From: Ohtaekwangia koreensis
Lineage (GTDB): Bacteria > Bacteroidota > Bacteroidia > Cytophagales > Cyclobacteriaceae
Assembly: GCF_900167975.1 (NCBI RefSeq)
Contig: NZ_FUZU01000001.1
Location: 1,398,580-1,462,579, forward strand
DNA length: 64,000 nucleotides
Direction of reading: 5' to 3'
Under the pieces are notes generated by a model that saw only the letters and a list, made by a program, of their open reading frames with translations, made no database searches and was not told where the DNA came from. Each line of letters begins with the position of its first letter. Positions within the stretch are counted from its first letter, which is position 1. Of the stretch, positions 1 through 64,000 are shown in pieces. The translations under genes were made by a program, and so were the position numbers.

Positions 1-613
1 ACAAGGTAGATGAAACTTCATGCTCTCTTTCATTCACTTCTTTCAAAGATGCAATAAATGGTTTATCAAACCGGATAATGATTAATACAGTAAGCGCCCC
101 CAATACAATGCCGATGGCTCCAAATAATGGTGAGAAATAAAGCATGGCGCTAAACGAAAAGAAAAACTTTCCGAAGGAGTACATGTATATAAATCCGTTT
201 TGAAAAAAATCGCGGAGTGCTTCGTGTGCTTTACGCAGTCGGCTGATCGTAGCGCCACTGTGGTGATCCTGGTGCCACTTTACGGGCAGGTGTAAAACTT
301 TGTGATATAGTTCTTCAATAAAATTCTTTCCAACACCAAAGGCGACCTGGCGCTCCATGACGCGGGCCGGACCGTGAAAGGCCCATTCCAATAATCGAAG
401 TCCGAGGAAACCACCAACGTAGATCCAGCCACTGTGTAATGTACCGGCAGCATCCTGTTGAAGTGAATTGACGAACCAACCATAGAATAGTGGATTAATT
501 GCCACAATGATGTTGGAGATAACGAACATACTATAAACTAGTATAAATCGCTTCTTCTCCTGACGGGCATATTTCCATGCAGTTTTAAGAAGGGATAAGT
601 AGGGGTTACGCAT
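1..613 (-). CDS. ABC exporter transmembrane domain, C-terminal part outside the window
   Basis: This is the first ~204 residues of a minus-strand gene cut by the left window edge; it starts at ATG 613. It begins MRNPYLSLLKTAWKYARQ and has hydrophobic segments near residues 23-40 and 55-75 and again near 160-190. This is the layout of the type-I ABC exporter membrane domain (ABC_membrane). The stretch HGPARVMERQVAFGV followed by a cytoplasmic-loop-like region (LYHKVLHLPVKWHQDHHSG) resembles the intracellular coupling loop of multidrug/lipid exporters. The ATP-binding domain would lie upstream of base 1, so substrate and fusion state cannot be judged. A promoter-like element lies just upstream (641-669). 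Confidence 0.75.
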   Translation of the reverse strand, partial: MRNPYLSLLKTAWKYARQEKKRFILVYSMFVISNIIVAINPLFYGWFVNSLQQDAAGTLHSGWIYVGGFLGLRLLEWAFHGPARVMERQVAFGVGKNFIEELYHKVLHLPVKWHQDHHSGATISRLRKAHEALRDFFQNGFIYMYSFGKFFFSFSAMLYFSPLFGAIGIVLGALTVLIIIRFDKPFIASLKEVNEREHEVSSTL

Positions 614-940
614 AATGAAATGAGGGGTGTTTTTCTATTACAAAGTTGCGAAGAGAACACATGTTGCAACCACTTAAATGTATTTCGAATATTACATCCT
701 CTATATTTTATGAAATCTTAATTTTTTCAATCAATCCAAACCAGATTCCTGGATTTTATTTCAAAGATAAACCTTAGGGCTGGGGAATTTAAGCAACACT
801 GATTAAGCGGTTTACAGTTACTAATATGATCAACCCATCCTTCAGCCATGTTAATGGTATATTTTTTTAAACGTTCATTAGGACATCGCTTATTTATGGA
901 ATGCGCGTAAACCTTTATAAACTACTTTAAGACAAATACT
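614..940. other. Intergenic region, divergent promoters only
   Basis: About 330 AT-rich bases between the minus-strand ABC gene and the plus-strand DUF2892 gene. No open frame with coding character, no RNA gene and no strong hairpin were seen. Apart from the candidate promoter at 641-669, no clear signal was found for the plus-strand gene. Confidence 0.5.
641..669 (-). promoter_or_regulatory. Putative Bacteroidota promoter of the ABC exporter gene
   Basis: On the minus strand TTG (669-667), 18 bases, then CAACTTTG (648-641). The latter differs from the TAnnTTTG core by one base. It would start transcription about 20-25 bases before the ATG at 613. Inferred from consensus only. Confidence 0.4.
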
Positions 941-1246
941 ATGAATGAATATAACACTTCCGAAGAAGAAAGATCGACAGGTGCTTTGTTAGCTTCTGTT
1001 TCAACCGTTACGAATGTTAATCCGGGAGAGCGCATGATCTCCCTGCTCAGTGGATTGGCACTTGCCACAGCAGGTATACGTAACTTTAAAAAAGGTAATG
1101 GTATTTCACTGGTTCTTGGCGGAGCATATTTAGTCGCCAGAGGTATCACGGGGTATTGCGTGGTAAATGCCTTGGTCAGCAAAAGCAAATTGGTTAAAAA
1201 TGTATTGCCACAAACTACAGGAACTTTCAAAGTAGTAAGTTATTAA
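941..1246 (+). CDS. DUF2892 (YgaP-like transmembrane domain) protein
   Basis: 101 residues. From about residue 24 the pattern NVNPGERMISLLSGLALATAG, then a short basic linker (RNFKKGNG), then LVLGGAYLVARGITGYC forms a two-helix hairpin. It matches the YgaP-type/DUF2892 inner-membrane domain, in which 'N(V/I)G..ER..S...G' and 'RG.TG.C' are typical. The N-terminal 23 residues are polar and acidic. There is no catalytic domain fused, so it is a stand-alone membrane domain of unknown role. It lies 33 bases upstream of the lysine-rich exported protein and may share its transcript. Confidence 0.7.
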   Translation: MNEYNTSEEERSTGALLASVSTVTNVNPGERMISLLSGLALATAGIRNFKKGNGISLVLGGAYLVARGITGYCVVNALVSKSKLVKNVLPQTTGTFKVVSY

Positions 1247-1279
1247 TGTGAAGTTGATGAACATCAAATTTGAGTGAAC

Positions 1280-1939
1280 ATGAAATCAATACTTTTTTCG
1301 GTAGCGATAGCATTGACAGTAACGTGCGCGCAAGCACAAGTAAGTGACTCGACCAAACGAACACAGAGCAGGCGCCCGACTATAAATCAAAGCCAAGAGA
1401 AGCCAAGCGATAAGGAGCTTCTCGAATTGCAAATGAACCGTAAGCGAAACAAGGGAGCACAAGCAGATACAACTTCGGCCTCAGGTGCAAATGCCCGTAA
1501 GCAACCTGGTGAAAATAAAGCGCTGAAGAATGATGTTAACCAGGCAGAAGGAGACAATAATCCGAATAGTCCAACGAACTCAAATGCTGTATCAATTTTT
1601 GAGACCGGCACAAGTTCCGCAGGATCGCCCGGTACAATATCGGATGATAATGGTAAGGATCGTGATGGCACAAATACAGTTCAACGCAGTACGCCCAACA
1701 TGGCGGGCTCACCGGCACCTCGCAGAGGTAGTGCGAGCGCTTCTTCTGCACGTTCTGAGAAGGCTGCAAAAAACTCTAATGACAAGCAAAATGCTGATGT
1801 TAAAAATGACGAGAAGGCTGTGAAAGATAAAGGTGAGAAAGCCCAGGAAGACAAGGTTAAAGAATCCAAGGACAAAAAAAGTAAATCAAAAAAGAAAGAC
1901 AAAGACAGCAGCGAGAAGGACAAAGACAAAAATGACTGA
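1280..1939 (+). CDS. Exported low-complexity protein with Lys/Asp/Glu-rich tail
   Basis: 219 residues from ATG 1280; a GTG six bases upstream is possible, but the ATG gives a cleaner signal peptide (MKSILFSVAIALTVTCAQAQ, cleavage near residue 18-20). The rest is low-complexity: Gln/Asn/Ser/Thr-rich to about residue 160, then a highly charged tail made almost only of Lys, Asp, Glu and Ser (repeated KDK, KSK and EKD units). No fold or motif is recognised and disorder is likely. Such tails could bind nucleic acid or anionic polymers, but that is speculation. No close partner gene apart from the upstream DUF2892 gene. Confidence 0.7.
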   Translation: MKSILFSVAIALTVTCAQAQVSDSTKRTQSRRPTINQSQEKPSDKELLELQMNRKRNKGAQADTTSASGANARKQPGENKALKNDVNQAEGDNNPNSPTNSNAVSIFETGTSSAGSPGTISDDNGKDRDGTNTVQRSTPNMAGSPAPRRGSASASSARSEKAAKNSNDKQNADVKNDEKAVKDKGEKAQEDKVKESKDKKSKSKKKDKDSSEKDKDKND

Positions 1940-1991
1940 GTCATTTTAAATTCTTGCTTATAACTTCTCACGGCTCCGGAAATAATAGCGG

Positions 1992-2022
1992 TTGGTTAAC
2001 TCGTAAATCTTGATGATTTTTG
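1992..2022 (+). promoter_or_regulatory. Putative promoter of the M48 protease gene
   Basis: TTG (1992-1994), 20 bases, GATTTTTG (2015-2022), one mismatch to TAnnTTTG. Transcription from it would start near 2028. This favours the ATG at 2041 over the TTG codon at 2020 as the translation start. Confidence 0.45.
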
Positions 2023-2040
2023 CGGCTACAATTCAAACAC

Positions 2041-3273
2041 ATGCAACCGCTAACCATTCTGTATATTATCATAGGCATTACTGCCGTCAGCTATATCTTT
2101 GATCAAGCGCTGGAGTATATCAATCTGAAATCACAGCGTGAAGAAATTCCCGATGAGATTGCATCCTTTTATGATCGTGATAAATATAGCAAGTCTCTTC
2201 AGTATCACCGCGAGCTGACCCGGTTCTCGTTTATAACATCAGCGTTCAGCTTTTTGCTTTCAATCACCATGTTGTTAACGGGTGGTTTCGGTTGGCTCGA
2301 TGGCATTTTACGAAATGTAGTCCAAAATGAAATTGTTCTCGCACTTGCATTTTTTGGCGTGATCATGATTGTGTCGGATATTATCACGCTACCGTTTCAA
2401 TGGCACCGTACCTTTGTAATTGAAGAGAAATACGGTTTCAATAAAACTACGGTGAAGTTGTTTATCATTGATAAGTTGAAAGGATATATACTCGGTGCGC
2501 TCATCGGTGGCGCCCTGCTTTCCGTCTTGATTTATCTGGTACAGGTAATCGGTCCTGATTTCTGGATCTGGTTTGCACTCATTGCCTGTACTTTTATGTT
2601 ACTGATGAATATGTTTTATGCTTCTGTAATCCTTCCGTTGTTCAATAAGCTTACGTCACTTCCCGAAGGTGAATTGAAGTCGGCTATAGAAGCGTTTGCC
2701 AGGACTGTAAATTTCCCATTGGACAATATTTTCGTCATTGATGGATCGAAACGTTCGAGTAAAGCGAATGCTTTTTTCTCCGGTATCGGCAAAAAGAAAA
2801 AGATTGTACTATATGATACGCTCATTAACAATCACACAACGGATGAGCTGGTGGCCGTGCTCGCGCATGAGGTTGGACACTTTAAGAAGAAGCATATCGT
2901 GTGGAGCTATATATTGTCGGTGGTCCAGATTGTATTCATGCTCTTCGTGCTTTCGCAGATGATATTCAATGAAAATCTCTCGCTTGCATTGGGCGGTTCA
3001 CAACAGGCCATTCATTTGAATCTGATCGCCTTTGCTATTTTATTCTCTCCTGTATCTGGTGTAACCGGTTTGCTGATGAGTATGCTAAGCCGCAAAAATG
3101 AATTTGAAGCCGATGCCTATGCAAGACAAACGTATAATGGAAATGCGCTTGCCAATGCACTCAAGAAATTGTCGGTGGATAATCTAAGTGATCTCTATCC
3201 ACATCCGGTATATGTATTCTTCCATTACTCACATCCCCCTTTATTGAAGCGTCTGCAAGCCATTAACCGTTGA
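2041..3273 (+). CDS. M48 family metallopeptidase (Ste24/CAAX-protease type)
   Basis: 410 residues from ATG 2041. It is a multi-pass membrane protein: an N-terminal helix at residues 3-20, further helices near 60-85, 100-120 and 145-200, then the zinc-protease domain. The motif HEVGH (residues 276-280, in LVAVLAHEVGHFKKKH) gives two zinc His and the catalytic Glu; the third ligand is probably the Glu of EFEADAYA near residue 353. Length and the N-terminal M48_N-like region match Ste24-type CAAX proteases. Bacterial homologues act in membrane-protein quality control, and that role is inferred here. It is transcribed alone, with its own promoter-like element. Confidence 0.85.
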   Translation: MQPLTILYIIIGITAVSYIFDQALEYINLKSQREEIPDEIASFYDRDKYSKSLQYHRELTRFSFITSAFSFLLSITMLLTGGFGWLDGILRNVVQNEIVLALAFFGVIMIVSDIITLPFQWHRTFVIEEKYGFNKTTVKLFIIDKLKGYILGALIGGALLSVLIYLVQVIGPDFWIWFALIACTFMLLMNMFYASVILPLFNKLTSLPEGELKSAIEAFARTVNFPLDNIFVIDGSKRSSKANAFFSGIGKKKKIVLYDTLINNHTTDELVAVLAHEVGHFKKKHIVWSYILSVVQIVFMLFVLSQMIFNENLSLALGGSQQAIHLNLIAFAILFSPVSGVTGLLMSMLSRKNEFEADAYARQTYNGNALANALKKLSVDNLSDLYPHPVYVFFHYSHPPLLKRLQAINR

Positions 3274-3335
3274 TGTAGAAAGCATGTGATCTTTTGATAA
3301 AAAGTTTTTAACTTCTTGCATCAAACTATATTCAC

Positions 3336-4631
3336 ATGCAGAGAAGACAGTTTATTAAAACTTCTGTGGCTACAGGGGCAGCTCTGGCTACAGCACCGCT
3401 CATAAAAATCTTTGGTAAGGACAAGAAGTATAAAACAGCACTTATTGGAAGTGGCTGGTGGGGCGGTAACATTCTGCGTTGCGCCATACAAGCGGGTGAA
3501 AGTAAAATTGTAGCACTGTGTGATGTCGATTCCAGTCACCTGAACAGAACTGCTGAAGAAGTAAAGAAATTAAATGGAGATATACCCAAGCTATACCGCG
3601 ACTACCGTGAACTACTACTCAAGGAGAAACCGGAAATAGTAATTGTAGCAACGCCCGATCACTGGCATCCACTCATTGCTATAGCGGCTATGGAAGCTGG
3701 TGCACATGTATATGTTGAAAAGCCTATATGCCATACTATAAATGAAGGCAAGGCCATGGTGGCTTCGGCCAGAGATACGCAACGTATTGTGCAGGTAGGC
3801 ACGCATCGCAGGGTATCTCCGCATAATGTATCCGGTATAGATTTTTTGAAATCAGGCAAGGCAGGTAAGATTGGTATGGTGCGTGCCTTTGTGCATTATC
3901 CGGGTGGTCCTGGTACAAAGATTCCGGATAGTGAACCACCGGCAGCACTGGATTGGAATATGTGGTGCGGACCTGCTCCGCTAAAACCATTCAACAAGAC
4001 TATACATCCGAAAGGTTTTCGTACACATCTTGATTATGCAAATGGACAACTTGGTGACTGGGGTATACATTGGATGGACCAAATCCTGATGTGGACGGAA
4101 GAGAAATATCCGAAGAAAGTATTTTCAACAGGGGGGAGGTATATACGTCAGGACAGTACGGACGCTCCGGATACGCAGACGGTTAATTTCGAATTTGAAT
4201 CTTTCATTGCCACGTGGGAGCATCGGCTCTATGCTGGCAACGAAGCGGAGAAGACTAATATAGGATGCTATTTCTATGGCACCGAAGGTACATTTCACAT
4301 GGGCTGGCTTGATGGATGGACGTTCTATCCTTCGGATACCAAAAAACAAATTATACACCAGGAACCTAAGCTTGACGAACCTGATCAGCAAAATATAGCA
4401 GGTTTGTGGTCCGATTTTCTGCAATCTATAAAGACCAATAAATTACCTATATGCGATGTCGAGATAGGACAACGCTCTACCAACATGAGTTTACTCGGTA
4501 TGCTCAGTTGGAAATTAGGGAGGAGTGTTCAATGGGATGGAACCAAGGGATTGATTGACAATGATGCAGAAGCAAACAAACTTTTAAGTCGGGCGTATAG
4601 GGGCGAGTGGAAATATCCAGGGACGGTATAG
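3336..4631 (+). CDS. Gfo/Idh/MocA family oxidoreductase with Tat signal
   Basis: 431 residues. The N-terminus MQRRQFIKTSVATGAALATA is a Tat-type signal (RRQFIK then a hydrophobic stretch), so the enzyme probably acts in the periplasm carrying its bound nucleotide. The Rossmann fold follows: GSGWWGG at 38-44, VALCDVD, and the family EKP motif at 128-130, where the Lys usually serves in catalysis. The C-terminal domain (from about residue 165) is the GFO_IDH_MocA_C type. The usual activity is NAD(P)-dependent oxidation of a sugar or sugar derivative; the substrate is unknown. It stands alone and converges on the efflux operon. Confidence 0.85.
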   Translation: MQRRQFIKTSVATGAALATAPLIKIFGKDKKYKTALIGSGWWGGNILRCAIQAGESKIVALCDVDSSHLNRTAEEVKKLNGDIPKLYRDYRELLLKEKPEIVIVATPDHWHPLIAIAAMEAGAHVYVEKPICHTINEGKAMVASARDTQRIVQVGTHRRVSPHNVSGIDFLKSGKAGKIGMVRAFVHYPGGPGTKIPDSEPPAALDWNMWCGPAPLKPFNKTIHPKGFRTHLDYANGQLGDWGIHWMDQILMWTEEKYPKKVFSTGGRYIRQDSTDAPDTQTVNFEFESFIATWEHRLYAGNEAEKTNIGCYFYGTEGTFHMGWLDGWTFYPSDTKKQIIHQEPKLDEPDQQNIAGLWSDFLQSIKTNKLPICDVEIGQRSTNMSLLGMLSWKLGRSVQWDGTKGLIDNDAEANKLLSRAYRGEWKYPGTV

Positions 4632-4676
4632 GGAATATATACCACCACTGCGGCAATCTTGATAAAATACAAATAT

Positions 4677-4708
4677 TTCAATATGCAAAGAATACTTCGC
4701 ATATTGAA
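4677..4708. terminator. Hairpin between convergent genes
   Basis: Perfect 10-base arms TTCAATATGC / GCATATTGAA with a 12-base loop, midway between a plus-strand and a minus-strand stop codon. There is no U-tract, so it is at best a weak bidirectional terminator or an mRNA 3' end stabiliser. Confidence 0.4.
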
Positions 4709-4730
4709 TATCGCTATATACACAAACTTG

Positions 4731-5357
4731 CTACTGCAGTGGAGTCTTAAATCCTACCTGTAAACTAATGCCATTTAAATTCCCATTGTATATCTGTGTG
4801 GTAATGGGAAAACTGAGAAATTGTGATTCGAAGTATAGAATGAAAAAACGGCTGATTTTATAGTCAACCCCTACGCCACCACGAAATGAAAATGCGGATT
4901 GTGATTGAGTTGTTAATGTAGTATTGCCGGGCTTGGACGTTTGCTCCAGTATAGGTACATCGGTAATGGCTATGCCTGCACCTGTAAAGATATAGGGTGA
5001 GAATTTTTTGATGTGCCAGTTATAGCCTGCGTCAAGTCCGATCATCGTGGTAGGTACCTTGCCCTTCAGGGTTAGTTGTGAGCCATCGTTGTCTGTTAAT
5101 TTTGTGCTGAATGCTATGTTATACTGATCGAGAAACAGGCGGCTGAAATAATGTTTCTTATAATCAACCTGAAATTGGAAGCTGCTCGCAAATCCTGTCT
5201 CATGAAGTGCACCATGCGTAGATGTAGGAAGATAGAGTCCAATTCCTCCATTAAAGTAGTACAGCAACTTCCGGGAATGTTCAACTGAATCGATCTGAGC
5301 AGTTGCCGGTATAACGAAGAACAGCGCCAGTATATAAAGTGTTATTGTTTTTGTCAT
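4731..5357 (-). CDS. Outer-membrane beta-barrel protein (OmpX/PorT-like)
   Basis: 208 residues: a signal peptide MTKTITLYILALFFVIPATA, then alternating amphipathic strands rich in Gly and aromatics (YYFNGGIGLYLP, MIGLDAGYNWHIKKFSPYIFTGAGIAI, FSFRGGVGVDYKISRFFILYFESQF). It ends in GISLQVGFKTPLQ, typical of small outer-membrane barrels (OMP_b-brl). It is the last gene of the efflux operon, starting 4 bases after the HMA-like gene ends. It may be an accessory porin or structural barrel; no direct evidence ties it to efflux beyond its position. Confidence 0.7.
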   Translation of the reverse strand: MTKTITLYILALFFVIPATAQIDSVEHSRKLLYYFNGGIGLYLPTSTHGALHETGFASSFQFQVDYKKHYFSRLFLDQYNIAFSTKLTDNDGSQLTLKGKVPTTMIGLDAGYNWHIKKFSPYIFTGAGIAITDVPILEQTSKPGNTTLTTQSQSAFSFRGGVGVDYKISRFFILYFESQFLSFPITTQIYNGNLNGISLQVGFKTPLQ

Positions 5358-5361
5358 GGTG

Positions 5362-5574
5362 TTATTTTAAAGGTTCGCAGGTATATCCATTTTTGTTCAA
5401 CAGGTGGAAAATTTCATTTGTAACATCAGTGTTCACGAGGATCCGTAGTACTTTGTCTTCGTCTCCGATATCAACAGACCAATTATTTTTACCGGTAAGT
5501 TGATTCAGATCTTGGGTAACACGATCTACGTCATGGCTACACGCCAGGTTGGTTTTGAAAAGAAGTATGATCAT
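5362..5574 (-). CDS. Small HMA-fold-like protein without the CxxC site
   Basis: 70 residues. The pattern MIILLFKTNLACSHDVDRVTQ...WSVDIGDEDKVLRILVNTDVTNEIFHLLNKNGYTCEPL follows the beta-alpha-beta-beta-alpha-beta spacing of heavy-metal-associated (HMA) domains. The usual metal-binding CxxC is absent: only one Cys stands near that position and one near the C-terminus. Small HMA-like proteins of this kind often sit beside RND or cation-efflux genes in Bacteroidota. It lies between TolC and the barrel protein in the same operon. A metal-chaperone role is therefore doubtful; regulatory or vestigial is possible. Confidence 0.55.
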   Translation of the reverse strand: MIILLFKTNLACSHDVDRVTQDLNQLTGKNNWSVDIGDEDKVLRILVNTDVTNEIFHLLNKNGYTCEPLK

Positions 5575-5620
5575 AGAGGTATAGCTATTTGATGATGGTT
5601 ACTTTTGACGTGATGCGCTA

Positions 5621-6976
5621 TTAATGACCTGCCAGATTTTCTAATTCAGCGAATGCCAGCAAACACGATAAACGCGCTGCATAGAAGTCTGCTTCAGCTT
5701 TCGCTACATTCGCTTTCACTTCCAGTAAAGTACTTTTTATAGCGAGACCTGACCCCTGTTTGTCCTGTTGAACTTTCAATTCTTCATGGCGATATCGCAA
5801 GGCCTTCTGCGCAACACGCATCAGTGCCTGGTTTTGATTTACTTTGCGATATGCTTTTTCGAGATTGGAGCGGACTTGTTGTTGCTGGTAAGCCAATTGA
5901 TGCTCGGCTTGTTTTAGCTGTGATTCGCGCTGATACTTTATTTCATGATTCGTGAATATGTCCTGAAGATTCCATCGCAAATTTATACCTATATAAGGAC
6001 TTGATGTTGGTAATATAGGATTGCCTTTTTGATAGTAGTATCCTGCGATTAATCCTATATCCGGAAGATTGCTTCTCCGGACAGCTTTTATACCCAGTAT
6101 GGCTTTCTCCTGGTCAAGCCGTGCAATCTGTAGGTCGGTGTTGGCAGCCATTGTATTCGTGTAGATTTCTACAGACGCTATTGTTTGCACAGACATCGCT
6201 GTTGTATCGAGGGGTTGAAGGCTGATAACCGTGTTGTCCTGTATATTAGCAATGTTGGCGAGTTCACGATTGTAATCCTGAAGCAGAATGTCAAGCTTTA
6301 AAACGTTTTGCTCTTCCTCGGCAACGAGCGCATACAACCCTGCAAGATTCGAAGCTATAGCTTTACCGGCAGCGGTTGCACTTTCTACATCAGCAAGTTT
6401 AGCTTGCGCAAGTTCTAGCCGGTTGGTTGCTTCTTCGTATTGTTTTTGCGTGATCATAATTCCATAGTATAATTTTTGAACCCCGAGCTTCAATTCACGG
6501 ACCATCTTTATCTTTTCTTTTTCAGCTCGCGCGATATCCAGTCGGTCAATATCCAACCCGGTTTTAATTTTTGGTTGTTGCAGCAAGGGTTGGTATAGCG
6601 ATACCTCTGTGCTATAATTGGCATGTTGCCCAACCTGCATTTTTGTATCCTCTGCTGGAAGCAGTTGGTTGGTTCCTGCATTGGTGGTCACACTACCAAT
6701 AGCACCTGCCGGTATATTTAAGTCGCCTAGAGAAAAATTATACTGATAGTTTCCTCCAAGTGTAACTGACGGGTATCGCTTGATGGCGTCCTCTTTGAGT
6801 TTACTTGTCTTTTCCTGCAACTGCCATTCTTTAATCGACACCAGATGATTTTTGGAAACCGCCGAGTCGATCAGTTGCTGCAGCGAATATTGCATTTTGT
6901 TTTGGGCTCGAAGTCCAAAGCCGGAGGCAATAAAGATCACGGCAAGCAGGATGTAACGCTTGATGTATGAATTCAT
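5621..6976 (-). CDS. TolC-family outer-membrane efflux protein
   Basis: 451 residues with a signal peptide (MNSYIKRYILLAVIFIASGFGLRAQ). Two long heptad-rich helical regions (about 30-60 and 150-240, then 290-450 as the internal repeat) are typical of the OEP/TolC fold; features include LQQLIDSAVSKNHLVSIKE and EKAILGIKAVRRSNLPDIGL. It would form the outer-membrane duct for the pump and adaptor encoded immediately upstream (24-base gap to the RND gene). Length is normal for the family. It is probably transcribed from the promoter near 11581-11627 with the whole efflux operon. Confidence 0.9.
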   Translation of the reverse strand: MNSYIKRYILLAVIFIASGFGLRAQNKMQYSLQQLIDSAVSKNHLVSIKEWQLQEKTSKLKEDAIKRYPSVTLGGNYQYNFSLGDLNIPAGAIGSVTTNAGTNQLLPAEDTKMQVGQHANYSTEVSLYQPLLQQPKIKTGLDIDRLDIARAEKEKIKMVRELKLGVQKLYYGIMITQKQYEEATNRLELAQAKLADVESATAAGKAIASNLAGLYALVAEEEQNVLKLDILLQDYNRELANIANIQDNTVISLQPLDTTAMSVQTIASVEIYTNTMAANTDLQIARLDQEKAILGIKAVRRSNLPDIGLIAGYYYQKGNPILPTSSPYIGINLRWNLQDIFTNHEIKYQRESQLKQAEHQLAYQQQQVRSNLEKAYRKVNQNQALMRVAQKALRYRHEELKVQQDKQGSGLAIKSTLLEVKANVAKAEADFYAARLSCLLAFAELENLAGH

Positions 6977-7000
6977 AATGATATAGGTGTTGACGAGGTT

Positions 7001-10000
7001 TTAGGAATGTGATTTATCGTGTTTGCGAATCATCGCTATATATAGGATAGGCACGGTGAGCAGTGCCATGACCATACTCCAGACAACACCAAAGGCAAGT
7101 ACACTTGCTAGAGGTGCCCACATACCGGATTGTGAAATGATCATGGGAAGCACGCCAATCGCTGCTGCCATCGCCGTGAGAAATATAGGACGCAGTCTTC
7201 TTTTGGCAGATTCAATGGCAGCGGTCTTAATGTCCATTCCCTGGCGTAGCAATATGTTTGTATAGTCTACCAGTATAATTGCGTTTCGCACAACTATTCC
7301 AGAGAGCGCAATTAATCCGATGAAGGCCGTAAAACTGAAGTTGTTGCCAGTTACTACCAACCCGAGTATAGCACCGAATAAACTGAGAGGTATCGTCAAC
7401 ATGACTATAATGGTCTCTTTGATGTTTTTAAACTGGAACAGAAGTATCAGGAATATGAGCACCAGACTGATGAGTAGTGCCGTAACCATTTCAACGAGGA
7501 CTTCATCTTTGTTTGCTTCTTCGCCTCCATATTCAATACGGTAACCTGCCGGCAACATGAGCTTTTCGATTTTAAGTTTTATAGCTTCCAGAAGTTCTGC
7601 CGGTAATATACCGGGTTGTGTTTCGCTTTGAACCGTAAGTGCACGTACTCCGTTTCGATGCATGATCTTTCCCGATTGCCACTGTGGTACAAGTGTAGCG
7701 ATTTGTCTCAAAGGCAATTCAGCACCGGTAACAGGAGAGGTGAGGTATATATTTTGAAGATCGCTGGTGTTCTGCCGGTTGTTCTCATCCAGTCGCAAGA
7801 CAATATCAACCGGTGTACTTCCTTCATACAGGGTAGATATAGGGGCACCGTTAAAGCCGGTGAATACAGATTGTGCTACACTCGAAGTTGTGAACCCGAG
7901 ACGTCTTGCTTCTTCGTTCAGCTCGAGTCCTATACCATAATGGTCTTCCGAAAAATCATCCCGCACAAAGAGACTGCCGGGCGTGGCTTTCAGAATTTTG
8001 CGAACATCATTTCTGATTTCTTTGAGTCGTGTAATGTCTTCACCTATGATTCTGACTTCAACCGGTGCACTGAGCGATGAACCTTGCTGCATCAGTTTTA
8101 CAAAGAAAGTGCCGTCAGCAGCAATCCTTCTTACCTTCGTTGTGAGTTCTTCCGCTAGTTCTTCTGATGTTGCTTCTGAAGTAGTATTTACCAGTATGAG
8201 TGCATAATTGCTGGTTGGGAATTCAGGTGTAAAGTTATAGTAAAAGCGAGGCGCTGATGTTCCGGTAAAGGTCGCATACGATGTTACGCGTGCGTCACCT
8301 TTTATCATGCGTTCAGCTCTTAATATAGTCTCATTTGTCTTTTCGAGTTTTGTGCCGGTAGGCATCCAGAGTTCAACGATAAACTGATTGCGTTCTGCGG
8401 GAGGGAAGAATAACTCACGCACACCGAATTTCAACAGTAAGACTACGAGCAGGAGGGAAGAAAAGCTGCCGATAACCGTGGTTTTAGGATGCAGAATGCA
8501 CCAGTCCAGCGCTGTGTTATATCCTTCCTGCATATAGGTGAGCACCGATTTTTTTGTTTTCTTCTGCTCACCGGTATATATAGCATCGTGCTGATGCAAA
8601 CCTTTTTTGATGAATGTATAGCAAAGCAGCGGTGTTAGAAAGAGTGCTACAAAATAGGACGCTACAAGTGCTATGGCCACCGTAACCGGAAGTGTCGCTA
8701 TAAATTCACCGGTAGAACCACTGATTAGAATCATGGGTATAAAGGATGCTATAATCGTAATGGTAGCAGCCAGTACCGGTATAATAAGGTCGTGTGCACT
8801 ACGCCAGGCAGCTGTCCAGCGATCAACTTTTTCATCGAGTAACTCAACATAGTTATCGGCAATCACAATAGCGTCATCCACTACCATGCCGAGTACCAGA
8901 ATCAATGCTGCTAATGATACCTGGTGCAATTCAATGCCGAGCGTGTTCATCAAGGCGAAGGTGAGTGCCACCGTCATCGGTATTGCCATTGCTGCTACGG
9001 ATGCTATACGAAAAGGCAATAGCAGAATAACTACGATAATTACCGAAGCTATAGCGAGAAAGAATTCTTTTATAAAGTGAGATATATTCTGATCGACCAA
9101 TGTCGGCTGTGATACAAGTGTAGTAATATTTATATCTCCGGGAATGATCTTTCTGGCTTCCTGTATTTTCGTTTCTACAGCCTTGCCAAAGTCTACAATG
9201 TTATTTCCTTCGCGCATCTGAATGCACAGCATAATAGATTTATTACTATTGGCTGTAATAATACTTTCCGGTTCGGCATAGTCTCTTTTCAGCGATGCAA
9301 CATCTCCCAATCGTACAATAGCACCGGCAGAAGATGTACCCACTACCTGGTTGGACAGGTCGTGTTCTGTATGAAAGTAGCCGTGTGTATAAAGCGGTGC
9401 TTTGCTGGTTAGCGTTTTCATTTCGCCGGTGGCGCTTATGTTATTTTGAGATTGCAGCAGTTGCACAACCTGGTTTAGTTGTATACTATATTGAGAGAGT
9501 TTCGCGGAATTTGATGATGCTACAATTTGCTCACGCTGATCTCCGATGCGTTTTACTTTGGATGTGGCTGGGATCGTGCGGATCAGATCTTCTGCTTTCT
9601 GCGCATAGCGCTTCAGTTGTTCGTAACTGGCTTCCTGGGAATTCAGTGCAATAACCATCGCTTCAGTATCACCGAAATCAGAATCTACGATGGGGCCGTT
9701 AACACCTGCAGGCAAATCAAGTTCACGTGCAATCAATAGTTGATGTCTCAGTTTACTCCAGAATATATCCGGGTGCTTAACATCCTGGCTCAGCTCCACG
9801 GTGATCACCACCATACCATCTTTGGTAGCCGATGTTGTTTTTGTTTTGTCTACTTCTTCATATTGAAAAAGATACTGCTCCAATTTTTTAGTGACCTGAT
9901 CTTCAACCTGGGTGGCATCGGCACCGGGAAAATAAGCGATCACTAAACCTTGCCGTATGGTGATCTTCGGATCTTCACGTCTGGGCATGTTAAGCAGTGA

Positions 10001-10081
10001 ATTAATGCCCACGGCAAATAACATGAGTAATACGGCCAGCGTAACCTGTTTGTACTTGAGAGCTGCTTCTATAAAATTCAT
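7001..10081 (-). CDS. RND efflux transporter, AcrB/HAE1-type inner-membrane pump
   Basis: 1026 residues, full length for RND pumps. TM1 is near residues 12-30, a large periplasmic loop follows, a block of five helices starts near 335, and the pattern is repeated in the second half. The TM4 proton-relay motif GMVVDDAIVIADN, with the two adjacent Asp residues, is near residue 400. The porter-domain start PRREDPKITIRQGLVIAYFPGA and the end ALLTVPILYIAMIRKHD fit the HAE1 (hydrophobe/amphiphile) branch rather than the CusA heavy-metal branch. It works with the adaptor (6 bases upstream) and TolC (downstream). Substrates cannot be read from the sequence. Confidence 0.92.
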   Translation of the reverse strand: MNFIEAALKYKQVTLAVLLMLFAVGINSLLNMPRREDPKITIRQGLVIAYFPGADATQVEDQVTKKLEQYLFQYEEVDKTKTTSATKDGMVVITVELSQDVKHPDIFWSKLRHQLLIARELDLPAGVNGPIVDSDFGDTEAMVIALNSQEASYEQLKRYAQKAEDLIRTIPATSKVKRIGDQREQIVASSNSAKLSQYSIQLNQVVQLLQSQNNISATGEMKTLTSKAPLYTHGYFHTEHDLSNQVVGTSSAGAIVRLGDVASLKRDYAEPESIITANSNKSIMLCIQMREGNNIVDFGKAVETKIQEARKIIPGDINITTLVSQPTLVDQNISHFIKEFFLAIASVIIVVILLLPFRIASVAAMAIPMTVALTFALMNTLGIELHQVSLAALILVLGMVVDDAIVIADNYVELLDEKVDRWTAAWRSAHDLIIPVLAATITIIASFIPMILISGSTGEFIATLPVTVAIALVASYFVALFLTPLLCYTFIKKGLHQHDAIYTGEQKKTKKSVLTYMQEGYNTALDWCILHPKTTVIGSFSSLLLVVLLLKFGVRELFFPPAERNQFIVELWMPTGTKLEKTNETILRAERMIKGDARVTSYATFTGTSAPRFYYNFTPEFPTSNYALILVNTTSEATSEELAEELTTKVRRIAADGTFFVKLMQQGSSLSAPVEVRIIGEDITRLKEIRNDVRKILKATPGSLFVRDDFSEDHYGIGLELNEEARRLGFTTSSVAQSVFTGFNGAPISTLYEGSTPVDIVLRLDENNRQNTSDLQNIYLTSPVTGAELPLRQIATLVPQWQSGKIMHRNGVRALTVQSETQPGILPAELLEAIKLKIEKLMLPAGYRIEYGGEEANKDEVLVEMVTALLISLVLIFLILLFQFKNIKETIIVMLTIPLSLFGAILGLVVTGNNFSFTAFIGLIALSGIVVRNAIILVDYTNILLRQGMDIKTAAIESAKRRLRPIFLTAMAAAIGVLPMIISQSGMWAPLASVLAFGVVWSMVMALLTVPILYIAMIRKHDKSHS

Positions 10082-10087
10082 GATTGA

Positions 10088-11116
10088 TTATTTAACGACT
10101 GTAATGTTTATACCATCGGAGAGCTTTGACTGCCCAGCCGTTACAATGATTTCGCCTGCTGACAAACCGGATATTACCTGAATTTTGTTTTCAAGCATTT
10201 TACCAAGACTCACCTTGCGCTTGAAAGCCTTGCGTTTGTCACGATCGGATACATATATATAGCTCTGGTTATCAGTGTCACGTACGATCAATTCTACCGG
10301 TACGAGAATGCCTGTTTCATTTTGATTTCCGGCAAGCTTTACTTCCGCGATCATACCCGGGCGTATAAGCATACCGTTGTTTTCAATCTCTATTTTTATT
10401 GTAAAGGCCCGTGATGTGGCATCCGCTATAGCGCCTACTTCTGTTACTTTTCCGGTGAAATTTTTATTCAAGGCCGCAATGCTGATCTCTGCAGATTGAC
10501 CCAGCTTGATCTGGTGTAATTCTCCTTCAGGTATAAATGCTGAGACGGTAACATTTTTTATGTCCGCCACAACAAACAGGGGCGTGCCGGCAGCGATGAT
10601 CTCGCCAACCTCCACCTGCTTGTTTAATAGTATACCCGTTAGCGGTGAGTATAGCTTTGTGTCGGTGAGGTTCTTTTGTTGGAGCTTTTGCTGAAGATCA
10701 GCTTGCTGCCATGAAAAAGAAGCCTGTGTATAGTCGCTTTCACTTACACTGCCTTGTTTATACATCCGGGCAAGTCGGTCGAGCTCATCTTTTGTTGCAT
10801 CCGCTTGTACCGTTGAAAGCTTTTGAGCAAGGGTATAATTTGTAGGTTCGAGTTGTGATAGTAGCTGGCCTTGTGTTATAAGTTCACCTTCTTTTTTGGC
10901 GATATATTCAACCTTGCCAGGTACCAGAAAGCCTAGCCTTACCGTTGTTTTGCCTTCGATGGTTCCACTCAGCGAGATCGTGCCGGATATTTTTTGTGTA
11001 GCGATTGTTCGCACTTCTACAGCGACAGCGCTGTCTTGATCTGCCTGTGGTTGTTCCCGATTACCAGTGCAGGAGGCAATGAGAAGCATGACCAAAAGAA
11101 AGGGAGTGTATTTCAT
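10088..11116 (-). CDS. RND periplasmic adaptor (membrane-fusion) lipoprotein
   Basis: 342 residues from ATG 11116. A longer frame to 11221 exists, but it overlaps the upstream gene and would bury the lipoprotein signal MKYTPFLLVMLLIASC (lipobox Cys at residue 16). The order is barrel-sandwich hybrid (GKVEYIAKKEGELITQGQLLSQL and its partner LYSPLTGILLNKQVEVGEIIAAGTP), a short alpha-hairpin between them (about 90-150), beta-barrel, and a C-terminal membrane-proximal domain ending GINITVVK. It couples the pump to TolC. It is the first pump gene of the operon, 46 bases downstream of the NAD-binding-like gene. Confidence 0.9.
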   Translation of the reverse strand: MKYTPFLLVMLLIASCTGNREQPQADQDSAVAVEVRTIATQKISGTISLSGTIEGKTTVRLGFLVPGKVEYIAKKEGELITQGQLLSQLEPTNYTLAQKLSTVQADATKDELDRLARMYKQGSVSESDYTQASFSWQQADLQQKLQQKNLTDTKLYSPLTGILLNKQVEVGEIIAAGTPLFVVADIKNVTVSAFIPEGELHQIKLGQSAEISIAALNKNFTGKVTEVGAIADATSRAFTIKIEIENNGMLIRPGMIAEVKLAGNQNETGILVPVELIVRDTDNQSYIYVSDRDKRKAFKRKVSLGKMLENKIQVISGLSAGEIIVTAGQSKLSDGINITVVK

Positions 11117-11162
11117 ATAGTATATATTTATTGGTGATAAAGTGTTGTGTAGAGCGGTTTGT

Positions 11163-11549
11163 TTACAGACAGGTGAATTGTTGTTCCTGGATAATGATCG
11201 GTCCGGTATGGAGAAATTCAATAGTTGCTTTTGATTCTTCCGTGAATGCAGTACTACCAGAAATAATGAATACTATTGCCGGTATAGTGTTGGCATTGAT
11301 AACAGCCTCTATTGCTTCGCGATTCAGTATATAGGTAGGGGCTGTTGCTAAACGCTCATAGCTTATGTAAAGCCTGGTAGGAAAGTGCCGCTCCAGGAAG
11401 TTAAACTCTTTATGGAAAGCAAAATTTTCGCGCGAATGGTAAAGGACCGTTATAGCGGTTAGGGGTGATCTTGCAAGGGTTTCTTTCAGTCGTGGAAACA
11501 CGGACGCCATTCCTGCTTCATCTGTAATATATACCTGGTGATTGTTCAT
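11163..11549 (-). CDS. Stand-alone NAD-binding-domain-like protein (ferredoxin-reductase C-terminal type)
   Basis: 128 residues from ATG 11549; the frame extends upstream, but the extra part covers the promoter and palindrome. The order of elements resembles the NAD(P)-binding half of FNR-family reductases without the flavin half: VYITDEAGMASVFPRLKETLA, TAITVLYHSRENFAF(HKEF), a middle strand/helix, AIVFIISGSTAFTEESKATIEFL and a final IIIQEQQF. The canonical CGPxxM motif has become ISGSTAF, so catalysis on its own is doubtful. It is the first gene behind the palindrome promoter, 46 bases before the efflux adaptor. It might be a redox-derived accessory protein; the assignment is tentative. Confidence 0.5.
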   Translation of the reverse strand: MNNHQVYITDEAGMASVFPRLKETLARSPLTAITVLYHSRENFAFHKEFNFLERHFPTRLYISYERLATAPTYILNREAIEAVINANTIPAIVFIISGSTAFTEESKATIEFLHTGPIIIQEQQFTCL

Positions 11550-11580
11550 TGCTTCGTTGGTATCTCTTTGTTTTCCTGAA

Positions 11581-11627
11581 CAAAGGAAGTAACAAGATTT
11601 GATCGCTTTTTTAATATATATTAAAAA
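11581..11627 (-). promoter_or_regulatory. Palindromic operator plus promoter upstream of the NAD-binding-like/efflux operon
   Basis: A perfect 20-base palindrome T5-AATATATATT-A5 spans 11608-11627. On the minus strand it is followed after 14 bases by TTACTTCCTTTG, ending at 11581, whose last eight bases TTCCTTTG match TAnnTTTG with one mismatch. If that is the core element, the palindrome is centred close to -41, the classic activator position for Crp/Fnr proteins. An identical arrangement precedes the cyclase gene (12931-12978). Confidence 0.7.
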
Positions 11628-11717
11628 GCAAAAAAAGATGTGTGGGTTTAATTTCAGACGTGTATATATAATGCAGAGCAAAGGCTTATACACTGTCATT
11701 CATAACAAGCTATACAT

Positions 11718-11759
11718 GCATAGGCTGCTTCCATTTCGAGGAATGAAAGCAGTCTATGC
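11718..11759. terminator. Long hairpin downstream of the cyclase gene
   Basis: 18-base arms (11718-11735 and 11742-11759) pair with two imperfections around a 6-base loop, about 55 bases past the cyclase stop and about 90 bases before the operator at 11608. No U-tract follows on the minus strand; a T-rich stretch follows on the plus strand. It may separate the cyclase transcript from the efflux operon. Confidence 0.45.
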
Positions 11760-11812
11760 TGGCTGATTTTTGTTTGAAACGACTATGTATATATGATGCG
11801 AACAGCGTATTG

Positions 11813-12904
11813 CTATATCGTTAAGGAAGTGACTTCGTATATAGTGGTTTCTATGGCCTTGCCGCGCAGTGCCAGTTGCAAAGTTTGTGACGCAGAGAAG
11901 TTATCTGTTTCCGTAAGCCATCCGGCTACAGGTGATGATACCAATAGACTTTTCCTTAGTAGATTGCATTGTTCGAGCATGCGGGCGCAGGTGTTTAGTA
12001 CATCTCCATGATATACAATGTCTTTTTTTACTGTACGTATTTCAGTAACGGTAACTACGCCTGTGTGAATGGCTGCTTTAAAACGGGGCGCCTCTCCAAA
12101 TGTATCTGTGAAATATTTTTGCTTCTGTTCAATTAGGTTGATAAAATCGAAATATAGCTTGAGCGGAGCGAGTGTTGTTTGCGCTTTGCGTGTTGGCCAC
12201 AGCAACACGGCTTCATCTCCCACAAACTGGTAAATAGTTGCATTGTGCTGATATATACCCTCCGTTAATAATTGAAAACTGCTTTCAATAAAACGGCTAT
12301 ATTGTGCGTGCCCTAACCGTTCTGCGATACTGGTAGATGCTTGCAAGTCGATGAACAAGAAGGTTAGGTCTTCTTCTACGGGCCTGCTATATTTACCCAA
12401 CAAGGCTCCTATAATTGCTTGAGGACCTAAGTAGTCACATATTGTTTTGATCATGTTAAGCAGTATGCTGAAGAGTATCAGGTACAGGAATACAGAAAGG
12501 AATATTTCGGTTTGAAGAAATTCCGGTATAGACTGAAGTGACAAAGTCAATGATTTGTTTTCGATGAGCAGCGAGAAGAGTATAAATATAAGAATACATC
12601 CTGTCGTTATCATAAGGATAATGATGCTGTACTTGTAAAGTATAAATCTACGGAAGGGATAACTTTCCCACCGGGTGAAGATATTTATCTCCATGAATGC
12701 TATGCCCATGGCAACAAGCAACCCCATGCAAGTAGAAAGCGGGAGTAATGCCTGCTGAGCTTGAAGATTAACTTCGTTCAGTTCTTTTAGTCCCAGCATT
12801 TTGAGAAGAACAAAAAGATTCGCCCCAGCTACATACGCTACAATTAATACAAGCAAATAGGTTCGATTGGCTTTCCTTGCGTAGTTGTTTACTCCATCTT
12901 TCAT
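11813..12904 (-). CDS. Membrane-anchored class III adenylate/guanylate cyclase
   Basis: 363 residues. The N-terminal half holds about four hydrophobic segments (roughly 15-37, 50-68, 88-112 and 128-155). The catalytic domain starts near residue 178 with FLFIDLQASTSIAERLGH; its Asp is the first metal-binding residue. QFVGDEAVLLWP supplies the second metal Asp, and FKAAIHTGVVTV and YHGDVLNTCARM follow. The C-terminal part is complete, ending near 360. This is the CYCc/guanylate_cyc family; whether ATP or GTP is used is not certain. It lies 94 bases downstream of the Crp/Fnr gene and has its own palindrome-containing promoter. Confidence 0.88.
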   Translation of the reverse strand: MKDGVNNYARKANRTYLLVLIVAYVAGANLFVLLKMLGLKELNEVNLQAQQALLPLSTCMGLLVAMGIAFMEINIFTRWESYPFRRFILYKYSIIILMITTGCILIFILFSLLIENKSLTLSLQSIPEFLQTEIFLSVFLYLILFSILLNMIKTICDYLGPQAIIGALLGKYSRPVEEDLTFLFIDLQASTSIAERLGHAQYSRFIESSFQLLTEGIYQHNATIYQFVGDEAVLLWPTRKAQTTLAPLKLYFDFINLIEQKQKYFTDTFGEAPRFKAAIHTGVVTVTEIRTVKKDIVYHGDVLNTCARMLEQCNLLRKSLLVSSPVAGWLTETDNFSASQTLQLALRGKAIETTIYEVTSLTI

Positions 12905-12930
12905 GAATTGCCTTTCTACTTTAGCAGTAG

Positions 12931-12978
12931 CAAAGGAAGTAATAAGGAAGGGCGGGTTTTTTAATATATATTAAAAAA
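12931..12978 (-). promoter_or_regulatory. Palindromic operator plus promoter upstream of the cyclase gene
   Basis: A perfect 22-base palindrome T6-AATATATATT-A6 (12957-12978), then 14 bases, then TTACTTCCTTTG ending at 12931 on the minus strand. Palindrome, spacer length and core element are the same as at 11581-11627, while the 14-base spacers differ in sequence. That pattern points to two conserved sites rather than one recent duplication. It lies between the crp-like stop codon and the cyclase start. Confidence 0.7.
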
Positions 12979-12998
12979 GGAATCGGAGGGAACGGAAT

Positions 12999-13559
12999 TT
13001 ACCGCCTGGCCCGGATTACGCTTAACGTTTGCTGTGTTATACCGAGATAAGAGGCGATAAGACCGAGCGGAGCGCGCAGCAGTATCTCCGGATACATTTC
13101 CATCATGGTACTATAGCGTTGCTCAGCTGTTTGAAATTGAAGTGATTCCAGTTTGATAGCGAAAATATTCAACGTGTCGATTGCTGCGTGAAAAAGCATT
13201 TGCTGAAGAGCCGGTATCCGGATAGACATGGCTTCCAGTTCATGATATGGAATTACCTTTACAATGGAGTCTTCCAACGCTTCCCATCCATAAGGTTCAG
13301 GTTTACCGTAGAATACACTGTTTAACGGAGTTGTGAATGAGCCTGCATCAAAAAAGAACTGCGTGATATCCCGTTCATCTTTATAGTAAAACGTGCGGAT
13401 AAGCCCTTTTTCAATAAAATATACTTTTGATGTAAAACTGCCGGGCTTTATCAGGAGGGACCCTTTGCTATAGGACTCTGTCTTGAATGCAGCGGCTATA
13501 TCGGCACACACGTCCAGATCGAGTTTAACCTTCGAGGTAATGTAGGACAGCAGTTCCAT
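12999..13559 (-). CDS. Crp/Fnr family transcriptional regulator
   Basis: 186 residues. The N-terminal cyclic-nucleotide-binding-like beta-roll (YSKGSLLIKPGSFTSKVYFIEKGLIRTFYY) is followed by the dimer helix (near 115-140) and a short C-terminal helix-turn-helix (LGLIASYLGITQQTLSVIRA). The protein ends in RR just after the recognition helix, as in many Bacteroidota members. The phosphate-binding-cassette signature of true cAMP receptors (Arg-Ser/Thr after a Gly-Glu) is not seen: the region reads FDAGSFTTPLNSVF. Position beside two palindrome promoters makes it the leading candidate to bind them. Its own upstream region has the interrupted repeat ACTTGC-T-GCAAGT at 13569-13581. Confidence 0.88.
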   Translation of the reverse strand: MELLSYITSKVKLDLDVCADIAAAFKTESYSKGSLLIKPGSFTSKVYFIEKGLIRTFYYKDERDITQFFFDAGSFTTPLNSVFYGKPEPYGWEALEDSIVKVIPYHELEAMSIRIPALQQMLFHAAIDTLNIFAIKLESLQFQTAEQRYSTMMEMYPEILLRAPLGLIASYLGITQQTLSVIRARR

Positions 13560-13681
13560 GATGTTGTTACTTGCTGCAAGTTAAGTAAATCGTTGATACT
13601 AATATGGGGGACGCAATGATTGGGCGTAAGACCGTGGCCGATTGAACAAGTATAGCTTGTATCTATACATGCATTAAAAAG

Positions 13682-13710
13682 AAAAGCCGCATCTTGAAGA
13701 CACGGCTTTT
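13682..13710 (-). terminator. Terminator of pdhB
   Basis: AAAAGCCG / CGGCTTTT arms with a 13-base loop, followed on the minus strand by a T-rich run (TTTTCTTTTT). It lies 25 bases past the pdhB stop codon. Confidence 0.8.
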
Positions 13711-13734
13711 TATACTATTTCTGATTATTAAAAA

Positions 13735-14715
13735 TTAGTCTCTGTACAGCACAGCCTTCACTGCTTTAACAGTTCTTTCTACGTTCGGTAAAATTGCCTG
13801 AATCAGTGTAGGAGCATACGGGAGCGGAACATCCATACTATTGATACGATGGATAGGAGCATCCAGATAATCAAAAGCATGCTTCTGTACATGATAGGTT
13901 ATCTCCGTAGCGATAGATGATAATGGCCATGCTTCCTCTACAATTACCAGGCGGTTTGTTTTCTTTACAGATTCAACCACCGTTGCATAATCGATCGGGC
14001 GAACCGAGCGAAGATCGATCACTTCAGCAGATATACCTTCTTTTTCTAATTCAGCGGCAGCAGCTAAAGCTACTTTCATAATCTTACCAAATGAAACGAT
14101 GGTAACATCAGTACCCGCTTTCTTAATATCGGCAAGACCGATCGGAATGATATACTCTTCAGCAGGTACCTCTCCCTTGTCGCCATACATTACTTCAGAC
14201 TCCATGAAGATAACCGGATCGTTATCACGAATGGAAGCCTTTAAAAGACCTTTCGCATCATAAGGATTTGAAGGTACTACTACTTTTAGCCCAGGGCAGT
14301 TTGCATACCAGTTCTCGAAGTTCTGTGAGTGCTGTGCTCCAAGTTGACCTGCATTACCAGTTGGTCCGCGGAATACCATCGGAGCGCTATACTGGCCTGC
14401 AGACATAGAATATATTTTAGCAGCAGAGTTAATAACCTGATCGATGGCAACCAGTGAAAAGTTGAATGTCATGAATTCAACGATCGGTCGCAGCCCATTC
14501 ATGGCAGCCCCTACACCTATACCAGCAAAGCCAAGTTCTGAAATAGGAGTGTCCAGCACACGCTCAGGACCAAATTCTGCCAGCATACCCTGGCTCACTT
14601 TGTAGGCACCGTTGTATTCGGCAACTTCTTCACCCATCAGTATAACACTGGGGTCTCTGCGCATTTCTTCGCTGAGGGCCTCGCGCAAGGCCTCTCTGAA
14701 CTGGATTTCTCTCAT
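13735..14715 (-). CDS. pdhB: Pyruvate dehydrogenase E1 component, beta subunit
   Basis: 326 residues, normal length for the separate beta subunit. The pyrimidine-binding domain carries GEEVAEYNGAYKVSQGM with the conserved catalytic Glu, followed by TPISELGFAGIGVGAA; the central GNAGQLGAQHSQNFENWYA loop and the C-terminal transketolase_C domain (VIDLRSVRPIDYATV, EEAWPLSSIATEI) are intact. With the alpha subunit and E2/E3 it converts pyruvate to acetyl-CoA. The alpha subunit is not adjacent. It is flanked by terminators on both sides (14772-14801 upstream, 13682-13710 downstream), so it is probably monocistronic. Codon choice resembles that of the neighbouring OmpA gene and suggests strong expression. 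Confidence 0.93.
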   Translation of the reverse strand: MREIQFREALREALSEEMRRDPSVILMGEEVAEYNGAYKVSQGMLAEFGPERVLDTPISELGFAGIGVGAAMNGLRPIVEFMTFNFSLVAIDQVINSAAKIYSMSAGQYSAPMVFRGPTGNAGQLGAQHSQNFENWYANCPGLKVVVPSNPYDAKGLLKASIRDNDPVIFMESEVMYGDKGEVPAEEYIIPIGLADIKKAGTDVTIVSFGKIMKVALAAAAELEKEGISAEVIDLRSVRPIDYATVVESVKKTNRLVIVEEAWPLSSIATEITYHVQKHAFDYLDAPIHRINSMDVPLPYAPTLIQAILPNVERTVKAVKAVLYRD

Positions 14716-14771
14716 GTCGGTATTTTGAAAAGCGTGTAAAAATAGTATCCGGGGAGGGATTGGGCAAATAA

Positions 14772-14801
14772 AAAACCCTTCCGATCATTCGGAAGGGTTT
14801 T
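14772..14801 (-). terminator. Terminator of the OmpA/TPR lipoprotein gene
   Basis: 13-base perfect arms AAAACCCTTCCGA / TCGGAAGGGTTTT with a 4-base loop, followed by TTTTTATTT on the minus strand. It lies 30 bases past the stop codon. Confidence 0.9.
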
Positions 14802-14830
14802 CTACCTATTGTTATTCCAATGAGATTCTG

Positions 14831-16606
14831 TTATTTCAATGCGTTTCTGAAAGATTCAGTAGCTGAAAATTTCGCGAACTCAAGGTCGCTAAGAGCAGCT
14901 TCTTTCAAAGATGGATCAGTTTTAACAGCTTCTGTCAGGTGACTAACCACACCGTCTGCCTGACCTAATCTTGCAGAAGCTACAGCAGCACCGTAGTGAG
15001 CGATAGCAAGGTTGCTGTTTTTGCTGATAGCTTCGTTAAAAGAAGTCAAAGCGTTTTGGTAATCTTTATTCAATACTTGTGCTAAACCTTTGTTGAACAG
15101 GTTGTCTGCGTTGTCTGTAGCATTAGATTCAGAGCTAACGGCTGCAGCGTACTGAGCTTTTACAATTTCAGTAGCACCTTTCACACCGTTTACACCAGCA
15201 GCGTTATCGCCTGTTAAACCAGCGCTAAGCGCCTGGCTTGCATGTGTGTAAGCAGCATATGCGTTGCCTTTCAACAATGATACAGAAGCAAGGTTAGCGT
15301 GAACTTCAGGAGCTTCGTTCAATTTAACAGCAAGGTCTAATTGAGCCTGAGCTTTGTCAGCTAGAGCAGCAGCATTGCTAGGATTTTCGATAGCCTGAGC
15401 GATGTAAACAGCGCCTAAGTTATTGTGAGCATTCCAGTTAGAGCCTTTTTTAGTAGCAGCTTCGTAGATTGCAGCTTTCTCATCTAAAGAAGGAGTAAGC
15501 GTAGCAGCATACATCAATTCTTCGAAAGAAAGTGTATCAGCGCTTACTGAATTTTGTGTTACTTGTTTTGCTAAAACAGAGATCTCAGCATCTGTCTTCT
15601 TCTCTTTTACGACAAGAATTTCAGTTTTTGCAGTTCTCAATTTAGGATATACATCTTTGAAGATCTTCTTGTAAGTCTTCAAGCCTTTCATTTGTTTTTC
15701 CTGATCTTCGAAAGTACCACCACCGTTGATGATGTTCAGGTATTCTGCTTTCTCTTCAGAAGAGATGCCAGTGTAAGCTTCCAATTCAACTTTGAATTGT
15801 GCCCAGTCCTGGATTACAGGCTTCAGGATGAACTGAATAGAATCAGCTTTACCTTTGTAATCGTACTTCTTCATTTCCTTACGGTAGAATTTTTCGATCT
15901 CAGCAGCACGATCCGGAGACAGTTTGCTGTTGATACGCTCAGCACCTTCAGGTGAGTGGGTACCAGTGATCGTTACCGTACGGGTAGCATTTTTAGAAGC
16001 GATGAACGCATCTAACTGCTTGCCTTTAGGGCTTTTAATTTCAGATGTTCTCAGTACTGATCTACCTTGTTCGAAGATGAAATCAGGAATTACAACTGGA
16101 ACAAGTTCTTCCTGGTTGTTATAACCATGACCTGCGTAAGCTGCAAAATATACTGGCTTAACAAGTTTAGAAGTAGTGATTACTCCTGTCGCTACAGGAA
16201 GACGTGGAGATGCTTTTGATTTCTCACCTTTAGAAGCAACACCTTCAACTTCCAATGTACCAGTCTTCATAGCAGGCTGATAAGCAAATGAGAAGCTTTT
16301 TGTAACTTTAGGTTGTTCGGTCTTGCTATTAGGATAATCTTCAGCTTTGAATGGAATAGGATCCAGAGCAAGTTCTTTATCTCCGTATTTGTAGAAGCTG
16401 TTTACTGTATAAACAGTACCTTTCTTCAACATTTTAACAGGGAGATTAGCGGCCATTTCGAAGGCCACAGTGTCTTTGTGAACTTCCAGAGGATTGGGTG
16501 TAACAGTGAGTTGCTGATCTTTCGACATCTTCACCATCTTGGGCAACGTACATCCCGCAAGGGTCAATGTACTGAGGACCAGACATGAGTAAACTACTTT
16601 TCTCAT
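14831..16606 (-). CDS. OmpA-family lipoprotein with C-terminal TPR repeats
   Basis: 591 residues. The lipoprotein signal MRKVVYSCLVLSTLTLAGC has its lipobox Cys at 19. A beta-rich N-terminal region (20-170) precedes an OmpA-like peptidoglycan-binding segment (about 177-245; FEQGRSVLRTSEIKSPKGKQL, VTITGTHSPEGAERINSKLS, DRAAEIEKFY). A charged linker and several TPR-like repeats (about 365-580; WNAHNNLGAVYIAQA, VHANLASVSLLKGNAYAAY, LAIAHYGAAVASARLG) follow. It probably tethers the outer membrane to the cell wall and holds partner proteins. A consensus promoter, a strong terminator and selective codon use (few ATA codons) suggest an abundant protein. It is not recognisably the T9SS component PorE, which has its OmpA domain at the C-terminus. 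Confidence 0.8.
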   Translation of the reverse strand: MRKVVYSCLVLSTLTLAGCTLPKMVKMSKDQQLTVTPNPLEVHKDTVAFEMAANLPVKMLKKGTVYTVNSFYKYGDKELALDPIPFKAEDYPNSKTEQPKVTKSFSFAYQPAMKTGTLEVEGVASKGEKSKASPRLPVATGVITTSKLVKPVYFAAYAGHGYNNQEELVPVVIPDFIFEQGRSVLRTSEIKSPKGKQLDAFIASKNATRTVTITGTHSPEGAERINSKLSPDRAAEIEKFYRKEMKKYDYKGKADSIQFILKPVIQDWAQFKVELEAYTGISSEEKAEYLNIINGGGTFEDQEKQMKGLKTYKKIFKDVYPKLRTAKTEILVVKEKKTDAEISVLAKQVTQNSVSADTLSFEELMYAATLTPSLDEKAAIYEAATKKGSNWNAHNNLGAVYIAQAIENPSNAAALADKAQAQLDLAVKLNEAPEVHANLASVSLLKGNAYAAYTHASQALSAGLTGDNAAGVNGVKGATEIVKAQYAAAVSSESNATDNADNLFNKGLAQVLNKDYQNALTSFNEAISKNSNLAIAHYGAAVASARLGQADGVVSHLTEAVKTDPSLKEAALSDLEFAKFSATESFRNALK

Positions 16607-16642
16607 TGGATTGTGGTTTATTGTTTGATTTTAAACAGGTTG

Positions 16643-16673
16643 CAAAACTATACTTATGTGTATTTTTTTGCAA
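16643..16673 (-). promoter_or_regulatory. Consensus promoter of the OmpA/TPR gene
   Basis: On the minus strand TTG (16673-16671), 20 bases, TAGTTTTG (16650-16643), an exact match to TAnnTTTG. It predicts a leader of about 30 bases before the ATG at 16606. Confidence 0.75.
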
Positions 16674-16725
16674 TTATACTCAAAAAAATAAGATGAGAGG
16701 GGTAATAATAAGGGACTGAGGCTGT

Positions 16726-16733
16726 TATATTTG
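16726..16733 (+). promoter_or_regulatory. Putative promoter core of the PspC gene
   Basis: TATATTTG, an exact TAnnTTTG match, 66 bases before the PspC start. No good TTTG lies 19 bases further upstream, so the call is tentative. Confidence 0.4.
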
Positions 16734-16798
16734 TAAGCCGGATTTTTGTTCGATAAATCAACTTTTTGACAAGTTGAAAGTTTAAATGCGAAGACACT

Positions 16799-17026
16799 AT
16801 GAACCAATTAACCGATAAAATCCAGCATTTCTTTGAAAGACAAGCTTTCGGAGTATGCACACATCTGGGCGAAAAGCTGGGAGTAGCGACTTCCAGTATC
16901 CGTTTATTCTTTATTTATACATCCTTTATAACGTTCGGCTCTCCGCTGATCGTATATCTTTCCCTGGCTTTTGTGATGAATATGCGCAAACATCTGCGTA
17001 AGCGTAAACCTATTTGGGACTATTAA
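16799..17026 (+). CDS. PspC-domain membrane protein
   Basis: 75 residues. KIQHFFERQAFGVCTHLGEKLGVATSSIRLFFIYTSFITFGSPLIVYLSLAFVM is the PspC domain: a short amphipathic start, then two hydrophobic stretches (about 33-45 and 46-60), and a basic tail (RKHLRKRK). PspC proteins sense or answer envelope stress; the Bacteroidota versions often stand alone without pspABF, as here. Its TAA stop shares the palindrome TTAA with the stop codon of the convergent glycosyltransferase gene (17023-17026). Confidence 0.85.
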   Translation: MNQLTDKIQHFFERQAFGVCTHLGEKLGVATSSIRLFFIYTSFITFGSPLIVYLSLAFVMNMRKHLRKRKPIWDY

Positions 17027-18027
17027 TTGATCTTTCGCTTGCCGCGGAGGAAGAAGTCCACGATGATCATTCCCGGATATATCATGGTCTTTATATAATG
17101 AGGGTAGTGTTCACGCAATTCCTGACGCTTCCGCCAGTTGTTCGATATACTATTTATAAAACTCCAGTGAGCCTTTATCACTGCGCCTGCATTTCCAGTC
17201 TTTCCCTTAAATAGATAATTAAGAGCTGCCAGTAAATCCAAAGCAATCCGTAACGGAAACTTATAGAGCAATTCTCCCGTGTCGAAATGTTTGAAGATAA
17301 GCGATAGGCCATTTCTGAAATTAAGATATGTCTTTTTCGGATTGTCGTATCCCAAAGTACCAGCCCCTACATGGTACACCGTGCTATTGCCGCAATAGTA
17401 TATTTGTTGCTGATCACGCTGAAGTTTCCAGCAGAGATCGATCTCTTCCATGTGAGCAAAGAAATCTTCATCAAGGCCGTTGAACTGATGATATACTTTT
17501 GAGCGAATCATGAGGCACGCACCGGTTGCCCAGAATACCTGGCGCACATCGTTATACTGCCCTTTATCTTCTTCTACATAATCAAAGATCCTTCCACGAC
17601 AGAACGGATATCCTAATGTATCTATATATCCCCCTGCAGCTCCTGCATATTCAAATAAGTGTCGATGATGATAGGAGAGAATCTTAGGGTGCACTGCAGC
17701 AATTGTCGGATTTGTATCCAGTAGATTGATCATCGGCTGCAGCCACCCCGTTGTGACTTCTATATCTGAATTCAGAAGTATATAGTAGTCGGCTTTCACT
17801 TGCTGAAGTGCACGGTTATACCCGCCACAAAAACCATAGTTACGATCGAGCCGGATGATTCGGATCGTTGGGAATTCGTTTTCAAGGATGGAGACGGACT
17901 GGTCGGTTGAAGCGTTATCGGCAACAATAATTTCCGCTCCTGTAGAATGTGTAATAACAGAGGGGAGAAACTGTCTTAGAAATTTCTCCCCGTTGTAATT
18001 CAGAATGACGACTGCCGTCTGACTCAT
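17023..18027 (-). CDS. Family 2 glycosyltransferase (WbbL/rhamnosyltransferase-like)
   Basis: 334 residues. GT-A fold: VVILNYNGEKFLRQFLPS, EIIVADNASTDQS, NYGFCGGYNRAL, then LLNSDIEVTTGWL with the metal-binding DxD-type motif near 84-90, and GLDEDFFAHMEEIDLCWKL with the catalytic ED region. A hydrophobic C-terminal segment (near 270-330) suggests membrane association. The WbbL-like subgroup transfers sugars (often rhamnose) onto lipid-linked glycans; donor and acceptor are unknown. The start ATG overlaps the ybaB stop by four bases, so the two are translationally coupled. Confidence 0.88.
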   Translation of the reverse strand: MSQTAVVILNYNGEKFLRQFLPSVITHSTGAEIIVADNASTDQSVSILENEFPTIRIIRLDRNYGFCGGYNRALQQVKADYYILLNSDIEVTTGWLQPMINLLDTNPTIAAVHPKILSYHHRHLFEYAGAAGGYIDTLGYPFCRGRIFDYVEEDKGQYNDVRQVFWATGACLMIRSKVYHQFNGLDEDFFAHMEEIDLCWKLQRDQQQIYYCGNSTVYHVGAGTLGYDNPKKTYLNFRNGLSLIFKHFDTGELLYKFPLRIALDLLAALNYLFKGKTGNAGAVIKAHWSFINSISNNWRKRQELREHYPHYIKTMIYPGMIIVDFFLRGKRKIN

Positions 18028-18359
18028 CCCATCAGGCCGCCTAGATCTAAGCCTGGAATGTTGGGCAGTAAACCTTCGGTGCTTTTACGTAATTCTTCTT
18101 TCGCCAGAATCTCAGCTTCATCCGATGCTTTATTAACAGCGGCAACAATGAGATCCTGTACAATTATTTTATCATCGCCTTTCAATAGAGAAGGGTCGAT
18201 GTCTAATGCTACTAATTGCTTTTTACCATTCACAGTTGCCTTTACCATGCCGGCACCAGCTTCGCCTTGTGCGCGCACGTTAACAAGACTATCCTGCGCT
18301 TCTTTCATTCGGGCTTGAACTTCTTTCATCTTGCCCATCATTTTCATCATGTCAAACAT
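18024..18359 (-). CDS. ybaB: YbaB/EbfC family nucleoid-associated protein
   Basis: 111 residues. It opens with Met-rich MFDMMKMMGKMKEVQARMKEAQ, followed by the YbaB core (GMVKATVNGKKQLVALDIDPSLL, DKIIVQDLIVAAVNKASDEA) and a Gly/Leu-rich tail (LLPNIPGLDLGGLMG). YbaB forms dimers that bind DNA with little sequence specificity. In many bacteria the gene follows dnaX and precedes recR; here it precedes a glycosyltransferase, so the usual context is lost. Length is normal. Confidence 0.93.
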   Translation of the reverse strand: MFDMMKMMGKMKEVQARMKEAQDSLVNVRAQGEAGAGMVKATVNGKKQLVALDIDPSLLKGDDKIIVQDLIVAAVNKASDEAEILAKEELRKSTEGLLPNIPGLDLGGLMG

Positions 18360-18460
18360 AAGGTACGATTTACGAGGTACGAATTTGAAAGGTCAAAAAT
18401 ACAAATTGTAAATTCGATTTACGAAGTCGCTTGCACTTGGTTGTTGTGCTTACGTCTTGT

Positions 18461-20404
18461 TTATTTTTTATGAATCAGGAATATCGCGCCTGAACGTTCG
18501 AAGGTTTTTCCGGTAAGGTCAGTGATCGTTGCTTTAAAAACATAAGTGCCCTCGGGCATGAGCGCCCCCTTGTAGGTGCCATCCCAACCAGCTCCATCAA
18601 TATCTTCAGTGGTATACATCATCTCGCCCCAGCGATTAAAAATCCCCATTTCAAACTTCGTAACAAATTGTCCGAAGACTGTAAAGGTATCATTGAGCCC
18701 ATCGTTGTTGGGTGTAAAGCCGGTTGGATAAAATATATTCGGACGCTTGATCATCTCCAGCGTGTTCGATACGGATTGAGTTATCGTGCCATCATTCGCG
18801 TAAGCATAAATAATATATCGGTATACCTGGTTTACAAGATCCTGTCCATTGTCTGCGTAACTTGTGTTTGAGCCTGCATCGATCGTTTGAAGCAATTCAC
18901 CATTTGCATTATACTTTTCAATGAAGTAATTCTTAACACCACCCGTCCAGCCGGTATAAGGTGTCCAACTGATGTTGATGGCATTGTCACCTTGAACATT
19001 TCCGGTTAAGGCTAAAGGACATGCTTCCAAACTCTGTAGGCTTTTATTGTTGCAGGCATCTGTATACTGTATCTTATAGCAAGAGCCTGAGCCGGTACTA
19101 TATTGATCATCCGTAAAGTTTGTTTGTGTAGTGGTACTGCGCGGAGTATAGCTTCCGTTCTCAGATTTAAGTATAGTATACTCCGCGGCATTGAAAGCCG
19201 GGTCCTGCACCCAGGAGAGTTGCACGGAATTGCCCGCAGGATTTACAGCAGCACTGATGTTTTGTATAGCAGCGGGTATATCGGTTGAGAATGCTGTTAC
19301 CGTTTTGGGTAACGAAAGACTTTTAACATTGCCGGGATAGTTGGACTCCAGCCTATAGGTATATGAAGTGCCGCACACTACATCGGTATCACTATACGCA
19401 CGCAGGCTGGCAGCGAGCGTTGGTGTTAAAGCGGCACTGTTTTTTACAACCGTAAAACTGGCAAGCGGATGTGCTCCCGAGGCAGTAGCTGTATTCCATG
19501 TTAAATTGTTCTGATTGTTTTGCGCGGCCACATCAAAGTTTGTACTGCATACTATCGGTGAACTGGCAGCCACATTATTGCCACAAGGATTATAAGTATC
19601 TACCCGGAAGCAATAAAAATTATCGTCCGGTCTGATGTTCGGAATGGTCTCTGTAAGCGTTGCTGCCGCGGGACTATATATCGTTTTATACTGTTGGAAG
19701 CTCGTAGCGTTGTTGGTGCCAATCATGAGCCGGTATTGGATGGAAGGATCTGAGGCGAAATCAACTTTCACATCCGTGGTGTTTAGTACCTCGACCTGTG
19801 AAATCTTAGCCGCTGGTAATACGGCAGCCACCGTTACAGGCAATGTATTGCTCACGCAGTTATCAGCAGTACCCGGACCGTTGTAACCGCGCACAGAAAC
19901 GTTGCGTACAGAAGATGTAGCATACGTATGAATATCCGTAGCAGAATTCGCGGGCTTTGTTACTTCGGCTGTAGCATCGTTATAGTTGAAAATATAGTAA
20001 GCATAGTTACTCTCCGTCACCTTCACAGATACTTGATTGCCATTGCATGAATAGGGTTCAAATGCCGGAGGTTCATTGGCTGTTATGGAAACAGGTATAC
20101 TATCGTTATCAACAGTGGTGGTAGAGTATATAATTTTTAATTTGAAATTTCCGGCAGTGGGGTAGTTGGCTATATCACCATTCACAAAAGGCTGGCCAGG
20201 GCGACCGTCTCCGTAATCAATAACGCAAAAAATACCACCGCTCCCACACGCAGGTAATACGTTGTGTGTTACCTGAATGTTTAATCCGGTACAACCTTTG
20301 ACTTCATTAACAGTGAATTTACTATTGGTACTGGTATATTGACACCAGCCCTTCCAGGAGATGAGCAGACCTACTATAAACAGAATACATACTTTGCCTC
20401 TCAT
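18461..20404 (-). CDS. Secreted protein with gliding-motility C-terminal (T9SS type B) domain
   Basis: 647 residues: a signal peptide (first ~21 residues, ending SWKGWCQ), then PKD-like and fibronectin-like beta domains with many paired Cys (about 30-540). The C-terminus is the CHU_C/type B sorting domain (from ~556: IFYPTGFTPNNDGLNDTF, IFNRWGEMMY, WDGTYKGALMPEGTYVFKA, ending GAIFLIHKK). Type B domains direct export by the type IX secretion system and surface attachment. It is likely an adhesin-like cell-surface protein. Its ATG overlaps the hutH stop codon by four bases, so it is co-translated with a cytoplasmic catabolic enzyme, an odd pairing. Confidence 0.88.
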   Translation of the reverse strand: MRGKVCILFIVGLLISWKGWCQYTSTNSKFTVNEVKGCTGLNIQVTHNVLPACGSGGIFCVIDYGDGRPGQPFVNGDIANYPTAGNFKLKIIYSTTTVDNDSIPVSITANEPPAFEPYSCNGNQVSVKVTESNYAYYIFNYNDATAEVTKPANSATDIHTYATSSVRNVSVRGYNGPGTADNCVSNTLPVTVAAVLPAAKISQVEVLNTTDVKVDFASDPSIQYRLMIGTNNATSFQQYKTIYSPAAATLTETIPNIRPDDNFYCFRVDTYNPCGNNVAASSPIVCSTNFDVAAQNNQNNLTWNTATASGAHPLASFTVVKNSAALTPTLAASLRAYSDTDVVCGTSYTYRLESNYPGNVKSLSLPKTVTAFSTDIPAAIQNISAAVNPAGNSVQLSWVQDPAFNAAEYTILKSENGSYTPRSTTTQTNFTDDQYSTGSGSCYKIQYTDACNNKSLQSLEACPLALTGNVQGDNAINISWTPYTGWTGGVKNYFIEKYNANGELLQTIDAGSNTSYADNGQDLVNQVYRYIIYAYANDGTITQSVSNTLEMIKRPNIFYPTGFTPNNDGLNDTFTVFGQFVTKFEMGIFNRWGEMMYTTEDIDGAGWDGTYKGALMPEGTYVFKATITDLTGKTFERSGAIFLIHKK

Positions 20405-21900
20405 GCGGGATAATTAACCGGGAATTTCTTTAAAAACATTTCCGCCTTTTTAATGTCATTGTGTAATACGCGGTCATCTTCAATAAACGGAACATGATCG
20501 CGGAAAGTATGAACAAACTCTTCAAGATAAGCAGAAGTTTTTAAAGGCCTGCGAAACATGAGTGCCTGTGCAGCAGTAATGAGTTCGATGGCCAGAATAG
20601 AGTAAAGATTGTTGACAATCCGGTACGCTTTTGTAGCAGCATTTGCCCCCATGCTCACGTGGTCTTCCTGTCCATTCGATGATACAATCGAATCAACAGA
20701 AGCCGGTGATGCAAGCTGTTTGTTCTGACTCACCAGGGATGCAGCAGTATATTGTGGAATCATTAATCCGGAATTGATACCCGGATTTGCTACGAGGTAA
20801 TTTGGAAGATCGCGAACACCTGAAATAAGCTGGTAAGTTCTGCGCTCGGATATATTTCCTAACTCTGACAATGCTATAGATAGGAAATCCAATGCCAGTG
20901 CAAGCGGCTGTCCGTGAAAGTTACCTGCAGAGACAATCATGTCATCATCCGGAAAAACATTGGGATTATCCGTAACACTATTCACCTCAGTGAGCATAAC
21001 ATTTGTAACATACCCTATAGCATCTGCACTCGCACCATGTACTTGTGGAATACATCTGAAAGAATATGGATCCTGTACATGCTTCTTGGGTTGAACGATG
21101 AGTTCACTGCCTTCCAAAAGTTTTTGTATTGCTGCGGCTACCTTTACTTGTCCGGCTTGCGGACGAATGGCATGCACTTGTTGCAGGTACGGTTCGATGC
21201 GTCCGTCAAAAGCATCGAGCGAAAGCGCTGCTATAACATTAGTGAGATGCATCAGCCGGTGGGCGTGCAATGTACACCATGTTCCATAGGCACTCATAAA
21301 CTGTGTGCCATTCAATAGCGCTAATCCTTCTTTCGCCTGAAAATGTATAGCAGACCAATTGAAACGCTGATTGATATCTGATCCGGATAACCGATCGTTG
21401 TTATAGTATACTTCTCCCAATCCTATCAATGGCAATGAAAGATGCGCAAGTGGAGCGAGGTCACCGGAAGCACCTAATGAACCGGCCTCATATATAACCG
21501 GAAATATATTCTCATTGAACATGTTCAGCAGCCGTTCCGTTGTAACGAGCTGTACACCGGAATACCCGTATGCCAATGACTGTACCTTTAGAAAAAGCAT
21601 CAGCTTCACAATCTCGGAAGGCACTTCGGGGCCGGTACCACAGGCATGTGACTTCACGAGATTTTCCTGGAGCTTCTCTAGCTGATCATGCGAAATGTTT
21701 CGATTATAGAGCGAGCCAAAACCTGTGTTGATACCATATATAGGCGCACGCGATGTTTCCAGTTTTTGATCGAGGTATTCGCGGCAGCGAATTATTTTAT
21801 GCTTAGCTTCTTCGGAAAGTTGCAGCGTAATTTCTCCGGCCAGAACCGATGAAAGGTCGTGAAGCGTGAGTTGCTTACCGGATATGAAATGTACTGCCAT
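20401..21900 (-). CDS. hutH: Histidine ammonia-lyase
   Basis: 499 residues. The MIO-forming triad Ala-Ser-Gly is at 144-146 (SLGASGDLAPLAHLSL); other family motifs are YGINTGFGSLYNRN, QDPYSFRCIPQVHGAS and DNPNVF. It deaminates L-histidine to urocanate, the first step of histidine degradation. No hutU, hutI or hutG is nearby; instead it lies just downstream of hisS and upstream of a T9SS cargo gene. A tyrosine/phenylalanine ammonia-lyase activity is possible, since the family shares the fold, but the overall motifs fit HutH. Confidence 0.88.
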   Translation of the reverse strand: MAVHFISGKQLTLHDLSSVLAGEITLQLSEEAKHKIIRCREYLDQKLETSRAPIYGINTGFGSLYNRNISHDQLEKLQENLVKSHACGTGPEVPSEIVKLMLFLKVQSLAYGYSGVQLVTTERLLNMFNENIFPVIYEAGSLGASGDLAPLAHLSLPLIGLGEVYYNNDRLSGSDINQRFNWSAIHFQAKEGLALLNGTQFMSAYGTWCTLHAHRLMHLTNVIAALSLDAFDGRIEPYLQQVHAIRPQAGQVKVAAAIQKLLEGSELIVQPKKHVQDPYSFRCIPQVHGASADAIGYVTNVMLTEVNSVTDNPNVFPDDDMIVSAGNFHGQPLALALDFLSIALSELGNISERRTYQLISGVRDLPNYLVANPGINSGLMIPQYTAASLVSQNKQLASPASVDSIVSSNGQEDHVSMGANAATKAYRIVNNLYSILAIELITAAQALMFRRPLKTSAYLEEFVHTFRDHVPFIEDDRVLHNDIKKAEMFLKKFPVNYPA

Positions 21901-21978
21901 GATATATAGTATCAGATTTTAAAAGTAAAGTTTAAGGCCGACAGTAACCAGTACCTTAACCTGAAGCTGAATCTTAAT

Positions 21979-23352
21979 TTATAGTTTGGAGATGATTTGA
22001 TCTATGGTAAGTTTCTCCTGCTCGCCTTTCTCCATGTTCTTAATGGCTAGTTCGCCGCTTTTAACTTCCTCTGATCCAATCACGATCGTATACGGAATAC
22101 TCTTTTTGTTGGCAAAGTCGAGTTGCTTTTTTAGTTTGGATTGATCGGGATAGATCTCTGAAGCTATACCGGCAGCACGAAGTTTGGTAAGCACTCCCAA
22201 GCCATAATGAAAGCTCTCATCGTCAAAATGGCAGATCAATACTTTCGATGAAATCTGTGCGTCCTTTGGAAATAGTTGTAGTTCCTCCATGGCATCGTAG
22301 ATGCGATCGACACCAAATGAAAAGCCAACTCCCGACAAGTTTTCTTTATCTCCAAATGCTTTTGTAAGGTTGTCGTATCGGCCACCACCGCTTACGCTAC
22401 CGATGGATACGTTGTTGATCTTTACTTCGAAGATACACCCAGTATAATAGCTTAGTCCGCGGGCGAGCGCTATATCAAACTCTACATGTTCATCGGTAGC
22501 ACCATAACTTTTCAGGATGTTGGATACCTCTTGCAGATCTCTCAATCCTTTCATGCCATGTTGCGTGGTGTCAAGTGTTGCAGCCAGGAAAGCGATCTTG
22601 TTTGTGAGTGATCCCTTTACATTCAGAATATGGAAAAGTGTTGTCAGACTTTTTTCATCGAAGCCTTTACCGCGCAATTCATTCTTCACACCCTCTTCAC
22701 CAATCTTATCCAGCTTATCAATAGCTACGAATAGAGAAGTTTCGTTTTCTGCTTTTACATGCTCTGCTATACCCGAGAGTATACCACGGTGATTTATTTT
22801 TATAGTATAGTCTGTGATACCTATAGCCTTGAATACTTCTTTGATCATGAGAATGATCTCAGCTTCGCAGATCAGGGAATCAGTGCCCACAACATCAGCA
22901 TCGCATTGATAGAACTCCCTATATCTTCCTTTTTGGGGCTTGTCAGCTCTCCATACTGGTTGTATTTGATAACGTTTAAAAGGGAAACTAATCTCGTTTC
23001 TATTCATTACGACATAGCGAGCAAATGGCACAGTCAAGTCGTAACGAAGAGCTTTATCGGACGCCATTGGAATCCAATTGGAGTTGTAAACACTTCGAAG
23101 ACAATCGCAGTCTTGTAGTTGAGGATAGTGTTCTAAGAGATTCTTGTTGCTTCGAATCTTGTAAATAAGCTTGTCGCCTTCATCGCCATATTTCCCTGTA
23201 AGCGTTTTTACACTTTCCATGGCGGGAGTTTCCAGTGGCTGAAAACCATATTTCTGAAATACCTTTTTTATGTTCTCGAAAATGAATTGGCGCTTAGCCA
23301 TTACAGCCGGCCCGAAATCGCGTGTTCCTTTAGGTAATGTTGGTTTTTCCAT
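21979..23352 (-). CDS. hisS: Histidyl-tRNA synthetase
   Basis: 457 residues. Class II core: KGTRDFGPAVMAKRQFIFENI with motif 1, RYDLTVPFARYV, motif 2 (KRYQIQPVWRADKPQKGRYREFYQCDAD), the histidine-binding motif ARGLSYYTG and motif 3 (GVGFSFGVDRIYDAM). The anticodon-binding domain covers about 365-457. The insertion domain and length fit the Bacteroidota form, which is closer to archaeal/eukaryotic enzymes in motif 2 than the E. coli one. It charges tRNA-His. A TAnnTTTG core lies 11 bases before the start; hutH follows after 78 bases. Confidence 0.95.
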   Translation of the reverse strand: MEKPTLPKGTRDFGPAVMAKRQFIFENIKKVFQKYGFQPLETPAMESVKTLTGKYGDEGDKLIYKIRSNKNLLEHYPQLQDCDCLRSVYNSNWIPMASDKALRYDLTVPFARYVVMNRNEISFPFKRYQIQPVWRADKPQKGRYREFYQCDADVVGTDSLICEAEIILMIKEVFKAIGITDYTIKINHRGILSGIAEHVKAENETSLFVAIDKLDKIGEEGVKNELRGKGFDEKSLTTLFHILNVKGSLTNKIAFLAATLDTTQHGMKGLRDLQEVSNILKSYGATDEHVEFDIALARGLSYYTGCIFEVKINNVSIGSVSGGGRYDNLTKAFGDKENLSGVGFSFGVDRIYDAMEELQLFPKDAQISSKVLICHFDDESFHYGLGVLTKLRAAGIASEIYPDQSKLKKQLDFANKKSIPYTIVIGSEEVKSGELAIKNMEKGEQEKLTIDQIISKL

Positions 23353-23362
23353 AATGTGGCCG

Positions 23363-23370
23363 CAAAGCTA
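23363..23370 (-). promoter_or_regulatory. Putative promoter core of hisS
   Basis: TAGCTTTG on the minus strand, exact TAnnTTTG, implying a very short leader (about 5 bases) before the ATG at 23352. No good upstream TTTG was found. Confidence 0.4.
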
Positions 23371-23410
23371 AACAGGAAATTGAGGAATTGAAGGACGATG
23401 GTTTGAAATC

Positions 23411-23505
23411 CATGACACAAAGAACACAGAGGAGCCACAGAGAAGCACGAAAGGATTTTCTTGGTGGACCTTTGTGTTTTTCTTCGCGAACTCGGTGTAA
23501 TGGAT
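23411..23505. repeat. Intergenic repeat-like tract with ACACAAAG / CTTTGTGT ends
   Basis: Non-coding stretch with recurring CACA, CACAGAG and GAAGCACGAAAGGA units and short inverted arms ACACAAAG (23415-23422) and CTTTGTGT (23470-23477). It resembles the degenerate 'ctttgtgt/ccacagag' intergenic elements seen in many Bacteroidota genomes. It lies upstream of hisS and before the promoter at 23529. Confidence 0.45.
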
Positions 23506-23528
23506 TTAATAAAAAAATAGATTAACAC

Positions 23529-23559
23529 TTTGCAATTCAGAAAAACGAGGTTATTTTTG
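23529..23559 (+). promoter_or_regulatory. Perfect-consensus promoter of the small basic protein gene
   Basis: TTTG (23529-23532), exactly 19 bases, TATTTTTG (23552-23559): a complete TTTG-N19-TAnnTTTG match. It predicts a start near 23565 and a leader of about 18 bases. Confidence 0.85.
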
Positions 23560-23582
23560 CGCTCCTTTTAAAGAATAGTGCC

Positions 23583-23744
23583 ATGGCCGTAACAAGACTT
23601 AAGAGAAAAAACCGTAAAGATAAAGCGAAATCAGCTGTAAGACGCCAATCGCTTAAAATCCAGAATGCTAAACCGGTTATCAAGAACGTAGACATCGAAC
23701 AGATTAAAGAAGAATTCAAAGCTAAGGCTGCGAAGAAAGCTTAA
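23583..23744 (+). CDS. Small highly basic protein (53 residues)
   Basis: 53 residues, starting MAVTRLKRKNRKDKAKSAVRR and ending FKAKAAKKA. It is Lys/Arg-rich at both ends, with a short IKNVDIEQIKEEF segment between, and about a third of the residues are Lys or Arg. It is too short for usual gene-finding cut-offs, but a perfect promoter 24 bases upstream and a strong terminator 21 bases downstream bracket it. The composition suggests a ribosome- or nucleic-acid-binding role; no named family can be assigned with certainty. It is transcribed alone. Confidence 0.8.
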   Translation: MAVTRLKRKNRKDKAKSAVRRQSLKIQNAKPVIKNVDIEQIKEEFKAKAAKKA

Positions 23745-23764
23745 TCTGGTGACAGCATAACAAG

Positions 23765-23797
23765 AAGCCCTGTGCATGAACGTGCAGGGCTTTTTTG
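23765..23797 (+). terminator. Terminator of the small basic protein gene
   Basis: AAGCCCTG (23765-23772) / CAGGGCTT (23785-23792) arms followed by a run of T: a strong intrinsic terminator in the plus direction. Confidence 0.9.
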
Positions 23798-23879
23798 TTT
23801 TCCTCCCGAATAGTAAATAGCATTGAGTTTGGTGGAGGTATACTTCCAACCTCACGTCTAACATCTAACGTCTTCATTC

Positions 23880-24647
23880 ATGCATTTAGTAAACTGGAAC
23901 GTAAACGGAATACGCTCAATCATCAAGAAGGATTTCTTAAAGGATGTCAAGGAAATGGATCCGGATATTCTTTGTTTTCAGGAAACAAAAGCTGCAGTGG
24001 AAGAGGTGCGTTCAGCACTGGAATTGTTGCCGGGCTATCATGTATATATCAATTCGTCAAAGGCACGTAAAGGCTATTCAGGTACAGCCATTCTTTCAAA
24101 AGAAGAACCGATTCAGGTAACGTATGATATGGGACAGGAAGAGCACGACCAGGAAGGACGTGTTATCACTGCTGAGTATCCTACATTTTTTCTGGTAACT
24201 GTATATACTCCGAATGCTGGCGAAGGTCTTGCGCGACTCGATTACCGCGAACGTTGGGATAAAGAGTTTAGAGAATACGTAAACTGGTTAACGCGAAGAA
24301 AGCCTGTTATTACCTGTGGTGATTTTAACGTTGCACATCAGGCCATCGACATTGCTCGTCCGAAAGAGAACTATAATAAATCTGCAGGTTATACCCAGCG
24401 TGAAATTGACGGCTTCACCCGTTTACTCGAATCGGGTTTCATCGATACCTTCAGACGCTTCTACCCGGAGCAGGTGAAATATACCTATTGGAATTACCTC
24501 TTCAATGCCCGTACAAAGAATGTAGGTTGGCGGATCGACTACTTCCTGGTATCTGAATCGTTGATCGATAAAGTAAAAGATGCGGCCATCTATAATCAGT
24601 ATTTGGGGTCAGATCATTGTCCCGTAGCCCTTCAGATAGAATTGTAA
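23880..24647 (+). CDS. xth: Exodeoxyribonuclease III (AP endonuclease)
   Basis: 255 residues of the endonuclease/exonuclease/phosphatase fold: LVNWNVNGIRS at the start, LCFQETK with the metal-binding Glu (about residue 35), VTVYTPNAG, the catalytic GDFNVAH (about 148-154) and the final GSDHCPVALQIEL with the Asp-His pair. It nicks DNA at abasic sites during base-excision repair and removes 3' blocks. Length is normal for XthA. No operon partner; the paralogous exported proteins follow after 88 bases. Confidence 0.93.
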   Translation: MHLVNWNVNGIRSIIKKDFLKDVKEMDPDILCFQETKAAVEEVRSALELLPGYHVYINSSKARKGYSGTAILSKEEPIQVTYDMGQEEHDQEGRVITAEYPTFFLVTVYTPNAGEGLARLDYRERWDKEFREYVNWLTRRKPVITCGDFNVAHQAIDIARPKENYNKSAGYTQREIDGFTRLLESGFIDTFRRFYPEQVKYTYWNYLFNARTKNVGWRIDYFLVSESLIDKVKDAAIYNQYLGSDHCPVALQIEL

Positions 24648-24735
24648 CTCCATCAATATTTTTTGATAGTAAAAGTATAGCAGGAATTGTATCTTGAAGA
24701 GGTTACAGTTTCTATTAATCCAAACCTCATGCTAT

Positions 24736-25419
24736 ATGCGCTATAGCCTTTTACTGTTACTCTTTTTTCCATTCCTGTCATTTTCACAGATCGGTGGGTC
24801 GGATGGCTTTTCCAATCTTCAGTCACTCGCTTCAGGTAGTGAGATGTTTCGCTCTTTCGATGACCGGTTCAAGGGAGTGGAAGGATACCCTACATTATTT
24901 GAACAGTATGTGCCAGGGAAAATTACACTGAGTCGCGGAAGAGAGGTTGTACATCCCCTGGTGAATTATGATATCTTCAGTGATGAGCTCGTAGTTAGAA
25001 GAAACAATCTGGATGTTGTTGTCTCAAGAAGTATGGTGAAGAGCTTTGTACTTTTGAATGTGGAGGACTCGCTATATTTCGTTAAAGTACAATTCAAAGA
25101 CGGAGAGAAATTCTGTGAAGAGTTGCTAAAGGGAAGGTTGAAACTTTATAAGCTCAATTCTAAAAGTATAAAGCAAGCCAACCATACCGGAGCTTACAGC
25201 TCGGGGAAAGTATATAGCCAGTTTGAAGAATCGGTTACATACTATTGGCAATCTGGTGAAAGTGTTCCTGTAGAAATTAAAAACAAAAAGACATTCGTTG
25301 ATGAATTAAAAGCCGCGCATGGAGTGGATGTGAGCGACTTTGTAAAAGATAATCATATCAATTTTAAAGATTCTGTAGATCTGCTTAAGATGTTCACGCA
25401 TATAAACTCCCTATTATAG
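24736..25419 (+). CDS. Exported protein of unknown function, tandem paralog A
   Basis: 227 residues from ATG 24736; a TTG start 42 bases upstream would add residues before the signal peptide MRYSLLLLLFFPFLSFS. The mature part shares a clear pattern with the next gene: FD.R(F/Y)KGV.G, a VPGKI strand, P.VN(Y/F)D.F..EL.V.R, (V/I)SR..V..F, DSLYF, LLKGR..L......K.ANHTGAYSSG, and a closing segment with an acidic helix. No catalytic motif is visible. A periplasmic or outer-membrane-associated role is likely. It is separated from its paralog by one base. Confidence 0.75.
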   Translation: MRYSLLLLLFFPFLSFSQIGGSDGFSNLQSLASGSEMFRSFDDRFKGVEGYPTLFEQYVPGKITLSRGREVVHPLVNYDIFSDELVVRRNNLDVVVSRSMVKSFVLLNVEDSLYFVKVQFKDGEKFCEELLKGRLKLYKLNSKSIKQANHTGAYSSGKVYSQFEESVTYYWQSGESVPVEIKNKKTFVDELKAAHGVDVSDFVKDNHINFKDSVDLLKMFTHINSLL

Positions 25420-25420
25420 T

Positions 25421-26119
25421 ATGAAATGGTATATATACTTATTGCTGCTATTGGCTATAGCTTCACCTTCCCTGGCACAAGATGCCACAGTAGAATCAAG
25501 AACCAATCTCGATATGTTGGGAGGCGGCAATTACTCTGCGCGGACATTTGATAATCGCTATAAGGGCGTAAAAGGACAAGTCACTATACTTCCGGAATTT
25601 GTTACAGGTAAAATTTATACAACGGATAATCGCGCAGCGGTACAACCCAAAGTAAACTTCGATGCTTTCGCGAATGAGTTGATCGTAAAGCGCGGGGCCA
25701 GTGAATATGTGATCAGTAGAAATGTAGTAGACCGGTTTAGTTTATGGACAGGTACTGATTCCCTATATTTCAAGAAGATCATCAATGAAGAAGGTAAACA
25801 ACTTTACTATCAGCAATTGGTGAAAGGCAAAGTTCAACTCGTTAAGAAGAATATCAAGATTTTTAAGGAAGCAAACTATAGCGGTGCCTATAGTGCAGGT
25901 CGTGAACACGATGTATTCCTGGATGATCAGAAATACTTCATGCTGATAGAAGGGAAGCTGTTGCTGGAATTTAAAAACAGGAAATCAATTCAAAGTGCTT
26001 TTCCTGAGTACGCAGGAGAGGTGGACGCCTATATAAAGAAGAATAACCTTAGTCTAAAAGACGAACAGCATCTCGCGATGCTGTTCCGTTATATCAATGA
26101 AATTATTGTAAAGAACTAA
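25421..26119 (+). CDS. Exported protein of unknown function, tandem paralog B
   Basis: 232 residues with signal peptide MKWYIYLLLLLAIASPSLAQ. Colinear similarity to the upstream gene throughout (FDNRYKGVKGQ, PKVNFDAFANELIVKRG, VISRNVVDRF, TDSLYFKKI, LVKGKVQLVKKN, FKEANYSGAYSAG, LEFKNRKS, NNLSLKDEQHLAMLFRYIN) shows an old gene duplication; the two have diverged to roughly a third identity by eye. Function unknown. Its stop codon overlaps the convergent murA stop by four bases. Confidence 0.75.
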   Translation: MKWYIYLLLLLAIASPSLAQDATVESRTNLDMLGGGNYSARTFDNRYKGVKGQVTILPEFVTGKIYTTDNRAAVQPKVNFDAFANELIVKRGASEYVISRNVVDRFSLWTGTDSLYFKKIINEEGKQLYYQQLVKGKVQLVKKNIKIFKEANYSGAYSAGREHDVFLDDQKYFMLIEGKLLLEFKNRKSIQSAFPEYAGEVDAYIKKNNLSLKDEQHLAMLFRYINEIIVKN

Positions 26120-27420
26120 ACTCGTTCTATTTCAGCGCCCAGTGCTTTCAAGCGACCTTCAATGTTTTGATAACCGCGATCGATTTGTTCGATGTTGGAA
26201 ATCTCGCTGGTGCCGCTGGCCGACAGTGCTGCAATCAACAAGGAAACGCCTGCACGGATATCCGGTGACGACATTTTAATTCCTTTTAGTTGTTGCTTGC
26301 GCTCAAGTCCAATGACGTTAGCCCGATGAGGATCGCAGAGTATAATTTGCGCACCCATGTCAATGAGTTTATCTACGAAGAACAAACGGCTTTCAAACAT
26401 TTTCTGGTGAATGAGTACAGAGCCTTTGGCTTGTGTTGCTACCACTAAAATTATACTTACAAGATCGGGTGTAAATCCAGGCCATGGCGCATCGGCAATG
26501 GTTAATATAGACCCATCAATGAAGGTTTCGATCTCGTAGCGTTCCTGCGATGGTATATATATATCATCACCACGGAATTCCATCTTGATTCCTAATCGCT
26601 TGAAGGTTTCCGGAATAACGCCTAGCATATCAATGCGGCAGTTCTTGATCGTGATTTCAGATTGCGTCATTGCCGCCAACCCGATAAAACTTCCGATCTC
26701 AATCATATCCGGCAGCATGGTATGTTCAGTGCCACCAAGTTTGGTAACGCCTTCAATGGTGAGCAGGTTTGATCCTACACCACTGATCTTGGCACCCATG
26801 CGGTTCAGCATCATACACAGTTGCTGAAGGTAAGGCTCACAAGCAGCGTTATATATAGTAGTCGTACCTTTTGCTAGTACAGCAGCCATTACAATGTTGG
26901 CTGTTCCGGTAACCGAAGCCTCATCGAGCAGCATATAGCAGCCCTTTAATTCAGAGGCATCGATGTGAAAAAGATGTTCGCTGGAATCGAAATTAAATTT
27001 TGCTCCAAGCTTCTGGAAACCCAGGAAGTGAGTATCTAATCTGCGTCTGCCAATTTTATCACCACCTGGTTTTGGTAAACTTGCTTTACCGAAACGAGCC
27101 AGGATAGGACCGAGTAACATAACGGAACCTCTAAGCGCAGCCGCTTTTTTACGGTACTGTTCTGTTTCTAAAAAGTTAGTATCAATGTTGGATGCTGCAA
27201 AGCGATATGAACCTGTTCCCAGTTTCTCAACTTTGCACCCGAGGTCTCCAATCAATTCGATCAGCTTGTTGACATCCACGATGTCCGGGATGTTATGAAT
27301 TGTAATGGGTTCTGATGAAAGAAGAACAGCACTTACAATTTGTAAGGCTTCATTCTTGGCGCCTTGCGGAATGATTTCACCTTTTAGTTTCTTCCCGCCT
27401 TTTATTTTGAATACACTCAT
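26116..27420 (-). CDS. murA: UDP-N-acetylglucosamine 1-carboxyvinyltransferase
   Basis: 434 residues of the EPSP-synthase fold. The active-site Lys-Asn pair is at 22-23 (GAKNEAL). The loop that carries Cys115 in E. coli reads PGGDKIGRRRLDTH here, with Asp121 in the Cys position. MurA adds enolpyruvate to UDP-GlcNAc, the first committed step of peptidoglycan synthesis. A Cys-to-Asp change at this site is known to keep activity and to prevent covalent attack by fosfomycin. It follows DUF4290 in the same direction (83-base gap), a usual Bacteroidota pairing. Confidence 0.95.
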   Translation of the reverse strand: MSVFKIKGGKKLKGEIIPQGAKNEALQIVSAVLLSSEPITIHNIPDIVDVNKLIELIGDLGCKVEKLGTGSYRFAASNIDTNFLETEQYRKKAAALRGSVMLLGPILARFGKASLPKPGGDKIGRRRLDTHFLGFQKLGAKFNFDSSEHLFHIDASELKGCYMLLDEASVTGTANIVMAAVLAKGTTTIYNAACEPYLQQLCMMLNRMGAKISGVGSNLLTIEGVTKLGGTEHTMLPDMIEIGSFIGLAAMTQSEITIKNCRIDMLGVIPETFKRLGIKMEFRGDDIYIPSQERYEIETFIDGSILTIADAPWPGFTPDLVSIILVVATQAKGSVLIHQKMFESRLFFVDKLIDMGAQIILCDPHRANVIGLERKQQLKGIKMSSPDIRAGVSLLIAALSASGTSEISNIEQIDRGYQNIEGRLKALGAEIERV

Positions 27421-27503
27421 CTAAAAGCAATAACAGTTATCAATGATTCAATTGACAAAATCGTACCTGACCGATTGGTTTTTCTGATTTAAGACAGATC
27501 TTT

Positions 27504-28196
27504 TTACTGATCTCTTCTTCTACGGAAGTTCTGTCCACCACCACCGCCTTTGTTCTTGTTGAACGGGCGATGTCCTCCAGGTCTTTGATGCTGATGGCCA
27601 CCACTGCTCTGCGGTCTGGCTTTCTTGCGTTCTTTATATAATTTCTCGAACAGATTGTCTTCACGTATTTTATCGATGGTCATGTTTAATGCACCACCCG
27701 ACATTTGATTTATATCGCGAAGTATAACAGAATCATCCAACGGCTCCTTGTTCCAGTTAGCGTAGAAAGTTTTCATCAATTTGCCCAGGTATATAATGGC
27801 ATCCTGGCGCTCTTGCGGATCTTCTTTTTTCAATGCTTCCTTCACAAGCTTCTCTATGTTCTTGCCATAGTGCTTAAAGCGGATATTGCTTTGAGGATAC
27901 TCAACCTTCATCGGCTTTTTGAAAAGAATCTCACGCTCTGGTATAGGGAAAGGATTGTTTACATCCAGGTTGAAATCCGCAATGATATATAGATCATCCC
28001 ACATACGTTGCGGGTCATCGCCTTGCTCCTTGATGGAAGGAGTAAGTTGTTTGATGAGCTCAATCAATGTATAGGAAAGCTCCGTACGCTTTTCTTTGTC
28101 AGGTATACTTCTGATGTATTCCACCAGCTTCTGAACGTTACGTCCGTATTCTTTTAAAATGATACCCGGACGTTGGCTGTTATATTCTCCGATCAT
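27504..28196 (-). CDS. DUF4290 domain protein
   Basis: 230 residues. The DUF4290 core covers about 1-185 (YNSQRPGIILKEYGRNVQKLVEYI, LKQLTPSIKEQGDDPQRMWDDLY, FPIPEREILFKKPMKVEYPQ, YANWNKEPLDDSVILRDI). The C-terminal tail is rich in Gly, Arg, His and Gln (GGHQHQRPGGHRPFNKNKGGGGG then RRRR), so it is disordered and possibly RNA-binding. The family is confined to Bacteroidota and usually precedes murA, as here; function unknown. Its ATG overlaps the vapC stop by four bases (ATGA), so translation is coupled to the toxin gene. Confidence 0.85.
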   Translation of the reverse strand: MIGEYNSQRPGIILKEYGRNVQKLVEYIRSIPDKEKRTELSYTLIELIKQLTPSIKEQGDDPQRMWDDLYIIADFNLDVNNPFPIPEREILFKKPMKVEYPQSNIRFKHYGKNIEKLVKEALKKEDPQERQDAIIYLGKLMKTFYANWNKEPLDDSVILRDINQMSGGALNMTIDKIREDNLFEKLYKERKKARPQSSGGHQHQRPGGHRPFNKNKGGGGGQNFRRRRDQ

Positions 28197-28609
28197 AAAT
28201 TCTTGATAAGTACTATTGGTATTTCTTTAATTATCCTGAGGCGTTTGTCATTTGTAACAAAGGTGCCACATTTTTTGTGCAAGGCACAGGCTATCTGAAG
28301 AGAATCAATCGCCCTAAGGGAGGAGTATTTCGCTCGCAATGTAGCGGATATTTGTGCAACTTCCCAAGTAATTGGATAGACTTCAAAAAGCGATTTTATA
28401 GTTTTTTCAAACTTAATCGTGAGATCTTTCTTGCCAAGCTTCCGAGGTTTAATTTCAACTTCAGCAGTCGTTAAAACGCTCGTTGTTAAAGCTATATTAT
28501 TACGGATTGAATCTGCAAAGAATAAACTCACCGCTTCAAAGTACTCAGGATTTTGTTCGACAAGGTAAATTATAGGAGCTGTATCAATAAATGCTTTAGA
28601 ACCTGTCAT
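28193..28609 (-). CDS. PIN-domain toxin, VapC-like
   Basis: 138 residues of the PIN ribonuclease fold. Conserved acidic residues: Asp9 in FIDTAPIIYLVE, the Glu of TTAEVEIKPRK near 50, the Asp of LRAIDSLQIACAL near 101 and that of FVTNDKRLR near 119. VapC toxins cleave tRNA or rRNA when freed from antitoxin. The gene overlaps the antitoxin frame by 14 bases and the DUF4290 start by 4. The fold and catalytic set look intact. The Arg/Lys-rich PRKLGKKD stretch next to the active site is unusual but not disabling. Confidence 0.85.
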   Translation of the reverse strand: MTGSKAFIDTAPIIYLVEQNPEYFEAVSLFFADSIRNNIALTTSVLTTAEVEIKPRKLGKKDLTIKFEKTIKSLFEVYPITWEVAQISATLRAKYSSLRAIDSLQIACALHKKCGTFVTNDKRLRIIKEIPIVLIKNL

Positions 28610-28814
28610 TACTCCTTAGTCGATTTACATACTCCTGTGCATCTTCTTTCCACACACCAGTCCCTATACCTTTCAGGTCTTCTAATAATTTCAAGGCCTT
28701 CTTTTGTTTTTCGGTCAAACGGCTTTTAGAAGAAGTCTTAGGCCTGGAAGTTTTAAGTATGTTCTTTTTAGTCTCCACTTGTAACAAATCTACAGGAATA
28801 TATAAAAATGACAA
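28596..28814 (-). CDS. VapB-like antitoxin
   Basis: 72 residues. A short N-terminal strand (MSFLYIPVDLLQVE) and a basic linker precede the toxin-binding tail LEDLKGIGTGVWKEDAQEYVNRLR, a recurrent ending of antitoxins paired with PIN toxins (W.(E/D)DAQEYVN.LR). No ribbon-helix-helix or AbrB DNA-binding domain is obvious, so self-regulation is uncertain. It starts two bases after the helicase stop codon and overlaps the toxin gene by 14 bases: transcription and translation look tied to pcrA. Confidence 0.75.
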   Translation of the reverse strand: MSFLYIPVDLLQVETKKNILKTSRPKTSSKSRLTEKQKKALKLLEDLKGIGTGVWKEDAQEYVNRLRSNDRF

Positions 28815-28816
28815 AA

Positions 28817-31078
28817 TCAGTTTTCTATGATCCGAAGCTTGGCAAAGCTTAACAGCAGCGTTTTTTCACCGATTTCTGTGAAATTGATCTTCGCTTTGCG
28901 GTCTGCCCCCGACATATCCATTTGCAAGACTGTTCCAAAACCGAATTTCGGATGCTCCACTTTCATGCCTTCTTTCAAAGCGGAAGTATCACTCGGAGTA
29001 AAGTCTGCAGGAGCTTTATAGGTTGTTGGCTTCGGAGCAGCCGGAGCAGAGGCAATTGTTTTCTTGATTCCGGTTACGAGGTTCTTTGCATACTGACTGC
29101 TTGGCGGAGCGGATTCCAAACCAGCAAACTTGGTGCTCACCTTGATGAAGCTTTGATCTACATCATCCAGAAAACGGCTTGGCTCACAATTCTTCAAACG
29201 TCCAAAACGATAACGCGTCAAGGCATAGGACAAGAACAATCTCTTCTGTGCACGTGTGATCGCTACATAAAATAATCTTCGCTCTTCTTCCAGTTCTGCC
29301 CGACTACTGATCATCATCTGAGAAGGGAAAAGATCCTCTTCCATCCCCACCATATATACATACTTGAACTCAAGTCCCTTCGCCATGTGAATGGTCATAA
29401 GCGTTACCTTATCGGGATCTTTATCCTTGTCCTCGTCCTGACCGGTAACGAGCGATACCTCTTGTAAGAAAGAACCCAATGTTTTATCCTGACGCTCCGG
29501 GTCGTCTACATATTCTTTGATCGCGTTCAATAATTCCTGAACGTTTTCGTAGCGGCTTAATCCTTCTACTGTTTTATCTTCATATAGTTCGCGAAGCAAA
29601 CCAGAACCTTTTGCAATTTCAAACGCAGCATCATAAGCATCTTTACGTTGTGTCTCCAACGAAAAACGTTTAATCATCGCCACGAAATCATCTATAGGGC
29701 CAGCAGCTCTTCCACCCACAAACGGAGTAGCATTTTGTAAAATCTCCCAAATGGAAGTTCCATGATCATTTGCCGCCACTACAATTTTATCAACTGTAGA
29801 ATCGCCAATGCCACGCTTGGGTAAATTGATAATTCTCCGGAAGGATGCTTCATCCTGTTGATTCATGGTAAAGCGCAAATAGGCGAGGAGGTCTTTGATC
29901 TCCTTACGCTGATAGAATGAAAGCCCACCAACAACTTTATACTTGATGTTCATTCTTCGGAGCGCTTCTTCTATAGCACGCGATTGACTATTCGTGCGAT
30001 ATAAAATCGCGAAGTCGCTAAACTTCATTTGATGCTGCATCTTCTCCTGAAATATAGAAGTAGCCACCAGGCGTCCTTCTTCATTATCAGAAACAGCTTT
30101 GATCAGTTCAATCAGATTGCCCTCTTCATTGGCAGTCCATACATTTTTAGGAAGCTGTGCACGGTTTCGTTTGATCACCGAGTTAGCAGCCTGCACTATA
30201 TTTTGAGTGGAACGATAGTTCTGTTCCAGTTTTATTACTTTCAGATCAGGATAGTCGCGTTCAAAGTTCAGGATGTTCGTGATATCGGCACCACGAAACG
30301 CATAGATACTTTGCGCATCATCGCCCACCACGCAAACATTTTCCTTTACGGAAGAAAGCTTGCGAATAATAAAATACTGACACAGGTTGGTGTCCTGAAA
30401 CTCATCCACCAATACATATTCAATCCGGTGCTGATATTTATTCAACACTTCGAGATGTTCTTTAAAAAGTTTATCGGTGTTGAACAACAGATCATCAAAA
30501 TCCATCGCGCCAGACTTGAAGCAGCGCATGGCGTATGTTTTATATATCTTCCCGATCTCCGGGCGAAGATTTGCTGCATCATCGCCCATCAACTCTGCAT
30601 TGCGCAGATAATCTTCCCAGCTGATCAATCTGTTTTTAGCGGCCGAGATGCGGCTATATACGGTGTTGGGTTTATAGACTGTATCGTCAAGTCCCATTTC
30701 CTTTACAATATTTCTGATGAGTGATTTAGAATCATCAGAATCATAAATGGTAAAGTCATGCGGATAGCCCAGGTGATGTGCTTCTGCACGCAGGATTCTT
30801 GAGAACACCGAGTGAAAAGTTCCCATCCATAAATTACGGGCATCATGACCGACAACTTTTTCAATCCGCTCGCGCATTTCTTTGGCAGCCTTGTTTGTAA
30901 AGGTCAACGCCATGATGCTGAACGGATCAACATTTTTTTGTTGAATAAGATAAGCAATGCGATATGTTAATACTCGTGTTTTTCCAGAGCCAGCTCCTGC
31001 AATAAGCATGCATGGTCCATCGGTTGTAAGTACGCCTTCGCGCTGCGGTTCGTTAAGAGTGTCTAAATAATCAATCAT
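28817..31078 (-). CDS. pcrA: UvrD/PcrA-type ATP-dependent 3'-5' DNA helicase
   Basis: 753 residues from ATG 31078; an ATG seven codons upstream is also possible. Superfamily 1A motifs in order: Q motif LNEPQREGV, motif I AGAGSGKTRVLTYR, motif II VLVDEFQDTN, motif III VVGDDAQSIYAFRGA, motif IV KLEQNYRST, motif V VTLMTIHMAKGLEF and motif VI EERRLFYVAITRAQ. The C-terminus (KVEHPKFGFGTVLQMD) is the PcrA/UvrD Tudor-like region that touches RNA polymerase. It unwinds DNA in repair and at transcription-replication conflicts. It is divergent from the TcmP-like gene and heads a chain through antitoxin, toxin and DUF4290. Confidence 0.93.
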   Translation of the reverse strand: MIDYLDTLNEPQREGVLTTDGPCMLIAGAGSGKTRVLTYRIAYLIQQKNVDPFSIMALTFTNKAAKEMRERIEKVVGHDARNLWMGTFHSVFSRILRAEAHHLGYPHDFTIYDSDDSKSLIRNIVKEMGLDDTVYKPNTVYSRISAAKNRLISWEDYLRNAELMGDDAANLRPEIGKIYKTYAMRCFKSGAMDFDDLLFNTDKLFKEHLEVLNKYQHRIEYVLVDEFQDTNLCQYFIIRKLSSVKENVCVVGDDAQSIYAFRGADITNILNFERDYPDLKVIKLEQNYRSTQNIVQAANSVIKRNRAQLPKNVWTANEEGNLIELIKAVSDNEEGRLVATSIFQEKMQHQMKFSDFAILYRTNSQSRAIEEALRRMNIKYKVVGGLSFYQRKEIKDLLAYLRFTMNQQDEASFRRIINLPKRGIGDSTVDKIVVAANDHGTSIWEILQNATPFVGGRAAGPIDDFVAMIKRFSLETQRKDAYDAAFEIAKGSGLLRELYEDKTVEGLSRYENVQELLNAIKEYVDDPERQDKTLGSFLQEVSLVTGQDEDKDKDPDKVTLMTIHMAKGLEFKYVYMVGMEEDLFPSQMMISSRAELEEERRLFYVAITRAQKRLFLSYALTRYRFGRLKNCEPSRFLDDVDQSFIKVSTKFAGLESAPPSSQYAKNLVTGIKKTIASAPAAPKPTTYKAPADFTPSDTSALKEGMKVEHPKFGFGTVLQMDMSGADRKAKINFTEIGEKTLLLSFAKLRIIEN

Positions 31079-31114
31079 ATCAGGGCGCAAATTAAACATT
31101 AAAGGTTGACTTCC

Positions 31115-31145
31115 TTTTAATCAATTTCAACCTTCAGTACTTTTG
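31115..31145 (+). promoter_or_regulatory. Promoter of the TcmP-like gene
   Basis: TTTT (31115-31118), 19 bases, TACTTTTG (31138-31145): core exact, upstream element one base off. It implies transcription from about 31151 and a leader of about 10 bases if TTG 31161 is the start, or 28 if GTG 31179 is used. Confidence 0.65.
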
Positions 31146-31160
31146 AGAAAATCTTTTTAA

Positions 31161-32003
31161 TTGAACTATAAACCTCCTGTGCAAGTTCCATTTTTTCAGT
31201 CCGATGGACTAAGCATTACGGCAGTAGAACCGTGGTTTAAAGTAAAGGTTCAGCTCATCGAACGTTACGTGCAATCATTCATTGCAAATGCAGCCGGAAG
31301 AGTTGATGACATTGTGTTGGTTGACTTGTGTTCAGGAAGCGGATTGTTTTCTTTTGGACATCAAAAAGAAATTTTTGCAAGCCCATGTCTGTCGTTGTTG
31401 TCAGCAAACCTTCCAATATCGCGATGGATTTTTTGTGAGCGCGATCACGATCAGGTATATGCATTGCAGAGCCGTGTAGCACATTACTTCCGAAATAAAA
31501 ATGTAACGATACTCGATGAACCGGTTGATGATTTAGCGGGTAAACTACAATCGCTGATTCCACAGACGCGTGGCAATAAAACAGCAGTGCTTTGTATTGT
31601 GGATCCGTTTTCATTCGAGATTCCATATACAACCATCGACAAACTTGCTTCTATAGGTTTCAGCTTTCTGATGCCTTTTACGTGGATGATGAATCAGCGC
31701 ATGAGTCATGCTTATTACCTGGAAGAACATCGCGAGAAAATAAAACAATACCTGGGCATTGCCGACCTGCAACGTTTGGCGGCTGTGCAAAGCAACCAAC
31801 AGTTTTATAAACACATCGTACGCATTTACCAGAACAACATGCTTGTGTTGGGGTTGAACACAGCACTCTCAGTTCATAAAGTGGAATCACGGCTCATGGA
31901 GTTGCCCGCTTACTATATAGGCTTCTTCTCTAAAAAGTTCTCTACAAAAGCTGTATTGAACGCCGTAAATGAAAGTGAGCACGTGCAGTTTGAATTGTGG
32001 TGA
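31161..32003 (+). CDS. TcmP-like (three-Cys-motif partner) protein
   Basis: 280 residues. An in-frame stop immediately precedes TTG 31161, so the start is that TTG or GTG 31179; no ATG is available. The protein follows TcmP architecture: SDGLSITAVEPWFKVKVQLIERYVQSF, a methyltransferase-like strand-loop LVDLCSGSGLF (about 53-63), a conserved SPC/SPLIAL-like segment here reading ASPCLSLLSANLP, RWIFCERDHDQV, VLCIVDPFSFEIPYTTIDKLA and a helical C-terminus. Known TcmP partners carry a three-Cys radical-SAM-like motif. None is adjacent, but the next gene is Cys-rich (DUF3109). Function unknown; similarity is moderate. Confidence 0.6.
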   Translation: MNYKPPVQVPFFQSDGLSITAVEPWFKVKVQLIERYVQSFIANAAGRVDDIVLVDLCSGSGLFSFGHQKEIFASPCLSLLSANLPISRWIFCERDHDQVYALQSRVAHYFRNKNVTILDEPVDDLAGKLQSLIPQTRGNKTAVLCIVDPFSFEIPYTTIDKLASIGFSFLMPFTWMMNQRMSHAYYLEEHREKIKQYLGIADLQRLAAVQSNQQFYKHIVRIYQNNMLVLGLNTALSVHKVESRLMELPAYYIGFFSKKFSTKAVLNAVNESEHVQFELW

Positions 32004-32067
32004 CAGCAGCGTTGAGGAAATCGTAAATCGAATAGCACAGCATTCAATATACATTCGTCTAAAATTG

Positions 32068-32075
32068 TAACTTTG
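32068..32075 (+). promoter_or_regulatory. Promoter core directly abutting the DUF3109 start
   Basis: TAACTTTG, exact TAnnTTTG, ending five bases before the ATG at 32080. Transcription would begin at or next to the start codon, giving a leaderless or nearly leaderless mRNA. The upstream TTTG element is not evident. Confidence 0.45.
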
Positions 32076-32079
32076 CAGT

Positions 32080-32685
32080 ATGATAAAAATCGGAGAGGTA
32101 CTCGTATCAGATGATGTTGTAGAAAAGGAATTTGTCTGCAACCTGGATAAGTGTAAAGGTGCGTGCTGTGTGGAGGGTGATTTCGGTGCACCGCTGGATG
32201 AAGATGAACTGGCTATCCTTGAAGAAATATATCCCATTGTAAAGCCATACCTGACCAAAGAAGGTATCAAAGTAATAGAGAAGGAAGGCACGCATACTAC
32301 AGATGATGATGGTGATTTGTGCACACCCGTAATCGATGGTCGCGAATGTGTTTATGCGATCTATGATAAGAAAGGTATTTTGAAGTGTGGCATCGAGCAA
32401 GCATATCTGGATGGTAAAATTGGTTGGAAGAAACCGATCTCCTGTCATCTATACCCGATACGCATTACGTCTAAGAAAAATTTTGAAGCGCTGAACTACC
32501 ATAAATGGCACATCTGCTCGCCTGCATGTGCGCTCGGAAAAGAATTACAAGTACCGGTATATAAATTCCTGAAAGATCCATTGATTCGTAAGTACGGGGA
32601 GAAATGGTATACTGAACTTGTGCAGGTAATCGAAACTCCACAAGAGCCTAAAGAAAAACCCAAGACGAAGAAAAGTAAGGAGTGA
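32080..32685 (+). CDS. DUF3109 family Cys-rich protein
   Basis: 201 residues. The opening motif [22 protein letters not shown] gives C-x4-C-x3-CC, with further Cys/His at [28 protein letters not shown] and [11 protein letters not shown]. The arrangement resembles the YkgJ-type metal/Fe-S-binding group and fits DUF3109, common as a single gene in Bacteroidota. The cellular role is unknown. The C-terminal 25 residues are Lys/Glu/Pro-rich and probably disordered. A strong terminator follows 124 bases on. Confidence 0.88.
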
Positions 32686-33130
32686 TTCACGATTACTATT
32701 TATACTCCCGTTTACTACGTATCAATAATTGAAGATATATATCTAAACATATCTTCACCCCACTCTCGCGGATAATCCCGATCAAATAATTTACATCATA
32801 TATATAGCAAACACGGTTGATACTCAAGACCGTGTTTTTTTACGCCTATTTGCCCCGGAATTTAGCGTTTTACTCGAATTCTGAACTTTGAAGTAGTTTT
32901 AATATTATTGTATTTCATGTTTTATTTATTGTTTATCAATAATTTATTACTGATATTTGATTGCTGTTATTAATGACGTTAAAATCGAATCAATACGAAT
33001 CGAGAGGTTTCTCAATTCGCAGCAGCATTATGTCGTAATAACTGCACCATATTTACTGGATCACCAAAAAAATAAATTTTGAGGATTTTGTGAGATTTAA
33101 CTTATGTCTGCGAATAATGAGTAAAATAAG
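32686..33130. other. AT-rich intergenic region, no gene seen
   Basis: About 445 bases. It contains the inverted repeat GAAGATAT/ATATCTTC (32731-32756), the terminator at 32809-32841, and then about 290 AT-rich bases with no convincing frame, tRNA or structured RNA. Promoters for the sigma-factor cluster probably lie in the last 150 bases, but none matches the core consensus well. Confidence 0.5.
32809..32841 (+). terminator. Terminator of DUF3109
   Basis: AAACACGGT / ACCGTGTTT arms with an 11-base loop, and a run of seven T from 32835. Confidence 0.85.
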
Positions 33131-33268
33131 ATGATAGAGTTCTCTATGATATTGAGCGTTACTTTGATTATAGCATGTATATACATTTGCTACTTGGAGA
33201 TGAAGTTGTCTGAACGAGTCTGGCTCCTTGATTTATATAGCACTGGTAACTTCACTTTACCGGCATGA
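33131..33268 (+). CDS. Possible 45-residue single-pass membrane micro-protein
   Basis: The ATG frame encodes 45 residues: MIEFSMILSVTLIIACIYIC forms one hydrophobic helix, then LEMKLSERVWLLDLYSTG and a short tail. The TGA stop overlaps the sigma-factor ATG in an ATGA junction, the arrangement of translationally coupled genes. No homologue is recognised. It may be a real leader or regulatory peptide, or a chance frame in an AT-rich region; the exact coupling is the main argument for it. Confidence 0.35.
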   Translation: MIEFSMILSVTLIIACIYICYLEMKLSERVWLLDLYSTGNFTLPA

Positions 33269-33768
33269 ACCCTGTTCAAACTAATTTCGAAATGCTCATT
33301 ACGCAGCACAAGGGAATTATCTATAAGGTGGCGAATGCTTATTGTAAAGATGCCGATGAGCGAAAAGATCTCGTTCAGGAAATTATCATTCAGTTGTGGA
33401 GGTCCTTTCCTTCGTATGATCAGGCATTTAAAGTTTCCACCTGGATGTATCGCGTGGCGTTGAATGTGGCTATATCTTTTTACAGAAGAGATTCCAGGAG
33501 AAAGAACGTTACTATAATTCTTTCTGACGATTTAATAGAAATTATACCAGACGATGAACCGAGTGAAACAGAAGGGCAGCTCTATCAGCTTCAGCAATTT
33601 ATTTCCGAGCTAAAGGAGTTGGACCGGGCGCTGATCATTTTATACCTGGAGGAGAAAAGTCAAAAGGAGATAGCGGATATTCTGGGGCTAAGTGAATCGA
33701 ATGTGTCTACAAAAGTAGATCGCATCAAACAGAAGCTAAAAAAGAGATTTTCATTAACGAATGAATGA
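33265..33768 (+). CDS. ECF-type RNA polymerase sigma factor
   Basis: 167 residues. Sigma region 2 (HKGIIYKVANAYCKDADERKDLVQEIIIQLWRSFPSYD, then KVSTWMYRVALNVAISFYRR, the -10 recognition and melting part) and region 4 (LDRALIILYLEEKSQKEIADILGLSESNVSTKVDRIKQKLKK, the -35 helix-turn-helix). Region 3 is missing, as in the ECF class. It is followed with an 8-base overlap by a membrane protein likely to restrain it. The ATG overlaps the stop of the micro-ORF upstream. Confidence 0.92.
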   Translation: MNPVQTNFEMLITQHKGIIYKVANAYCKDADERKDLVQEIIIQLWRSFPSYDQAFKVSTWMYRVALNVAISFYRRDSRRKNVTIILSDDLIEIIPDDEPSETEGQLYQLQQFISELKELDRALIILYLEEKSQKEIADILGLSESNVSTKVDRIKQKLKKRFSLTNE

Positions 33769-34414
33769 TATGGACGAGCTCGACTTGAAAAAAATCTGGC
33801 AGGGATACGATAAAAAAATCGATAAGATTTTACAGATCAACAAGCTGCAACTCAGTGCCATTCAAACGGAGAAGGCAGAGTCAAAGATACGCTCTTTTAA
33901 GAGGAACCATTTAGCCGTTATGCTCTTCGGTATAGTGTGGATACTATTTTTGGGATTTATACTATATCATGCGCATTCCAATATTTTCTTCACAGTTTCG
34001 GTAGGCATGATTATACTCTTCAACATATTCGCTGTGGCGCTATACCTTCGTCATATCATCATGTTGAATCAGATAGATATAGCAGGAAGTATCACGGACA
34101 CGCAAACTAAATTGATCCAGGTGCAAACATCGTATAGCCAGGTGGGGCGTGTGCTTCTTTTACAAACTCCATTTTACTGCACCTGGTGGTATACTGAGGA
34201 ACTTGTGAGGAGTGGAGGTTTTTTGTTTTGGGCTATTAACCTTTCAGTAGTAGCGATTCTTACAACATTGTCTGTTTACTTGTTCAGCAAATTATCTGAC
34301 AAGAATAAATCTGAGCATTGGGTAAAGCGTGTTGATAAATGGTTTGGTGCTGAAAAATTACAACAGGCGTCTTCGTTTCTTCAGGAAATAGAAAACTATA
34401 AAAAAGACGAGTAG
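33761..34414 (+). CDS. Membrane protein coupled to the ECF sigma gene, possible anti-sigma factor
   Basis: 217 residues. A cytoplasmic N-terminal part (LDLKKIWQGYDKKIDKILQINK, about 1-48) precedes hydrophobic helices near 53-70, 77-95 and 140-172 and a charged C-terminal part (about 175-217). The N-terminal LKKIWQ segment recurs in Bacteroidota proteins encoded next to sigma-70 ECF genes. There is no recognisable zinc-binding HxxxCxxC anti-sigma motif, so if it restrains the sigma factor it does so by another route. The gene overlaps the sigma-factor gene by eight bases. Confidence 0.6.
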   Translation: MNDMDELDLKKIWQGYDKKIDKILQINKLQLSAIQTEKAESKIRSFKRNHLAVMLFGIVWILFLGFILYHAHSNIFFTVSVGMIILFNIFAVALYLRHIIMLNQIDIAGSITDTQTKLIQVQTSYSQVGRVLLLQTPFYCTWWYTEELVRSGGFLFWAINLSVVAILTTLSVYLFSKLSDKNKSEHWVKRVDKWFGAEKLQQASSFLQEIENYKKDE

Positions 34415-34433
34415 TCTTTAATCCTATATACCT

Positions 34434-34458
34434 CGTCAGGTCAGCCGGAAACCTGACG
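34434..34458. terminator. Short hairpin after the sigma-factor operon
   Basis: Perfect arms CGTCAGGT / ACCTGACG with a 9-base loop, 20 bases past the stop codon; no U-tract, so a weak terminator or 3' stabiliser. Confidence 0.4.
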
Positions 34459-34549
34459 CTTCAGATATACCATGTTATAATCGTATTGTACTTCATTCAC
34501 AAATATGAGTGATGCTGATAAATCTATGTCTTAACCATTACTAAAAACT

Positions 34550-35140
34550 ATGAAAACTCAACAAAACAATTCCAGAGCATCTATTATTACAATCATCTTT
34601 TTAGCAACCGTATTGATGCTCGGAGCCTGTACAGAGAAGAAAGTTTCTGCGCAGCAAAACACGGCTACGGCATCAAAGGGTAAAGCACCGAAAATTGATA
34701 TTCACACTGCAGTTATCAGTGGAAATATAGAGGCACTTAAACAACATATAGCGGCCGGCACCAATATAAATGAGAAGGACCCGTTCGGAGGTTCAAGTCC
34801 TCTGATCTCTGCGACACTGTTCGGTAAAACTGAAATGGCTAAAATACTGATCGATGCCGGGGCTGATCTCAACTTTCAGAATAATGATGGTTCAACGGCA
34901 TTGCATACAGCTGCATTTTTTTGCCGACCAGAAATTGTAAAGTTGTTGCTGGACAAGAAAGCAGATAAGTCTATAAAAAATAAATACAACAGCACCGCGT
35001 ATGAATCTGTTGCCGGTGAATTCAAAGATGTGAAGAGTACATATGAGATGCTGGGAAAAATGCTTGCGCCCATGGGGCTTGTGCTTGACTTTCCCTATAT
35101 AGAAAAAACGAGACCGGAGATTGCCGCAATGTTGAAGTAA
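34550..35140 (+). CDS. Ankyrin-repeat lipoprotein
   Basis: 196 residues. Signal and lipobox IIFLATVLMLGAC (Cys near residue 27), a Thr/Ala/Lys linker, then about three ankyrin repeats (DIHTAVISGNIEALKQHIAAGTN; SSPLISATLFGKTEMAKILIDAGAD; STALHTAAFFCRPEIVKLLLDKKAD). The C-terminal 50 residues are helical. It is likely periplasmic and anchored to a membrane, acting in protein-protein contact. One base separates it from the acyltransferase gene, so the two are co-transcribed. Confidence 0.85.
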   Translation: MKTQQNNSRASIITIIFLATVLMLGACTEKKVSAQQNTATASKGKAPKIDIHTAVISGNIEALKQHIAAGTNINEKDPFGGSSPLISATLFGKTEMAKILIDAGADLNFQNNDGSTALHTAAFFCRPEIVKLLLDKKADKSIKNKYNSTAYESVAGEFKDVKSTYEMLGKMLAPMGLVLDFPYIEKTRPEIAAMLK

Positions 35141-35141
35141 T

Positions 35142-36197
35142 ATGCAAGCATATAGCAGACGATACGACATTGATTGGTTACGGGTGATCACTATAGGTTT
35201 ACTCCTCGTGTATCATGTAGCAATCGGTTTTCAAGCCTGGGGTATTATGATTGGATTTATAGTAAGCAAGGGCACATGGGAATCTTTGTGGATTCCCATG
35301 ACGATGCTAAATGTATGGCGAATTCCGCTTTTGTTTTTTGTATCCGGTATGGGAGTATATTTTGCGATTCAGAATAGAAACTGGAAACAACTACTCATAG
35401 AGCGTGGAGGCCGGCTTCTTATACCCTTCGTGTTTGGTATTTTTGTAATTGCCCCCATTCACGTATATATATGGCAACATTACTACCAATTGCCGTCAAA
35501 CTATATTTACGGACCAGCGCACTTATGGTTTTTAGGGAATATCTTTGCTTATGTTGTGATTCTGTTACCAGTTTTCTTTTATCTGAAAAAAAATGAAGAA
35601 GGACGAATTGTTATCGGTATAAAAAGGCTTTTGAGTAATCCGCTTGGCCTGCTGGTGATTATCCTAACATTTATAGCGGAAGTAGTATTTATTGATCCGC
35701 ATCCTTATGAAATGTATGCTATGACCTGGCACGGGTTTGTACTTGGGCTGCTGGCGTTTTTCTTTGGTTTTTGCTTTGTGTTAAGCGGTCCGGTTTTTTG
35801 GAACATGATGTTGAAATGGCGATGGCTGTTTTTGATAGTGGCCAGTATACTTTTTAGGTATCGGTTAACTCAATTTCAAATGCATGTGCCTGCTCATCTG
35901 TTGGCTATCGAGTCTTGTGTCTGGATCTTTTCAGTTTTCGCATTTGGCTATAAATATCTGAACCATCCCGGTAGAACGCTGCGTTACCTGAGTGAGGCTG
36001 CATACCCGGTATATATACTGCATATGATATTTCTGTTCCTGGGATCGATGCTCATATTTCCGCTGACGATAGCCGTACAGCTTCAGTTTACTTTCGTATT
36101 GCTGTTTACGGCTATAGGGTGCTTTGTGTTTTATGAATTGTTCATTCGAAGAATAAATATCATCAGACCTCTATTCGGGTTGAAGATGAAAAAATGA
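35142..36197 (+). CDS. Acyltransferase-3 family membrane protein
   Basis: 351 residues with about ten hydrophobic segments. It starts MQAYSRRYDIDWLRVITIGLLLVYH; the DIDWLR and following His are the usual acyltransferase_3 opening. A second conserved region is YIYGPAHLWFLGNIF, and SEAAYPVYILHMIF near the end also fits. Members O-acylate cell-surface polysaccharides or lipids, or modify small glycans (OafA, NolX, OpgC-like). The acceptor is unknown. It is co-transcribed with the ankyrin lipoprotein. Confidence 0.85.
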   Translation: MQAYSRRYDIDWLRVITIGLLLVYHVAIGFQAWGIMIGFIVSKGTWESLWIPMTMLNVWRIPLLFFVSGMGVYFAIQNRNWKQLLIERGGRLLIPFVFGIFVIAPIHVYIWQHYYQLPSNYIYGPAHLWFLGNIFAYVVILLPVFFYLKKNEEGRIVIGIKRLLSNPLGLLVIILTFIAEVVFIDPHPYEMYAMTWHGFVLGLLAFFFGFCFVLSGPVFWNMMLKWRWLFLIVASILFRYRLTQFQMHVPAHLLAIESCVWIFSVFAFGYKYLNHPGRTLRYLSEAAYPVYILHMIFLFLGSMLIFPLTIAVQLQFTFVLLFTAIGCFVFYELFIRRINIIRPLFGLKMKK

Positions 36198-36227
36198 TGT
36201 GCGGAGTGAATAGCAAGTATATAGAGA

Positions 36228-36261
36228 CCATGACGGTGGAGCGAATGCCATCGTCATGGTA
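36228..36261. terminator. Bidirectional terminator-like hairpin
   Basis: 13-base arms (36228-36240 and 36249-36261; ACCATGACG pairs with CGTCATGGT, then one G-T pair and three more pairs) with an 8-base loop between two convergent genes. Confidence 0.55.
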
Positions 36262-36272
36262 TATAGTGTGAA

Positions 36273-37619
36273 TTATAATTCTAAGCCAATCCTGCGTGAC
36301 AAGTCAGAGCTAAAGACATTGTTGGGATCATATTTCCGTTTGATCTCAAGCCATTCCTTGTACTGTGGATACATTGCTTTGAAAGTGGCTTCATCCAGGT
36401 AAGCGTCTTTACCTAAATATATACGTCCTCCCATAGACAATACCATCTGGTCGAGCTTCTGTGTAAAGGGCTTCAGTTGATCTTTGATCGGAAAGTCAAT
36501 CGCGAAAGTATAGCCTTCAAACGGGAAGGACAATAATCCTCCCTGACCTTTACCGAATTTCTTGAGTACATTCAGAAAGGGAACGCAATTACTTTTCGTT
36601 ATCTCTGTAAGGATCTTTCTGATATTTTCTCTGCCATTCTCCATCGGTATAACAAACTGGTATTGTATAAAGCCACGCTTGCCATAGCCTCGATTCCAGT
36701 TGTTGATCATATCCAACGGATAAAAAAACTTGTCGTAATGCGCAATGGGTTTGCCACCCTTTTGCATGATATATAGCGCAGTATTTAAAACTTTAACGGA
36801 AAGTGTATTCAGTGAAAAGCTCGGCAGATAAAAAGGAACGCTGAGTTTAGCTTTCTTGCCAAGCTTTAGCGGATCAGCTTTAAGATTTGCAGGGAGGTCG
36901 GCAAGTTTAGCATGATTGCCCATTGTTAACACACCGCGACCGAGGCTTGCTCCCTTTGCCATTGAATCAAGCCACGCAACGGAGGAGCTGTAGTCTTTAT
37001 CACTTTCATCTATAGCGTCAAGCATGGCATCCAGATTTTTGGCAGCCACAGCTTTCTGTACAAAATACGTTGTCTCAATTTTTCGAAGTTGAATTCTGGC
37101 CGTGAGAATTGTACCCAGCAACCCGAGTCCGCCAAAATTAGCCCAGAAGAGATCGCTGTTTTCTTCGCGACTCGCTTTTAGAATGCGGCCATCCGCAAGC
37201 ATGATCGTGAAATCATAAACACAATTTACAAAGGAGCCATCGGCATGATGCGCTTTGCCATGAACATCGTTGGCTATAGCACCGCCAATCGTTATATACT
37301 TTGTGCCCGGAGTAATCATCGGGAACCATCCGCGTGGAGCAAGATATTGAATGATGTCTTCGAGGTTCGCACCAGCTTCACATTCTAATATACCTTTCTC
37401 TTGATCGAATGAAATAAAGCGATTGAGTTTTTCCATTTTCACAACGGAGCGATTCAGGTTCGTAGCCTGATCGGCATAACTTCTACCAAGACCGCGAGGC
37501 AGAAGTTTATCGAGGGTCAATGTTCCCTTTACATCTTGAATGGTGCGCGGGTAAACAACTTTACTGGTGTTGGCAGGGATATTTCCCCAGCCGGAGAGGG
37601 TTTCTTCTTGAGGGTGCAT
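36273..37619 (-). CDS. FAD-binding oxidase, DprE1/decaprenylphosphoryl-ribose-oxidase-like
   Basis: 448 residues of the PCMH/vanillyl-alcohol-oxidase type. The FAD-binding half includes LLPRGLGRSYADQATN, ILECEAGANLEDIIQYLAPRGWFPMITPGTKYITIGGAIANDVHGK and FGGLGLLGTIL; the ALO-type C-terminal part ends RKYDPNNVFSSDLSRRIGL. The His-Gly-Lys motif after the GGAIANDVHG stretch marks FAD attachment or binding in this family. DprE1 oxidises decaprenyl-phospho-ribose in mycobacteria; in Bacteroidota the substrate is unknown. No DprE2-like dehydrogenase gene is next to it. Confidence 0.78.
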   Translation of the reverse strand: MHPQEETLSGWGNIPANTSKVVYPRTIQDVKGTLTLDKLLPRGLGRSYADQATNLNRSVVKMEKLNRFISFDQEKGILECEAGANLEDIIQYLAPRGWFPMITPGTKYITIGGAIANDVHGKAHHADGSFVNCVYDFTIMLADGRILKASREENSDLFWANFGGLGLLGTILTARIQLRKIETTYFVQKAVAAKNLDAMLDAIDESDKDYSSSVAWLDSMAKGASLGRGVLTMGNHAKLADLPANLKADPLKLGKKAKLSVPFYLPSFSLNTLSVKVLNTALYIMQKGGKPIAHYDKFFYPLDMINNWNRGYGKRGFIQYQFVIPMENGRENIRKILTEITKSNCVPFLNVLKKFGKGQGGLLSFPFEGYTFAIDFPIKDQLKPFTQKLDQMVLSMGGRIYLGKDAYLDEATFKAMYPQYKEWLEIKRKYDPNNVFSSDLSRRIGLEL

Positions 37620-37655
37620 ATTTTAACAAACTATAGACGATGCGAAAATAACAGT

Positions 37656-38669
37656 TTATTCCGATTGATTGACCGAAGTCTCCAGATCAACTTCCGGTAA
37701 CGATCTAAATTCACTGGGAGTCATTCTATCTTTTTTCTTGAAGTAGGTATAGAAGGATGACAAGCTGTTAAAGCCACATTCAAAAGCAACGGCCGCTACT
37801 TTCATATCGGTTTCGCGTAGTATTTTTTTTACTTCATCCAAACGTAATGAGTTGATATACTCCGGGAAGCCTGTTCCTGTTTCCTGATTAATGATATGAG
37901 ACAGTTTATGCGTGTGCATATTGGTCAGCGTAGCAAGTTTGGGTAGTGTGAGCTCGGGGTCTTTAAATAGCTTTTTGGAAAGAATCTCTTCCGACAATTG
38001 TTCGAAAAGTGCGCGCGTCTCCTGGACAATCGCCTTGGGGTGATTATTTTTCTTTGCTATAGGTTCGAAAAGCTCCTTGTAAAAACGAATGCTCAGGTAG
38101 CTGATTAGATAAACCATAATGGAGAAGCCGATCGAAATGCCGATGATGCAAAGAAAATTCATGGAGAAAAATGTGAGCAGCAATACAACGGTACCCATAC
38201 TGCCGAGTAGGGCATAGAGCCAGATTTTTTTTCGGGAGGGTGATTCCGTATGATAAACAAGAATGCTGCTGGCAACTATATATAGGATGATATAGCCTGC
38301 AATGGCCAGGAGGTGAAGCCTGCAAACATTCATCTGGTAAACAAGCGGAAGGAAGGGAGGGATTAACTGGATCAGTTCCGTAAAGCCTGCTTTGAAATCT
38401 GAGTTTAGAAACGCGCGACTGTAAAAAAACGTAAGCGGACCGATCAACGCCAGCGATGTTAACGATATACTGTTAAAGTGAAGACTGTTGCCATCGGCCA
38501 GGAACAGGTAAAGCGAATCTGCCAGGAAGAAAATCAGAAAGAGATTCAATGCGACCAGGATCAGGTTCGCGGTTACTTTCCGGAGTTGTGATGTTAGAAC
38601 ATATATACTCAGAAACAGGCTCTGAAGAATTCCATAACCTCCCAGGAGGACCATAATGGCTGATGTCAT
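37656..38669 (-). CDS. Membrane-bound AraC-family transcriptional regulator
   Basis: 337 residues. Seven hydrophobic segments fill about 1-205. The AraC DNA-binding domain lies at about 230-325: KDPELTLPKLATLTNMHTHKLSHIIN is the first helix-turn-helix and ETDMKVAAVAFECGFNSLSSFYTYFKKKDRMTPSEFR the second, with the usual signature. This 7TM-AraC layout occurs in Bacteroidota and lets the regulator read a membrane or envelope signal. The target is not evident; the oxidase gene downstream and the divergent PD40 gene are candidates. Confidence 0.85.
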   Translation of the reverse strand: MTSAIMVLLGGYGILQSLFLSIYVLTSQLRKVTANLILVALNLFLIFFLADSLYLFLADGNSLHFNSISLTSLALIGPLTFFYSRAFLNSDFKAGFTELIQLIPPFLPLVYQMNVCRLHLLAIAGYIILYIVASSILVYHTESPSRKKIWLYALLGSMGTVVLLLTFFSMNFLCIIGISIGFSIMVYLISYLSIRFYKELFEPIAKKNNHPKAIVQETRALFEQLSEEILSKKLFKDPELTLPKLATLTNMHTHKLSHIINQETGTGFPEYINSLRLDEVKKILRETDMKVAAVAFECGFNSLSSFYTYFKKKDRMTPSEFRSLPEVDLETSVNQSE

Positions 38670-38815
38670 AATGTAAAGCGTTGTTCAGGATAACGATTCT
38701 CAGCACACGAGGTTTTGGTAAAATGTCCTTTTTATTGCTGAAAAAAGTAGTTCAGGTTTATAAATCTGAAAGATAATCAATCATTCAGGTGCCTACTTAC
38801 GCTCAAAAAATAAGT

Positions 38816-40486
38816 ATGAAGAAACTGATTCTCGCGGGATGTTCTCTGATCTTTTCACAAATTCTGTTCGCACAGGCTATACGCATCACCGATACACCGC
38901 ACCCCAAAAATGAAACGTTTGGATTTTCGATGAACAAAGCCCGCGACCAGGCTTTCTATGTGTGGTCGCATGGTGGACGCGATACGTTGAGCATTTATAG
39001 TGTCACCAGGAAAAAAGGGAAATGGCAGAAACCTGTTACCGCATCCTTTTCATCAAAACCTGGTGTGTGGAAAGACATCGATCCGTTTATTACGCCGGAT
39101 GGCAAGCAGGTATATTTTCAATCGAACCGGCCGGTCACTCCGGGAGGTTCTGTCAGCAAGCAATTTGATATCTGGATGGTTTCAAAAACGGAGAAGGGAT
39201 GGAGTGAGGCGCAGCATCTCGGTAATGTTGTTAACTCCGATAGCTCGGAATCTTTTGCATCCGTAACCGACTCGCGTACACTATACTTTGGCTCAGGGCG
39301 GAAAGGAAGCTATGGCAAACTCGATATCTTTTCGTCAACCTTGAAAGATGGTGTGAGACAAGTGCCGGTAAACATAGGCATGACGATCAATACCACCCAT
39401 TACGATACAAATCCATTTATAGCGCACGATGAAAGCTTTCTGATCTTCTCAACGGAAATCGATGGAAACTACGGTGATAACGATCTGTATATAAGTTTTA
39501 ATATCGGGGGAAAATGGACAAAGCCCTGGAATCTGGGAAATAATGTAAACTCATCTATCTCCGAGTTTTGTCCCTTTATGCTTCCGGGAGAAGATACACT
39601 ATACTTTGCGCGCCTCGATAAGAAGAAACGCTTTAAGGAAGACTTGTACAAAGTATATCTCCCTGTACAATCTTTGAAACAACGCGTGATGTATAAAGCA
39701 ACCATCTTTGAAGATGGATTGATCTCAACGGGGAACACCATGAGCGTTGCCTTTGAACCGGATGGCAAGACGGTATATGTAGCGCGGTCGAACAGTAACC
39801 GTTCCGTTGTAAAGCTATTTCAATCTACATTAATCAATGGAAAATGGTCTGAGCCTTCGGTGGTTCCGTTCTCGGAGAATTTTCCGTTTACCGGATTGCC
39901 CTTTATAATACCCGATGGTAGTAAAATGATTTTCACTGTAGAAGACAAATCCAAAGACCTGTGGATAAGTGATAAAACGGCTGATGGTTGGGGAAAGCCT
40001 TATCCACTTCCCGGAAAAGTAAACAACAATGGATATGGCGAGTACTTCGCTACTACAAGCAATCAGGGCACGCTATATTTCTCATCAGAACGTGGAAGTA
40101 GTAAGTGTGATATATACAAGTCAGTACGTGTAAACGGTGAATGGCAAGAGCCTGTAAAAGTGGAAGGCATCAATACAGATGTCTCCGAATCGAATCCCTG
40201 GATTGCGCCTGATGAGAGCTATATGATCTTTATGTCAGATCGTCCAGATGGGTTTGGAGCCTTTGATCTATACATCAGTTACAACGAAAACGAAACGTGG
40301 AGTATACCGCAAAATTTAGGCCCCGAAGTCAATACCGATGTTAATGACTTTCAACCGGCCATGAGTCCGGATGGTAAATATTTTTACTTTACGCGTACAG
40401 CATGGCCTTCTGGTATTGACAGACGAATCGGGCGTGAAGATGTATACAGGATAGATGCACGCATATTGTCCTTGAAGAAAAAATAG
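38816..40486 (+). CDS. Exported PD40 (WD40-like) beta-propeller protein
   Basis: 556 residues from ATG 38816, giving a signal peptide (MKKLILAGCSLIFSQILFAQ); a GTG nine codons upstream is less likely. Repeated PD40-type blades: ITPDGKQVYFQSNRP, DSRTLYFGSGRKG, ESFLIFSTEIDGNYGDNDLYIS, PDGSKMIFTVEDKS, NQGTLYFSSERGS, PDESYMIFMSDRPDGFGAFDLYIS and SPDGKYFYFTRTAWP. Propellers of this type bind proteins or glycans in the periplasm or at the surface, and some are TolB-like or linked to T9SS accessory proteins. No enzymatic motif is seen. It is transcribed alone, opposite to the AraC regulator. Confidence 0.8.
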   Translation: MKKLILAGCSLIFSQILFAQAIRITDTPHPKNETFGFSMNKARDQAFYVWSHGGRDTLSIYSVTRKKGKWQKPVTASFSSKPGVWKDIDPFITPDGKQVYFQSNRPVTPGGSVSKQFDIWMVSKTEKGWSEAQHLGNVVNSDSSESFASVTDSRTLYFGSGRKGSYGKLDIFSSTLKDGVRQVPVNIGMTINTTHYDTNPFIAHDESFLIFSTEIDGNYGDNDLYISFNIGGKWTKPWNLGNNVNSSISEFCPFMLPGEDTLYFARLDKKKRFKEDLYKVYLPVQSLKQRVMYKATIFEDGLISTGNTMSVAFEPDGKTVYVARSNSNRSVVKLFQSTLINGKWSEPSVVPFSENFPFTGLPFIIPDGSKMIFTVEDKSKDLWISDKTADGWGKPYPLPGKVNNNGYGEYFATTSNQGTLYFSSERGSSKCDIYKSVRVNGEWQEPVKVEGINTDVSESNPWIAPDESYMIFMSDRPDGFGAFDLYISYNENETWSIPQNLGPEVNTDVNDFQPAMSPDGKYFYFTRTAWPSGIDRRIGREDVYRIDARILSLKKK

Positions 40487-40491
40487 CTACG

Positions 40492-42264
40492 CTATAATTT
40501 GGGTGTAAACCAAAGGAATCCGAAAGCCAATAGCAACGCCAGGAAGAAAATCAGCGGAGATACAGATTTATATACTGTATGCTTAGTATTCATTGATTTC
40601 GTTTCAGTGACACTATATTGTTTTGAAACGCTGATCCGGTTGCTTGCCTCGAGCGATTTCCAGGAATCCTTCTTCGATATATAGTATGGGAGTTGTACGG
40701 AGTCCGGGGTGGAGAGTGTATGCCATCCCGGATTACCGGCCCAGGTCGTGGCATGCCAAACGTCATCGATGCGTATATCTTCCATTAGCGGCAGATGTAT
40801 ACTATCATCTTGCAGAGTAAGGTTATTTCCGTTTGTAATTAATTCAATGTCGATTGGCTGATCCGGATATACCGGAAATGTATTTGTGATAGTTAGAGTA
40901 CTGTTTACAGTTTTACTTCTGGAGATTTGTTCCAGTACCGGTGACCAGATTTTGCTATACCCTAATGAATCGCCTCGCAGAATAAGTGGATATGTACTTT
41001 GCAGCAACTGGAATCCTGCTTTACCAAAACCTTTATTGGTAAAGCCCGATAACACTCCACGCTTATTTTGAATGATGGCTTGAAGTGAAGCTGCATCGGA
41101 AAAAATGAAAGGCGCAACGGAAAGGGTACTGCTTTGCTTACCCGATAGTAACAGGTGCGTTGTGTCACTTTTTAAAGGAATCGTTTTCCAGGGAAAGAGT
41201 TTATGAAAGTTCCGATTGGTAACGGAAGTCTCCTGCACCAGAACGATAACGCCCAGTCCTTCTGCCACGGCATCTTCAAGTGCCTTTATCTCGGTTGGCG
41301 GCAGGGCCTGCAATGTCTCGGTATCGAGTATAACCAGATCAAAAACTGATAGCGTTCTCTTCGCCAGCTGTGTGATGTTAACTGCATCATGATTTATATA
41401 CTCGTATCGGAAAATGTTTTTGGATAACTGTGAGCGCAGCACAACGCTATGATTCTTCTTTGAAAGAAAACTTTTCAGGTACTGGGTTTCAAACGAAGGC
41501 TGCTGCTGAAGGAAGAGTGTTTTATAGGGAGTGCCTTCATTGACTATCACCGGAAAATCCTCTGTTAAGGTTTGCCCGTTTTGTTTTGATGTGAGCTGGT
41601 ATATAAACTTGCCGGCTTGCTTGGGGATAAACGTTAATGCAAAAGAGCGATTGCCCGTACCGGCGGTTAGCGTTACAGAATCTTCCACACCTGCCGGGGA
41701 ACGAAGGGAAAGCGTTACCGGGTTTTCTTTCAGGGTATATATACCGTTAATTTTACTTTCACGGTTTGTGAAAATATTCTCCGGAATATGAAGCGCTGTA
41801 ACTCCGGAAGGAAGCTGTCCTGGAATATAGTGGACGGAGGAATCGTTGATCTGCTTCCACGCAAAGGCTGGTAATCCATTACCAAGGATAGCTCTGACTT
41901 CATTCGCGATGGGAGCTATACCGTTTAGCGATGCAATTCTTTTGGAATGCATATAGGGCATGGCATCTGCCAGATGGAAGAATTGTAAGTTTTTATTTAT
42001 AGCGAAAAGACTATCGGCTTGTTTCTTCTCGTAACCTTCTGTGAGCAATACAACGCTGAGTTCTTCGTCTGCCTTTAGGGCGGGCCTTAAGAACAATCCG
42101 ATGAGCGCGGCTATCAATACGACCACGGCAATCAGTCGTAAAACCTTGAAGCGCATGTTTCGCTTATACTCCTTCCAGAGTAAATATATACCGAGCAGAA
42201 TCAGTATCCCCGGAAACCACCAGCCGTCCAGTACAGGTTGCGTCACCATGGTATGATCACTCAT
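40492..42264 (-). CDS. Large membrane protein, last gene of the MoxR/BatA operon
   Basis: 590 residues. Two N-terminal helices (about 13-28 and 38-60) and one C-terminal helix (about 568-587) frame a long extracytoplasmic part. That part contains a glutamine-amidotransferase-like core without clear catalytic residues (VFDLVILDTETLQALPPTEIKALEDAVAEGLGVIVLVQ) and Ig-like stretches (IDIELITNGNNL, KAGKFIYQLTSKQ). Function unknown; homologues end the same operon in related genomes. The start overlaps the DUF4175 stop by four bases. Confidence 0.65.
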   Translation of the reverse strand: MSDHTMVTQPVLDGWWFPGILILLGIYLLWKEYKRNMRFKVLRLIAVVVLIAALIGLFLRPALKADEELSVVLLTEGYEKKQADSLFAINKNLQFFHLADAMPYMHSKRIASLNGIAPIANEVRAILGNGLPAFAWKQINDSSVHYIPGQLPSGVTALHIPENIFTNRESKINGIYTLKENPVTLSLRSPAGVEDSVTLTAGTGNRSFALTFIPKQAGKFIYQLTSKQNGQTLTEDFPVIVNEGTPYKTLFLQQQPSFETQYLKSFLSKKNHSVVLRSQLSKNIFRYEYINHDAVNITQLAKRTLSVFDLVILDTETLQALPPTEIKALEDAVAEGLGVIVLVQETSVTNRNFHKLFPWKTIPLKSDTTHLLLSGKQSSTLSVAPFIFSDAASLQAIIQNKRGVLSGFTNKGFGKAGFQLLQSTYPLILRGDSLGYSKIWSPVLEQISRSKTVNSTLTITNTFPVYPDQPIDIELITNGNNLTLQDDSIHLPLMEDIRIDDVWHATTWAGNPGWHTLSTPDSVQLPYYISKKDSWKSLEASNRISVSKQYSVTETKSMNTKHTVYKSVSPLIFFLALLLAFGFLWFTPKL

Positions 42265-44522
42265 TGTCGCTCAAGATTTTTAATGAAGTCACGATCGAGT
42301 GCATGCAGCGTTTGCGTTGCAGAAGAAGGTGAAGCAGGAGCAAGCGGCAAAGCTCTCCATAAAGAAATTTGTATCTCTTCCAGTGCCGCGCGTTGTTCTT
42401 CCGGCTTTAATTCATTTTCAGTCAGTGCGCGGATACGCGATAAGCTTTTCAAATATAGCCCGGGCTGTGCAATCGCCAATAGTCCAAGCTCCTGGCCAGC
42501 CAGCGATAATTTTTTCTGTAAAGCTTTATCTATAGCAGTATGATCGGATGCCATCGTCCATGCTATAGCTTGCAACGCACTGCGAATGGCTGGGTAATTC
42601 TCCTTTGCTGTCGAGCTACCTTTTGCCGTTGCATTCTTTACTTCGCTCAAATCTCCTGTCATGCGCTTCTCTTCTTTAATAGGAGGTGGATCAAATCCCG
42701 TGCGATGTACATATATACGTGAGTCCTGGCTGATCTCTTTCAATAGCTTCAATGCTTTATACTGAAACGGTAATGATTTTTCCGGTTCATATAGTCGCAG
42801 GTGAAGTTCGGCATCCCACATAATGGTAAGCGCAGCTTTTAATTTAGCACGAATAGATTGTGTGAAGAACGTAGCCTCTTCTTCACTGTCGTGTTCATGC
42901 ACAAACCCGGCAGGTATACCGTTCTTGTCTTCGCCTTCTTTCGCAGCGTGTTGATGTTCGTGATCACCTTTTTTCTCTTGTACCAGGTTGTGCTCGTTTT
43001 CGGTATCATGCACATGCCCATACTTCTTCGCTATATCTTCTTCTTCATGGTCATGATCTTCTTCAGCAGGGTTTTCCTGTGGCCCTATACCGGATTCAAA
43101 TTCTTCTCCTAAAAATTCTCCATAGCGTAATCTTAATACTTTTTGATCGTACCCTAATTCATTACTTTTAGATTGAAAGGTTTCTTTCGAGATTTGTTTT
43201 TTCTCTTTCAGTAATTTCTCGGAATCAATAATGATTTGCCGCTGACTGCGGAAATAATCAGGCATCAAATCAACACCAAGGCCATCGTCTACTACGGTTT
43301 CCTGTTGCGTAGTATCGCGCAGGGAAATGAAGTATGTTTCAGTACGTGTACGGTTCGAAAGTGGTCGTTTGGTATCGAAAGCCACCACGTAAAAGTATAG
43401 CTCATCTCCGGGCTCCATGCCCAGCTTTAGGAGATCCAGCCTTCGCGTTGCATCTATATGTTTACCCGAAATAGTAGAAGGATTTTCAAAGAAGAGTTTA
43501 TCTTCCCTGAATTTAACCGATTCACCACTTCCCTTGCTTACCGTGGCTATAATGTGCGCATTGTCCAATCCATAATCGTCCGCGAGTGTAGCGTATACAT
43601 CAACGGTAGGCCTGCTGGTAAATTCAAGTTCGGTGAATTGATTCAGCTTGTTGATGGTAACAACCGGAGCTATATCTTTAATGACCTCCAGCTTATAGAA
43701 ATCAGAATGCTTGGTTTCACCTTGCGCAGTTGTCCATGCAAGCTGATAGAATCCGGTTTCACTAATCGTTCGCTTCAAAGTATAGGATCCCTGCTCAGAC
43801 TTCAAGGGTATATTTTGTTTTCCTGAAAAGATAAGCGCGGGATTTTTCACATCGGCTGTAAATTCTATCTGCCATTCTATTGTGCTTCCTTCGGCAAACG
43901 TCAATGACCATGCGCGAGTCGTTTGTGTTTTTAGCTTTGTATAGGGCGGAGGCGTTATGGTGATTTGCGTGCCTTTCACTTGTGCAGGAGCATATGGTGT
44001 CGCTCCTGCTGTAGAAGATGGTCCGGCCTGTATGGATCTTTCAGAAATATGCGACACAAAAGGAGCGAAAGACATAAGTGCAACGGATGCTGCTATACTG
44101 ATGATAAATATACCTATAGCGTGTTGCAGACGATGGGGGAGTCGTATAGCAGGGTAAAGTGCTTCGAAGGCAGTTGTGGTCTTTATCTTTTGAAGTCGTT
44201 GCAGGGTAGAAAGCCCGTCATCATCTTTCAGAAGAAGATCACTGCTATTTTGAAGCGTACTAAAATGCTGATTGAGGTATCGAGTAATGTTATGTTCATC
44301 CAGTTGAAATAAATGAAGCTGTTGGCATCGGTATAAAAACAAGAGTATACCACCCGTTAGCGCGAGTATAATAGAACCCGCCACCGGAACTTGAAACGAG
44401 TAGGGTATGACAAACGAGACGGATGCGAGTGCCAACGCTAACAGGAACGCTTCGCTCATGCGAATTGCTTTATACTTTCGCGTAAGCTGGTGAAGGTGAT
44501 ATCGTGCCTGTATATCGCTCAT
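42261..44522 (-). CDS. DUF4175-family membrane protein with a His/Asp/Glu-rich insert
   Basis: 753 residues. Two N-terminal hydrophobic segments (about 26-42 and 45-66), another near 130-150, then a large extracytoplasmic beta-rich region and a helical C-terminal region. At about 480-552 there is a striking cluster of His with Asp and Glu (DHDHEEED, HVHDTENEH, DHEHQHAAKEGED, HEHDSEEEA). It could bind divalent metals such as zinc; no canonical motif is met. DUF4175 genes sit with BatA/DUF58/MoxR in many Bacteroidota; function unknown. It overlaps both neighbours by four bases. Confidence 0.75.
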   Translation of the reverse strand: MSDIQARYHLHQLTRKYKAIRMSEAFLLALALASVSFVIPYSFQVPVAGSIILALTGGILLFLYRCQQLHLFQLDEHNITRYLNQHFSTLQNSSDLLLKDDDGLSTLQRLQKIKTTTAFEALYPAIRLPHRLQHAIGIFIISIAASVALMSFAPFVSHISERSIQAGPSSTAGATPYAPAQVKGTQITITPPPYTKLKTQTTRAWSLTFAEGSTIEWQIEFTADVKNPALIFSGKQNIPLKSEQGSYTLKRTISETGFYQLAWTTAQGETKHSDFYKLEVIKDIAPVVTINKLNQFTELEFTSRPTVDVYATLADDYGLDNAHIIATVSKGSGESVKFREDKLFFENPSTISGKHIDATRRLDLLKLGMEPGDELYFYVVAFDTKRPLSNRTRTETYFISLRDTTQQETVVDDGLGVDLMPDYFRSQRQIIIDSEKLLKEKKQISKETFQSKSNELGYDQKVLRLRYGEFLGEEFESGIGPQENPAEEDHDHEEEDIAKKYGHVHDTENEHNLVQEKKGDHEHQHAAKEGEDKNGIPAGFVHEHDSEEEATFFTQSIRAKLKAALTIMWDAELHLRLYEPEKSLPFQYKALKLLKEISQDSRIYVHRTGFDPPPIKEEKRMTGDLSEVKNATAKGSSTAKENYPAIRSALQAIAWTMASDHTAIDKALQKKLSLAGQELGLLAIAQPGLYLKSLSRIRALTENELKPEEQRAALEEIQISLWRALPLAPASPSSATQTLHALDRDFIKNLERQ

Positions 44523-45787
44523 TGATTCCGATGATAAGCAAGTAATCTTTCCGTTAATACCATGAATGCGAGTAGTATTATTAAATACTTGTCCAAGGGA
44601 GTGGTTACTGCTGCACGTTTCAATACAGGAGTATATTTCTCAGACGATGCGCTAAGGAATTCTTCTGGTAAAATTCTTTTATCGGCCTTCGTGGCAATCG
44701 CTATAGTCTCAGGATTGTTTAACATTACGGAAGCCAATCGCGTGGTGAGATGATGTTGTAAAGCAATGTCTATCGTTAGTCGAGATGTGAGCAGCCATTG
44801 TTGAAATGGACTTTGCGGACCTTCTTGCAATAGTATATCGGTCGAGGCTGCGTTGTTTTTATAAGTGATCTTGTGGCATGCGTCTTTGTAAGTCATTTTC
44901 TTTTCCGATAACCAGACCAGCCAATCCGCAGAGGTATATTTAAAATTTTCTGCCGGAGTAATGTGTATGGCGATTGGTGCTGCCGGAATTTTCCGGATGG
45001 CTTTTAACGATGCGGTCACAATGTTGGCGTCAAACTGAAAAGCCTTGTCGTAAGCGATGATCACGTGCAATGTATCGGTGGATCCAAGTTGTGCGGTTGC
45101 TCCCTCAGCTGTAACCGTTCTCTGCTCCGGCGTTATAGCAGTCTGTTGATAGGTATAGCGCATCTGTGAACCATCACTTTTAGCGAGCCGAACCGTGGCG
45201 GAGTCAGATGTATACCGTTGCGCCAGAACTATACTTTGCCCAGGCTTAGCGTCAACGGTGATCCATTTAAGTGTAGGGGGTACTGGTATACGTTCACCTG
45301 TAAAGTCTTTAAGGTGAGAGTGTGAGATCACTACTATATCTTGTATGACTTTTGCTTTGAGCTGCTCGATCAATGGCCAGTAATTTGCTGTATTCACAGC
45401 CGTAGTATCTTCTCTGACAGGAAAGTCAAAGGCCATAAAATGTGTTTCATAACCTGCCGCAGTAAGACTATCGGTTAATGAATTAAGTCTCGCATCTTTT
45501 TGAATACCGGGTTCAATAACCAACCATTTTGATGAAGCTGCCGGTATATTTAATACCTGAAGACCTGCAAGTAATAGTACAGTTACGATAATGAGTATAC
45601 ATCGTATCACGAGCAGGAGTACTTCATTTAGTTTAAGCGCGCGAAATTGTTTTGTGTTGGATTCATCGAGGTGACGGAGACTTCCTATATAGATCACTTT
45701 CCCTTCCTTGCGGCTCAGCAAATGTATACCGATGGGGATTGCTAACCCACTCAGTGCCCAAAGCCATATCGGATTCGCGAATTGCAT
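44519..45787 (-). CDS. BatA-domain membrane protein
   Basis: 422 residues. The N-terminus MQFANPIWLWALSGLAIPIGIHLLSRKEGK is the aerotolerance-regulator BatA N-terminal domain, followed by IGSLRHL and a second helix near 58-80. The middle is extracytoplasmic with no von Willebrand A domain, and a last helix is near 398-415. Bacteroidota members of this family are paired with DUF58, MoxR and DUF4175 proteins. A structural role in a membrane complex is likely. Its ATG shares one base with the DUF58 stop codon (TGATG). Confidence 0.8.
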   Translation of the reverse strand: MQFANPIWLWALSGLAIPIGIHLLSRKEGKVIYIGSLRHLDESNTKQFRALKLNEVLLLVIRCILIIVTVLLLAGLQVLNIPAASSKWLVIEPGIQKDARLNSLTDSLTAAGYETHFMAFDFPVREDTTAVNTANYWPLIEQLKAKVIQDIVVISHSHLKDFTGERIPVPPTLKWITVDAKPGQSIVLAQRYTSDSATVRLAKSDGSQMRYTYQQTAITPEQRTVTAEGATAQLGSTDTLHVIIAYDKAFQFDANIVTASLKAIRKIPAAPIAIHITPAENFKYTSADWLVWLSEKKMTYKDACHKITYKNNAASTDILLQEGPQSPFQQWLLTSRLTIDIALQHHLTTRLASVMLNNPETIAIATKADKRILPEEFLSASSEKYTPVLKRAAVTTPLDKYLIILLAFMVLTERLLAYHRNQ

Positions 45788-46683
45788 CAGCGGGCCAGGG
45801 TTTTTCGGATCTTTAAAAAATTTCGCAAGGTAGTCTCAAACGAATCGTTGAGGTTTATCAATTCATAGCTGATCTGTTTTTCCAACATCCAGTTTCTTGA
45901 ATGTGCGATCCACTGTTGTACGCGCTCGCTATATTGTTTTTGCTGCGTAGTCGTTTCTACTTTCGAACGTACTTTGGTTTCAAGGTCTTCAAATGTAAAA
46001 GAACCTTTAAAGCCCAGGTCGGTTTCCTGACGACCCATCAGATGAAAAACGATCACTTCATTTCGAACGGTTTTCAATCGTGCTATAAATTGTAGCAGAT
46101 CGTTCTCTTCATCATATAGATCAGTTATGAAGATGATCATTTCTTTTCCATGATGATCATATAGATGTTCGAGGCCGTTTCCTTTTTTCCAGGTGCCTTC
46201 ACTTTTTGCTGTAGCGAGTATATGGAGAAAGCGCATGAACTGCTGTTGTTCAAAACGCGGATGTACTTCATGAATTTCTTTTTCGTTCACTGTAAATAAA
46301 CCAAAGGCATCGCTTTGTTTACGGGCAAGATATGCGAGTGCCGCGATCATTACCTTGGCGTACATAAATTTACTCAGCCCGTCTTCGGTATACATCATGG
46401 AATGACTGGCATCGAGCATGAACTTTACGGTGATGTTCGTTTCAATATCTGCCTGGCGGATAAAATATCGCCCTGAACGCGCATACATTTTCCAGTCAAG
46501 CATACGCAAGTCATCACCGGGTTCATAACTTCTATACTGACTGAATTCCTGTCCCGTTCCTACAGCCTGACTTTTATTACTGCCACTCATGAACCCTTCC
46601 ACGATAACACGTGCAATCAACTCCAACCCGTTCACGGTGTTGATCACTTCCGGTTTCAGTAAAGATCGTATCTGTGAATTCAT
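45787..46683 (-). CDS. DUF58 domain protein (VWA-like)
   Basis: 298 residues from ATG 46683; a longer frame would overlap the moxR gene. The DUF58 region carries the conserved RSYEPGDDLRMLDWKMYARSGRYFIRQ (about 50-75), followed by a von Willebrand A-like stretch with a MIDAS-type DASHS (about 88-94, FMLDASHSMMY), TDLYDEEND and GSFTFEDL. DUF58 proteins are partners of MoxR ATPases and are thought to help the remodelling of substrate proteins. It lies 13 bases after moxR. Confidence 0.88.
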   Translation of the reverse strand: MNSQIRSLLKPEVINTVNGLELIARVIVEGFMSGSNKSQAVGTGQEFSQYRSYEPGDDLRMLDWKMYARSGRYFIRQADIETNITVKFMLDASHSMMYTEDGLSKFMYAKVMIAALAYLARKQSDAFGLFTVNEKEIHEVHPRFEQQQFMRFLHILATAKSEGTWKKGNGLEHLYDHHGKEMIIFITDLYDEENDLLQFIARLKTVRNEVIVFHLMGRQETDLGFKGSFTFEDLETKVRSKVETTTQQKQYSERVQQWIAHSRNWMLEKQISYELINLNDSFETTLRNFLKIRKTLAR

Positions 46684-46696
46684 GCGTAGCGGATCG

Positions 46697-47701
46697 CTAT
46701 ATAGATTTAGCTTGTGTCTGTGCGTGTTCGAGTAAATGCTTTGTGATATTATCAGAAGTAACACCTTCGGCCTCTGCACGGAAGTTCATGAGAATCCGGT
46801 GGCGTAATACCGGATAGGCTACACGTTCTATATCTTCCAGTGTTACAGCAAAATTACCATGCAGTAATGCGCGCGCTTTTGCCGTCATGATCATGGCCTG
46901 ACCGGCACGTGGACCTGCGCCCCAGCGCACCCAATCTTTTACATAGGGAGTGCTTGAATCAGGACGTGTTAATCGTACTATACTGCTTACGCGCTCGATG
47001 AGATCGCGGCTGATATGTACTTCGCGTACGAGTTCCTGTGCTTCTTTGATCTCGCTTCCTTCCAGTACTTTATTTATTTTATTTGCTTTCTTACCCGTAG
47101 TACTTTCAAGTATAGCGGTTTCTTCTTCTGCAGTAGGGTAGCCGATCTTTATATATAGCAGGAAGCGGTCGAGCTGTGCTTCCGGTAATGGAAATGTACC
47201 GGCTTGCTCGATCGGATTTTGAGTAGCAAGTATAAAGAATGGTTTTTCTAATGGATACGTTACACCACCATACGTTACTGAAAACTCTTGCATGGCTTCG
47301 AGTAAAGCCGATTGTGTTTTCGGTGAAGTACGGTTGATCTCATCGGCCAGAATTATATTCGCGAAGAGTGGACCTTTATTGAATTTAAAAAAGCGTTTGC
47401 CTGTAGTATGATCTTCTTCCAGGATCTCGGTTCCTATAATATCGGAAGGCATCAGGTCGGGAGTAAACTGAATGCGTCTGAACGGGAGTTCTATTGCTTC
47501 CGACAAAGATCGGATCATCAACGTTTTTGCCAATCCTGGAACGCCTTCCAGTAAAGCATGTCCACCTGCGAGAAAAGTAATCAGTAACTGATCAACAGTT
47601 TCGGATTGCCCGACAATGACTTTACCGATTTCCTGCTTCAACGCATCGAGCTTTTCAATTATACTCTGTACAGATTGCTCTACTTCTTTTAATTCTTTCA
47701 T
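46697..47701 (-). CDS. MoxR-family AAA+ ATPase
   Basis: 334 residues from ATG 47701. AAA+ motifs: Walker A in LLEGVPGLAKT, Walker B in ANIILADEINRTSPKTQSALLEAMQE, sensor 1 in FFILATQNPIEQAGTFPLPEAQLDRF (a MoxR hallmark) and sensor 2 in the C-terminal lid (WGAGPRAGQAM, ATPase lid domain 240-330). It acts as a chaperone that assembles or activates metal- or cofactor-containing proteins, often with a VWA partner; here the partner is the DUF58 protein just downstream. Substrate unknown. Confidence 0.92.
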   Translation of the reverse strand: MKELKEVEQSVQSIIEKLDALKQEIGKVIVGQSETVDQLLITFLAGGHALLEGVPGLAKTLMIRSLSEAIELPFRRIQFTPDLMPSDIIGTEILEEDHTTGKRFFKFNKGPLFANIILADEINRTSPKTQSALLEAMQEFSVTYGGVTYPLEKPFFILATQNPIEQAGTFPLPEAQLDRFLLYIKIGYPTAEEETAILESTTGKKANKINKVLEGSEIKEAQELVREVHISRDLIERVSSIVRLTRPDSSTPYVKDWVRWGAGPRAGQAMIMTAKARALLHGNFAVTLEDIERVAYPVLRHRILMNFRAEAEGVTSDNITKHLLEHAQTQAKSI

Positions 47702-47797
47702 AAAATATAGTTTATGCTTTAAGTCTGAATTTAAGTCCAAGGCTTAACGCAGAAATTTTTAAGCTGATCTGATTCCCAAATCCCGATCTATAGTATA

Positions 47798-48421
47798 TCA
47801 TCGCATCATCGCATACATAACAATGTTTACACTGAAGCGGGTGTTGTCAATTTTATAGAAACGTTTATTGCGGAAGTCGTAATCCCATTCACATCCATAA
47901 TCTTTGTTGCTATAGAGTATGCCAATCTTTCCATTGATCTCCACAGCCTTCAGGTAATCGTGAACGATATCATCGCCCCAGCCATTTAATTCCTGTGATG
48001 TAGTAGGAGGGCCCTCGAAGTTAAAGAACATGGAATAGATCGGATGGTTGTTCGGAATCTTCTTCAGTGCACTGGCACCGAAAATTACTTCCATCTGCGA
48101 TTCAAACGACTTGGCAAAAAGTCCATCGATGTCATGATTACAATCATCCACAAATACAAACCCACCGTTGCGTACATACTTTTCAAAGTTAGCGCGCTCG
48201 GCTGCAGTAAACTCTACCAGTTTATGTCCACTCAAATAACAGAACGGGCAGCTAAAGATCTTATCACCGCTCAGCGGAATAATATTCTCCTGTGTATCTA
48301 CTTTCAGCGTGGTATACTCAATCAGAGAATTCAATACGTTAGACGGCATGCGCTGGTCTACATCCCAGTCACCGGATTCATATTGAAGGCGTGTAAAAAA
48401 AAACTTGTTTGCCGCGGACAT
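47798..48421 (-). CDS. DUF4159 domain protein
   Basis: 207 residues. The DUF4159 core starts FFTRLQYESGDWDVDQRMPSNVLNSLIEYTTLKVD and includes YLSGHK, FEKYVRNGGFVFVDDCNHD and HPIYSMFFNF. It has a GATase-like fold that lacks a clear catalytic Cys in the usual place. No signal peptide is visible, although some homologues carry one. Function unknown. It lies in the same direction between the TldD/TldE genes and moxR (96 bases to moxR) and probably starts the MoxR operon, since the terminator at 48511-48540 lies upstream. Confidence 0.8.
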   Translation of the reverse strand: MSAANKFFFTRLQYESGDWDVDQRMPSNVLNSLIEYTTLKVDTQENIIPLSGDKIFSCPFCYLSGHKLVEFTAAERANFEKYVRNGGFVFVDDCNHDIDGLFAKSFESQMEVIFGASALKKIPNNHPIYSMFFNFEGPPTTSQELNGWGDDIVHDYLKAVEINGKIGILYSNKDYGCEWDYDFRNKRFYKIDNTRFSVNIVMYAMMR

Positions 48422-48510
48422 ATATACAATGGCAAGTTCCCTTTTTCTGTTGAATGATAAAATAAAATTATATAAGTGGATGCTGAAACGAATTCGGAAG
48501 TGTGAAAATG

Positions 48511-48540
48511 AAGAAGTCCCTCGATAACAAGGGACTTCTT
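48511..48540 (-). terminator. Terminator of the second TldD/TldE operon
   Basis: Perfect 11-base arms AAGAAGTCCCT / AGGGACTTCTT with an 8-base loop, 23 bases past the tldE-like stop codon, in the minus direction. Confidence 0.8.
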
Positions 48541-48562
48541 TCGATTGTATACTCTTTTATAC

Positions 48563-49897
48563 CTAGATGGCGTCAGATAAACTCGTGAATGTAAAGTCAC
48601 GGATTTTCATAGGCGGAATCAGGTAATTATTATTGGATTCTACACTCACCGTACGTTCTGCTGCCCCTAGTTCTTCTAGGTTATTCAACATGATGATGGG
48701 GCTTTCGTTAAAGCGGAAGTTCTTGATCGGATATTGAATCTTGCCATTCTCGATGTAAAATGTTCCATCGCGAGTCAATCCTGTTAACAGCAAGGTTTGC
48801 GGATCAACATCGCGAATATACCACAGCCTCGTAACGAGAATACCTTTCTTGGTACCCGCTATCAGATCCTGCAATGATTTGGTTCCGCCTTCCATGATAA
48901 AGCTGTTCGGGCTTGGTATAGCTTTTACATTTTTCTTCTGTGCCCAATAGCGTGAATAAGAAAAGTTCTTTACAACGCCTTTCTCGATCCATGTGGTTTT
49001 TTCATGCGGGCGTCCGTCACCATTCCAGGTGCTGGTAGGAAGTTCAGGATTCAGCGGATCTGAATATATAGTTACACGCTCGTCCATCAGCTTTTCTCCA
49101 AGCCTTGTTTTTCCACCGGCTTTGCTAAATGAACTACGACCTTCATCCGCCTGGCGTGCATCGAGATCGAAAAGGATTCTTTCCAGCAACACAGCCGCAG
49201 CCGCGGGCTCCAGGATCACAGTATATTTACCCGGCTCGATCGCTTTGGCCGCAGCAGACTTCATACTCTTCTGTGTAGCAATTTCAGTTGCTGCTTTCGT
49301 ATCGAGTTTTGTGAAATCATTATAGCCGCGTGTCGCATAGCCTGATCCTTTACCATCGGCTGTGCGTACCGTAATCGAAAAGTTTACATTGGTGGCCGTG
49401 TTATAGGCAAACAATCCTTTCGAATTCATCATCGCTGAAAATGCTTTGTTGTCTTCGAGGAAGCCTGCGGCAACTTGTTTGTTATCTTTTGATACCTGCA
49501 GACTTTGCGCTACAGCATCGGTACGTTGCTTGGGAGTAATGGAAGCAGTTGCCTGAACGAATGTTATAGGCTCAGCATATTTCTGCGGTTCAAGAAAAGG
49601 CACGAACTCTGGATTTTCCGGAGCAAGTTGTGCGAGTTCTTCCGAACGCTTTACTACTTTTTGCAAGGAGACGTCATCAAACTCGTTGATGGTGGCAGTT
49701 CCTAATTTTTTACCAAAGGCTGATGATACTATTAATGTACTCTGACTTATGTTACCACTGGTAGAAACCGAATTGCGTGCATACCGGATGTTGCCGCTAT
49801 CACCGCCATATATATTCACTTCGCATTGTTCTGCTTTGGAATAGCTCAGTACTTTTTTTAGTAAAGCCTGTGCTTCATCTTTTGTAAGTATAGGCAT
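48563..49897 (-). CDS. TldE/PmbA-like peptidase partner protein 1
   Basis: 444 residues of the PmbA_TldD fold. It begins MPILTKDEAQALLKKVLSYSKAEQCEVNIYGGDSGNIRYARNSVSTSG, with no signal peptide and no zinc motif (no HExxxH), as in TldE, the non-catalytic partner. Middle and C-terminal PmbA_TldD domains are intact (IVSSAFGKKLGTATINEFDD, SRYWAQKKNVKAIP, FRFNESPIIMLNNLEELG). It lies six bases downstream of the TldD-like gene and is co-translated with it. If the pair forms a heterodimer like E. coli TldD/TldE, this subunit must travel with a Tat-signal-bearing partner (see findings). Confidence 0.85.
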   Translation of the reverse strand: MPILTKDEAQALLKKVLSYSKAEQCEVNIYGGDSGNIRYARNSVSTSGNISQSTLIVSSAFGKKLGTATINEFDDVSLQKVVKRSEELAQLAPENPEFVPFLEPQKYAEPITFVQATASITPKQRTDAVAQSLQVSKDNKQVAAGFLEDNKAFSAMMNSKGLFAYNTATNVNFSITVRTADGKGSGYATRGYNDFTKLDTKAATEIATQKSMKSAAAKAIEPGKYTVILEPAAAAVLLERILFDLDARQADEGRSSFSKAGGKTRLGEKLMDERVTIYSDPLNPELPTSTWNGDGRPHEKTTWIEKGVVKNFSYSRYWAQKKNVKAIPSPNSFIMEGGTKSLQDLIAGTKKGILVTRLWYIRDVDPQTLLLTGLTRDGTFYIENGKIQYPIKNFRFNESPIIMLNNLEELGAAERTVSVESNNNYLIPPMKIRDFTFTSLSDAI

Positions 49898-49903
49898 AGT
49901 ATA

Positions 49904-51541
49904 TTATCCGATGTTGCGTGATGTGTTAATAACGTTTACTCCTTTAAAATGCGTAGTAGCAGAGCCGTGTGATACAGCGCTGGACTGCGATGGCTGACCT
50001 TTACCGTCAAAGAAAGATCCTCCCAAACGATAATCTGATTCATCGGCAGTACCGGCACATGAATTCCAGAACTCATGTGTGTTTGCCTGGTAGGCCACAT
50101 CTTTCAGCATGCCTGCAATTTTTCCGTTCTTGATCTCATAGTATAACTGCCCGCCAAACTGGAAATTATAGCGCTGCTGATCGATGGAGAAAGATCCATC
50201 GCCAATGATATATATACCCTTCTCTACATTTTTGATAAGGTCATCAACACTGCGTTTTTCTTTGCTTGCCTGTAGCGATACATTCGGCATGCGCTGGAAT
50301 TGCACGCTGCTCCAGCTATCGGCATAGCAGCAACCTTGTGAAGCTGTCAGCCCGATGATGTGTGCCTGATCACGTATAGCCTGGTAATTTACAAGTATAC
50401 CATCTTTCACAAGATCCCAACGGCCACACTGTACGCCTTCGTCATCATACCCTACAGCACCGAGTGAACCGACTTGCTGTTTGTCTGCAAAGAGGTTTAC
50501 ATTTTTATTTCCGAAGTTGAATTTTTTAGATTCCCACTTATCAAGCGTTAAGAAACTGGTACCGGCAAAGTTTGCTTCATAGCCGAGCACGCGATCCAGT
50601 TCAGTAGGGTGACCTACAGATTCGTGAATGGTTAACCACAAATGAGAAGGATCCAGGATCAGATCATATTTACCTGCTTCAACAGATTTAGCTTTTAATT
50701 TTTCGCCTGCCTGTTGTGCACCGGCACGCGCATCTTCAATCATATCATAGCGGCCTTTATATAGTGTAGTAGGACCTTTGATCTTGTCTTGCGGACGAGC
50801 GTTGAGATATTCATAGCCCATTCCCATAGGGGCGCTGAGGGCATTACGTGTTTCAAATTTTCCGGTAGCAGCATCGATCTTCGTGATGAAGAACGTTGGC
50901 CAGATGCGATGTATATCCTGATCGATATAGGAGCCATCCGTAGATGCAAAATATTTCTGTTCATTTACAGTGAACAAAAATGAATTTATATAGTTAGCTC
51001 CTCCTTTGATGGCAGCATCATTTACGCTGAGTAGCAGATCTACTTTTTCCTTTAGAGGAACTTCGAATGAATTTTTTTCAATGGGAGCTTTCCAGCTTAC
51101 TTCACCGTATCCTTTTTGAGAAACAAGTTGTACGGGTTCGCTTAGCAGGCGCGAATTTTCTTTCGCTATAGCGACTGCGAGTTCTGCAGTTTTAGCAATG
51201 CTGTCTTTATCCAGTTTATCAGTAGCAGCAAAGCCCCATCCGCCATTGGCGATTACGCGTACTCCCATTCCGTACGACTCCGTGTTTACAATGTTCTCTA
51301 CTTTGTCTTCACGTGTAATAACAAATTGATTCAGGTAACGCCCGATGCGTACATCGGTATAGGTTGCACCTTTCGATCGTGCTGCGTTGAGTGCTACATC
51401 TGCCATTTGTTTCTTCTGCGCGACATCAATGGTTTCCAATGCCCGCTCGGGAGGAATGGCTTTCCCGAAAGACGGAATTCCTGCAAGCACTGCGGCCGAT
51501 GCGCCCATGCCTGCCAGGTGAATAAAATCTCTTCGTTTCAT
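49904..51541 (-). CDS. TldD-like zinc peptidase with Tat signal 1
   Basis: 545 residues. N-terminal Tat-type signal MKRRDFIHLAGMGASAAVLA (twin Arg then a hydrophobic stretch). The PmbA_TldD N-domain follows and the zinc site HESVGHPTELDRVLG is near residue 305 (HExxxH, typical TldD). A Cys-pair region SQGCCYADSW stands further on, with a C-terminal DRD. TldD of E. coli is cytoplasmic and, with TldE, trims peptides and matures microcin B17; here the signal implies work in the periplasm. It is transcribed from a promoter near 51613 and followed by its TldE partner. Confidence 0.85.
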   Translation of the reverse strand: MKRRDFIHLAGMGASAAVLAGIPSFGKAIPPERALETIDVAQKKQMADVALNAARSKGATYTDVRIGRYLNQFVITREDKVENIVNTESYGMGVRVIANGGWGFAATDKLDKDSIAKTAELAVAIAKENSRLLSEPVQLVSQKGYGEVSWKAPIEKNSFEVPLKEKVDLLLSVNDAAIKGGANYINSFLFTVNEQKYFASTDGSYIDQDIHRIWPTFFITKIDAATGKFETRNALSAPMGMGYEYLNARPQDKIKGPTTLYKGRYDMIEDARAGAQQAGEKLKAKSVEAGKYDLILDPSHLWLTIHESVGHPTELDRVLGYEANFAGTSFLTLDKWESKKFNFGNKNVNLFADKQQVGSLGAVGYDDEGVQCGRWDLVKDGILVNYQAIRDQAHIIGLTASQGCCYADSWSSVQFQRMPNVSLQASKEKRSVDDLIKNVEKGIYIIGDGSFSIDQQRYNFQFGGQLYYEIKNGKIAGMLKDVAYQANTHEFWNSCAGTADESDYRLGGSFFDGKGQPSQSSAVSHGSATTHFKGVNVINTSRNIG

Positions 51542-51612
51542 AAGGGTTGTTATTGGTTAATGAGCTTGATCGTCAATTCTGTTTTAAGATAGAGAATACT
51601 TTACTGCTTATG

Positions 51613-51620
51613 CAAACGTA
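51613..51620 (-). promoter_or_regulatory. Promoter core of the second TldD/TldE operon
   Basis: TACGTTTG on the minus strand, exact TAnnTTTG, about 72 bases before the TldD start; the upstream TTTG is not evident. Confidence 0.45.
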
Positions 51621-51722
51621 TAGAGCCATAAAGAGTTATTATACCGCAAGCTTCGTGATTTTTGTGCTGTTAAATTCGACATCACAGATATACAGGTAAA
51701 GATCACAGACCGGTATAATCAA

Positions 51723-51752
51723 AGAGAGGCTGTTTGCAGTAACAGCCTCTCT
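51723..51752 (-). terminator. Terminator of the first TldD/TldE operon
   Basis: Perfect 12-base arms AGAGAGGCTGTT / AACAGCCTCTCT with a 6-base loop, 18 bases past the tldE-like stop codon. It separates the two TldD/TldE transcripts. Confidence 0.85.
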
Positions 51753-51770
51753 GGTTTTTATAAATATATA

Positions 51771-53105
51771 CTAAACAGCGTCTGACAGACTGCTGAACGT
51801 AAAGTCGCGGATCTTCATGTACGGTATATATACATTGGTTCCACCTTCGCTGGTTACGGCACGTTTCTGCTGTCCTAGTGTTTCCAGGTTGTTCAGCATG
51901 ATGATCGGACTTTCGTTGAAACGGAAGTTCTTGATCGGATGCTTGATCTTACCATTCTCAATGTAGAAAGTTCCATCGCGAGTCAAACCAGTATATAGCA
52001 ACGTTTGTGGATCTACGGGACGTATATACCAGAAGCGTGTTACCAGTATACCTTTCTTGGTATCCTTGATCATGTCTTCCAACGATGCACTTCCTCCATC
52101 CATAATAGCATTGCCCGGGAACGGAACGGCTTCTACATTTTTCTGTGTTGCCCAATACCGATCGTAGATCAGGTTTGCAACGGCACCATTACGGATCAAA
52201 TCCATTTTCTTGCGTGCAAGCCCATCACCAGACCATGGTGATGCGGGTACATCTTCACTCCATGGATCAGTATATATATTCACGCGTTCATCTACCAGTT
52301 TTTCACCAAGCTTCGTTCCTCCGCCTTTTTTGGAAAGAAAACTTCTGCCTTCATCGGCCTGGCGCGCATTCATGTTCAGCATCAGGCGAATCAAATCTGC
52401 TCCTGCGGAAGGCTCCAGGATCACAGTATATTTACCGGGTTCAATAGCCTTGGCGTTGCGTGACATCAACGCTTTGTCAATGGCTATCTTCGAAACGTCT
52501 GCAGCATTCAGTTTGCTTACATCATTTAAATCGGCAGCAGCCCAACCTGAACCGGTGCCATCATTCGAGCGCATGGTAACAGTGAAGTCAACGCTTGTTG
52601 CTTTGTTATAGGCATAGAGACCTTTGCTGGTCATCATGCAAGAGAATCCGCGGCTGTCTTCAAGATAGCCGGCAGCAGTAACATCTTTCGCTGCAGCGGG
52701 ATTTATACTATCAGCAGCAGCCTGTGCTCTGAAGTCAGGAGTAATATTAGCAGTGGCTTCCGAAAAAGTTTTTGAATCAGGGCCATAGTTTTGCTGTGGC
52801 AATGGATCCATGAACTCAGGATTCTCAGGTGCAAGCTTGGCCAGTTCTTCCGAGCGTCTTACTACTTTTTCGAGTGATGCATCATCGAATTCGTTGATGG
52901 TAGCAGAGCCGGATTTTTTACCGTAATACGATTGTACACCTAATACAATGTTGCTATTCTCGCCAGCGGTTGAAACGCTGTTACGTGCATAGCGAATGTT
53001 GCCTCTGTCGTTGCCGTTGAGCGTTACCGAGCAACCATCGGCTTTGGATAAGCTGATCACTTTCTCCAATATCTTTTTAGCTTCTTCTTTTGAAAGTATG
53101 GCCAT
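51771..53105 (-). CDS. TldE/PmbA-like peptidase partner protein 2
   Basis: 444 residues, the same length as protein 1 and colinear with it (MAILSKEEAKKILEKVISLSKADGCSVTLNGNDRGNIRYARNSVSTAG; FRFNESPIIMLNNLETLG). No signal peptide, no zinc motif. It closes the three-gene operon TldD-TldD-TldE, 73 bases after the second TldD. The duplication with protein 1 looks old: much of the middle has diverged. It would be the common partner of the two TldD paralogs upstream, or of one of them. Confidence 0.85.
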   Translation of the reverse strand: MAILSKEEAKKILEKVISLSKADGCSVTLNGNDRGNIRYARNSVSTAGENSNIVLGVQSYYGKKSGSATINEFDDASLEKVVRRSEELAKLAPENPEFMDPLPQQNYGPDSKTFSEATANITPDFRAQAAADSINPAAAKDVTAAGYLEDSRGFSCMMTSKGLYAYNKATSVDFTVTMRSNDGTGSGWAAADLNDVSKLNAADVSKIAIDKALMSRNAKAIEPGKYTVILEPSAGADLIRLMLNMNARQADEGRSFLSKKGGGTKLGEKLVDERVNIYTDPWSEDVPASPWSGDGLARKKMDLIRNGAVANLIYDRYWATQKNVEAVPFPGNAIMDGGSASLEDMIKDTKKGILVTRFWYIRPVDPQTLLYTGLTRDGTFYIENGKIKHPIKNFRFNESPIIMLNNLETLGQQKRAVTSEGGTNVYIPYMKIRDFTFSSLSDAV

Positions 53106-53178
53106 GGGATTTACGATTTAGTTTAGGATTGTGGTTGATGATGTGATGGTATAGATCATGATCATAAACCGAAATGAG

Positions 53179-54819
53179 TTATATAGTTCGTCCTGTATTG
53201 ATTACGCTGACACCGTTGAAACGTGTGGTAGCCGATCCGTGCGATACTGCATTCGACTGGCTCGGTTGTCCCTTGCCATCGTTGAAGGCTCCGTTTAACC
53301 GGTAGTCACGTTCATCACAGATCTGAACACAGGAATTCCAGAACTCCTGTGAGTTGGCCTGGTAGGCTACATCTTTCAGCATGCCTGCGATCTTGCCATT
53401 CTTGATTTCAAAGAATAGGACACCTCCGAACTGGAAGTTATAGCGTTGCTGATCGATGGAGAACGAACCATCTTTCACGATATATATACCTTTGTCGACA
53501 TTGGAGATCATCTGCTCCGGTGTAACCTGCTCCTTGCCTGGTTTCAAAGATATATTTGCCATGCGCTGAAACTGTACATCACTCCAGCTCTGCGAGTAGC
53601 AGCAACCATGTGACTCTTTCTGGTCAATGATATTTACCTGGTCGCGAATCGCCTGATAATTTACCAGTGTTCCATCTTTAATGATATCCCACGATTTACA
53701 TTTCACGCCTTCATCATCATAAGCCACAGCACCCAGAGAACCCGGCTGCGTTTTATCGGCTACGAAGTTTACAATTTTGCTGCCTGCGTTAAACTTACCG
53801 GATTTCCATTTGTCAAGTGTAAGATAACTTGTGCCTGCATAGTTGGCTTCATATCCGAGTACACGATCTAATTCAGTAGGGTGTCCTACAGATTCGTGAA
53901 TGGTAAGCCACATGTGTGATGGTTCAAGCACAAGATCATATTTACCCGGCTCTACTGATTTCGCTGCGATAATTTGCTTGGCTTGCTCAGCTGCCATACC
54001 GGCATCTTCCACTATATCATAAGATTTATTATATAGTATAATTCCTCCGGGACCTTCAATTTTATCTTCAGGCCGTGCATCCAGGTACTCATATCCCATA
54101 CCAACGGGAGCGCTGAAGGCCGCACGATTCTTGAATTGTCCGGAAGCGCGGTCGATCATCGTAACGGTAAAGCTGGGCCATGTACGATGTACATCCTGAT
54201 CTATATAGGAACCTTCCGTTGAAGCAAAGTACTTTTGCTCATTCACAAGGAACATCAGACTATTTACGAAGCTTGCGCCTTTTTCCATTGCTTTGGCATT
54301 CGCATTCATCAGCAGATCAACTTTTTCCTTTACCGGAACTTCGAAGCCATTCTTCTTTATAGGAGTCTTCCAACTCACTTCTCCATACGATGGAGTAGGA
54401 GCGAGCTTTACGGGTTCCTTTTGAAATTTGGAATTTGCTTTGGCAATGATCGCAGCACGTTCTGCAGTTTTCTTCATGCCATCGGTAGTAACATTATTCG
54501 TTGCTGCAAATCCCCATGTACCATTTACAATGACGCGAATGCCAACACCAAATGATTCTGTGTTGACTATATTTTGTACTTTCTTTTCACGCGTGATTAC
54601 AAACTGATTCAGGTATCGCCCGATGCGAACATCGGCATATGTAGCACCGAATGATTTAGCAGTGTTCAAGGCTACATCTGCGAGTTGCTTTTTCTGCTTT
54701 GCATCCAGCAAAGGCTCGAGCATGCGAGCCGGGTCTACTGGATTTGAGAATGCAGATATAGGGAGGAGCATGGCGCCTGCACCCATTCCGGCTAGTTGCA
54801 TAAAATCTCTTCTCTTCAT
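53179..54819 (-). CDS. TldD-like zinc peptidase with Tat signal 2
   Basis: 546 residues. Signal MKRRDFMQLAGMGAGAMLLP (twin Arg); zinc motif HESVGHPTELDRVLGYEAN near residue 308; HGCCYSQSW further on; a PmbA_TldD C-domain ending INTGRTI. It is closer to TldD 3 than to TldD 1 (shared AKANSKFQKEPVKLAP..., WKTPIKKN, VPVKEKVDLL). It is the second gene of its operon, 11 bases after TldD 3. Why one operon carries two TldD for one TldE is unclear; they may give homo- or hetero-oligomers with different specificity. Confidence 0.85.
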   Translation of the reverse strand: MKRRDFMQLAGMGAGAMLLPISAFSNPVDPARMLEPLLDAKQKKQLADVALNTAKSFGATYADVRIGRYLNQFVITREKKVQNIVNTESFGVGIRVIVNGTWGFAATNNVTTDGMKKTAERAAIIAKANSKFQKEPVKLAPTPSYGEVSWKTPIKKNGFEVPVKEKVDLLMNANAKAMEKGASFVNSLMFLVNEQKYFASTEGSYIDQDVHRTWPSFTVTMIDRASGQFKNRAAFSAPVGMGYEYLDARPEDKIEGPGGIILYNKSYDIVEDAGMAAEQAKQIIAAKSVEPGKYDLVLEPSHMWLTIHESVGHPTELDRVLGYEANYAGTSYLTLDKWKSGKFNAGSKIVNFVADKTQPGSLGAVAYDDEGVKCKSWDIIKDGTLVNYQAIRDQVNIIDQKESHGCCYSQSWSDVQFQRMANISLKPGKEQVTPEQMISNVDKGIYIVKDGSFSIDQQRYNFQFGGVLFFEIKNGKIAGMLKDVAYQANSQEFWNSCVQICDERDYRLNGAFNDGKGQPSQSNAVSHGSATTRFNGVSVINTGRTI

Positions 54820-54830
54820 GGGCTATTGGG

Positions 54831-56474
54831 TTAGATGGTTCTGCCTGTGTTAATAACATTTACGCCATTGAAGCGAGTCGTTGCACTACCGTGAGATACT
54901 GCACTTACCTGTGAGGGTTGTCCTTTGCCATCGAAGAAAGATCCAAAGAGACGGTAATCTTTTTCATCGCAGATTTTTGCGCAGCTGTTCCAGAATTCCT
55001 GTGTATTCGATTGATAGGCTACATCGTTGAGCATGCCTGCAATCTGACCATTCTTAATTTCGTAGAACACCGTGCCACCGAACTGAAAATTATAGCGTTG
55101 CTGATCGATGGAGAAGGAACCACGACCGGCTATATATATACCTTTCTCTACATCTTTGATCATTTGTTCCGGACTATAAGGATCTTTGCCGGGAGCAAGC
55201 GATACGTTGGGCATGCGTTGAAACTGCACATCGCTCCAGCTCTGCGAATAGCAACAGCCATGCGATTCATTTTGTCCCAGCATATGTACTTGATCGCGGA
55301 TAGCCTGTACGTTGACGAAGATGCCGTCTTTGATCAGATCCCAGCGTCTTGATTTTACGCCTTCATCATCGTATCCTACAGCACCGAGCGAACCGGGTTG
55401 TTGCTTGTCAGCAAAAATGTTTACCAGGTTGCTTCCGTATTTAAAGTTACCGGATTTTAATTTTTCCAATGAGGCGAAACTGGTTCCGGCATAATTCGCT
55501 TCATATCCGAGGATACGATCAAGCTCCAACGGGTGGCCTACTGATTCGTGAATAGTAAGTCCCAAGTGATTAGGTTCAAGCACGAGATCATATTTACCAG
55601 GCTCAACCGATTTAGAAGTTGTAATCATTTCCTTTGCCTGCTTGGCAGCAATGGCAGCATCTTCTACTATATCATAACTGTTGCGATATAGCATGGTGCC
55701 TGCTATACCTTTTACTTTATCTTCAGCCTTCGGGATCATGTATTCATATCCCATCCCCATAGGAGCGCTCAATGCATCGCGCGTTTTAAATTTACCCGAA
55801 GCACGATCTATAGCGGATACGGTAAAGGTTGGCCAGATGCGATGTATATCCTGATCTATATAGGAGCCTTCTGTAGAAGCAAAGTATTTTTGCTCATTGA
55901 TCTGGAAGAGATTGGAGTTTACAAAGCTGGCACCATTCTGAAGTGCCGCAGCATTTGCTTTCAGAAGTAAATCTGTTTTCTCAGAGACCGGAACTTCAAA
56001 AGCATTTTTTTGAATGGGTGTCTTCCACGTTACTTCCCCGTGGCCTTTAACAGGCGCGAGTCTTACCGGCTCTTTCTGAAATTTTGAATTTGCTTTTGCT
56101 ATAGCAACGGCTTGTTGCGTGGCTTTACGAATGCCATCGGCCGTAACCAGGTTGGTAGCTGCAAATCCCCACGTACCATTTGCGATAACACGAATCCCTG
56201 CACCGAACGATTCAGTGTTTACAAGATTCTGTACTTTGTTTTCGCGCGTGGTAATAAACTGATTGAGGTATCGTCCGATACGGATGTCGGCATACGTTGC
56301 ACCCGCGGCCTTCGCTGTATTAAGCGCTACATCTGCCAATTGTTTTTTTTGTGATGTATCCAGGGGTGAATCCAACATTGCCTCGACCGGAACCGGATTA
56401 CCCAAGGTAGAGAATGGTAGTAGCATCCCGCCAATACCAAGCCCTGCGAGTTGAACAAAATCTCGTCTTTTCAA
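54831..56474 (-). CDS. TldD-like zinc peptidase with Tat signal 3
   Basis: 547 residues. The reading frame opens with TTG at 56474 (leading to KRRDFVQLAGLGIGGMLLP); no ATG gives the twin-arginine signal, so the non-standard start is the best choice. Zinc motif HESVGHPLELDRILG, Cys-pair HGCCYSQSW, C-domain as in the other two. It heads the operon TldD3-TldD2-TldE2. A weak start codon could lower its amount relative to TldD 2. Confidence 0.83.
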   Translation of the reverse strand: MKRRDFVQLAGLGIGGMLLPFSTLGNPVPVEAMLDSPLDTSQKKQLADVALNTAKAAGATYADIRIGRYLNQFITTRENKVQNLVNTESFGAGIRVIANGTWGFAATNLVTADGIRKATQQAVAIAKANSKFQKEPVRLAPVKGHGEVTWKTPIQKNAFEVPVSEKTDLLLKANAAALQNGASFVNSNLFQINEQKYFASTEGSYIDQDIHRIWPTFTVSAIDRASGKFKTRDALSAPMGMGYEYMIPKAEDKVKGIAGTMLYRNSYDIVEDAAIAAKQAKEMITTSKSVEPGKYDLVLEPNHLGLTIHESVGHPLELDRILGYEANYAGTSFASLEKLKSGNFKYGSNLVNIFADKQQPGSLGAVGYDDEGVKSRRWDLIKDGIFVNVQAIRDQVHMLGQNESHGCCYSQSWSDVQFQRMPNVSLAPGKDPYSPEQMIKDVEKGIYIAGRGSFSIDQQRYNFQFGGTVFYEIKNGQIAGMLNDVAYQSNTQEFWNSCAKICDEKDYRLFGSFFDGKGQPSQVSAVSHGSATTRFNGVNVINTGRTI

Positions 56475-56530
56475 GGTTATCGAAGTTAAGGTTATGAGTT
56501 ATTCGGATAGTAAGTTATCCAAAAAGCAAA

Positions 56531-56556
56531 AAAGGATACCGAAAATGGTATCCTTT
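56531..56556 (-). terminator. Terminator of accC
   Basis: Perfect 10-base arms AAAGGATACC / GGTATCCTTT with a 6-base loop and a following T-run on the minus strand (TTTTTTGCTTTTT), 40 bases past the accC stop. Confidence 0.88.
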
Positions 56557-56596
56557 GCTATTAGTTTATGTGAGTGGTCTCCTTTCGGAGAAAACG

Positions 56597-57946
56597 CTAC
56601 TTAATCGTAGAGAAATCAAATGATGTTTCGAGAAACTTGGTAGTAAATTTACCAGAGCGGAATATAGCGTTGTCCATCAATGCGAGGTGAAATGGTATCG
56701 TAGTTTTTACTCCTTCGATTACAAATTCACTGAGTGCACGTTTCATCCGTGTAATTACTTCTTCGCGTGACTGGCCGCTTACGATCAGCTTGGCAATCAT
56801 ACTATCATAATTAGGAGGTATAGTATATCCTGCATATACATGGCTATCAACACGTACACCGTGGCCACCTGGTAAATGTAGGTTTATAATTTTTCCTGGT
56901 GAAGGACGGAAACCGTTTGCAGGATCTTCTGCATTGATACGACATTCCATCGCATATAGGTTCGGAAAATAATTTGTGCCCGAAATCGGAACACCTGCCG
57001 CAGACTTAATCTGTTCTTTGATCAAATCATAATCGGTAACTTCTTCGGTGATCGGGTGTTCTACCTGGATACGTGTATTCATTTCCATGAAGTAGAAATC
57101 ACCATGCTTGTCAACCAAAAATTCGATTGTACCAGCACCTTCATAATTTATAGCCTTGGCTCCTTTTATAGCAGCTTCACCCATGCGCTCGCGCAGTTCC
57201 TGGCTTACAACAGGAGAGGGGGTTTCTTCTACAAGCTTCTGGTGTCTGCGTTGTACGGAACAATCACGTTCGGAAAGGTGACATACTTTTCCATACTGAT
57301 CGCCCATTACCTGTATTTCTATATGGCGTGGCTCTTCGACGAATTTCTCAAGATATAGTCCATCGTTACCAAACGAAGCACCGGCTTCACGTTTAGCATC
57401 GTCCCATGCTTTCTTGAATTCAGTTTCATCGTTGATGATACGCATACCTTTACCACCACCACCAGCAGTTGCTTTTACAATCACCGGATATCCGATTTCT
57501 TTTGCCAATGATATACCTTGCTCAATTGAATCGAGTAAGCCATCTGAACCAGGGATCGTAGGTACACCAGCTTTCTTCATGGTATCTTTCGCAGTGGCTT
57601 TATCGCCCATCGCGTTGATCATGGCAGGTGTGGGGCCTATAAATTTAATTCCGTATTCGTGACATATAGCAGAGAACTCAGCGCGCTCAGATAAAAATCC
57701 GTAGCCCGGATGTATAGCATCGGCGTTGGTAATTTCGGCTGCAGATATAATACGGGGAATGTTGAGGTAAGAATCTTTACTGGGTGCATCTCCTATACAT
57801 ACGGCCTCATCGGCAAAACGTACGTGAAGGCTTTCGCGATCAGCGGTGGAGTATACGGCCACTGTTTTGATGTCCATTTCTTTGCAGGTACGAATAACTC
57901 GTAACGCAATTTCACCACGGTTCGCTATCAATATTTTCTTAAACAT
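56597..57946 (-). CDS. accC: Acetyl-CoA carboxylase, biotin carboxylase subunit
   Basis: 449 residues, normal length. The N-domain starts [24 protein letters not shown]; the ATP-grasp region includes [14 protein letters not shown] and the phosphate-binding loop, [16 protein letters not shown], and [17 protein letters not shown] with catalytic Glu and Arg residues. It carboxylates the biotin on AccB with bicarbonate and ATP, the first half-reaction of malonyl-CoA synthesis. It follows accB in the same direction (105 bases with a hairpin between); the accA/accD subunits are elsewhere. Confidence 0.95.
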
Positions 57947-57970
57947 AGTCTTGTCTCTTTCAAGGTTGAA

Positions 57971-58038
57971 ATTTTTAAGGTTCAGAATTTAAGGCCGGGC
58001 GCATTATTGCCTCAACTTTAAATCCTGAACCTTAAATT
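57971..58038. repeat. Long imperfect inverted repeat between accB and accC
   Basis: Arms of about 20 bases (57971-57994 and 58016-58038), sharing TTTAAGGTTCAG then ATTTAA with a few mismatches, around a GC-rich loop. Either an intergenic repeat remnant or an mRNA hairpin that could set the AccB to AccC ratio. Confidence 0.5.
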
Positions 58039-58051
58039 ACTAGTATCGATA

Positions 58052-58639
58052 TTAATCAGGTTCAACTACAAACAATACCTGGTCGTATTCTACAGGTGTT
58101 GCATTTTCTACAGGAGCCTTAACAATGGTACCTGATATTTCTGATTCAATTTCATTGAAGAGTTTCATGGCTTCAATAATGCATACCGTTTGTCCTTTGG
58201 AAATTTTATCTCCTACCGAAGCGAACGGAGGTGTATCGGGATTTGATGAGCGATAGAATGTACCGATCATCGGTGATTTGATTTCGATAGTTTTCTTGCC
58301 GGAAGCAGGTGCTTCGGCAGCTTTTGTTTGTACAGCGGGAGTTTGTGCTGCAGGTGCCGCAGATGTAGCAACCGGAGCTGTAGCCGCTACCGGTGACATT
58401 ACCGGACTTGACTTAAATATTTTCTGATCGGGCTCACGCTTCACATGAAGCTTCAATTCTTTTGTTTCAATGTCCACTTCATTCAAGCCTGACTTGGAGA
58501 TGAAATCGATAAGGTCGCGTATCTCGGATGTTTTCATTTCAGTCTGCGTTGATGCTGTTGCTGTAGATTCTGTTGTTGCCCTTGAAGGTTTTGTTGTTCC
58601 TTTTTTAGCAGTTGTTTTTGATGCTGGGGTTTTGCTCAT
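58052..58639 (-). CDS. accB: Acetyl-CoA carboxylase, biotin carboxyl carrier protein
   Basis: 195 residues. The C-terminal biotinyl domain (about 120-195) has the EAMKL site, whose Lys takes biotin, inside [15 protein letters not shown]. The conserved core start [23 protein letters not shown] begins at residue 35. The first 34 residues (Thr/Ser/Lys/Ala-rich) are an extension not typical of the family, and a start at 58537 would remove it. The linker (about 80-118) is Ala/Pro-rich, as usual. It works with AccC, and ends 105 bases before it. Confidence 0.93.
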
Positions 58640-58649
58640 GATCCTTCGT

Positions 58650-59216
58650 TTATTCTTTTACACGTTCGATATAGGCACCGGTGCGTGTATCGATTTTAAT
58701 TTTATCACCTGTATTTACAAAAAGCGGAACACGTACTTCTACACCGTTTTCCAGCGTAGCTGATTTTAGCGTACGTGTAGCGGTATCGCCTTGTACGCCT
58801 GGCTCAGTATATTGAATTTCCATGGTCACATGAGAAGGAGCTTCTGCAGTGATAGCGCTTTCACCGTTCTCAAATGCGATCAGCAATGTTACACCTTCTT
58901 TGATATAGTTTACAGCGTCACCCAGTAAGGCTCTGTCAAGGTAAATCTGATCGAATGTTTCGTTATCCATACACACGAGGCTTTCACCATCAGCATATAG
59001 ATATTGATATTCTTTTGTTTCAACTCTAAGAATCTCCACTTCATCACCAGGACGGAAACGGTTCTCTGCTACTTTACCATTCCGTACGTTGCGCATTTTT
59101 ATTTGATAGAATGCACGCAAGTTTCCGGGGGTGCGGTGTTGCAGTTCTTCTACCTGCACAACTTCACCGTTGTAGCGCATAAAGTTTCCCTTACTTAAAT
59201 CAGATACGGTTGCCAT
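58650..59216 (-). CDS. efp: Translation elongation factor P
   Basis: 188 residues, three beta-barrel domains (KOW-like N-domain, OB domains about 68-125 and 132-188, ending [10 protein letters not shown]). The loop carrying the modified residue in other bacteria reads RTPGNLRAF: Asn32 stands where E. coli has Lys34 and neither Lys nor a tip Arg is present. EF-P relieves ribosome stalling at proline runs. It lies 10 bases before accB; the combination with rpmF, fabH and acc genes is usual in this phylum. Confidence 0.95.
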
Positions 59217-59293
59217 AAAAAAATTAGGTCATTAAGTTACGAATCAATTAAATAAATACAAGTTGACAGCTGCCTATCCGTTATACCCGTTGC

Positions 59294-59332
59294 TTGTTAA
59301 TAGTGAATCGCGTGGATATATACTATTAACAA
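59294..59332. repeat. Inverted repeat between fabH and efp
   Basis: Perfect 11-base arms TTGTTAATAGT / ACTATTAACAA with a 17-base loop, flanked by similar TAACCGATAACGATTAACTG text. It looks like a degenerate intergenic element; a role in the fabH transcript's 3' end is possible. Confidence 0.5.
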
Positions 59333-59346
59333 ATAACCGATAACGA

Positions 59347-60342
59347 TTAACTGTTATAAGCCCATTTCAGGTAAACAGCTCCCCATGTAAAACCACCACC
59401 AAACGCAGCAAGCAGGAGATTGTCTCCTTTCTTAAGTTGCTTTTCATAGTCCCATAACAAAAGAGGTATAGTACCTCCTGTCGTGTTCCCATAGCGTTCG
59501 ATGTTCATCATTACTTTATCTTCTGTAATGCCGACACGATGTGCCGTTGCATCGATAATACGTTTGTTGGCCTGGTGAGGAACAAGCCATGCTATATTTT
59601 CAGGAGTGAGATTATTTCTGGCAGTAATTTGTGCCGCTACATCAGCCATGTTGGTTACAGCGAATTTGAATACAGCCGAGCCTTCCTGATATACATAGTG
59701 TAAGCGCTTGTCGATTGATTCCTGTGATGCAGGCATGCGGCTTCCACCGGCCTTCATATGCAGATATGTTTCACCCGCGCCATCACTCTTCAACTCTGCA
59801 TCGATTACGCCTACATCTTCTGTAGTAGGTTCCAGTAAAACACAGCCGGCACCATCACCAAAAATGATACATGTACTTCTGTCGGTATAGTCCATGATCG
59901 CAGACATTTTATCGCCACCGATCACAACAACCTTTTTGTACATACCAGACTGAATAAAGCTGGCGCCTGTGGTAAGTGCATATATAAAACCTGAGCAGGC
60001 AGCACCCATATCAAAGCTGAATGCATTCACAGCACCCACTGCGGTGGCTACGATGTTAGCCGTAGCAGGAAAGGTCATGTCAGCAGTAACCGTAGCGAAG
60101 ATGACGCAATCAATTTCTTTCGGATCGATTTTGGTTTTAGCCAGCATGTTATTTACAGCTGCTATACCCAATACAGATACTCCTTGATTTTCACCTTTCA
60201 GGATCCTTCTTTCTTTTATACCCGTGCGTGACGTGATCCATTCATCACTTGTCTCCACCATGGTTTCAAGCTCCTGATTGGTAAGTATATAATCCGGAAC
60301 GTATCCTCCAACTCCGGTAATGGCTGCTCTGATTTTAGTCAT
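59347..60342 (-). CDS. fabH: 3-oxoacyl-ACP synthase III
   Basis: 331 residues from ATG 60342; a TTG six codons upstream is an alternative. Catalytic triad: Cys in [13 protein letters not shown] (about residue 116), His in [14 protein letters not shown] (about 251) and Asn in [15 protein letters not shown] (about 281). FabH condenses acetyl- or branched-acyl-CoA with malonyl-ACP to start fatty-acid synthesis. It belongs to a chain of fatty-acid and translation genes; the plsX gene commonly found next to rpmF and fabH is absent here. Confidence 0.94.
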
Positions 60343-60399
60343 ACAAGTTTTTAATTTCAAGAATGGTTGTCAGCCCTGGCAACCGATAAAAAAGAAAAA

Positions 60400-60423
60400 G
60401 CCCGGTGTATATATACACCGAGC
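60400..60423 (-). terminator. Strong terminator or attenuator before fabH
   Basis: A near-perfect palindrome, GCTCGGTGTA-TATA-TACACCGGGC on the minus strand, with one G-T pair, followed by TTTTTCTTTTTT. A second small hairpin (about 60365-60384, GGTTG...CAACC) stands between it and fabH. It could end the rpmF transcript or let only part of it read into fabH. Confidence 0.8.
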
Positions 60424-60437
60424 ATTGATTTTTTTAA

Positions 60438-60542
60438 TTAATCAATCTCTTTCGAGATAATCATAGGGTGATTGTCTTTCCCGATTGTAGTATACGCCAC
60501 ACGTTCAGCGAACTGAATGTTTTCGAGTGCAGACCCGTTCAT
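60438..60542 (-). CDS. Possible 34-residue micro-ORF between rpmF and fabH
   Basis: ATG frame of 34 codons starting four bases after the rpmF stop and ending 14 bases before the terminator. It encodes MNGSALENIQFAERVAYTTI... ending PMIISKEID, with no hydrophobic segment or known motif. Its position, tight spacing and fit between rpmF and the terminator make a real small gene plausible, but it may also be a chance frame. Confidence 0.35.
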   Translation of the reverse strand: MNGSALENIQFAERVAYTTIGKDNHPMIISKEID

Positions 60543-60546
60543 GCAA

Positions 60547-60738
60547 TTACGCCAGAACTTCTTTTTCCATCACCACTCTACCATTGAAGTAAAGTTTGCC
60601 TTCAAGCCAGAAAGCACGGTGTGGCAGGTGGTTTTCTCCCGTAGTAGGGCATACCGCTAACTGCTTTGCAGTTGCTTTGTAATGCGTTCTTCTTTTATCT
60701 CTGCGGGTTTTCGAGGTTTTTCGTTTCGGATTCGGCAT
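60547..60738 (-). CDS. rpmF: 50S ribosomal protein L32
   Basis: 63 residues: [22 protein letters not shown], then the family core with [13 protein letters not shown]. Only one Cys is present, not the zinc-binding four-Cys form, so this is the zinc-independent type. It is a structural component of the large ribosomal subunit. It follows DUF177 (14 bases) in the usual order. Confidence 0.95.
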
Positions 60739-60752
60739 AGTCTAAAAACTGT

Positions 60753-61286
60753 TTATTTTAATTTCTTTAATATATTCCAGCGAGGGTCGATTCCATCATT
60801 ATCATCGTTGTCACCACCTTTTTCATCAGAAGAAGAGGTGTACACAATCTTACCTTCCTGGTTTTCATCTTCATCGTCTTCAGCTTCCTGAAATTTCGGA
60901 TGGAGTTTTTTAATCGGTATAGCCAGGGCAATGAATTCATATAAATACTGACCAAGTTCCAGCGTAGCGGTATCGCGATGAATCATGATAATCTCATCAC
61001 TCATCTCTTCATTGGTATCACCAAACTTGAAAAGAATACGATGATCGCTTTCGATTGGAAAATCAAAGGGTTCCAGGCTTCTGTCACAAGTCAGCACTGC
61101 GTTTCCTTTAATTATAAAGTCAGCTTCAATGAACGTTTCATGTTTATTAAGCGCTACATCAGCATGGAAGCTCCCTTGCGAAACAAGGTCAGTTCCGTAT
61201 TCCCTGAAAAACGTATCACCTAGATCATAATTGAAATGGTGAATTTTGTTGCTCAGGCTGATAATATTTACGCTATAAGCCCCCAC
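60753..61286 (-). CDS. DUF177 (YceD) family protein
   Basis: 177 residues from GTG 61286. The YceD core includes FHADVALNKHETFIEADFIIKGNAVLTCDRSLEPFDFPI with its single conserved Cys; two or three Cys occur in other members. The C-terminal segment is strongly acidic (EAEDDEDENQEGK; DEKGGDNDDNDGIDPRWNIL). YceD proteins are linked to 50S ribosome or 23S rRNA biogenesis and normally lie next to rpmF, as here (14 bases). The acidic tail is longer than usual. Confidence 0.88.
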   Translation of the reverse strand: MGAYSVNIISLSNKIHHFNYDLGDTFFREYGTDLVSQGSFHADVALNKHETFIEADFIIKGNAVLTCDRSLEPFDFPIESDHRILFKFGDTNEEMSDEIIMIHRDTATLELGQYLYEFIALAIPIKKLHPKFQEAEDDEDENQEGKIVYTSSSDEKGGDNDDNDGIDPRWNILKKLK

Positions 61287-61321
61287 AAATCGCGCCCCGA
61301 AAGGCTTTTAAAATTAGTCGG

Positions 61322-61329
61322 CAAATTTA
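61322..61329 (-). promoter_or_regulatory. Promoter core of the DUF177-rpmF transcript
   Basis: TAAATTTG on the minus strand, exact TAnnTTTG, 36 bases before the GTG start; the upstream TTTG is not evident. Confidence 0.45.
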
Positions 61330-61446
61330 GGAGAATTAATGAAATTCTACACGAACGTGTACAGAAATTGCGTAAATCATCAATTCCAGGCGTCTAGGAC
61401 GGCATTTTTAAAGTAATAAACAGGTCAGAATACGAGCTGAAAAGAT

Positions 61447-61833
61447 TTAGATGTATTCATGGATGGCTACATCCTTTAATTCCTGACGTGATTTTTTACC
61501 ATAGTTTTCGATAAAAAAGTCGATAACACCTTTTTTGAAACCTAGTTTGATCGCAATGTTTTTTGTGAAAATGATCTCACTTTCAAATACATTCTGATCC
61601 ACAAACACCAGCTCCACGCTAGACATCAGGTAATCGAACTTCTGATCCAAAGAAAGAGCACCTAACGAATCGATAGGTTCTGGGTTACGGATTAGCTCCA
61701 GCACTTCTTCTTCCGGAAATTTACGCTCTCTGGCAATTTTAAAAATCAGTTCACGCTCGATCTTAGCAAAGTGCTTGTCGGCTTCAGCCAGTTGAATAAG
61801 TATGTTCAGTTGCTTCTTAGTGACGATATCCAT
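61447..61833 (-). CDS. TerB-like helical protein
   Basis: 128 residues from ATG 61833; an ATG 11 codons upstream gives a hydrophobic extension that is less likely. KKQLNILIQLAEADKHFAKIERELIFKIARERKFPEEEVLELI resembles the TerB helical bundle with its acidic metal-site residues (AEAD...E). The second half (LGALSLDQKFDYLMSSVELVFVDQNVFESEIIFTKNIAIKLGF) continues the same pattern. Function unknown; tellurite resistance is not implied by a lone TerB-like domain. It stands between pdxA and DUF177. Confidence 0.65.
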   Translation of the reverse strand: MDIVTKKQLNILIQLAEADKHFAKIERELIFKIARERKFPEEEVLELIRNPEPIDSLGALSLDQKFDYLMSSVELVFVDQNVFESEIIFTKNIAIKLGFKKGVIDFFIENYGKKSRQELKDVAIHEYI

Positions 61834-61925
61834 TTCAACTAATACTTGAAGATCAAATATAACCATTAATAAAAACTAACCTTACCAGTCTGGTCAAGTG
61901 GTAAAAATGGCCTACCTAAGTAAGC

Positions 61926-62945
61926 TTATTTTTCTGTGGATGGTTCAAATCGATGTTTAAAAATATCATGTGCTCTATAAATGGCTTCGCGAAGTGAGCT
62001 CTCACTTGCCTGGTTTTTACCTGCTATCGTATAGCCCGTGCCATGGTCAGGAGAGGTGCGTACGATGGGCAACCCGGCTGTGAAGTTTATTCCCTCATCA
62101 AAGGCTATAGATTTGAAAGGGATAAGACCCTGGTCGTGATACATGGCCAGAACGGCATCATACTTGGCATATTGTCCTGAAGCAAAAAAGCCGTCAGCCG
62201 GAAACGGTCCGTATACCAACTTGCCTTTATTTCGCTGGTCATTAACCACGGGCTTAATGATCAACTCATCTTCCTGGCCTATTAAACCACCATCGCCAGC
62301 ATGTGGATTCAATCCGAGTACAGCAATCTTAGGTTTAGCGATTCCAAAATCTTTACGAAGCGAGTGCTCCATGAGTCGAAGCTTAGCTTCGATCTTCTCT
62401 TTTGATATAGCCGCTGCTACATCTTTTACCGGAATATGTTCTGTTACTAAACCAACACGCAGCGTGTTGCTTACCATAAACATCAGGCTCTCCGTTGCGC
62501 CAAAGTATGTGGTAAGAAATTCTGTATGACCTTTGAATGGAAACTCTTCACTATGAATACTGAGTTTGTCGATAGGAGCCGTTACCAACGCATCAATTAA
62601 TCCTTCCTTTAATTCTTCACACGCTTGCTTTAAAGCAATCAGTGCTGCCTTGCCAGTCTCCTTGGATGCTTTTCCCGGAGTGATCTCAACAGTATCTTCC
62701 CAACTATTCACCACGTTGATCGTCTTCACAGTGAACTGTCCCTTGTTACGAACCTGGGAGTAATTAAATTCCTCAATGTTTAACTGCTTCTTATAAAATG
62801 AAATCGCCCGTGCAGATCCATATATAACCGGAGTAATTAGATTGAGCAGGCGATTGTCTGCCAGTGCTTTGATCACCACTTCAGGCCCAACGCCATTCAG
62901 GTCACCAAGAGTAATACCAATGCGAGGTTTTTGTGTTTGAGTCAT
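61926..62945 (-). CDS. pdxA: 4-hydroxythreonine-4-phosphate dehydrogenase
   Basis: 339 residues. The start PRIGITLGDLNGVGPEVVIKAL and the metal-site His (HTEFLTTYFG; GLNPHAGDGGLIG; AMYHDQGLIPFK) are the PdxA signature; TSPDHGTGYTIAG follows. It oxidises 4-phosphohydroxy-threonine with NAD on the way to pyridoxal phosphate. It starts the direction of the minus-strand chain TerB-DUF177-rpmF and is divergent from rsmA; the pdxA-rsmA neighbourhood is widespread in bacteria. Confidence 0.95.
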   Translation of the reverse strand: MTQTQKPRIGITLGDLNGVGPEVVIKALADNRLLNLITPVIYGSARAISFYKKQLNIEEFNYSQVRNKGQFTVKTINVVNSWEDTVEITPGKASKETGKAALIALKQACEELKEGLIDALVTAPIDKLSIHSEEFPFKGHTEFLTTYFGATESLMFMVSNTLRVGLVTEHIPVKDVAAAISKEKIEAKLRLMEHSLRKDFGIAKPKIAVLGLNPHAGDGGLIGQEDELIIKPVVNDQRNKGKLVYGPFPADGFFASGQYAKYDAVLAMYHDQGLIPFKSIAFDEGINFTAGLPIVRTSPDHGTGYTIAGKNQASESSLREAIYRAHDIFKHRFEPSTEK

Positions 62946-63279
62946 GTAAGCTAAGGAATGAATTCATTGCGATTTAGTAAATAATGATGGAAAGTCCGAA
63001 AGTGTCGTAAAGTCAGGAAGACGGAAGGAGAGAAAAGTAGAGGTGTTGAATGTGGCAAAGTCCGGAAGTCTGGAAGACGGAAAAGTCCGGAAGAAGGATG
63101 TAGAAGTTTGAAAGAGGAAGACGATAAGCTGATTCATCTGACTATAAATTATATAGCCATGCGCTACGATATTATAGGGCCCTGTATACTTCCCGTCTTC
63201 CTGACTTTCCGTCTCACCTTCCCTATCTTAAATTTTGCATAGCCCACATCTTACATTCTCTTTGTACTTTTAGCACTTC
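62946..63279. repeat. Intergenic region with GGAAGTC-type repeats
   Basis: About 330 bases between divergent pdxA and rsmA. It contains several imperfect copies of (A)AGTCCGGAAG and GGAAGACGGAA in 62985-63090, and a perfect 15-base inverted repeat AAGTCAGGAAGACGG (63010-63024) / CCGTCTTCCTGACTT (63193-63207). No gene is visible. The promoter of rsmA lies at 63234-63264. Confidence 0.6.
63234..63264 (+). promoter_or_regulatory. Promoter of rsmA
   Basis: TTTG (63234-63237), 19 bases, TCTCTTTG (63257-63264), one mismatch in the core. It predicts a leader of about 10 bases to the ATG at 63280. Confidence 0.65.
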
Positions 63280-64000
63280 ATGGACAAGTCAATTTATAGA
63301 GTAAGAGCGAAGAAATCGTTGGGACAGCATTTTTTGCATGACCAGGGTGTTGCGCGTAAAATTGTTGAATCATTAAAGATTGAAGGCGAAAGTCATCCGG
63401 TTTTGGAAATAGGTCCAGGCATGGGTGTGCTCACGCAGTACATGGTTACTGATAAAAAGCTTCAACTGAAGCTTATCGAGATTGATCGCGATTCAGTGAA
63501 GTATCTGCATACACATTACCCTGCATTGAAGAGTAACATTATAGAAGGTGACTTTCTGAAGATGGAATTGACCGACATATTTCCTGGTAAATTCTCGATC
63601 ATTGGTAATTTCCCCTATAACATTTCATCGCAGATATTTTTTAAAGTACTTCAACATCGTGATCAGGTTGATCAAGTGGTATGCATGCTTCAGAAAGAAG
63701 TTGCCGAACGTATTGCTGAAAAACATGGAAGCAAAACGTATGGCATCTTAAGCGTGTTGCTGCAAGCTTATTATGATATTGAGTTTTTATTCAAAGTACC
63801 ACCCGGAGTATTTATACCACCACCGAAAGTGATGTCGGCTGTGATACGGCTTCAACGCAATAGCAGAACCCGGCTTGAGTGTGATGAACAACTCTTTGTA
63901 AAGGTGGTAAAGCAAGGTTTTAACAACCGTAGGAAGACCTTGCGCAACGCCCTAAAACCTCTAGCTTTGCTTCCCGAAATTTCGTCCCTTAAACTGCTTG
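63280..64000 (+). CDS. rsmA: 16S rRNA dimethyladenosine transferase, cut by the window end
   Basis: The first 240 residues; the C-terminus lies beyond base 64000. It starts MDKSIYRVRAKKSLGQHFLHDQ (the KsgA RKSLGQHFL-like start), with SAM-binding VLEIGPGMGVLTQYM, acidic EIDRDSV, the catalytic NFPYNISS and the helical domain with PPPKVMSAVIRL. It methylates two adenines of 16S rRNA (1518/1519 in E. coli). It is divergent from pdxA. Confidence 0.94.
   Translation, partial: MDKSIYRVRAKKSLGQHFLHDQGVARKIVESLKIEGESHPVLEIGPGMGVLTQYMVTDKKLQLKLIEIDRDSVKYLHTHYPALKSNIIEGDFLKMELTDIFPGKFSIIGNFPYNISSQIFFKVLQHRDQVDQVVCMLQKEVAERIAEKHGSKTYGILSVLLQAYYDIEFLFKVPPGVFIPPPKVMSAVIRLQRNSRTRLECDEQLFVKVVKQGFNNRRKTLRNALKPLALLPEISSLKLL

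Follow-up and report, generated by a model that had tools for sequence, protein, structure and literature searches.

The peptidase pair TldD/TldE of Escherichia coli is known for microcin maturation, and a small number of redox enzymes are known to bring signal-less proteins through the Tat pathway as hitchhikers. E. coli TldD and TldE (PmbA) form a metalloprotease heterodimer (PDB 5NJ5 series) with an HExxxH motif on TldD only, and this TldD has no leader at its N terminus. As described in PMC5810440, the heterodimer buries about 2,600 Å2, both subunits are required for activity, the TldD homodimer is unstable, and a narrow channel takes only completely unfolded peptides, which are cut N-terminally. 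Tat hitchhiking is exemplified by hydrogenases, formate dehydrogenases and aldehyde oxidoreductase (PMC4273604, PMC10924467), and HybO and PaoA take their partners, which lack signals, out in this way (PMC4273604). The literature search revealed no report of a TldD exported through Tat; PMC11508158 and PMC8102297 mention TldD and Tat separately in the portions of text available.

The window, i.e., the whole stretch of 64,000 nucleotides that was analyzed, encodes TldD3 (54831..56474; 547 aa, TTG start), TldD2 (53179..54819; 546 aa), TldE2 (51771..53105; 444 aa), TldD1 (49904..51541; 545 aa) and TldE1 (48563..49897; 444 aa) in this order; each of these genes lies on the minus strand. The three TldDs open with MKRRDF and an uncharged stretch and contain HESVGH (minus strand; 55533..55550 in TldD3, 53881..53898 in TldD2 and 50609..50626 in TldD1). 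The TldEs begin with MAILSKEEA and MPILTKDEA and possess neither a signal nor the metal motif. Thus, the three TldD-like proteins with KRRDF, a hydrophobic stretch and HESVGH and the two signal-less TldE-like proteins of the original prediction were confirmed from the open reading frames of the window. The proposed arrangement in two operons, TldD3-TldD2-TldE2 and TldD1-TldE1, was also recovered, with a hairpin on the minus strand 3' of TldE2 (51723..51752, terminator-like) and another 3' of TldE1 (48511..48540). Their folding energies were -20.3 and -20.6 kcal/mol, respectively, and none of 200 shuffles was equally stable; the T tails of both are weak, and a consensus terminator scan reported the hairpin after TldE2, not that after TldE1. 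A promoter scan was uninformative, with 17 candidates as compared to 21.3 expected.

All five proteins contain three PmbA_TldD domains at or above the Pfam gathering scores, with the first domain of TldE1 lying exactly at the cut-off of 20.9 bits. The best scores for the NCBIfam models PRK10735 (TldD; 70.9 vs. a cut-off of 513 bits) and PRK11040 (PmbA; 49.3 vs. 438 bits) were far too low, and the window proteins are thus relatives, not equivalogs, of E. coli TldD and PmbA. The AlphaFold2 model of TldD2 (pLDDT of 88) matched E. coli TldD chains best in the PDB, and that of TldE2 (pLDDT of 94) matched TldE/PmbA structures. TldE2 thus shows the TldD fold without HExxxH and is encoded beside a TldD gene. 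Among deduplicated relatives of the main family, HExxGH was present in 170 of 174 TldDs, the misses that were traced being HESVAH in locus L170 and frames cut at the locus end, and in none of 142 TldEs. In 25/25 main-family alignment rows, Asp (within DGKGQ or DGKGE) takes the place of Cys454, the third metal ligand of the E. coli enzyme; this includes the putative ligand in DGKGQ of all three window TldDs. PMC5810440 anticipated Asp at this place in some relatives. Oxidation-proofing as an explanation of the exchange was dropped because a second Tat-type family retains Cys (four alignment rows) and a TldD with a Sec-type signal from the same genome has FCG, read by eye, at seemingly the same place.

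The Tat-type leaders of the window TldDs (minus strand) comprise about residues 1-26 of TldD3 (56397..56474; MKRRDFVQLAGLGIGGMLLPFSTLGN, ending at a putative cleavage site), about residues 1-26 of TldD2 (54742..54819) and about residues 1-27 of TldD1 (51461..51541). In the TldD2 model, residues 1-23 lie outside the folded domain with pLDDT below 50. The curated Tat model TIGR01409 (cut-off of 16.7 bits) was passed by TldD2 only, with 17.3 and 21.5 bits in two runs, while TldD1 (15.7 bits) and TldD3 (14.1 bits) scored slightly below. A script based on motif and hydropathy rules, rather than a trained predictor, was used to call signals. By this script, 172 of the 174 deduplicated TldDs carry a Tat-type leader (167 RR and 5 RK), and the two that were not called still encode one, with a weak hydrophobic core in one case and in a shifted frame in the other. 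The counts for TldDs (174) and TldEs (142) omit frames running off the locus end, matches starting beyond model position 60 and matches below 300 bits (below 400 bits for the second family), and lone TldD-like proteins are thus absent from them. Such lone proteins elsewhere in the phylum (e.g., L206-L208 and L213) show no leader, and the notion that every TldD is exported was rejected.

The original prediction was exposed to two objections, namely that relatives might lack the twin arginine and that translation might start downstream of KRRDF; both were countered by the sequences. Among 182 distinct TldDs with an intact front, R-R-x-[FLIVM] was found in 175 and R-K-x-[FLIVM] in six, including both TldD copies of genome G204, while the remaining one (L047) has neither in frame and encodes KRRDF in another frame. 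In 175 distinct TldDs selected by R[RK]x[FLIVM], where Arg at the first place is given by construction and the 182 TldDs provide the unbiased count, six different codons encode this Arg, and Phe occupies the fourth place in 175/175 although the pattern permitted L, I, V and M. Because of the six Arg codons and the invariant Phe, the motif is regarded as conserved on the protein level, with translation beginning ahead of it; in 152/153 TldDs, RR is preceded by a start codon at a distance of two codons. The h-region is weakly hydrophobic, as in Tat substrates (12-residue median hydropathy of 1.47, n = 120), and low hydrophobicity of this region separates Tat from Sec leaders (PMC10924467). The motif RRx[FLIVM] alone is unspecific, since 6/24 and 4/21 Sec-type proteins contain it close to the N terminus as well. 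The gene for TatC is present in the genome studied and in 197/198 genomes of the phylum, and its co-occurrence with TldD was discarded as uninformative for this reason.

In comparison, none of the 142 main-family TldEs carries a recognisable signal, and the gene immediately downstream of TldD is TldE in 112/112 cases. Of 96 relatives searched, 17 possess no PF19289 members other than a single TldD and a single TldE (G136, with a second, contig-broken TldD, was left out), and a leaderless TldD-family partner for TldE was found neither in these 17 nor in the genome studied. In eight loci with at least two TldD/TldE pairs, operon partners matched each other's tree better than swapped partners did (r of 0.874 vs. 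a mean of 0.455; reached by 5 of 2000 shuffles), and tandem co-duplication by itself could yield such paired trees. The second family, which is only 21-26% identical to the main family, shows the same distribution, with a Tat-type leader in 10/12 TldDs (two lack any leader) and a signal in 0/11 TldEs. Thus, provided that the subunits form a complex as in E. coli, there is one signal per complex and a signal-less partner. The predicted export tag on one subunit is not a local oddity, since the pattern recurs among relatives in the Bacteroidota.

A third TldD/TldE family, found in the genome studied (G000 C6:3191k-3195k) and in 19/198 genomes of the phylum, shares the C-terminal domain and HExxxH on one partner with the window proteins, but bears a Sec-type signal on each partner (23/23 TldDs and 21/21 TldEs), as scored for Sec-type signals only, with a hydropathy threshold of 1.8, which the lowest values of 1.81 and 1.86 barely exceed. 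The leaders of the pair in the genome studied reached hydropathies of 2.58 and 2.38, determined over a longer stretch, as compared to the median of 1.47 in main-family TldDs. The two genes are mostly adjacent; since they lie on different contigs in four genomes, the pair is not always tandem. A natural fusion in G182 retains the first signal only (hydropathy of at most 0.65 at the junction vs. 2.57 at the N terminus). This contrast of two signals per Sec-type pair and one in the fusion is the best evidence for the proposed hitchhiking. Together with the single signal of each pair in both Tat-type families and the missing leaderless partner, it lends good comparative support to the original prediction that TldE is carried out by TldD, and export of the assembled pair through Tat with TldE as hitchhiker is highly probable.

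Alternatively, TldD alone may be exported to form a periplasmic homodimer, with TldE left in the cytoplasm, where it would form an inactive homodimer or join another partner. This would fit the lack of a signal on TldE, and PMC5810440 refers to TldE homodimers and to a Sulfolobus TldD homodimer reported to be active alone. It appears unlikely, however, since Sec-type TldE bears its own signal in 21/21 cases, none of the 112 TldEs lacks a neighbouring TldD, no other TldD-family partner for TldE exists in the 17 relatives, and E. coli TldD is inactive alone, its homodimer being unstable (PMC5810440).

A leader that serves as an uncleaved anchor or has no part in export, with the pair active at the cytoplasmic face as in E. 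coli, is more improbable still. A strict AxA cleavage site is present in just 43/175 TldD leaders, downstream in-frame start codons exist in 174/175 TldDs, and two of the three window leaders stay under the TIGR01409 cut-off. By contrast, the motif is maintained across the six Arg codons, the distant second family retains its RR leader in 10 of 12 TldDs, h-region hydrophobicity is as low as marks Tat leaders, and in 107/120 TldDs a loosely defined small-x-small site is present after the h-region, a count without a chance control. That TldE leaves by some unrelated route that needs no signal and joins TldD only in the periplasm is hardly credible, as nothing was found in its favour, two distant families obey the one-signal rule and Sec-type TldE uses a normal signal.

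In the preferred reading, i.e., joint export of the pair, each TldD would fold, bind metal and assemble with TldE while still in the cytoplasm. The twin-arginine leader of TldD would take the complete shell, with a mass of about 105 kDa as estimated from the chain lengths, through Tat, and signal-less TldE would be carried along. The periplasmic heterodimer may then act as a metallopeptidase that, like the E. coli enzyme, trims unfolded peptides N-terminally. Trimming of folded peptides, as originally proposed, is not supported, since only completely unfolded ones gain access to the E. coli enzyme (PMC5810440). No clue to the TldD/TldE substrate was found among the neighbouring genes.

On the minus strand, the cluster is followed by genes for a DUF4159 protein (47798..48421), a MoxR-type AAA+ ATPase (46697..47740), a DUF58 protein (45787..46779), a protein with a BatA N-terminal domain (44519..45787) and two proteins without a Pfam match (753 aa, 42261..44522; 590 aa, 40492..42264). 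In 80 TldD loci, compared up to 6 kb past the TldD match, relatives of the first five occur 52, 51, 50, 45 and 18 times, respectively; weak relatives of the 590-aa protein (24-25% identity) lie near TldD in L169, L170 and L172. This conserved neighbourhood and the Sec-type pair of the same genome were absent from the original prediction. The DUF4159 protein has no leader from its sole start codon; the script flagged an RK motif for this gene, but in codons preceding that start. DUF4159 proteins encoded beside TldE lack a recognisable leader in 55/56 cases and have a Tat-like RK leader in one, and eight further genes could extend at least 13 residues upstream given a TTG-type start. A free-standing DUF4159 paralogue carries a Sec-type signal in all 30 loci read. 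No paper on DUF4159 was found in the literature search. The DUF4159 protein is a possible second Tat passenger. As a tentative and rather doubtful extension, TldD might carry both TldE and signal-less DUF4159, with MoxR/DUF58 acting ahead of export as a dedicated chaperone in metal loading or in assembly of the peptidase.

If joint export is true, hitchhiking extends to a widespread peptidase, periplasmic TldD/TldE gains a role distinct from microcin maturation, and export doubles as quality control, since only the closed TldD/TldE shell with its promiscuous active site hidden would leave the cytoplasm. Bacteroides thetaiotaomicron is a genetically tractable gut commensal. Its BT3649 (PDB 1VPB, listed as 'putative modulator of DNA gyrase') is a TldE of the second family, matched by the TldE of locus L203 at 2.4e-226, and the partner TldD of L203 has the leader MDRRNFLKTGG. 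With the Sec-type sister family as a ready control and this solved TldE structure from a tractable organism, the hitchhiker idea is directly testable.

Compared to the E. coli heterodimer, the window proteins share the three Pfam domains, the fold and the HExxxH motif on TldD only, but differ by the Tat-type leader of TldD and by Asp in place of Cys454. The putative role of MoxR/DUF58 may be likened to those of HybE and PaoD, which serve or are predicted to serve redox cargo. E. coli HybOC and PaoABC resemble TldD/TldE in having the signal on one subunit and a signal-less partner, and the estimated size of TldD/TldE is below the 135 kDa of PaoABC (PMC4273604). HybOC and PaoABC are cofactor-rich oxidoreductases with dedicated chaperones (PMC4273604), whereas TldD/TldE is a peptidase with putative export.

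The block at 48563-56474 of the window (minus strand) encodes TldD3, TldD2 and TldE2, a hairpin, and then TldD1 and TldE1, with a second hairpin just past the TldE1 end; the three TldDs, the two TldEs, their order and the hairpin after each set are present as in the original prediction. The three PmbA/TldD Pfam domains were found in all five proteins. Since their NCBIfam TldD and PmbA scores were far below the cut-offs, the window proteins are relatives of the E. coli pair and not equivalogs. The AlphaFold2 model of TldD2 (pLDDT 88) matched E. coli TldD chains best in the PDB, and that of TldE2 (pLDDT 94) matched TldE/PmbA structures. Residues 1-23 of the TldD2 model had a pLDDT below 50 and did not form part of the domain, which is what one expects of a leader. 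Near the C terminus of TldD1, TldD2 and TldD3, an Asp aligns with the third metal ligand of the E. coli protein, Cys454 (25/25 alignment rows of the main family, i.e., the window-type pairs).

A scan of named genomes matched at least 598 stretches, at least 577 of them encoding a relative, and the best 80 were kept. Together with a scan of 98 relatives and further single loci, these contained 154 distinct TldDs, 153 of which carried R-R-x-[FLIVM], with a start codon two codons upstream of RR in 152 of the 153. The twin arginine of Tat signals thus recurs in relatives, and a start downstream of KRRDF, raised earlier as an objection, is not borne out by the sequence. The sole exception, L047, encodes KRRDF in another frame; at 6001-7637, leader and body lie in separate frames, through assembly error or genuine damage. 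In the same sample, the motif was absent from 123/123 TldEs. The first possible start lay at most three residues from the conserved first residue in 119 of them, leaving no room for a signal, and the other four had at most 12 extra residues upstream. When later loci were included, 174 TldDs comprised 167 with RR, five with RK and two with neither call (L047 and a gene of L170 with RK but a weak core), and no signal was called in 142 TldEs. An independent tally across all loci gave 175 RR, six RK, one neither and four front-truncated TldDs. The six RK leaders, which include both copies in the relative G204, are of uncertain strength. Further weak points are that TIGR01409 was passed by TldD2 alone among the window TldDs, and that TatC, present in 197/198 genomes, does not discriminate. 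TTG or GTG served as start codon in 68/175 TldDs of relatives, and TldE2 of G049 has a long glycine-rich insert near mid-protein (L022 3608-4543).

In the window, the best 80 of the at least 577 named loci and nine fetched regions, TldD stood directly upstream of TldE in 112/112 cases, with a median gap of 29 bases. The next gene after 141 TldDs was TldE (112), another TldD (27), neither (1) or the locus end (1). Within the DNA read, 81 sources showed the gene orders DE (55), DDEDE (14), DDE (8) and others (4). A tree built from 119 TldDs placed the first and second TldDs of the window in well-supported clades whose members nearly all share their operon position; the third fell into a clade of ten same-position genes. 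In the eight loci with at least two full pairs, TldD and TldE distances correlated with r 0.874 for true partners versus a mean of 0.455 for partners shuffled within the locus; 5/2000 shuffles, which may keep the original order, reached 0.874. Joint duplication alone could explain these paired distances.

The PF19289 members of the own genome are the five window proteins and a Sec-type pair. Among 96 relatives, 33 had any member, 29 of these with a main-family TldD, and 18 of the 29 had exactly two matches, whose lengths were those of a TldE and a TldD. G136, among these 18, carries an extra TldD split across contig ends. In the remaining 17, to judge from gene content, a cytoplasmic TldE would be without any leaderless TldD-family partner.

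Two further families offer a natural contrast. A second one from other Bacteroidota, with 21-26% identity to TldD2, had an RR leader on 10/12 TldDs and a signal-less TldE in 11/11 cases. Two of its TldDs (L201 in G406, L205 in G321) lack any leader and are perhaps cytoplasmic. The third, Sec-type family carried a signal on both members (TldD 23/23, TldE 21/21) and is also encoded in the own genome at C6:3191k-3195k (L005 490-2304 and L008 598-2268; HEIFGHRIE motif). Its core hydropathy (12-residue medians) was 2.58 and 2.38 versus 1.47 for Tat-type leaders, the Sec-type stretch scanned being longer. R-R-x-[FLIVM] also occurred in 6/24 and 4/21 Sec-type N-terminal regions; therefore, the motif by itself proves little. 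The two Sec-type genes lay on different contigs in four genomes. A natural Sec-type TldD-TldE fusion of 1153 residues in one frame (L235, G182 C5:148134-151331) has a single signal, with a hydropathy peak of 0.65 at the junction versus 2.57 at the N terminus. Sec threads unfolded chains, and Tat transports folded complexes. With two signals in the Sec pair, one in the fusion and one in the Tat pair, signals thus track the chains that cross separately. This contrast in signal number is the chief argument that TldE would cross together with TldD.

Next to this block in the window lies the gene run DUF4159-MoxR-DUF58-BatA-(753 aa)-(590 aa) (40492-48421), with a hairpin between TldE1 and DUF4159. 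Relatives of the run occur near TldD/TldE in several Bacteroidota classes; among the best 80 of at least 577 loci, DUF4159 was found in 52, MoxR in 51, DUF58 in 50 and BatA in 45. Among the 20 genomes whose main-family TldD match exceeded 600 bits, 15 had at least two DUF4159 matches and five had one; only five of the remaining genomes listed for DUF4159 had two or more. Free-standing DUF4159 paralogues carried a Sec-type signal in 30/30 loci (those scoring highest among 145 matching genomes), and the TldE-adjoining copy had no recognisable leader in 55/56. The other copy, from G204, has a Tat-like RK leader (NRKEFLKK; L165 14210-14932), coinciding with RK instead of RR on both TldDs there. 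On a bold and unproven reading, DUF4159 might be a second passenger, or MoxR/DUF58 a dedicated chaperone.

According to PMC5810440, the E. coli pair makes up a closed shell with the metal on TldD, both subunits are required for activity, the TldD homodimer is unstable, and entry is restricted to completely unfolded peptides, which are cut N-terminally. Folded peptides, the substrate originally suggested, conflict with this. Tat hitchhiking, in which a signal-less protein is carried by a tagged partner, is described in PMC4273604 and PMC10924467 for HybOC and PaoABC, export being blocked when the partner is missing. Applied here, these precedents suggest that TldD and TldE would first assemble, then be exported together, and finally trim unfolded peptides in the periplasm. 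In MdoD, residues R3, R4 and F6 of the Tat motif were observed bound to TatC (PMC13323110), and they are numbered identically in the MKRRDF of the window leaders.
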